DNA of 25,201 bases from Maritimibacter sp. (GTDB lineage: Bacteria > Pseudomonadota > Alphaproteobacteria > Rhodobacterales > Rhodobacteraceae). Where the stretch lies: the NCBI GenBank assembly GCA_020441225.1, contig JAGRMP010000316.1:1-25201 (forward strand). The letters are read 5' to 3'. Position 1 is the first letter of the stretch. Each line of letters starts with the position of its first letter. Shown piece by piece: positions 1-25,201 of the stretch. The notes under the pieces were generated by a model that saw only the letters and a list, made by a program, of their open reading frames with translations, made no database searches and was not told where the DNA came from. The position numbers and the translations under genes are program-made.

Positions 1-246
1 CCAAATCCGCGGCGGGGGCGTCGCGTCGGCCGGCCGGTTGAGGTCCTCGATGGACGGCAGGCGCGGCGCGAAGGGGGCGGCGGTCACCGCCCCCTTCACC
101 CCGAACCGCCGCAGCGCCCGGGCGCCGCCGGGGCCCGTCGCGGCCCGTCCGGGCGGGCCGGGTCTCGCGAAACCGGAGCTCAGGCTGCCCGAACGGCGAC
201 GATGCTGGCCGATGGCGCCGTCCTGGCGATGGTGGATGGCAGGCAA
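1..246 (-). CDS. Possible partial CDS running off the left edge
   Basis: A minus-strand frame stays open from inside this stretch to the first base of the window. Over bases 1-150 almost every codon ends in G or C, and the translation (for example VKGAVTAAPFAPRLPSIEDL) reads like protein rather than antisense noise. I do not recognise the family. The start is unknown: TTG codons lie at 246 and 294 and neither has a convincing ribosome binding site, so the right boundary is arbitrary. If real, it would be transcribed divergently from the CHAT gene, and bases 247-474 would be the shared upstream region. I see no clear promoter or other feature in 247-474. Confidence 0.25.
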   Translation of the reverse strand, partial: MPAIHHRQDGAIGQHRRRSGSLSSGFARPGPPGRAATGPGGARALRRFGVKGAVTAAPFAPRLPSIEDLNRPADATPPPRIW

Positions 247-474
247 TCGGGCCGTGCAATCCCGAACGCGGAGCGCGACGTCGGCGAAGGACAAACGGGG
301 GGGCTGGACCACGGGGGTTGGCAGGACGGTCCGAGTCGGGCGACTGTTGCGGAAACCGGCGGTCCTATTCAGACCGCCCGCGGGCACGGAAACGGATTTC
401 ACCGAGACATGTCCGCAATTGCCGTTCCGGCGTTCGGGTCCATTTCGTCTTGTGCATTCAGAAAAGGTATTGCC

Positions 475-3400
475 GTGAGAACCTCGTTTTTCAGCCGTCC
501 CATCGTTTCCCTGGTCAGCGTCGTCATGCTTGTTGTGAGCCTGTCGGCGGGACGTGCCGATGAAGAGGTCGGCCTTGCAGGGCTTGTCGATGCAGCGACG
601 GCCGCACGGAAAGCGGGTGACCTTGATCGCGCGCGGGACCTTTTTTCAACCGCCCTGGACGCCCTTCGTGGCCTGCCGGGGCAGCAGAAAAACATCGCCT
701 TCCTCGAGAACCAGCGCGCCGCCGTCGAGCTGGAGGACGGCAAGGCGGCAGCGGCGCAAGAGGGGTTCGCGCGCGCTGTCGAGCTGGAGCCCGATGCGGC
801 ACGGGCGGCGCAATATGCGGCAAACCTCGGCAATGCCGCGTTGGAGGCCGGCGATGCAGCGGCAGCCGGCGCGGCCTTCGATCGGGCGCGCAGGGCGGCA
901 GATCCCGCGGTTTCGGCGCGGGGCCTCGAAGGGCTCGGACGCATTGCGCTGCGCGCCGGTCTCGGTGTCACCGCGGCCGAATGGTTTGCCGAAGCCTATG
1001 CGCGCAACCCGGATGCCGCCGCCGCGAAGCGCGCGGACATCGCCCAACGCGCGGTGCAGGGTTATCTCGCGGCGCGGCGCCCGGACCAGGCGCGCGAATG
1101 GCTGGAACGCGCCGCGGCCGACCGCGAGGCGGCAGGCGGGGACCGGGATTACGGCTACGACGGCCTTGTCGCGCGTGTCGATATCCTGTCCGGGAAACAT
1201 GCTGCGGCGCGGCAGCTGCTGGAGGAGCTGATCGAGGCCGGCCGCACGGGCGCCGCGTCGCGCGCTGTGCTGGCCTCGGCACTTTACAATCTGGCCGAGC
1301 TCGACTTTCGCCACGGCCGCTACAGTGAAGCGGACGAAACCACGCTCGAAGCGCAGCTGCTGTTTGCCGAAGTGCATGGGGCGGCGCATCCGGTGGTCGG
1401 GCAGGCGATCCACCGAAGGGCTCTGGTGTTTCAGGAACTGGGCGATCTTGAGCGCAGCGGGCAACTCTACGACGAGGCGCTCGCGCTGTTCGCCGAGACC
1501 CTTGACGCGGGCCATCCTTTCATACTCTCGACCCTCATAGAACGCTCGCAGCTCATGGCGGCCGAGGGGGCGCCGGAGACGGCGGCCGACGAGATGGCGG
1601 CGCTGTTGCAGAACCCGTTCTTCGAGACCGACGACGGGGCCTATGCGGGCTTTCTCGCGAATGCCGCCCTGGGCCTGGCGCGCAAGGCGGCGGGCGCGCG
1701 CGGAGGTGCGATCGAAGCGCTGGAAGCGGCGGTGGCGAAACGGACGGAGCTGACGATCTCGCCCGTCGATCTCCTGCCGAGCCTGCTCGCGCTTGCCGAA
1801 CTGCGCGCCGAGGCCGGCGAAACCGTTGTGGCACGCGCGCTGGCCCGGGAAGCGGCCGAGATCATGGACGGTCTGGGGATCGCTTCGATCGCGCTGCGCG
1901 GCGAAGCGGACCGCCTGCTCGCGGAACTCGACTGGGCGGCGGGTGCGCAGGCGGCGGCCCTGCGCCGGGGCGCGGAGATGATGGATCGGATCGGGGCGCG
2001 GATCGCCGAATTGTCGTTGCGCCCGACGATCTCGGCCGATTTCGCACCGGTCCAGATCCGGGGGCAGGTAGGGATGCATCTCGACCACCTGCTCGCTGCG
2101 GGCGGAGACCGCAATGGATCGGCGATCTTCGAGGCGATGCAGCTTCTGCATATGCACGAGACCACCAAGGCGACGAGCGGCTACCTGGCCCGGCTGATCG
2201 AGGAGGACAGTGCCCTGGGTCGGCTGCTGGTCCGGCGCAAGGCGGTGACCGACGGTTTGCGCGCGCTCGAAGATGTTGTTGGAGCCGAGGGGGCAAACGT
2301 GGCCGGTTACGCCGCGCTGACGTCCGAGCTTGCGCGGCTCGACCGGGAGCTCAGTGCGGAACACCCGCAGAAGCTGTTCGAATTGCAGGCCGGTGTGGTG
2401 CCTCTCGAGACGGTGCAGGCAGCGCTGGCCCCGGGCGAGGCGATGTGGCTGCACACGGCTTTCGCGGAACGCAGCGTGATCGCCTGGGTCACACGCGACA
2501 CGCTGCAACTGTCGGCGCTCCCCGTCGGGATCGCGGCGTTGAAGGAAAAGGTCGATCGACTGCGCTATGCGCTTGACGCCGATCGGGGTGGGGGACGGAC
2601 ATATCCCGTCGATCTCGCGGCTGAGCTCTTTCGCGATCTGTTCGGGCCGGTATCGGCGCGGATATCGCAGGTGCGGCGGATCGTGGTGATCCCCGACGGG
2701 CCGGCGCAGGAACTGCCGCTCGCCCCCCTGGTGATGGCATCGGACGGGGCAGGGACGCGCTACCTTGGCCTCGAGAAAGCCATCCTGCGCACGCCCTCTG
2801 TGCACACCTGGCGGCTCCTCGGTCAGACGCCGACCGCCGGCCGTGGCCGCGGCTTCGTCGGTTTTGCCGACCCGGATCTGGGCGCCGGTCCGACGGACGA
2901 GACCACGCGGTCCGTCAGCCTCATCGACAGGCTCTCGGGGCTCGCCCGTCCCGACGCGGTGCGCCGTTTGTTCGGGCCCCTTCATGAGACAAGGGGAGAG
3001 CTCGAAACCCTGTCCGGGCAGTTTGCGCCGGATCGGACACGGCTGTTCTTCGCGGACCTGGCGACCGAGACCACCGTGAAAGCGACCGATTTCGCCGATG
3101 CCGAGGCCGTCGTCTTCGCGACCCATGCGATTGTCGCGGGGGATTTCGACGCGCTGTCGGAACCTGCGCTCATCCTGACCCCTCCTCAGGACGCCTCGCG
3201 CCGGGACGACGGGCTGTTGACCGCTTCTGAAATTGCGTCTCTCGACATTCCCGCCGAGCTGGTGATCCTCTCGGCATGCGACACGGCGGCACCGTCGGGG
3301 CGCAGCGGGGCGGCCGGGCTTTCGGGCCTCGCCAGCGGTTTTTTCCGCGCCGGGGCACGGCGTCTGCTGGTGAGCCAATGGACGATCGCCTCGGAGCCGA

Positions 3401-3567
3401 CGGTCCTGTTGACGACGGGATTTTTCGATCATCTGAACGAGGATCCCGCTCGCGACGCGCCGGAAGCATTGCGGCAGGCGATGCGTCGCCTCCAGGATAT
3501 TCCAGGCAAATCCTACTATGCGCATCCGACCTTCTGGGCGCCGTTTGTGGTCGTCGGTGTGCCCTGA
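475..3567 (+). CDS. Exported TPR-CHAT domain protein (caspase-like)
   Basis: This encodes 1030 residues. I chose the GTG at 475 because an AGAAAAGG-type ribosome binding site precedes it and it starts directly at a signal peptide: a charged start, then a hydrophobic run of about 20 residues ending near SAGRADEE. Residues of about 35-650 are Ala/Leu/Glu-rich helical repeats of TPR type. The C-terminal 300 or so residues match the CHAT domain: a VVIPDGPAQELPLAPL strand-turn, a FATHA motif (His884) and an LSACDTA motif (Cys935), followed by GLASGFFRAGARRLLVSQW. His and Cys form the caspase-like catalytic dyad and both are present, so peptidase activity is plausible. Export to the periplasm is inferred from the signal peptide. 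It precedes the Slam-like and FecR-domain genes on the same strand, which suggests it works on or with those envelope proteins. The substrate is unknown. Confidence 0.9.
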   Translation: MRTSFFSRPIVSLVSVVMLVVSLSAGRADEEVGLAGLVDAATAARKAGDLDRARDLFSTALDALRGLPGQQKNIAFLENQRAAVELEDGKAAAAQEGFARAVELEPDAARAAQYAANLGNAALEAGDAAAAGAAFDRARRAADPAVSARGLEGLGRIALRAGLGVTAAEWFAEAYARNPDAAAAKRADIAQRAVQGYLAARRPDQAREWLERAAADREAAGGDRDYGYDGLVARVDILSGKHAAARQLLEELIEAGRTGAASRAVLASALYNLAELDFRHGRYSEADETTLEAQLLFAEVHGAAHPVVGQAIHRRALVFQELGDLERSGQLYDEALALFAETLDAGHPFILSTLIERSQLMAAEGAPETAADEMAALLQNPFFETDDGAYAGFLANAALGLARKAAGARGGAIEALEAAVAKRTELTISPVDLLPSLLALAELRAEAGETVVARALAREAAEIMDGLGIASIALRGEADRLLAELDWAAGAQAAALRRGAEMMDRIGARIAELSLRPTISADFAPVQIRGQVGMHLDHLLAAGGDRNGSAIFEAMQLLHMHETTKATSGYLARLIEEDSALGRLLVRRKAVTDGLRALEDVVGAEGANVAGYAALTSELARLDRELSAEHPQKLFELQAGVVPLETVQAALAPGEAMWLHTAFAERSVIAWVTRDTLQLSALPVGIAALKEKVDRLRYALDADRGGGRTYPVDLAAELFRDLFGPVSARISQVRRIVVIPDGPAQELPLAPLVMASDGAGTRYLGLEKAILRTPSVHTWRLLGQTPTAGRGRGFVGFADPDLGAGPTDETTRSVSLIDRLSGLARPDAVRRLFGPLHETRGELETLSGQFAPDRTRLFFADLATETTVKATDFADAEAVVFATHAIVAGDFDALSEPALILTPPQDASRRDDGLLTASEIASLDIPAELVILSACDTAAPSGRSGAAGLSGLASGFFRAGARRLLVSQWTIASEPTVLLTTGFFDHLNEDPARDAPEALRQAMRRLQDIPGKSYYAHPTFWAPFVVVGVP

Positions 3568-3627
3568 TGCCCACATATTCCCGTTGAAGAGCCCCGATTG
3601 CCCGCAAAATTGTGTCCAAGACTTGCC

Positions 3628-3651
3628 CAATGCGTTCCTGAGGGCGCATTG
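3628..3651 (+). other. Hairpin in the CHAT/Slam-like gap
   Basis: CAATGCG (3628-3634) and CGCATTG (3645-3651) form a perfect 7-bp stem with a 10-base loop, followed by GTTTCGG-like sequence rather than a T-run. It lies 61 bases after the CHAT stop codon and 108 bases before the next start. It may be a weak terminator or a processing or attenuation hairpin. If it terminates, the downstream pair needs its own promoter in 3652-3759, where I see no convincing one. Confidence 0.3.
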
Positions 3652-3759
3652 TTTCGGAATTAGAATAAACGGTTTTCATTGGTTGCGCTCCAAAACGAGC
3701 GAAAGGGCGATCTGAAATTTTCGCGGATCTGGATTGGACGGTATTTCGAGGTCAAGATT

Positions 3760-5079
3760 ATGCATGAAGGTATTTCCAGGATTGCGGCCGCGGCGGCGTT
3801 CGCAATCGTGCTGGCCTCGGCAGGCGAAGCACAGACTGCCGGCACCGGCGCTTTGAACCTCGCGGTGGACAGGGTGCGGGCCAATCCGGCCAATCCGGAG
3901 GCCTCGTTCCAGCTTGCGGCCGTTGCGATCAACCAGGGCAATGTCCCGACCGCGATCTCGGCGCTCGAACGGGTGCTCATGGTCAATCCACAGCTCGACA
4001 ACATCCGCCTTGAGCTCGGCCTGCTCTACCTCAGGTCGGGCTCGACCGACCTGGCCGAAAGCTACATTGCACAGGCGATGACCGCGTCCGACATTCCCGA
4101 CGAGGTTCGCGCGCGTGGTGCGGCGTTGCTGGCGGAAGCGCAGGGATCGAAAGAGCGCACGCGTGTCAGCGTGACGACCCGGGCGGGGTTCCGGTTCGAC
4201 AGCAACGCGACCTCGGCGCCGGCGGCGGGGGTCTTCGATACCCCCTTTGGCGTCGTCGAGCTCGAGGCAGAGGACGCCGGGGCATCGGATTTTTCTGCCA
4301 GCTTCGGCGCCACGGCGCGTGTCACCCATGATCTGGGTTTCCAGGCGGGTCACCTCCTGGTGTTCGAGGCCGGCTATTCCGGCCAGAGGTTCAACGCGCA
4401 GGCCCAGCTCAACCTCGACCGCGTCGATCTGTCCGTCGGTCCGACCCTGATGTTGGGCCGTGCGCTCGACCGCCCGGCGGAGCTTTCGATCCGCGCATTC
4501 GGCGGCTACCAGCTGCGGGCGGGCGAGGCTTATCTCGGCGAATACGGTCTGCGCGGGGCGCTCGCGGTGGCGGCGACACCCGAGACCCAGGTGAGCCTCG
4601 GCGCCGGGCTCGCCTACCAGGATTATCTCGACACCACGGACCTTACCGACAACGACCGCAAGGACGGGCTCTACGCCAACGGCACTTTGGGCGTGCAGTA
4701 CCGGTTCGACGACAGCACGATGTTCCGTGGCGATCTGATGGTCGCACGAAAGGAGGCGCGGGAGGATCTGGAGGCGTTTACCTTGATGCGTGCGGGCGTC
4801 GGCGTGGTCCGGGCGCTGCCTCAGATGGGCGGGGTCGAGCCGATTTTGTCGCTCGATGCCGCGGTGGAAAGCCGGAGCTACGATGGCACCGCGCTGGTGG
4901 CGACCACGGTCCTCGATCGCGAGGACCTGGCCTATGAATTCGGCCTTGGGCTGGAGATCCCGCTCAAATCCGGCCCCGCGGTGCTCGGACAATTTTCCTA
5001 TCGCACCAACGATTCCAACGACGACCTCAACGATTACGACAACATCGGCCTGCAGATCGGGATCGCCCACAGATTCTGA
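3760..5079 (+). CDS. TPR plus outer-membrane beta-barrel protein, Slam-like
   Basis: This encodes 439 residues. The ATG at 3760 follows GAGG by eight bases and opens a signal peptide that ends near GEAQTA. The frame extends upstream, but that part has no signal sequence. Residues of about 28-125 are TPR-like helices (FQLAAVAINQGNVPTAISAL, then LRLELGLLYLRSG-type segments). After a short linker, the rest is alternating amphipathic strands rich in Gly, Tyr and Asp turns, beginning with GFRFDSNATSAP and ending in a terminal Phe, as expected of an outer-membrane barrel. TPR followed by barrel is the layout of the surface lipoprotein assembly modifier (Slam, DUF560) family, and the GxxxDSN start is typical. 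It ends 33 bases before the FecR/barrel gene, a likely client. The family call is by layout and motif, so another porin-like family is possible. Confidence 0.72.
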   Translation: MHEGISRIAAAAAFAIVLASAGEAQTAGTGALNLAVDRVRANPANPEASFQLAAVAINQGNVPTAISALERVLMVNPQLDNIRLELGLLYLRSGSTDLAESYIAQAMTASDIPDEVRARGAALLAEAQGSKERTRVSVTTRAGFRFDSNATSAPAAGVFDTPFGVVELEAEDAGASDFSASFGATARVTHDLGFQAGHLLVFEAGYSGQRFNAQAQLNLDRVDLSVGPTLMLGRALDRPAELSIRAFGGYQLRAGEAYLGEYGLRGALAVAATPETQVSLGAGLAYQDYLDTTDLTDNDRKDGLYANGTLGVQYRFDDSTMFRGDLMVARKEAREDLEAFTLMRAGVGVVRALPQMGGVEPILSLDAAVESRSYDGTALVATTVLDREDLAYEFGLGLEIPLKSGPAVLGQFSYRTNDSNDDLNDYDNIGLQIGIAHRF

Positions 5080-5112
5080 TCCGCCTGGACCGATGGTCAC
5101 AGGAGATTGAAA

Positions 5113-8100
5113 ATGATGCAGAGCGTTTTGAAAAGGCATCTCCTCACCACTGCGCTTGCCGGATTGCTGGCGGCCCCGATGCCGGCCCTGTCCGAGAATG
5201 CGCTCCGGCAGGTCAACTTCGGAACCGGGGCCGCCACGGTCGCGGCAAAGACCGGCGAAGTGGTCGAGATATTGCTCGCCGACGGCACGTCGGTGGTGCT
5301 CGCGCCGGGGAGCGAGGTCCATGTCTCGAGCGACGGGGCGCAGGTGGACATCCTCCTGACCGGGGGACTGATGCGGGTCTCGGGTGGGGCGGGGGCCGGT
5401 GACGGTATCCGGATCCAGACCCCCCAGGGCACGGCGCGGCTCAGGGCCGGCGTGGCCGTGGTGGCGGCCGAGAACGGCGCCACCCGGGCGCATCTCATCG
5501 CCGGCGAGGAGATCGTGCTGCGCTGCGGCAAGCGCAACCGGACGCTCTACCGCCCCGGCTTCCAGTCGGTCTGCAAGGGCACGGGCCCCTCGGTACCGCG
5601 CAAGATGACGGCCGCCGATCTGGCGGCCGACATCGCCCGGCTGTCCGCGGTGCTGAAACAGGGGGCGTCGGGTGGCGGTGGCGGGACGGGCGGCGGCACG
5701 GCCGGGGTTGGCGGCGCGGCACCGGGAGGCGGCATCCGGCAGGCCGGAGTCGGGGATGGCTCCGGCGAGGATCTCGCGGCCCCGGTGACCTCGAACGAGG
5801 ACTCGCCGGATGTCGAACCACCCTTCGGCACCATCGACCTCGCGGGGGTTTTCGGGATCGAGGAGGTTGAGGCGGGGGAAAAGTTCGGAGAGACATCAAC
5901 CACAATCGTCGATGGGCGGAACGCCGGACCGGCACAGGAGCTCCATTATCCGCCCGGTTCGATTGCTCAGGACCTAGTGCCAGAACCTTTCCGTTTCTTT
6001 GGACCAACCACCAACAGAGTCGGCTTCCCAGTTGACTTCGCACTCTCTGGCGAGGGGATGGCGGAACATGGTGCATTGAACGAGGATGGCGGTGGGCTCT
6101 CCTTCTTCGTCGACACCGCCGGCGAAGAGTTCGGCGTCAAGCTCGCGGACATTCGGGAATATGGTGATCCCCAGGCACTTTTTCATTTGGACGCTTCCAG
6201 CCAAGTGCAAGGGGTGATTTCCGCAGACACCTTCTTTTTACGCGATTCCAACCTCCCGTTCGCAAGGGGAGACAGCACATTTGGACCATTTGAGTACGAG
6301 ATGAGGGGGTCCATTTTTCGGCCTGCCGCCCCAGGAGATTTACGGAACTACGACGCAAGTGACATCCAGAATGTTTTTTTGGCTTCCGATCTCGTCTTCG
6401 CGGCTGTCTTTGACGATTTGGACAATCTGGAGGGTTTTGAAATCGAATCGGGTACTCCAGTTGGTCTAGGCTCGGACCTCTCTTTCTACGGAGTGCCCGG
6501 AATAGGTGCGACCATGGATGGGCTCGCTTTTGGCGAGCTCAATGGGGTTGGGTCGGATGGAGTCCGTCGCGAGTTGGACAACTTCTTTTTTGCTCGTATC
6601 GATGGTGCTCCGACCTTTCAGATGGTGAACCCGGGTCAAGATCCCCGGATCGACGCGGATGTGATGCGAGAAGCCGTGGCCTTTTACGTCGCTGAGAAGT
6701 TTCCTGAGGCCACGGCCGCGAAGCTGGATTCCGGAGACACTTTTGCATCTGGCCTCATCCTCGACGCCCCCACCGGCCAGAGCGTGACCTTTGCGGCTGG
6801 CGACCTCGACGGGTTGGCGGACGATAACGCGCCCGGGCGGAACCTCGACCGATCCATCGACCGGTATTCGCTCTCGGCTGGTCTGCCGTCCGGTGCGCTC
6901 GACGACGACGGCAATCCGACCGATCTGTTCAACCCTGCCAACGCCGACCGGCTCACGGCCGTGACCGACCTTGACACCGGGATGCGGGGGTTCCTCCGGG
7001 GCGAAAGCTGGACCGATCTCGACGGCCGCGGCGACGGCCGCGGGCCGTTGCGGACCCGCGAGCTGACCGACAGCGGCCTGATCGTGGTCAACCCGGACGG
7101 CGATCCGGTCGCCGACGATCTGACATCGAAGATGCTGCATGCCGATTTCGGGATCGCGGATGTGCGCGGGCGACAGGTGTCGACGATCTCCGCCACCGTC
7201 GGCGAGATCGAATTCCGGCTGCAACATGACCTGTATCAGGATCCGAGCGAGGACCCCGCGATGGGCGACGCGCTCGCGACCGCGCAGACGATCGGCACCG
7301 CGCGCGGGTTCTACCCGGACGAGGACGGCACGGGCTTCGACTTCGGCGCCTCGACGCTGTTCACCTCGGAGTTTCGCAGCACCGCCGCGGGCGGGGGCAA
7401 TCCGTTGGTCGATGCCGATGACGACGGGACCCCCGATGTCGGGCGGCTCGGCTTCATGGTGTTCGAGAACGCGGGCACGGTTTTCGACGATGTCGCCCCC
7501 GACCCGAAGCCCCTGAAGGGCGGTCTGGAGCAGCCGATGGGCGGGGGTGAGGACACCGAGTTCGCCCTGCTCCGTCTCGGGATCGCGGCCGAAGTCACCG
7601 CATCCCCGGCCAGGCTTACCCCGTTCACCGGGCGCGACATCGGTTTCGCCGCCGGGATCATGGAAGTGGAGGGCAAAGGTACCGTCCTGCTCGCGCCTGT
7701 TGGGCTCGGCGGCGACGCCTTTTTCGACTTCGCGGCGCGCGGCAAGGACGATACGGCCTTCGGCGCCGAGCTTGTTTTCGACGGCCAACGGATCGCTTTC
7801 GGCGGGGCGGATAACCCGAGCGCCTTTGCCAGCCATTCGGAATTCGGCGCCGTCGCCACGGCCGACGACGGGACCAACATGGCGATGATCTCGGGGGAAC
7901 TGATCAAACCGGCGTTCGGCACTGCCGACGCGCCCGCAGCCTCCGACAAGATCCGTCCGATCAAAGGTGGCTATGAGCATGTGAAATGGGGCTTTTTCTT
8001 CGGCGACATGCCGGAGGTCGCCGGTGTGCGGCGGCACATGCACCTCGGCAGCTTCGCCTCGGGGACGCCAACGCGGAATTTCGACCAGGCGCGTGCCGGC

Positions 8101-8472
8101 AACGTCACCTACCGTGGCCATGTCGTCGGCAACGTCACCCATGGCGGAGAGGTCTATACCGCGACCGGTGAGTTCAAGGACAGGTTCAGCTTTGCGGCGA
8201 ACAGTTGGAGCGGTGCCCCGGTGATTACCAATTTCGATGGCGAGACCTATCGCGGGACCAGTTCGGCGACCCGGAGCGGTGCCTACAGCGGCCTGGCCAC
8301 GTCAACGTCCGGCGGGCTCACGGCGGCGCTCGACGGCCGGTTCGTGGGCGAGCTTGTCCCGGTGTCCGACGGGACCGCGCCGAAGGGGCTGGTCGGATCG
8401 TTCAGCATCAGCGGCGCGCGGAATTCAAGCGGCTACCGGGCGCTCGGGACCTTCGGGGCCGAGACCAGGTGA
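5113..8472 (+). CDS. Exported FecR-domain protein with C-terminal TbpB-like barrel
   Basis: This encodes 1119 residues. ATG at 5113 sits seven bases after AGGAG; a TTG two codons earlier is worse placed. The signal peptide (KRHLLTTALAGLLAAPMPAL) has no lipobox Cys, so it is not an obvious lipoprotein. Residues of about 35-160 form a FecR domain (LADGTSVVLAPGSEV, then LLTGGLMRVSGG and IRIQTPQGTARLRAG) with two Cys. A Gly-rich linker follows (about 185-215), then a long Asp/Gly-rich middle part. From about residue 950 (GGYEHVKWGFFF) to the end, short Gly-punctuated strands such as YRGHVVGNV and GLVGSFSISGARNS resemble the TbpB-type eight-strand barrel of surface-exposed proteins. It probably forms a pair with the preceding Slam-like gene. 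No FecI-type sigma factor is adjacent, so a FecR signalling role is unlikely. Bases 5870-6770 differ in composition from the rest. Confidence 0.8.
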   Translation: MMQSVLKRHLLTTALAGLLAAPMPALSENALRQVNFGTGAATVAAKTGEVVEILLADGTSVVLAPGSEVHVSSDGAQVDILLTGGLMRVSGGAGAGDGIRIQTPQGTARLRAGVAVVAAENGATRAHLIAGEEIVLRCGKRNRTLYRPGFQSVCKGTGPSVPRKMTAADLAADIARLSAVLKQGASGGGGGTGGGTAGVGGAAPGGGIRQAGVGDGSGEDLAAPVTSNEDSPDVEPPFGTIDLAGVFGIEEVEAGEKFGETSTTIVDGRNAGPAQELHYPPGSIAQDLVPEPFRFFGPTTNRVGFPVDFALSGEGMAEHGALNEDGGGLSFFVDTAGEEFGVKLADIREYGDPQALFHLDASSQVQGVISADTFFLRDSNLPFARGDSTFGPFEYEMRGSIFRPAAPGDLRNYDASDIQNVFLASDLVFAAVFDDLDNLEGFEIESGTPVGLGSDLSFYGVPGIGATMDGLAFGELNGVGSDGVRRELDNFFFARIDGAPTFQMVNPGQDPRIDADVMREAVAFYVAEKFPEATAAKLDSGDTFASGLILDAPTGQSVTFAAGDLDGLADDNAPGRNLDRSIDRYSLSAGLPSGALDDDGNPTDLFNPANADRLTAVTDLDTGMRGFLRGESWTDLDGRGDGRGPLRTRELTDSGLIVVNPDGDPVADDLTSKMLHADFGIADVRGRQVSTISATVGEIEFRLQHDLYQDPSEDPAMGDALATAQTIGTARGFYPDEDGTGFDFGASTLFTSEFRSTAAGGGNPLVDADDDGTPDVGRLGFMVFENAGTVFDDVAPDPKPLKGGLEQPMGGGEDTEFALLRLGIAAEVTASPARLTPFTGRDIGFAAGIMEVEGKGTVLLAPVGLGGDAFFDFAARGKDDTAFGAELVFDGQRIAFGGADNPSAFASHSEFGAVATADDGTNMAMISGELIKPAFGTADAPAASDKIRPIKGGYEHVKWGFFFGDMPEVAGVRRHMHLGSFASGTPTRNFDQARAGNVTYRGHVVGNVTHGGEVYTATGEFKDRFSFAANSWSGAPVITNFDGETYRGTSSATRSGAYSGLATSTSGGLTAALDGRFVGELVPVSDGTAPKGLVGSFSISGARNSSGYRALGTFGAETR
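5870..6770 (+). other. Lower-GC mosaic block inside the FecR/barrel gene
   Basis: Codon use changes abruptly around base 5870 (residue about 253) and returns around 6770 (residue about 553) without breaking the frame. By direct count, bases 6181-6240 have 28 G+C of 60, against 49 of 60 at 7021-7080. The block uses A/T-ending codons freely, including TTT, TTG and CCA, while its flanks almost never do. It encodes the first half of the middle, presumably surface-exposed, part of the protein. Boundaries are by eye and uncertain by some tens of bases. Confidence 0.7.
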
Positions 8473-8562
8473 CGCTGTTTCCGGCGGCCGCGAGCAAGGC
8501 GCGGCAGCCGCTGGACACCGCGCTTGACCCTGTGCCCGAGGTTGTGGCGGCGCCTGCGCGCG

Positions 8563-9057
8563 TCAGTTCAGAGTGGTGATTTCCACCCGCCGGTTGCGAC
8601 CGTCTTCCGGGGCATCCGGGAACAGGAGACGGGTCTCGCCGAAGCCGAGAATGTCCAGCCTGTCCGGGGCGATCCCCTGTGTCGATGTGAGATAGGTTTT
8701 GACCGATTGGGCCCGGGCCTGCGAAAGGGCGAGATTGTCGTCGGCGCGCCCGACCGCGTCGGTGTGGCCGGCGACGGAAAACCGGTAGCCGGCGAGCGCG
8801 TCCGAGCCGAGGGCTTCGGCGACGGTGGCAAGCAGGCCTTTTGCCTCTTCGCTCAGTTCGGCACTGCCGAGGGCGAAGGTGACCGCAAGGTCGATGCTCG
8901 GACGCGCCATCGCCGTGACCTCGGCCCCGCGCAATTTCAGCGGCGGGGTGAGGGCATCGACCAGCCCCTCCTTGGTCGTCTGCGCGAGGGGCGCATCCTG
9001 CGCAATCGCCATCGCGGGAAGGGTGAACGCGACGAGAAAAAGCTGTGTCATCCGCAT
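8563..9057 (-). CDS. OmpA-family peptidoglycan-binding protein
   Basis: This encodes 164 residues, which is a small periplasmic or outer-membrane-associated form. The start has AAGGAG seven bases upstream, and the signal peptide MRMTQLFLVAFTLPAMAIAQ is clean. There is no lipobox. Residues of about 53-160 are an OmpA C-terminal domain: FALGSAELSEEA, then VAGHTDAVGRADDNLALSQARA with the usual Asp and Arg for binding diaminopimelate, then GFGETRLLFPDAPEDGRNRRVE. It follows the DUF4384 gene by 65 bases on the same strand, so the two are probably cotranscribed. It faces the CHAT/Slam-like/FecR genes across a 90-base gap. A role anchoring the locus's envelope complex to the cell wall is an inference from context. 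Confidence 0.88.
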   Translation of the reverse strand: MRMTQLFLVAFTLPAMAIAQDAPLAQTTKEGLVDALTPPLKLRGAEVTAMARPSIDLAVTFALGSAELSEEAKGLLATVAEALGSDALAGYRFSVAGHTDAVGRADDNLALSQARAQSVKTYLTSTQGIAPDRLDILGFGETRLLFPDAPEDGRNRRVEITTLN

Positions 9058-9122
9058 GCAATATCTCCTTTCAAATCTGTGTCACCGGACGGGATCGAGC
9101 CATGGCCGTCTCGCGGCGCGTC

Positions 9123-10721
9123 TTACTCGACCACCGTCACCGTGAGGGTCGCGGCCGCGACGTCGGTCGCGCCGAGCGACTGGAAGACCTCCCCGAGCCG
9201 TGTGGCGTAGTGGGGCGGGACCGGCTCGAAAGACGTGCCGCGCATCGCCTCGGGCAGATCGGCGCGCACGTCGCGCGAAGTGGCGAAGCAGCGCAGGGCT
9301 TCGATCCCGTAGGTTTCGCCGGTGATGGTGATCTCGAAATCCGTCGGTTTCGCCGGCGCGTGGCGCGGGGGAAACTCGTGCAACCGGCCGCCTTCGTAGA
9401 AATTCGCGTCGCGACCGTCGCCCTGGATCGGGTTCGGCAGGAACTGGACGGTCTCGCCGTCCGAGGCGACATAGAAACAATAGACCCAGCTGTCCTGCGC
9501 GAGGCGAAACATGGCGCGGAGTTTCTCTCCGACGCGATAACTCGGGCTCGCTCCGCGAGGTCCGGTCATCTTGAAATCTTCCCCTCCGACGTCCCAGCCG
9601 GGCGCTTCCACCGGCTGCGCCGGCGCCAGACCCATCCCGGGCGGCAAGGCGCCGGGGCGGACGTTGCCGGACCAGCCGTGCGGAACCCCGTCGGGGTCGC
9701 GGAGCGTGACCGAAAGAAGGATCGCGGTGTCGCAGGGCCAGTAGCGGAAACTCAGCCGGTAGGCGGAGGTCCCGGCGCCGGACGCGCCTGCATCGGTGTC
9801 GGTGAAGGCGTCTTCGATCTGGCGCGCGGACACTTCGGCGCCGCGCAATTGCAGGAGGGCTGCGGAATCGGTCCTGTGCATGTTGCGGATCGTGAGCCGC
9901 GCGGCGCCGGCGAGCGCGCCGTGCGCGGCGGCCAGCCGTTGGACGAGTTCCGTCTCCAGGTGCCGACCGAAACCCGTGCGGGCGGTCGTGTCCTGGAAAT
10001 ACCCGCCTTCGACGACGAGATGCTGCATGTCGGGGGCCTGTCCGGCGAGGTCTTTGGCGATTTCATCCAGGGCGCGGTCGAGCGCCTGGGCGGGGTCGTT
10101 GCAGCCGCCGCCGGCAAGCGTTTCCGGGATCGCAATCGGGCCGACGCTGGCGACGGCCACGCTGGTCTGCCGCAACATCGCCCGGAAGGTCGCCTGTGGC
10201 ACGCCGCCCTGCTCCTCGATCCTGCCGGCGACGATGAAATCGACCGCACCGAGATTGGCTTCGAGCTCGTCGAGGGTCTGCGCACCCTTGTCCCAGTCGG
10301 CGCCCGTGGACTGCAACAGCCGCAGGGTGACGCCGATCCCGCGGACATCGGTGGTCTTGAAACACGCGGGCGCGGCCGCGAGGTAGCCGGCAAGGAAGCG
10401 GTCGTAGATCCGGTTGGCGAGCGCCGGCGCGATCGGGATCTCGCGCGCGTCATAGGGCCAGATGCCGACATGGGTTGGGCGATGGATGCTGCAGGGCCCG
10501 GCCTCGGCCAGTTGCCTTGCGATTTGTGCCCCCGCGCGTTCCATCGCCTGTTCGTCGGTCTGGGCCATTGTCGCGCCCGCCGCGGTGCACAGGGCGACCG
10601 CAAGGACCCACGCGAAAAACCGCCTCAACGGTCGAAACCCGCGGGCACGCGCACCCGCCCTCCGGTCGTCCCTGCGCATGCTCGGTTTCCGCTGTGTCGT
10701 GTCGGCAATGTGTCCAACCAT
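9123..10721 (-). CDS. Exported DUF4384-domain protein
   Basis: This encodes 532 residues from the ATG at 10721, which has AGGA seven bases upstream. An ATG at 10679 is an alternative but lacks a good ribosome binding site. An Arg-rich start leads into a hydrophobic segment (residues about 35-54, FFAWVLAVALCTAAGATMAQ), a signal peptide or anchor. Residues of about 60-330 form an alpha/beta region that I do not recognise, containing FIVAGRIEEQGG. Residues of about 392-480 match DUF4384: YRVGEKLRAMFRLAQDSW, YCFYVASDGETVQFLPN and a later TGETYGIEALRCFA. DUF4384 proteins commonly occur with OmpA and caspase-like genes, which fits this locus. It is probably transcribed with the downstream OmpA gene. 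Direct repeats just upstream may control it. Confidence 0.8.
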   Translation of the reverse strand: MVGHIADTTQRKPSMRRDDRRAGARARGFRPLRRFFAWVLAVALCTAAGATMAQTDEQAMERAGAQIARQLAEAGPCSIHRPTHVGIWPYDAREIPIAPALANRIYDRFLAGYLAAAPACFKTTDVRGIGVTLRLLQSTGADWDKGAQTLDELEANLGAVDFIVAGRIEEQGGVPQATFRAMLRQTSVAVASVGPIAIPETLAGGGCNDPAQALDRALDEIAKDLAGQAPDMQHLVVEGGYFQDTTARTGFGRHLETELVQRLAAAHGALAGAARLTIRNMHRTDSAALLQLRGAEVSARQIEDAFTDTDAGASGAGTSAYRLSFRYWPCDTAILLSVTLRDPDGVPHGWSGNVRPGALPPGMGLAPAQPVEAPGWDVGGEDFKMTGPRGASPSYRVGEKLRAMFRLAQDSWVYCFYVASDGETVQFLPNPIQGDGRDANFYEGGRLHEFPPRHAPAKPTDFEITITGETYGIEALRCFATSRDVRADLPEAMRGTSFEPVPPHYATRLGEVFQSLGATDVAAATLTVTVVE

Positions 10722-10722
10722 G

Positions 10723-10754
10723 GTTTCGTCCTGAAAATGCGTTCGTTTCGTCCT
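10723..10754 (-). repeat. Direct repeat pair over the DUF4384 ribosome binding site
   Basis: GTTTCGTCCT occurs at 10723-10732 and again at 10745-10754, 22 bases apart, which is close to two helical turns. Both copies are followed by an AAAAT run, after one extra G in the first copy. Read on the minus strand, the copy nearer the gene supplies the AGGACG ribosome binding site. The geometry suggests an operator or a translational control element. Confidence 0.4.
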
Positions 10755-11199
10755 AAAATTGGAAAACGCAGGTCTATTCCGGTTGTTCAATATCTCCGGA
10801 CCGCGCTTCGTGGGAAAGGACCCTTGGGTCCGCCCGCAATGATCGGACATCCTCTCCGCGTTCAGTTTGCCATGTCTGGACCTGGATCGCCACCGTTGCG
10901 AGCAACGCCCGCGCTCTCGGCCGCCGCGCGCGGAGCGTGCGCATCACACCGCCCCGTCCGCTCTCCCCCCGAGCTGTGCCGGCGTCGTGGTCCCGAAGGC
11001 GGCGCCGGGACCCGGGGAACCGGAGTGCGACGGTGGCGAGACTTCGGGTCGGCGGCGGGTTCTGGATCGCAGGCCGGAGCCGGTGACGGAGCGCCCGGCC
11101 GATCCACGATGCGAAGCGCGTCGACCGTGATCGACCGGAGCGTCGCGCCGGGCAGGTGGAGGGGAGCGTGGCGGTGAGAGCGAAAACCCCCCGACTTCA
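10755..11199. other. Intergenic region between divergent genes
   Basis: This gap of about 445 bases separates the DUF4384 gene from the cysteine-rich repeat gene and should hold promoters for both. The part next to the DUF4384 gene (10755-10800) is AT-richer. A short perfect hairpin GGACCC-TT-GGGTCC lies near 10818-10831. The remainder is GC-rich and I see no coding or other structure that I can support. Confidence 0.4.
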
Positions 11200-12210
11200 T
11201 TGACATTTCACGGGCGGGGAGCCATACGGACATGTGGTCCCCGACATCGCTGCCGCCGTGCTGCCGTCCGCGATACGACCGCACGCCTTCACGTCCAGTG
11301 GCATGTCCCCCGCGCTTTTTGCAAGCGCGGCAATGGAGGGTGCGGGATCAACCATCATATCACTCGGAAGACCGGTCGGGCCTGTCCGGCAGCGCGGCAG
11401 CTGCAGAGCCGCCGCTCAGGGAGGCGGGCCGCCCTTGCGCGCTGCGTCCGGTCCCTCGCGGTTCTTGTCGCGGTCGCGGTCGGTGCCGTGGTTGTCGCAG
11501 CCGCGCCGGTCCGGGCCCAGGCGACGGCGGCGGATGTGCCGCCGAATGCCGAGGCGCGCAGCTACGGGACCGGCTGGGATTGCGACCTCGGCTACCTGGA
11601 GGACCGGGACGTCTGCGTGGAAATCCAGCTTCCCGACAACGCCTATCCGACCGGGCGCTCCTACGACGAAGGCTGGGCCTGCACCTACGGCTATCACCGC
11701 CGGTCCGGCGGCTGCGATGAAGTCCTCGTGCCGGAGAACGCCTATCTGAACGCGAAAGGCGATGGCTGGCAATGTGACCGCTTGTACCGGCGTGTCGGGG
11801 CCGGCTGCGAAGCGATTGCGGTGCCCGAACACGGCTATCTCATCGACCGGTATTCCGACGTCACCATTGGATGCGACTGGGGCTATCGGCTCTACCGGGG
11901 CGATTGCGTCGCCATCGAGCTGCCGGAGAACGCCCATCTGACCGACCGGTATTCCGACAGCGGCTGGGTCTGCAATCGAGGGTTCCGCGCAACGTCCGAC
12001 CAATGCGTGCCGGTGGAGGTCCCTCAAAACGCATACCTGTCGGGCGACGGCACGTCCACGTCATGGAAATGCGAGCGCGGGTACCGCGCCGTGCGGGATG
12101 GCTGTGCAAAGATCGAGCTGCCCGCGAATGCCCATGTGAACCGGGCCGGCAACGGCTGGGAGTGCAACCGCCCTTACACCCGGAGCCGGGACGACTGCAC
12201 GCTTGAGTAA
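11200..12210 (+). CDS. Secreted cysteine-rich seven-repeat protein, start unclear
   Basis: From base 11524 the frame encodes seven imperfect repeats of about 31-33 residues, each with a VP/LPxNAxL strand, a GWxCxxGY segment and a second Cys before an acidic V/I (for example ELPENAHLTDRYSDSGWVC). That gives 14 Cys in pairs, which suggests one disulphide per repeat outside the cytoplasm. Before them is a signal-like stretch, RSLAVLVAVAVGAVVVAAAP, ending PVRAQ. No ATG lies in this frame: the only standard starts are TTG at 11200, far upstream with no clear binding site, and GTG at 11488, which would leave almost no signal sequence. CTG at 11401 would fit the signal peptide best. A missed frameshift or a rare start is possible. 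I do not recognise a named family. TAA at 12208 ends the last repeat, so the C-terminus looks intact. Confidence 0.7.
   Translation: MTFHGRGAIRTCGPRHRCRRAAVRDTTARLHVQWHVPRAFCKRGNGGCGINHHITRKTGRACPAARQLQSRRSGRRAALARCVRSLAVLVAVAVGAVVVAAAPVRAQATAADVPPNAEARSYGTGWDCDLGYLEDRDVCVEIQLPDNAYPTGRSYDEGWACTYGYHRRSGGCDEVLVPENAYLNAKGDGWQCDRLYRRVGAGCEAIAVPEHGYLIDRYSDVTIGCDWGYRLYRGDCVAIELPENAHLTDRYSDSGWVCNRGFRATSDQCVPVEVPQNAYLSGDGTSTSWKCERGYRAVRDGCAKIELPANAHVNRAGNGWECNRPYTRSRDDCTLE
11310..11330. repeat. Perfect 8-bp inverted repeat before the repeat-protein gene
   Basis: CCGCGCTT (11310-11317) and AAGCGCGG (11323-11330) pair perfectly around a five-base loop. It lies upstream of the signal-peptide coding part and no T-run follows. 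If translation begins at the CTG at 11401, this hairpin would be in the leader. If it begins at 11200, it would be inside the gene. Confidence 0.4.
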
Positions 12211-12215
12211 CCCAA

Positions 12216-12232
12216 CCGGCCGGGAAGGCCGG
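12216..12232 (+). terminator. Hairpin after the cysteine-rich gene
   Basis: CCGGCC (12216-12221) and GGCCGG (12227-12232) form a 6-bp stem with a GGGAA loop, six bases after the stop codon. There is no T-run, so termination would be weak or factor-dependent. Confidence 0.35.
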
Positions 12233-12273
12233 GTGCGGCTGGACGTGGGTCCGGCAGACACGGGAGGTAGAAG

Positions 12274-12435
12274 ATGAACGATCGCAAGTTCAATGACGGG
12301 CTCGGCGAGAAATTGAGGACTGTCGGCGAGACGCCGGAGGCGAGCGGGAAGACGAAACGGATCGCAGCGGCCGGCGTGATCGCCCTGATCGCCGCCGGCG
12401 TTGCCCTGACAGCCAGATACTGGATCGGAAACTGA
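12274..12435 (+). CDS. Small single-helix membrane protein
   Basis: This encodes 53 residues. ATG at 12274 is preceded by GGGAGG at a suitable distance. The first 29 residues are charged and hydrophilic; then one hydrophobic segment (IAAAGVIALIAAGVALTA) runs almost to the C-terminus, ending RYWIGN. This is a tail-anchored or single-pass membrane layout. It ends two bases before the next start, so the two are translationally coupled. I do not recognise the family. Confidence 0.6.
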   Translation: MNDRKFNDGLGEKLRTVGETPEASGKTKRIAAAGVIALIAAGVALTARYWIGN

Positions 12436-12437
12436 AC

Positions 12438-13118
12438 ATGACACAAAAAGACATCGCCAGTCGCGCCATTGCGATCATCGCGCCGACATCGAAACCGAAG
12501 CCGAAACCGCGCCCCGCCTACCAGGTCAGGCGCGCGGATGTGGTCGGGATCGTGGAGGCGGACCACGACAAGTACAGTATCAAGGCGGGGCAACTGGGCG
12601 GGGTTTTCGTCGCCCGGGCGTTCCCGAAATCCTCGACCCGAGCGCAGGGCCTGATCGCCGAGGCCGAAGGCGACACCGAAGAGACGGCCATCGCTGCGCT
12701 GAGGGCCAAGATCGAGGCCCGCGACGTGCGGCGCGTGGCGGAGCGCCGGTGGGACGAGCTGGCCGCCGTATCGGTGCCGGAGACCGACGAGTTTATCGAG
12801 GCCCTGCGCCAGCTACCGCTGTCGCGGCCGCAGATCGCGATGCTGAAAGCGCTTTGTTTCGCCCGCGACAAGGGGATGACCATGGCCCAGCTCGCGCGGG
12901 CTGCGGGCTACAGATCGCGCGATTCCGCGACCAAGGTGTTTCGCAAGGCCGGCGATCTGGTCGTCGATTACCTGGCGATCGACCTCGGCGAAGAGATCAA
13001 CCGCGACGGCGACGGTGCGTCGCTCCTACTGGCGGTCAAGCATGTACCGGGCGAGGATGCCCCGCCGGTCTGGGTGATGCATCCCGAATTGCGCGACGCG
13101 GTCCAGCGCGCATTGTGA
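12438..13118 (+). CDS. Putative DNA-binding protein, unknown family
   Basis: This encodes 226 residues and starts two bases after the small membrane protein gene. The first 30 residues carry a Lys-Pro run (SKPKPKPRPAY). Residues of about 30-100 form a compact alpha/beta part (VVGIVEADHDKYSIKAGQLG). Residues of about 128-185 (LSRPQIAMLKALCFARDKG, then TMAQLARAAGYRSRDSATKV) look like a winged-helix domain and resemble the DNA-binding part seen in some HNH restriction proteins, but no nuclease motif is present. Function is unknown. The neighbouring ParB-like gene supports a DNA-related role. No signal peptide is present. Confidence 0.65.
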   Translation: MTQKDIASRAIAIIAPTSKPKPKPRPAYQVRRADVVGIVEADHDKYSIKAGQLGGVFVARAFPKSSTRAQGLIAEAEGDTEETAIAALRAKIEARDVRRVAERRWDELAAVSVPETDEFIEALRQLPLSRPQIAMLKALCFARDKGMTMAQLARAAGYRSRDSATKVFRKAGDLVVDYLAIDLGEEINRDGDGASLLLAVKHVPGEDAPPVWVMHPELRDAVQRAL

Positions 13119-13176
13119 ACCGTCTTGCCGGGCTGCGGGCGGCGCCCGCGGTCCCGCGCAACATTGTCGGAAGGGC

Positions 13177-13431
13177 ATGTCGATGCTGGAAAAGAAACCT
13201 TGCCCGATCGACAGGATCCATGTGCCGGTGAAGCGCGCCAAGACGCTGGACCCGGACAAGGTGGTGGCGCTCGCCGAGGACATGCTGGAGCATGGCCAGA
13301 CCACGCCGATCCGGCTGCGTCCCGATGGCGACAGATATGTTCTACTCGAGGGGCTGCACCGGCTGGAGGCGCTTAGGGCGCTCGGCGAGGTCAGCGTCGA
13401 CGCCTACCTCGTGCGCGCCCGCCTGCACTGA
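13177..13431 (+). CDS. Small ParB-like nuclease-domain protein
   Basis: This encodes 84 residues, essentially only a ParB N-terminal domain: a CPIDRIHVPVKRAKTLDPDK start, an LAEDMLEHGQTTPIRLR segment, and the signature EGLHRLEALRALGEV near residue 63. Full ParB proteins are about 300 residues with HTH and dimer domains, which are absent here, so it is not a partition protein. GGAAGG precedes two in-frame ATGs (13177 and 13183), and spacing slightly favours the second. It lies 58 bases after the preceding gene on the same strand. Its role is unknown; such stand-alone domains are common in Rhodobacteraceae. Confidence 0.75.
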   Translation: MSMLEKKPCPIDRIHVPVKRAKTLDPDKVVALAEDMLEHGQTTPIRLRPDGDRYVLLEGLHRLEALRALGEVSVDAYLVRARLH

Positions 13432-13499
13432 CCGTCAGGCCCGGATCTCGGGCTCGGATGTTGGGCTCAGGTTTCGGGCCCAGATCTCAGGCCAATACC
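13432..13499. repeat. Degenerate short tandem sequence between convergent genes
   Basis: The 68 bases between the ParB-like and desaturase stop codons consist of variants of a short GGCTCxGAT/GGGCCCAGATCT-like unit (GGATCTCGGGCTCGGATG, then GGGCTCAGGTTTCGGGCC and CAGATCTCAGGCC). The variants can pair with one another. It may serve as a two-way terminator or be a decayed microsatellite. Confidence 0.35.
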
Positions 13500-14495
13500 T
13501 CAGGCCGGCAGCGCGCGCGCCTCGGAAAACGACAGCAGCCGGCGGCTGTTCTCACACCACAGGTGCAGCCGCGCGCAATGCAGGCTGTCGCGCAGCGTCA
13601 AGCGTTGGGATTGCGCCAGCGCGTCATGGTCCCGCATCACCTCACCCAAACGGTAGAACGGGATCCGTGAAGCCAGGTGGTGGACGTGGTGGACGCCGAT
13701 ATTGGCGGTGAACCAGCGCAGGATGCCGGGAAGGGCGTAATGTGAACTGCCGTTCAGCGCCGCGGCCTGCACGTTCCAGCCCTCTTCATGTTCCCAGCTC
13801 GTATGTTCGAACTGGTGCTGGACGAAGAACATCCACATGCCGATCGAGGACGCGAGAAGTGCTGTCGGCAGGAACACGAAGACGAGCACCTTGATCCCGC
13901 CGAGCCAGACGATCAGGCCCAGGATTGCGAGGATCGCCACGTCGGTGCCGAGCGCGCTCAGCCAGTAGCGCCAGCCCGCGCCCATCTGCCCAAAGGGTAG
14001 GCGGTTTTGCAGCAGAAAGACATAGATCGGTGCGATTCCGAACAGGAACAGCGGGTTGCGCACGAGGCGGTAGAGAAAGCGTCCCACCCAGGATTTCGCG
14101 CGGTATTCGCGCACAGTGAGGGTGGGAATGTCGCCGGTTCCGCGGCGATCGAGGTTGCCAGTCGAAGCGTGGTGGATCGCGTGGTTGCGGCGCCAGACGT
14201 CATAGGGCGTGAGGGTGAGCACCCCGAGGGCGCGGCCGACCCAGTCGCTGAGCTTGCGGTTCCTGAAGAACGCGCCATGGCCGCAATCGTGCTGGATCAT
14301 GAAGGTACGGACCAGGAAGGTCGCGTTGAACAGAGCGAGCGCGACGGCGAGGAGCGTGCTGTAGGACAGCATCCACCAGGCGAACGCCCAGAGCCCGAGG
14401 AAGGGCGCGAGGGTCACGGTGAGTTCGAACAGGCTGCGGGGAAGGCTCGGTTCGCGATATTTCGCGAGGACGCGGCTCCAATCGGAAGGTTGCAA
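13500..14495 (-). CDS. Membrane fatty acid desaturase
   Basis: This encodes 331 residues from TTG at 14495. The frame stays open further upstream but overlaps the cold-shock gene, whereas this TTG follows AAAGGG at a usable distance and starts at the natural N-terminus. All three histidine boxes of membrane di-iron desaturases are visible: HDCGHG (His69, His73), HAIHH (His105, 108, 109) and HHVHH (His269, 270, 272, 273), with hydrophobic segments at about 27-62 and between boxes two and three. The reaction would be O2-dependent introduction of a double bond into acyl chains in the inner membrane; regioselectivity cannot be read from the sequence. It lies downstream of the CspA-type and DEAD-box genes, which points to cold adaptation of the membrane. 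Confidence 0.88.
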   Translation of the reverse strand: MQPSDWSRVLAKYREPSLPRSLFELTVTLAPFLGLWAFAWWMLSYSTLLAVALALFNATFLVRTFMIQHDCGHGAFFRNRKLSDWVGRALGVLTLTPYDVWRRNHAIHHASTGNLDRRGTGDIPTLTVREYRAKSWVGRFLYRLVRNPLFLFGIAPIYVFLLQNRLPFGQMGAGWRYWLSALGTDVAILAILGLIVWLGGIKVLVFVFLPTALLASSIGMWMFFVQHQFEHTSWEHEEGWNVQAAALNGSSHYALPGILRWFTANIGVHHVHHLASRIPFYRLGEVMRDHDALAQSQRLTLRDSLHCARLHLWCENSRRLLSFSEARALPA

Positions 14496-14529
14496 AGCGG
14501 CGCCCTTTGTTGGCTGTGTAGAGCTTGGG

Positions 14530-14555
14530 GCCGGGCGCCGTTTCCAGCGCCCGGC
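14530..14555 (-). terminator. Strong hairpin after the cold-shock gene
   Basis: GCCGGGCGC (14530-14538) and GCGCCCGGC (14547-14555) form a perfect 9-bp stem with an eight-base loop, starting seven bases beyond the cold-shock stop codon. On the minus strand it is followed by CCCC rather than a T-run. It may terminate partially or protect the short cold-shock mRNA, which would set a lower expression level for the desaturase. Confidence 0.5.
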
Positions 14556-14562
14556 AGGTCTG

Positions 14563-14769
14563 TTACGCGAGCTCGAGGTTCGACGCGCTTTCGCGGCCGT
14601 CGCGGCCGGCTTCGATCTCGAAGGTGACCTTCTGGCCGTCCTTGAGCTCGGAGAGACCGGCGCGCTCAAGTGCCGAGATATGCACGAACACGTCGCGCTT
14701 GCCGCCTTCGGGCTCGATGAAGCCGAAACCTTTGGTGGCGTTGAACCATTTCACTGTGCCATTGGCCAT
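14563..14769 (-). CDS. CspA-family cold-shock protein
   Basis: This encodes 68 residues, the normal length for a single cold-shock domain. [20 protein letters not shown] contains RNP1 (KGFGFI), and VFVHIS is RNP2. The rest ([20 protein letters not shown]) follows the family closely. ATG at 14769 has AAGGA eight bases upstream. It binds single-stranded nucleic acid and acts as an RNA chaperone. It follows the DEAD-box helicase stop by 55 bases, so it could be read from the helicase transcript or from a promoter in the helicase gene end. The exact paralogue (cspA, cspC or another) cannot be assigned. Confidence 0.95.
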
Positions 14770-14824
14770 GTGGAGTATCCTTGTAGAAAGTTGCCCGGAA
14801 GTGGGCGGTAGGGAAGCGTAACCG

Positions 14825-16162
14825 TCAGGCAGCCACCTTGGAGCGGGCGGTATTGCCCAGGCCGAGCGCGCGCGTGAGTCCCGCGCGCGGATCGTCGTGT
14901 ACGGGGAGCGGTCCGGTGTTCGGCGCTCCACCCTGGACGGCCTTGGCCGTCTTGTTCTTTCTGCGCCGCCGCGGCTTGCGCGCGGGCTGAGCCGGGCTGG
15001 CGGTTTCGTCGGGGCTGGACCGGGCCGGCGCGGCGGGAACTTCGGCCCCCTGACCGTCGAACCGGCGGCCGAGCAGCTTTTCGATGTCTTTCAAGAGCGG
15101 CCGCTCGTCCGGGCTGCAGAACGAGATCGCAACGCCCGCGCGCCCGGCCCGCGCGGTGCGGCCGATCCGGTGGACATAGGCTTCGGGCACGTTCGGCAGA
15201 TCGTAGTTCACCACCTTGGCGACGCCGGGGATGTCGATCCCGCGGGCGGCCACGTCGGTCGCCACCAGCACGGTGACGGCCCCTTCGCGAAACGCCTTGA
15301 TCGCGCGGTCGCGCTGGCCCTGGCTGCGGTTGCCGTGGATCGACTCGGCGTTGTAACCGTCGGCCACGAGCTGCTTTTTCATCTTCTCCGCCCCGTGCTT
15401 GGTGCGGGCGAAGACGAGGGTCAGCGCGGTGCGGTCGGCCGAGAGGATCTCGCGCAGGCGCCCCGGCTTCTCCGCCTGGGCGATGAACTGCACGGATTGC
15501 TCGATCTTGTCGGCGGTCTTGCCCGGCGGCGCGACTTCGACCCGGCGGGGATCTTTCAGGTAGGCGCGGCTGAGTTCTTCCATCTGCTTGGGCATGGTGG
15601 CCGAGAACAGCATCGTCTGGCGCGGTGTGCCCAGCTTGGGGGCGATCTTCCGCAGCGCGTGGATGAAGCCCATGTCGAGCATGTGGTCGGCCTCGTCGAG
15701 CACCAGGAACTTGACGGTCGCGAGGTTCACGTCGCCGCGCTGCATCAGGTCGATGAGACGGCCGGGGGTGGCGACAAGAATGTCGATGCCGCGGGCGAGC
15801 GTCGCGATCTGGCGGTTGATCGACTGGCCGCCGACCACCGTGGCGATCCTGAGCGGCGTCGCTTTCGCGACCGGGCGCAGGTTGTCGGCGATCTGGTTCA
15901 CCAGCTCCCGCGTGGGGGCGAGCACCAGCGCCTTGACCGATTTCGGGGCCGGCCGGCCGGGGCTCTCCATCAGCCGGTGCAGCATCGGCAGGCCGAAAGC
16001 GAGCGTCTTGCCGGTGCCGGTCTGGGCGAGGCCGAGAATGTCATGGCCGTCGAGGGCGAGCGGAATGGATTGGGTTTGAATGGGTGTGGGGGTCGAGAAC
16101 CCGGCTTGCGCCAGTTCCCGTGTGAGGGTCGGCGCGAGGCCGAGCCGTTCGAAGTCTGACAA
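14825..16162 (-). CDS. DEAD-box ATP-dependent RNA helicase, RhlE/CsdA type
   Basis: This encodes 445 residues. I chose TTG at 16162 because AAAGGA lies just upstream and [13 protein letters not shown] is the usual start of the family; the longer frame adds only arginine-rich non-family sequence. Motifs in order: Q motif (TPTPIQ, 24-29), AQTGTGKT (46-53, Lys52), [18 protein letters not shown] (156-159), [14 protein letters not shown] and [10 protein letters not shown]. The last 60 or so residues form a basic, low-complexity tail ([13 protein letters not shown]) likely to bind RNA. It unwinds RNA duplexes, for example in ribosome assembly or mRNA decay at low temperature. Its place in front of the cold-shock and desaturase genes supports a cold role. 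Confidence 0.93.
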
Positions 16163-16394
16163 AACTGTCCTTTCGGGGCAACGCCGCCAAAGGGCCGCGC
16201 GCCGTGGTCGCCGATGCCGCCATCGGGGCGACACGGGAATGAGGGCCCGGCAGCACCACAAACCTTGCAGACGAGTTCCGCATGGTCCGGCGTGCCGGCA
16301 AGACCCTGCGTGATGGGATCCGGGAATTCGCTGGTGCGCCTGATCGCGTCTTTCGATCCGGCGCGGCAGCTCACGCGGCTGCCCAGCGGTAGGG

Positions 16395-16424
16395 CATACC
16401 TAGGGGTTGTGGGGGATTTGTCAA
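16395..16424 (-). promoter_or_regulatory. Possible sigma70-type promoter for the DEAD-box helicase
   Basis: On the minus strand a perfect TTGACA (16424-16419) is followed after 16 bases by TAGGTA, a poor -10 match. If used, transcription would start near 16390 and leave a leader of about 230 bases before the TTG start. The -10 element is the weak point. Confidence 0.35.
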
Positions 16425-17065
16425 GCGGTGGTTTTTCCGGTGAGCCGGGCGGTGCGGATGTCTGTCGCGGGGCGTTCGGTGTCGCCGGAATACCGTCCGG
16501 GCCGCTCAGGGTCCGGGCGCCGCATGGCCGAAGGCGGCCGATCCTTCGGGCGCGTCGGCCGCCCCCCGGATCCCGAGGATGGTTGGACCGGAGGCCCCGG
16601 TCACAGGACAGGTGACCGCGGCGTTTCATTCTGCGCGCAACCCGGTCTGTCCGCGCCGAGGCTGGGTTGACGCGCTTGCGTCCTGCTCGCCGGGGGGCGG
16701 CGCATCCAGAGGAAAACCGCACCCGGTGCGACGAAACCGCCCGGCCTGAGCCGTTGCCGCAGGACACAATACCAGTGCGCTGTTTGCTGCAGCCACTCGG
16801 GGCGGCACCGAATTGCGGTTTGTTTTCAAGTTGTTGTGCGGAGAAGTGGCAGCCCGTAGGGGTCCTCCATTTTCACGCATTTCTTGAGGAAAACGCGCGA
16901 AAAGGTGGACCACGGCCTGCCGTTTGGGGCACGAAAGATCAATGGTTTACGAGTAATGTGGACCACGCATTTTCGAGGTCGCCGGCCATGCTCGGCGCCG
17001 TGTTGTTTTCGCCGTGAACACGAAGATTTCCTTGCCATCTCGCCCCGGTCGGCTTTCCTGGGCGG
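16425..17065. other. Non-coding stretch before the HNH gene
   Basis: Together with the helicase leader, this makes about 900 bases without a believable gene. Bases 16425-16780 are GC-rich and featureless to me. Bases 16780-16980 are AT-richer and contain paired GTGGACCACG copies. The HNH promoter must lie here but I cannot point to it. Confidence 0.4.
16905..16967. repeat. Two copies of GTGGACCACG
   Basis: GTGGACCACG occurs at 16905-16914 and 16958-16967. Each copy is itself a near-perfect palindrome (GTGG-A-CCAC). The 53-base spacing is close to five helical turns. They lie 100-160 bases before the HNH gene and could be operator sites or remnants of an insertion-sequence end. No transposase fragment is present. 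Confidence 0.4.
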
Positions 17066-17995
17066 ATGGTGAAGCTGGTTCTCTTGCACAAGACAGACTC
17101 GATCTACGACGACGAGCCCGACCGCGTCTACGACTTCCCGGGAAGATACCTAACGGCGGTGCGTGAGGGCGTCGGCGATTGGATCGTCTACTATGAGCCG
17201 GGCAGGGACGGGAGACGCGCATACTTCGCCGTTGCCAAGATATCGAAGGTCATCGAGAAGCCGGGTGCGCCAGGGCGGTTCCTCGCCCTGATCGCGCCCG
17301 GGAGCTTCCTGCCTTTCGACCGCGATGTGTCGCGACTGATCGACGGACATCCCCTCGAACAAGCCCTGGCCAATCCCGACGGAACGCTTCGGACAGGCGG
17401 CATCGTCCAAAGCGCGGTCCGTTACCTTCCCGAGGACGACTTCGCGCGGATCGTCAATTTGGGGCTGCCACAGGATCTCGAGCGGCAAGAAGAGACCAGA
17501 TATGACACCCATGCCAACAACGAGATGGACGATCGGGCCCAGGCGCCGTTCGAACGCCCGGTGCTCGAGCGGCTCACCCGTCGGCCATATCGGGACGTGG
17601 CGTTCCGGCGGAAGGTGCGGGAGGCCTACGACTACCGCTGTGCCATGTCCGGGCCGCGCCTGCGCAACGGGGGAGGGCGGCCGGAGGTGCAGGCGGCACA
17701 CATCCGGCCCGTCGAGCAGCAGGGCAGCGACTCCGTCCGGAACGGCCTCGCCCTGTCGGGCACGCTCCACTGGATGTTCGACCGCGGCCTGATCTCGGTC
17801 GCGCACGATTGCGAGACCATCCTCGTCTCGCGGAACAAGGTCCCGGGCGACGTCGTCGACCGCCTTCTGCGACCGGGCGGCAAGCTCCTCCGGCCGGAAG
17901 ACCCGCGCAACGCGCCGCACCCCGGGAACCTCCAATGGCACCGTGAGAACGTCTTTGGCCAGGTGTCGGCCGACGGGCCGGCGCCGTGGGAGTGA
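17066..17995 (+). CDS. HNH endonuclease of restriction type
   Basis: This encodes 309 residues from ATG at 17066; no strong ribosome binding site is visible. The N-terminal half (residues 1-130, with DFPGRYLTAVREGVGDWIVY and KISKVIEKPGAPGRFLALI) looks like a small beta-rich recognition domain of the PUA/EVE sort; that resemblance is my inference. Residues of about 185-260 are an HNH_2-type nuclease: YDYRCAMSG, AAHIRPVEQQG (His212), RNGLALSG (Asn226) and LHWMFDRGLI (His235), so the catalytic His-Asn-His set is complete. Related proteins are annotated as restriction-like HNH nucleases, possibly acting on modified or foreign DNA. It has no methyltransferase partner, which would fit a modification-dependent enzyme. 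Its neighbours are mobile and defence-like genes. Confidence 0.82.
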   Translation: MVKLVLLHKTDSIYDDEPDRVYDFPGRYLTAVREGVGDWIVYYEPGRDGRRAYFAVAKISKVIEKPGAPGRFLALIAPGSFLPFDRDVSRLIDGHPLEQALANPDGTLRTGGIVQSAVRYLPEDDFARIVNLGLPQDLERQEETRYDTHANNEMDDRAQAPFERPVLERLTRRPYRDVAFRRKVREAYDYRCAMSGPRLRNGGGRPEVQAAHIRPVEQQGSDSVRNGLALSGTLHWMFDRGLISVAHDCETILVSRNKVPGDVVDRLLRPGGKLLRPEDPRNAPHPGNLQWHRENVFGQVSADGPAPWE

Positions 17996-18059
17996 CCCGC
18001 GGGGTCAGTCAACGCGTGGCACGGCGGGTGCGGGCCGTCGCTGAGAGTGCAACAGGAAA

Positions 18060-18083
18060 GGGCGCGACCTTTCGGTCACGCCC
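18060..18083 (-). terminator. Intrinsic terminator for the relaxase operon
   Basis: GGGCGCGACC (18060-18069) and GGTCACGCCC (18074-18083) form a 10-bp stem. On the minus strand the loop is GAAA, the one imperfect position becomes a G-U pair, and the stem is followed by TTTCCTGTT. It sits 35 bases beyond the small-gene stop and between convergent genes, so it may also serve the HNH gene. Confidence 0.6.
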
Positions 18084-18117
18084 CGGTTCACCGGTCGCTG
18101 GGCCATCACCCCCGCAA

Positions 18118-18474
18118 TCAGGCGTCAGTCGGGGGATTGGAGGGTTTCGCGGTGGGCGTCTCGCCCTTGTCGCTCGCGACCACGTCGGCGGTCACGAGGT
18201 GCGGCGGGCAGGACGGGTGGCGCCGGATTTTCCGGGCGTTCGCCGTCGTCGCCGCATCGAGGATGCGCGTGAAGAACGCTTCGATGAACGCCTCGTCGGC
18301 GTCCAAAAGCATGCCGTAGACGGACGCCGCAATGGCCGCGTCGATGGCGCGCCACTCCTGGTCCTGGGCCACGCCAAGCTCAGCAGACATCTGGTTGATG
18401 CGCTCCTGCTTCTTGGCCTGCGCATCGGTCATGATGCGCTTGTCGATAGCGGGTCGTTTTTTCGGTTGTGCCAT
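18118..18474 (-). CDS. Small hydrophilic protein downstream of the relaxase
   Basis: This encodes 118 residues. ATG at 18474 is preceded by a strong AGAAAGGAG. The first half is helical and charged (TDAQAKKQERINQMSAELGV), followed by a hydrophobic-faced helix (AAIAASVYGMLLDADEAFIE) and a Pro/Thr-rich tail. It is on the relaxase strand, 136 bases further on, with a long hairpin between. It could be a mobilisation accessory protein, but I recognise no family. Confidence 0.6.
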   Translation of the reverse strand: MAQPKKRPAIDKRIMTDAQAKKQERINQMSAELGVAQDQEWRAIDAAIAASVYGMLLDADEAFIEAFFTRILDAATTANARKIRRHPSCPPHLVTADVVASDKGETPTAKPSNPPTDA

Positions 18475-18560
18475 GGAATTCTCCTTTCTGGCGTCGATGT
18501 GAATGCCGCGTCCGCGCGAGTGATGGCCCAGGCGTCATCGGTCGGAGGGGAAATAGGACT

Positions 18561-18602
18561 GTTGGAAATTGCCCGGAAATCGGATCGGGCACTTTTTCCA
18601 AC
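18561..18602 (-). terminator. Long hairpin just after the relaxase stop
   Basis: GTTGGAAA (18561-18568) pairs with TTTCCAAC (18595-18602), and TGCCCG (18570-18575) pairs with CGGGCA (18586-18591), giving 14 base pairs with a small internal loop. It starts nine bases beyond the relaxase stop on the minus strand. The sequence after it (AGTCCTATTTCC) is only mildly T-rich, so it may be a partial terminator or an mRNA-protecting structure. Confidence 0.5.
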
Positions 18603-18610
18603 TTTCTTCC

Positions 18611-19882
18611 TCACTCCCTGGGTTCGTCAGGGTTCGGTCGACCCAGCCATTCCCGCGACTTCCGCGTGAGCCCGACGATCGACCTGGTCAGGCCCTTGCG
18701 AGCCTTCACAACCCTGTCGCGCAGTCCGTCCGGCAGCGTCCGGGCAATTTCGACGATCGCGTCGTCCGCCGCCCGGATCTGATCGAACGCATCGGAGAGT
18801 TCTTCCCGGGCCTCCGTCCGGGCAGACGTCCGCAGACGGTCGATGGCCTTCCCGAAGACCGCCCGCGCCTTGCCGACCAACCCGGTTCCGGGCGCGTCAA
18901 CGCCCGTCAGAACATCGACACGGCCCTCGGCCACGCCCTCGGCGATGCCCAGGACCGTCACGGCCTCGGCGTGTTTCTTGTCCGCGTCCGCTTCCCGTCC
19001 GGAGAGGGTGTTCTCGCGCTCATGGAGATCCTTCTCCTTGGCCGCCTGCGCGATGTCACGCTCCGCCAGGTTGATCTCCTGCTGCTCGCGCCATTTCCGC
19101 GGGCTGACGTGCGCGCGATACTCCGGAAGATCGACAAGGTCGTCCTTGGTGGCCGTCCCGTCTTTCATCGCCGCCCGGACCATGCGGTTGTGCTCGAGAG
19201 CGTCGCGAAGCGCCTGTTTCCGTCGGACGCCGCGTGTCAGGTCAATGCCGGCGTCACCGAAGAACTTGCCGACGCTATCCTGAGCCTTCTCGTAGTTCTT
19301 GATCAGCTTCCGCGCCGAGGGCTGCAGCATGTGCCGCCCGTCCGGCGTGACCTTGCTTGCAGCTATGACGGCGTGGATGTGATAAGCTTTCTCATCGACA
19401 TCCGCGCTGGCGTGCCGGCAATCTTCGCCGAAGTTTTCGACCAGCCACTGTTTCGAAAGATGCTCAAAGACATCTTCCCGGGACATCCCCATGCTGGCCC
19501 AGAACCCGTCCAGGTTGCGCTCGAACCAATCGGCATTGACGGTCAGGATCACTTCCCGCAGCGGCCCGTGCCGCGTCGCACGCCAGGGATCATTGGGCCC
19601 CTCCGCCAGACGCCGTTCCAGGTCCTTTTTGCGCCGCCGTTTCTTCAGGCTCGCAAGCTCTTTCACGTAGTTCCCAAGGCGCATGTCCTCGATGTCGTTC
19701 CAAAGCGTTTGTGCCCAGTCGGCCTGCCCCAGGAGGCGACGGTTCGCGGGGGTGAGCACAGGGTCGATGTGACCAAGGTCACCACCCTCGCGCTTCCTAT
19801 GCTTCTCGAAGCCGGAGAGGTTCTCGGGCCACAGCCCCTGGAACCGGAGGACAACGGGGGAAGCTTGTTCGGACGTGCACAT
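18611..19882 (-). CDS. MobV/Pre-type plasmid mobilisation relaxase
   Basis: This encodes 423 residues. ATG at 19882 has GAGG eight bases upstream. The N-terminal 220 residues fit the Mob_Pre family: an N-terminal RxxGLxPxNLxxFEKHRKRE-like segment, HIDPVLTPANRRLLG (38-52), REVILTVNADWF (109-120) and the metal-binding HASADVDEKAYHIH (157-170, with Asp163, Glu164, His168, His170). The rest is a long charged coiled-coil (about 235-320) and a basic tail, typical of this family. It nicks DNA at oriT to start transfer, using helper conjugation machinery supplied elsewhere. Base composition is high GC (43 of 60 at 18841-18900), like the host, and unlike the helicase pair next to it. No other transfer gene is in the window. 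Confidence 0.82.
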   Translation of the reverse strand: MCTSEQASPVVLRFQGLWPENLSGFEKHRKREGGDLGHIDPVLTPANRRLLGQADWAQTLWNDIEDMRLGNYVKELASLKKRRRKKDLERRLAEGPNDPWRATRHGPLREVILTVNADWFERNLDGFWASMGMSREDVFEHLSKQWLVENFGEDCRHASADVDEKAYHIHAVIAASKVTPDGRHMLQPSARKLIKNYEKAQDSVGKFFGDAGIDLTRGVRRKQALRDALEHNRMVRAAMKDGTATKDDLVDLPEYRAHVSPRKWREQQEINLAERDIAQAAKEKDLHERENTLSGREADADKKHAEAVTVLGIAEGVAEGRVDVLTGVDAPGTGLVGKARAVFGKAIDRLRTSARTEAREELSDAFDQIRAADDAIVEIARTLPDGLRDRVVKARKGLTRSIVGLTRKSREWLGRPNPDEPRE

Positions 19883-19886
19883 TTCT

Positions 19887-19908
19887 CGACCTCATGTTGT
19901 TGAGGTCG
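19887..19908 (-). promoter_or_regulatory. Hairpin over the relaxase ribosome binding site
   Basis: CGACCTCA (19887-19894) and TGAGGTCG (19901-19908) form a perfect 8-bp stem with a six-base loop. On the minus strand the arm nearer the gene carries the GAGG used as ribosome binding site, four bases before the ATG at 19882. It could block translation, or be a relaxase recognition hairpin (oriT-like), since MobV genes usually have their target just upstream. Confidence 0.5.
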
Positions 19909-20129
19909 GGAGGTGGGTTCATGATCTGAACGCCAGAAATCCGGAAGGGCGGCAGTTGCTGTTTGGCCACAGTTGGCCCGAAGACACCTGCTGAACTCGC
20001 GCCCGGACGCTCCAGTACGAACATCCAAAGAGAATGCTATTGTGTCGGACAGACGCATCGGCAAGCATCGCGAGGGAACTGGCCGCGCGATTGCGTGTAC
20101 GATCTGCTCATCCAAGAATATCAACACTG
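19909..20129. other. Divergent gap between relaxase and helicase pair
   Basis: This stretch of about 220 bases separates the relaxase hairpin from the helicase-pair promoter. GC content falls from left to right, marking the change to the low-GC unit. Relaxase promoter elements must lie here. I see no gene or clear repeat. Confidence 0.4.
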
Positions 20130-20158
20130 TTGAAACGAACAATAGCGCGAAATAGTAT
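20130..20158 (+). promoter_or_regulatory. Sigma70-type promoter of the helicase pair
   Basis: TTGAAA (20130-20135), a 17-base spacer and TAGTAT (20153-20158) closely match the sigma70 consensus with ideal spacing. Transcription would start near 20165, about 27 bases before the ATG at 20192. Confidence 0.65.
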
Positions 20159-20163
20159 GGGTT

Positions 20164-20177
20164 CGAGTGTTAACTCG
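20164..20177 (+). promoter_or_regulatory. Possible operator at the transcription start
   Basis: CGAGT (20164-20168) and ACTCG (20173-20177) form an inverted repeat around GTTA, centred just downstream of the predicted transcription start. A repressor bound here would block the promoter. No obvious regulator gene is in the unit. Confidence 0.35.
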
Positions 20178-20191
20178 GATGGGTCACACCG

Positions 20192-21028
20192 ATGATAAGA
20201 AAGCCGGTTCTCGGGGAAATCACGCAAGGTACGTTGTTTAATTGCGCTGTTGCAGATAGATACCAAAGCAAACGGGTTCATGGCCTAGCCATTACGGCAA
20301 GATGCGACATTGCAAATGACAAATTCCCAGTCTTGAACTACCTTCCAGTAGTGACGCTTTATGACTGGATGCATTGCGACGGGTTCGAGATTCTATATGC
20401 GAATGCGCTACGGTCATCGAGTGGAAGTTTCGAAGCCGTTCTCAAACAGGCAGGAGTCGCCGTGAGCGTATTAGCCGCTAATCCAAGGCAGGAAGTGGTG
20501 TCGAGTTTCTTCGATGAGGATGAAGCTACCAAGGCGCAAAAAAAACTCGCCACCAAAGCTCACGAACTGGCGGATCGTCTTGACCGGCTTGAAGCAGTAG
20601 AGATGGACGATTCAAGTGACCGGAAATGGTTCCTTGATGCCTACAAAAACGAGGCTTCTGACCTTGTCAGGAATCTTATACACAACAAAGTATCCAGTTT
20701 TTACTTTCTCCCCAGCGTTACCGAATCGAATGAGGGCGACGGGTATGTCATACTCCTAAGAGAGAGTGCATTTCTCCCTCGACAAGTGGCCAAGGAAGTT
20801 GCGAACGGGGTGGAGCGACCGTCAAGTATTGGCGCTGAGCTTGATAAGCACCTTTCGTTTGAGTTCGATGACTTTGCTATGCCGGTTGGGCAGCTACAGT
20901 CTCCGAATATAGAACATGTTTTGCAAACATTCTCATACATGTTCGGGAGGATTGGTTTGGAGGATTATAACGTGAGCTTTGTAGAGGGCGTTTGCCGACG
21001 TGACTTCGCGACTGAAGGGGTGGGTTGA
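20192..21028 (+). CDS. Unrecognised protein paired with the SF1 helicase
   Basis: This encodes 278 residues from ATG at 20192; GGATGGG upstream is a weak binding site. I cannot assign a family. The N-terminal part (EITQGTLFNCAVADRYQS, then HGLAITARCDIANDKF and YLPVVTLYDW) has a beta-rich feel and a striking ITARCDI motif that is probably conserved. The middle (about 105-140) is a charged helix or coiled coil (EATKAQKKLATKAHELADR). The C-terminal 120 residues contain SSFYFLPSV and GYVILLRESAFLP strands. No signal peptide or membrane segment is present. Codon use is AT-richer than the flanks. Its stop is one base before the helicase start, so the two proteins are made together and very likely act together, perhaps as a sensor or specificity partner. 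Confidence 0.75.
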   Translation: MIRKPVLGEITQGTLFNCAVADRYQSKRVHGLAITARCDIANDKFPVLNYLPVVTLYDWMHCDGFEILYANALRSSSGSFEAVLKQAGVAVSVLAANPRQEVVSSFFDEDEATKAQKKLATKAHELADRLDRLEAVEMDDSSDRKWFLDAYKNEASDLVRNLIHNKVSSFYFLPSVTESNEGDGYVILLRESAFLPRQVAKEVANGVERPSSIGAELDKHLSFEFDDFAMPVGQLQSPNIEHVLQTFSYMFGRIGLEDYNVSFVEGVCRRDFATEGVG

Positions 21029-21029
21029 A

Positions 21030-23324
21030 ATGAGATACGTCGTTTTTGAGGAGGGTGCAGTTGACGAACTGGTTTCAAACAGATTCTTTCAGTCAATTGA
21101 GTTCGACTTAGCTCGTGCTCTTTATGAACTGGTTTCCGGGGGCGTATCTAATGCGGTTTTTCCGGTCGAAATTTCAATAGTTGCGTTAGATGAAGGTATT
21201 GCGTTCGCTAGCAAGAGCGCGTCCAGGGAGTCACACTTTTTAGTGGTTGACTTGGAGCAGTCTCGCTTTCTCGAGGAGCTTGATTCCTCCGAAACCGTCT
21301 TCGTTCTTCAGAAGACGCTCAGGTTCTCCAAGAAATTATGGCAAAACATGTCGTTGAATTACTCTGAGCGGGTTATTCCGGCGAGCTCAAAGGCAATCTT
21401 GTTTCCGTTCCCGTATAAGCCGACGCCCTATCGCGTGGTCATTGAGCAGGCGCCATGGGCAGATCGTCTGAGGAAGCGAGGTTATGCGGGGAAGTTCTTG
21501 CTGGTGTACAAGACGGGCTACGGCAAGGGCGACGCAAACACGGAGCAGGCTGGCCTAACAAATTTCAAGAAGGTGTTTGAGCAGGTAGACAAGGTTATCG
21601 CAGACGCGCGAGAACGCAGCCCTTTGCAGGCGTTCAAATCAACAAAGGCTGTTCAAGTGTCCGAATTGGATACCGTGCCAAGGGTTAATGGCACGTCAAT
21701 CTTTCAAGCATTTGATGACTGGATGAAGATCCTTACCAACAAACAAAGGGAGTTCGTTGAGGCGAAGATTGTAGGCGCGCACCGTATTGAAGGTGCCGCG
21801 GGAACCGGCAAGACTTTGTGCCTTATGCTCAAGGCGATTGCATTCTTGAAGCAGTCAGAAGTTGAGGCGACCTCACGGCACGCCGTCTTTGTAACTCACA
21901 GCGAGGCAACAAAACGCGCCATTAACGAATTCCTCATGGTGCTTGACCCGGATGGATTTTCGGGACGGGATCGCGTTTTGGAGCAGAATACATTGAAGGT
22001 CTGCACATTAAGCGAACTCTGCGCAGAACAGCTAGCGCAACGCATCAGCGAGTCTGAATTTATAGATAGGGATGCTCTGGAGTCAAAGGAAACACAGTTG
22101 CTGTATGTGAATGAAGCGTACAACGACGCAATGAAGGACGACTATCCGTCCCATGAGAGATTTCTTTCCGGTGAATTGAAGGAATTCTTGAGGGAGACGG
22201 ACAGTTGGGCTGCGACTCAGATGTTGCAGCATGAAATCAGCGTGATGATTAAGGGTAGAGCGTCTGAGGATTTTGATGCATATAAGGCCGCTCCGTCGTT
22301 GAGGTACGGGATTCCGATCAAGCACAGCGCTGACAAAGGTTTCATTTTTGCGGTTTTCAGGCGGTATCAAGACCAGTTGGGGTCGGTGTCACAGTTCGAT
22401 ACAGACGACGTGGTGCTTACTGCAATCGGTCAACTTGATACTCCTGTATGGAGGCGGAGACGCAGCAGGGATGGCTACGATGCGATTTTTATCGACGAAA
22501 CACATCTTTTCAATATTAATGAGTTGCATATTTTTCACTATTTTACGAAGAGTGACAGGCATTTTCCGATCGTATATTCCGTAGATCGGACTCAGGCGGT
22601 GGGCGATCATGGGTGGACTAACCAAGACATTTCCAAAACGCTTGGTGGAGGGTCGACGCGTGAGGATGAAAGCAAGTTGAGAACCGTATTCCGGTCGTCA
22701 CCACAGATCGTCGACCTTGCATTTTCTGTTGTCTCTTCTGGTGCCACCCTTTTTACAAACTTCGACAACCCACTTGAGGCTACTGCTTCGAGTTTTACTC
22801 ATAGCGAAGAGCGAATGGCCACACAGCCCGTATTTCGGTCGTTTCCAAACGATCAGGCGATGACGGAAGGGGCCTTTGATCGCGCTGAGTCAATGCAGCG
22901 TGATATGGGATGCAGGAAGGGAGAGGTTTTGATTGTTGGTTTCGACAAAGAGGTTGTCGAGAGCCTCAGGGAATACGCGGCGAGAACGAATAAGCCGCAC
23001 ATCTTCCTGAAGAAGAGAGGTGACATGGAGGCTGTAAACGAAGCTGGAGCGTCTGGAAAGTTCGTGGTCTCGCACGCTGACTTCGTTGGTGGCTTGGAGT
23101 TCTCGGGCGTTGTTGCCGTCGGTGTGGACAAAGGTCGTTTACCTCCCGCGAAGGATCAATCCAGCAGTAACAGCAAGCAGTTTCTCTCATACTCGTCGCA
23201 CAACAGACTCTATGTTGCAGTTAGTCGGGCCAAGTACAGGGTCGAATTGCTTGGTGACCAATCGCGGGGACCAAGCGACTTGATCGAGCCCGCACTGGAT
23301 GCAGGAATTTTGGAACGGGCGTAG
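21030..23324 (+). CDS. Superfamily 1 (UvrD/Rep-like) helicase with extra N-terminal domain
   Basis: This encodes 764 residues. ATG at 21030 follows the upstream stop by one base, with GAAGGGG before it. Residues of about 1-235 are an extra domain I do not recognise. The helicase core follows: Q-like LTNKQREFV, Walker A GAAGTGKT (255-262, Lys261), FVTHSEATK, motif II DETH (489-492), motif III-like VDRTQAVGD, motif IV TVFRSSPQI, and motif VI LYVAVSRAK (727-735, Arg733). The lysine, acidic pair and arginine finger needed for ATP hydrolysis are present. DETH replaces the usual DEAQ/DESQ of UvrD enzymes. It should translocate on nucleic acid using ATP. GC is low (19 of 60 at 22501-22560). Pairing with an unknown gene beside a relaxase suggests a defence unit. 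It is not Gabija, which needs an OLD-type nuclease partner. Confidence 0.85.
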   Translation: MRYVVFEEGAVDELVSNRFFQSIEFDLARALYELVSGGVSNAVFPVEISIVALDEGIAFASKSASRESHFLVVDLEQSRFLEELDSSETVFVLQKTLRFSKKLWQNMSLNYSERVIPASSKAILFPFPYKPTPYRVVIEQAPWADRLRKRGYAGKFLLVYKTGYGKGDANTEQAGLTNFKKVFEQVDKVIADARERSPLQAFKSTKAVQVSELDTVPRVNGTSIFQAFDDWMKILTNKQREFVEAKIVGAHRIEGAAGTGKTLCLMLKAIAFLKQSEVEATSRHAVFVTHSEATKRAINEFLMVLDPDGFSGRDRVLEQNTLKVCTLSELCAEQLAQRISESEFIDRDALESKETQLLYVNEAYNDAMKDDYPSHERFLSGELKEFLRETDSWAATQMLQHEISVMIKGRASEDFDAYKAAPSLRYGIPIKHSADKGFIFAVFRRYQDQLGSVSQFDTDDVVLTAIGQLDTPVWRRRRSRDGYDAIFIDETHLFNINELHIFHYFTKSDRHFPIVYSVDRTQAVGDHGWTNQDISKTLGGGSTREDESKLRTVFRSSPQIVDLAFSVVSSGATLFTNFDNPLEATASSFTHSEERMATQPVFRSFPNDQAMTEGAFDRAESMQRDMGCRKGEVLIVGFDKEVVESLREYAARTNKPHIFLKKRGDMEAVNEAGASGKFVVSHADFVGGLEFSGVVAVGVDKGRLPPAKDQSSSNSKQFLSYSSHNRLYVAVSRAKYRVELLGDQSRGPSDLIEPALDAGILERA

Positions 23325-23593
23325 CACGTCTTGAAACAGAAAGCGTGCTGTCGTGGGTTTTCGATACCGTGGTCGCTACGCCATAGACCTTTGTCTTGTC
23401 CGCGGGCGTTGTTTTCGTTGCCGTTACCAACAGCCGTGAGGGTGGACCGGTGTCATTGGGTTCCAACGTTGGTTGCGCCTTGGCTGTCGATATCCAGGTT
23501 TCCCGAGACTCCTTCAACGTGTGTGACTCCGCCTCTACTCACTAGACAGCCCGCGCAACTGACCTTCGGTCCGTAGCGCCGGCTGCTCGTTCG

Positions 23594-23610
23594 GCAGGGG
23601 ATACCCCTGC
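23594..23610. repeat. Perfect 7-bp hairpin
   Basis: GCAGGGG (23594-23600) and CCCCTGC (23604-23610) pair around ATA. It is the first of several structured elements in this gap. Confidence 0.5.
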
Positions 23611-23633
23611 ACCCCGGCGCCGCTTTGCGCCGC

Positions 23634-23657
23634 TTGAGAGGCGCGCTGCCCTCTCAA
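23634..23657. repeat. Perfect 8-bp hairpin
   Basis: TTGAGAGG (23634-23641) and CCTCTCAA (23650-23657) pair around an eight-base GC-rich loop. Confidence 0.5.
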
Positions 23658-23684
23658 ACTCTCCAAGGCCTCCCGGCGGGGCGA

Positions 23685-23763
23685 GGGGCGTCGTTCCGCA
23701 CTCCCCCTCTGCACACCCCCTGCTCGCAGGGGCGTCGTTCGCCACTCCCCCTGCACCCCCTGG
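23685..23763. repeat. Imperfect tandem repeat, 44-base period
   Basis: Two copies begin with GGGGCGTCGTTC at 23685 and 23729 and continue through CACTCCCCCT to CACCCCCTG, ending at about 23722 and 23763. A shorter third variant (GGGGCGTTCGCCACCCCCTC) lies at 23870-23892. Confidence 0.55.
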
Positions 23764-23904
23764 CAGCCTGTTCAGCTGGAACCAGGGCGGCATGCCATCC
23801 GCCCTAGACCCACCCGGGCAGGGACCCTCGCCTGTCCCCGCACCCTCGGTCGCTGTCCGCGGGACCGAAGGGGCGTTCGCCACCCCCTCCGGCCTTCCCC
23901 GACT

Positions 23905-23959
23905 GATGGCCCGGTCCGGGCTGCGCTGGTCGGTTGACGCGCAGCCCGGGCCGGCCATC
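23905..23959. repeat. Large inverted repeat before the PemK-like gene
   Basis: Arms 23905-23926 and 23939-23959 pair over about 21 positions with one unpaired base and one or two mismatches; the inner 11 bases (CCGGGCTGCGC against GCGCAGCCCGG) are perfect. The loop is 12 bases. It ends 50 bases before the ATG at 24010 and could be a terminator for upstream transcription, a cruciform, or a protein-binding site. Confidence 0.6.
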
Positions 23960-24009
23960 GGAAAGAGGGGAGGTCAGGACGCGTCGATCCACCATCAAAG
24001 GAGAGATCG

Positions 24010-24567
24010 ATGTTCGATCAGACCGAAGACGAAACCGGCCACTGGGCCGATGAAATCCAGCGCGGCAATGTCGTGCTGTTCCGTTTCCCGATCCGGCGTG
24101 CGGGCGAGGGCGAAGGCCCGAAGGTCCGGCCGTGCCTCGTGCTCGAAGTCGAAGAGTTGTCCGGCGGGAAGCGTCTGACGCTGGCCTACGGGACAAGCGC
24201 GCCTACCGCGGCGAACCGCGGCTACGAGATCCCGGTGACCCACGTTGAGGACATTCGCGCCGCCGGATTGAAACGCGCCACGCGATTCATCGGCGCTCGC
24301 CTCATCTCGGTTGCGCCGGAGAACGCTGGGTTCGACGTCGGCGGCCCGATCTCCTCGCCGGTCATCGGTCGGCTCTCGCCGAACCGGATGGAGCGGCTGG
24401 ACTGGGTGAGGGCGCGCCTCCACGCAGAGCACGACATCGCCACGGAACGCCGCAGACGGCGTTTTGGCCGAGGTCCAACGGTGGAACGGCGACGCCGCAA
24501 GATCCTCGTCCATTCCCCGAGTTCGGCGGCCCGACGAGCCCGCTGCGCGACCGGCCCCTCGATGTGA
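24010..24567 (+). CDS. PemK/MazF-like protein with basic tail
   Basis: This encodes 185 residues. ATG at 24010 is preceded by AAAGGAGAGATCG, a strong binding site. Residues of about 15-125 resemble the PemK/MazF small-barrel fold: RGNVVLFRFPI, KVRPCLVLEVEEL, LTLAYGTSAPT and RFIGARLISVAPENAGFD. In PemK/MazF toxins the RPxLVL strand is characteristic and the proteins cut RNA. MazF toxins are about 110 residues; the extra C-terminal 50 residues here are very Arg-rich (TERRRRRFGRGPTVERRRRK). No antitoxin gene is adjacent, so toxin function is uncertain, and it may instead be a regulator or nucleic-acid binder built on the same fold. Its stop codon lies inside a strong hairpin. Confidence 0.6.
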   Translation: MFDQTEDETGHWADEIQRGNVVLFRFPIRRAGEGEGPKVRPCLVLEVEELSGGKRLTLAYGTSAPTAANRGYEIPVTHVEDIRAAGLKRATRFIGARLISVAPENAGFDVGGPISSPVIGRLSPNRMERLDWVRARLHAEHDIATERRRRRFGRGPTVERRRRKILVHSPSSAARRARCATGPSM

Positions 24568-24577
24568 GGGCCGGTCG
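24548..24577 (+). terminator. Hairpin overlapping the PemK-like stop codon
   Basis: CGACCGGCCCCTC (24548-24560) and GAGGGCCGGTCG (24566-24577) pair over 12 positions with one bulged C and a five-base loop; the TGA stop is partly in the right arm. There is no T-run after it, so it may attenuate or protect rather than terminate. Confidence 0.5.
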
Positions 24578-24609
24578 GACAGCGGCTCGCAGATCCCAAG
24601 GAGATAGCA

Positions 24610-25020
24610 ATGTTTCAACCTCCCAGCAGTTTTAGCGCGGGCACCAGCCACCGCCTGGTTCACTTTTTCGACCAACCGTGGACGAGCGATCACGAGCGGA
24701 TCGAGGACATCCTTGCCGACGTCGCACGCGCCGTCCGCGGCGCGATCGAAGCGCTCGACGAGATACCTCTCGATGGTGGCGAATTCTGGCACCACGATTT
24801 GGTCGCAAAGGCGAGGCCGGGGAAGTTCCTGGGCGACGACTTCAGGAACGCGGCGCAGCGCGCACTGCGTGCTTTGGCGACGATGGATCCGGAGCTGACG
24901 CCGGCCGCCCACGATCGAGCCTGCCGGTTGCTTCGTGACGCGCTGGAGCACTCGCACCGAGCCGTCGAACTTCTCGCCGCTGAGCGCGAGATCGCGGACT
25001 TCCGAAGCCGCAACTGCTGA
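24610..25020 (+). CDS. Unknown 136-residue soluble protein
   Basis: ATG at 24610 is preceded by AAGGAGATAGCA, a strong binding site. The sequence is mostly helical (HERIEDILADVARAVRGAIE, then NAAQRALRALATMDPEL and RACRLLRDALEHSHRAVELL), with a short aromatic start (RLVHFFDQPW) and an EFWHHDLV segment in the middle. No signal peptide, membrane segment or catalytic motif stands out, and I recognise no family. Codon use matches the high-GC host. It lies between the PemK-like and exonuclease genes on the same strand, with structured DNA on both sides. Confidence 0.65.
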   Translation: MFQPPSSFSAGTSHRLVHFFDQPWTSDHERIEDILADVARAVRGAIEALDEIPLDGGEFWHHDLVAKARPGKFLGDDFRNAAQRALRALATMDPELTPAAHDRACRLLRDALEHSHRAVELLAAEREIADFRSRNC

Positions 25021-25051
25021 TCGAGATCGGCGGGCGTCTCACCTGCCGCCA

Positions 25052-25097
25052 GGGCGCGCTGGCTCCATGTCCTTTCTGCTGCACCGCCAGCGCGCCC
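25052..25097 (+). repeat. Perfect 12-bp inverted repeat before the exonuclease gene
   Basis: GGGCGCGCTGGC (25052-25063) and GCCAGCGCGCCC (25086-25097) are exact reverse complements separated by 22 bases, between a stop codon at 25020 and a start at 25118. It may be a terminator for the upstream gene or a leader structure for the next one. Confidence 0.6.
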
Positions 25098-25117
25098 GAA
25101 TTCCCGAAGGAAAATAC

Positions 25118-25201
25118 ATGACGCACCATCTGCCCGAGATCGTGTTTCTCGATCTCGAAGCCTCCTCGCTGGCCGCCGACGGCTGGCCGATCGAGATCGG
25201 C
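25118..25201 (+). CDS. DnaQ-like 3'-5' exonuclease, N-terminal fragment
   Basis: The window ends after 28 residues. ATG at 25118 follows GAAGGA at a good distance. IVFLDLEASSLAADGWPIEI is the ExoI motif of DEDD exonucleases, with the metal-binding Asp-x-Glu and the typical WPIEIG continuation. Whether it is a stand-alone exonuclease, which would be about 170-200 residues, cannot be told from this fragment. Confidence 0.7.
   Translation, partial: MTHHLPEIVFLDLEASSLAADGWPIEIG

Follow-up and report, generated by a model that had tools for sequence, protein, structure and literature searches.

The adjoining genes for a TPR-barrel protein and a FecR-domain protein form the recurring core of an envelope locus in Maritimibacter sp., where they share one run with the gene for an exported CHAT protein. 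We analyzed the whole stretch of 25,201 nucleotides (assembly GCA_020441225.1, contig JAGRMP010000316.1), hereafter called the window. Gene order, family kinship, the cargo-type domain, recurrence and linkage to cyclases are established at the level of the sequence. On this basis, we give about even weight to the proposal that the core serves in surface display and sensing as a module of the CHASE2-cyclase kind, joined here to an exported CHAT peptidase.

Organization of the locus

Five genes at 475..10721 are backed by open frames and codon-position GC, and the features considered below are as follows:

475..3567, + strand, TPR-CHAT protein (Pfam CHAT, E = 6e-48; start GTG 475 preferred over ATG 526)
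3760..5079, + strand, TPR-barrel, Slam-like outer membrane protein (signal peptide, TPR helices and a 14-strand barrel ending in F)
5113..8472, + strand, FecR-domain protein of about 1120 aa, probable cargo (Pfam FecR, 7e-9; AGGAG at 5101)
7885..8469, + strand, cargo-type beta-barrel domain, C-terminal part of the FecR protein (family profile, E = 1.5e-27)
8563..9057, - strand, small exported OmpA-domain protein (Pfam OmpA, 5.6e-20)
9123..~10721, - strand, exported DUF4384 protein (Pfam DUF4384, 3e-13)

The CHAT, barrel and FecR genes form a + strand run, with 192 bases between the first two and 33 between the last two. Converging on this run from the other strand is a pair of genes, DUF4384 first and then OmpA. 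The first-pass annotation had called the OmpA and DUF4384 genes convergent; they do converge on the run, but with each other they form a same-strand pair, and the start of the FecR gene was revised to ATG 5113. AGGAG is located 7 bases upstream of the ATG in both the FecR and OmpA genes. The presence of the five genes and of an intact His884/Cys935 dyad in the CHAT protein, both part of that annotation, was borne out by the open frames, codon-position GC, Pfam matches and an alignment of six sequences. The claim that all five proteins are exported also agrees with a signal-peptide-like stretch, judged by eye, at each N-terminus. No tRNA was found in the window, and Rfam gave no match at the gathering threshold. 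The Pfam scan of 17 window proteins detected no CHASE2 protein, on a contig that begins 474 bases upstream of the CHAT gene.

Recurrence of the barrel-FecR pair beside CHASE2 cyclases

Of the 385 alphaproteobacterial genomes sampled, 87 had a match to the barrel profile at E ≤ 1e-8. For the analysis of neighbours we took the best 60 places ranking after the locus L004, described below, and left out those ranked lower; 59 of them yielded a barrel gene, and L062, where the simple gene picker called none, was omitted from the counts. In 41 of the 58 alphaproteobacterial barrel loci having a next gene, that gene was FecR on the same strand; counting the whole piece, FecR was present in 43 of 59. 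Ten of the 16 loci with no FecR on the piece fall within one 14-member group of a quick barrel tree. A CHASE2 gene lay within three genes of the barrel in 25 of the 59 alphaproteobacterial loci and anywhere on the piece in 26, as detected by a profile built from six neighbours, all Pfam-confirmed (CHASE2 and cyclase in 6 of the 10 submitted). The same arrangement was seen in Omnitrophota, where the gene following the barrel was a same-strand FecR in all four loci with a next gene, and CHASE2 was within three genes in three of five loci and on the piece in four of five. Existing plasmid annotations give the same order: a hypothetical protein, a FecR protein and an adenylate/guanylate cyclase in Shinella sp. 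H4-D48 p1, and a TPR protein, a FecR protein and an adenylate/guanylate cyclase in Paracoccus aminophilus pAMI5.

The other partners were nearly absent from the 59 barrel loci: one piece carried CHAT, one an OmpA relative and none a DUF4384 relative. A system of five genes had been proposed earlier, for which conservation of at least four would have counted as support; the best case, L004, has three, and the OmpA and DUF4384 frequencies do not favor these two proteins as parts of the system.

The barrel as a predicted exporter of the FecR protein

Slam proteins consist of an N-terminal TPR part and a C-terminal 14-strand barrel. The AF2 model of the window barrel has this layout, with 14 strands and a pLDDT of 82; its listed PDB matches include no Slam structure. 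Pfam reported TPR and weak SlipAM/OMP barrel matches for the window protein (SlipAM 19.4–19.7 bits, cut-off 22), and across the family TPR_Slam matched 25 of 58 members and SlipAM 17 of 58 (E ≤ 0.01; best SlipAM match 7.9e-14). The TPR-barrel protein is probably a divergent exporter of the Slam/type 11 type, for which export of a cargo is predicted.

The FecR domain of the neighbouring protein is N-terminal, behind the signal peptide, and the cargo-type domain is at the C-terminus. The family profile of this C-terminal domain matches NHBA (5e-8), TbpB (6e-6), LbpB (5e-5) and fHbp (2e-4). When built without the window and L004, the profile still recognized the window protein at the E-value given in the feature list, and no reversed sequences were reported. 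Because these matches are to cargo barrels of the Slam/type 11 systems, the reading of the two genes as exporter and cargo is supported by sequence, in line with the earlier suggestion of a Slam-like exporter beside a surface-type cargo. The window FecR protein alone matched no cargo Pfam model, and AF2 of the cargo half (window and L004) reached a pLDDT of 27, so the model was discarded. A single-sequence search with the window FecR protein returned no homologue at E ≤ 0.001 among 7987 candidates scored, itself included, and likewise no homologue on plasmids; its relatives were located through the adjacent barrel gene. Among the 41 alphaproteobacterial FecR neighbours of the barrel, the cargo domain was recognized in 22; of the 19 in which it was not, two (L045 and L096) are truncated at contig ends. 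By eye, the ends of the next gene in 11 chosen loci offered no clear candidate for a separate small cargo beside FecR.

A different role for the barrel is possible, though we consider it the less probable reading: the barrel would be a receptor or pore, with a periplasmic FecR adaptor relaying its signal to CHASE2 cyclases, comparable to NsrA and CyaK of Sinorhizobium meliloti, and the C-terminal barrel found on some FecR proteins would be a ligand-binding or docking domain. The 19 FecR neighbours without a recognized cargo domain, including the two that are truncated, still have a barrel partner, and the best fold matches of the barrel model are the CymA and OmpG pores. The outer membrane barrel NsrA is required for the response of the CHASE2 cyclases CyaK and CyaD1/D2, according to passages of PMC7529298 and PMC13001267. 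However, the barrel of NsrA is at residues 600–1200, a different layout, as given in part of PMC7529298. The combination of a TPR part with 14 strands, the TPR_Slam and SlipAM matches in relatives and the 22 FecR neighbours (of 41) that carry the cargo-type domain better fit an exporter.

Fec-type regulators have an inner membrane FecR with an adjoining sigma factor and TonB receptor. Neither a sigma factor nor a TonB receptor was found among the 17 window proteins scanned, a composition that does not match the Fec type.

The exported CHAT protein and the trio in a second genome

The CHAT protein is a member of the CHAT peptidase family by its domain, which scores 164 bits against a Pfam cut-off of 24, and by its intact His/Cys dyad; proteolysis is predicted. 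In the form of 1030 aa, His884 and Cys935 are invariant in the six-sequence alignment and Cys935 is the sole Cys. The start is uncertain: GTG 475, with AAGG upstream, yields a complete signal peptide, which would be lost in the database copy P0006 beginning 17 codons downstream.

CHAT relatives were found in 66 of the 385 sampled alphaproteobacterial genomes at E ≤ 1e-30. We analyzed 40 of the 47 best places ranking after that of L004; six were skipped, mostly because they lay close to contig ends, and G036:C58 was left out as the same place as barrel locus L080, where CHAT is 5 kb from the barrel. In a crude export test, 24 of the 40 proteins were Sec-like, 11 lipoprotein-like and five neither. 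Since 35 of 40 pass the signal-peptide or lipobox test, export is a common trait of CHAT proteins in this class, and the signal peptide that had been thought unusual for a CHAT protease is not so here. A CHASE2-cyclase-like gene was located within three genes of CHAT in 15 of 40 loci, against 0.46 of 40 expected under uniform placement, a figure that takes related loci as independent and counts CHASE2 only at E ≤ 1e-6. Five of the 40 loci served to train the cyclase profile, and Pfam confirmed CHASE2 and cyclase in all three proteins submitted. The barrel was absent from all 40 CHAT loci, and a FecR gene was present in one (L134), further away. Twelve of the 40 loci have, near CHAT, an unnamed gene coding for about 230 aa (profile trained on nine of them); it appeared FecR-like by eye where it lies between CHAT and the cyclase, and this candidate was rejected at an HHalign probability of 0.2%.

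A genome scan for the barrel family yielded five loci in Omnitrophota and a sixth, L004, in the MAG of an uncultured Erythrobacter. In L004, the barrel, FecR and CHAT genes are consecutive on one strand in an order that differs from the window, so the exported CHAT noted in the same run as the barrel and FecR is repeated in a second genome. Identity to the window over the aligned parts is 30% for the barrel, 27–33% for FecR and 30% for CHAT. No OmpA or DUF4384 relative was recognized in the L004 locus and no CHASE2 gene on its piece. One CHASE2 protein with a clear cyclase is encoded elsewhere in the L004 genome, with no recognized partners beside it, which makes a signal in trans possible.

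We consider it improbable that the CHAT gene lies by chance beside a barrel-FecR pair that works alone. CHAT directly adjoins the pair in two places only, the window and L004, with no such case in the 40 CHAT loci or the 59 barrel loci, and it recurs without the barrel. Joint inheritance of the trio is without support from the quick barrel tree of 68 rows, which separates the window (with P0036 and P0037) from L004 (with P0038). However, the trio, differently ordered, is common to two distant genomes, and the CHAT proteins of both form a three-row clade with P0007 in a 74-row tree, in which the window protein pairs with P0007 (100/97) and then with L004 (96/83). Of the 31 other sampled genomes having both CHAT and the barrel, three (G036, G057 and G374) also carry them on a single contig, at a distance of 5–13 kb. 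Among 396 genomes of the order of L004, 70 have CHAT at E ≤ 1e-60 with a best score of 357 bits, and no further member of the window clade was found; the CHAT of L004 itself scored 1544 bits in this search, being part of the query.

The OmpA-DUF4384 pair

DUF4384 relatives were located at 44 places in 34 of the 385 genomes, and 20 pieces covering 21 of these places were sampled. An OmpA relative was directly beside DUF4384 on the same strand in six of the 20 pieces (two in the window order and four reversed) and one gene away in two more. CHASE2 cyclases were found on five of the 20 pieces against 0.13 expected by chance, with loci taken as independent and CHASE2 counted at E ≤ 1e-6. CHAT was on one of the 20, and neither a barrel nor a FecR gene turned up on any of them. 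The window DUF4384 probe missed the gene in 4 of the 20 pieces and may likewise miss distant DUF4384 proteins in barrel loci. As the pair recurs near CHASE2 without barrel or FecR, it looks like a separate partner of CHASE2 cyclases and not a fixed part of the trio run.

Proposed mechanism

In the exporter reading, the TPR-barrel protein would export the product of the next gene, the FecR protein, for which surface exposure is likewise predicted. The C-terminal cargo-type barrel would act as the export address, and the N-terminal FecR domain with the long middle part would be the payload. Barrel-FecR pairs, CHAT and DUF4384-OmpA are often near a CHASE2 cyclase in relatives, so the most likely task of the envelope proteins is to gather a signal at the surface or in the envelope for a CHASE2 receptor of the inner membrane, and a link to cAMP would follow from its cyclase. 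These three envelope sets, which occur singly near CHASE2 cyclases elsewhere, are together in the window without a recognized cyclase on the contig. The CHAT protein is most likely a periplasmic protease, its putative substrate being a component of the module that would be cut when the TPR part is engaged; this cleavage may feed a cyclase encoded elsewhere or replace a cyclase.

The most far-reaching version of this proposal, in which type 11 secretion would be tied to signal transduction, is tentative, and we think it somewhat doubtful: a Slam-type barrel would display a FecR-domain receptor that, across many lineages, reports to CHASE2 cyclases; in one rare lineage a caspase-like, exported CHAT peptidase would replace or supplement the cyclase, giving surface-triggered periplasmic proteolysis. 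If real, the recurring barrel-FecR-CHASE2 unit would provide a T11SS with a receptor cargo and a CHASE2 cyclase with an outer membrane input, and the CHAT version would make a periplasmic role of this protease family testable. Nine of ten T11SS clusters are without a characterized member, according to portions of PMC8406197 and PMC12282271, and the ligands of CHASE2 domains are described as unknown in a section of PMC5192318.

Relation to known systems

At the level of family profiles, the core resembles the type 11/Slam systems in that a TPR protein with a 14-strand barrel adjoins one whose C-terminal barrel is of the TbpB/NHBA/fHbp type. It differs in that the cargo begins with a FecR domain, is about 400–1630 aa long and, in the window, is without a Cys lipobox, and in having CHASE2 cyclases or CHAT nearby. 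Neither FecR nor CHAT nor caspase is mentioned in the main text of the T11SS papers PMC12282271 and PMC8406197. In the open-licence literature, with subscription papers outside this scope, no title or abstract was found on a locus combining FecR, Slam, CHASE2 and CHAT.

CHAT peptidases such as Craspase and the gasdermin-linked enzymes share the CHAT domain and the His/Cys dyad with the window protein, which differs by its export and its envelope-gene neighbours. That the locus is such a system for defence or cell suicide is very improbable. In its favor are the CHAT domain itself and HNH and UvrD genes further downstream with weak defence-model matches; against it, PADLOC finds no families for CHAT, barrel, FecR or DUF4384 and matches OmpA to ZorB models only, all five core proteins look exported, and no CRISPR or gasdermin family was detected among the window proteins scanned with Pfam.

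The Burkholderia FecR-CHASE2 kinase operon (BiofilmReg) likewise has an exported FecR beside a CHASE2 receptor; in contrast to the present loci, its FecR has LysM and its output is a histidine kinase, as described in passages of PMC5192318. The terms beta-barrel, TPR, tetratricopeptide and OmpA are absent from the main text of that paper. NsrA with CyaK, CyaD1 and CyaD2 of S. meliloti resembles the window barrel by description, as an outer membrane barrel needed for a CHASE2 cyclase response, and the term FecR is absent from the texts of PMC7529298 and PMC13001267. A FecR-domain protein is among the cAMP/Clr targets of S. meliloti in part of PMC5498481. In cyanobacterial orthocaspases, the accessory domains include CHASE2 and DUF4384, as listed in a section of PMC7475262.

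Defence-like and mobility genes downstream in the window

The following genes of the window lie beside or beyond the DUF4384 gene:
11200-12210, +, cysteine-rich, exported-looking protein with about seven repeats and two Cys per repeat
17066-17995, +, HNH protein similar to restriction endonucleases for phosphorothioate DNA (NCBIfam match, 1.2e-23)
18611-19882, -, MobV/Mob_Pre-like relaxase
20192-23324, +, two overlapping genes, the second encoding a UvrD-like helicase
24010-24567, +, weak PemK/MazF-like match (0.0036, below the cut-off)

The stretch around the relaxase may be part of a mobilisable element, given the MobV/Mob_Pre-like character of that protein. The third-position GC of the overlapping genes was 0.50 and 0.57, compared with about 0.8 in most other genes, which suggests that this pair was recently acquired. 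Its UvrD-like helicase gave weak matches to AbiO/GajB, the HNH protein scored below the cut-off (83.7 bits vs 180), and a small gene follows the PemK/MazF-like match. The gene for the cysteine-rich protein adjoins that of DUF4384, and its sole Pfam match was below the cut-off.

Exceptions among the barrel relatives

FecR was not found on the pieces of ten alphaproteobacterial barrel relatives (L040, L041, L046, L047, L049, L055, L063, L064, L065 and L070), and these grouped in the quick barrel tree. In two other relatives, L060 and L074, the FecR proteins are about 1620–1630 aa long and extend about 630 residues past the cargo-type domain.

A protein of about 230 aa in CHAT loci

In 12 of the 40 CHAT loci, an unnamed protein that looks exported and has about 230 residues was found near the CHAT and cyclase genes, as in this example, to which eleven other loci are similar:
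10658-11350 of CHAT locus L119, unnamed protein of about 230 aa

No Pfam family was above the cut-off in the seven copies scanned, and a FecR identity was ruled out by HHalign.

Separately, a Pseudosulfitobacter plasmid (L001, 2029-10275) carries a run of a caspase, a trypsin-like protease, a TPR protein, an unnamed protein and an exported-looking CHAT protein.
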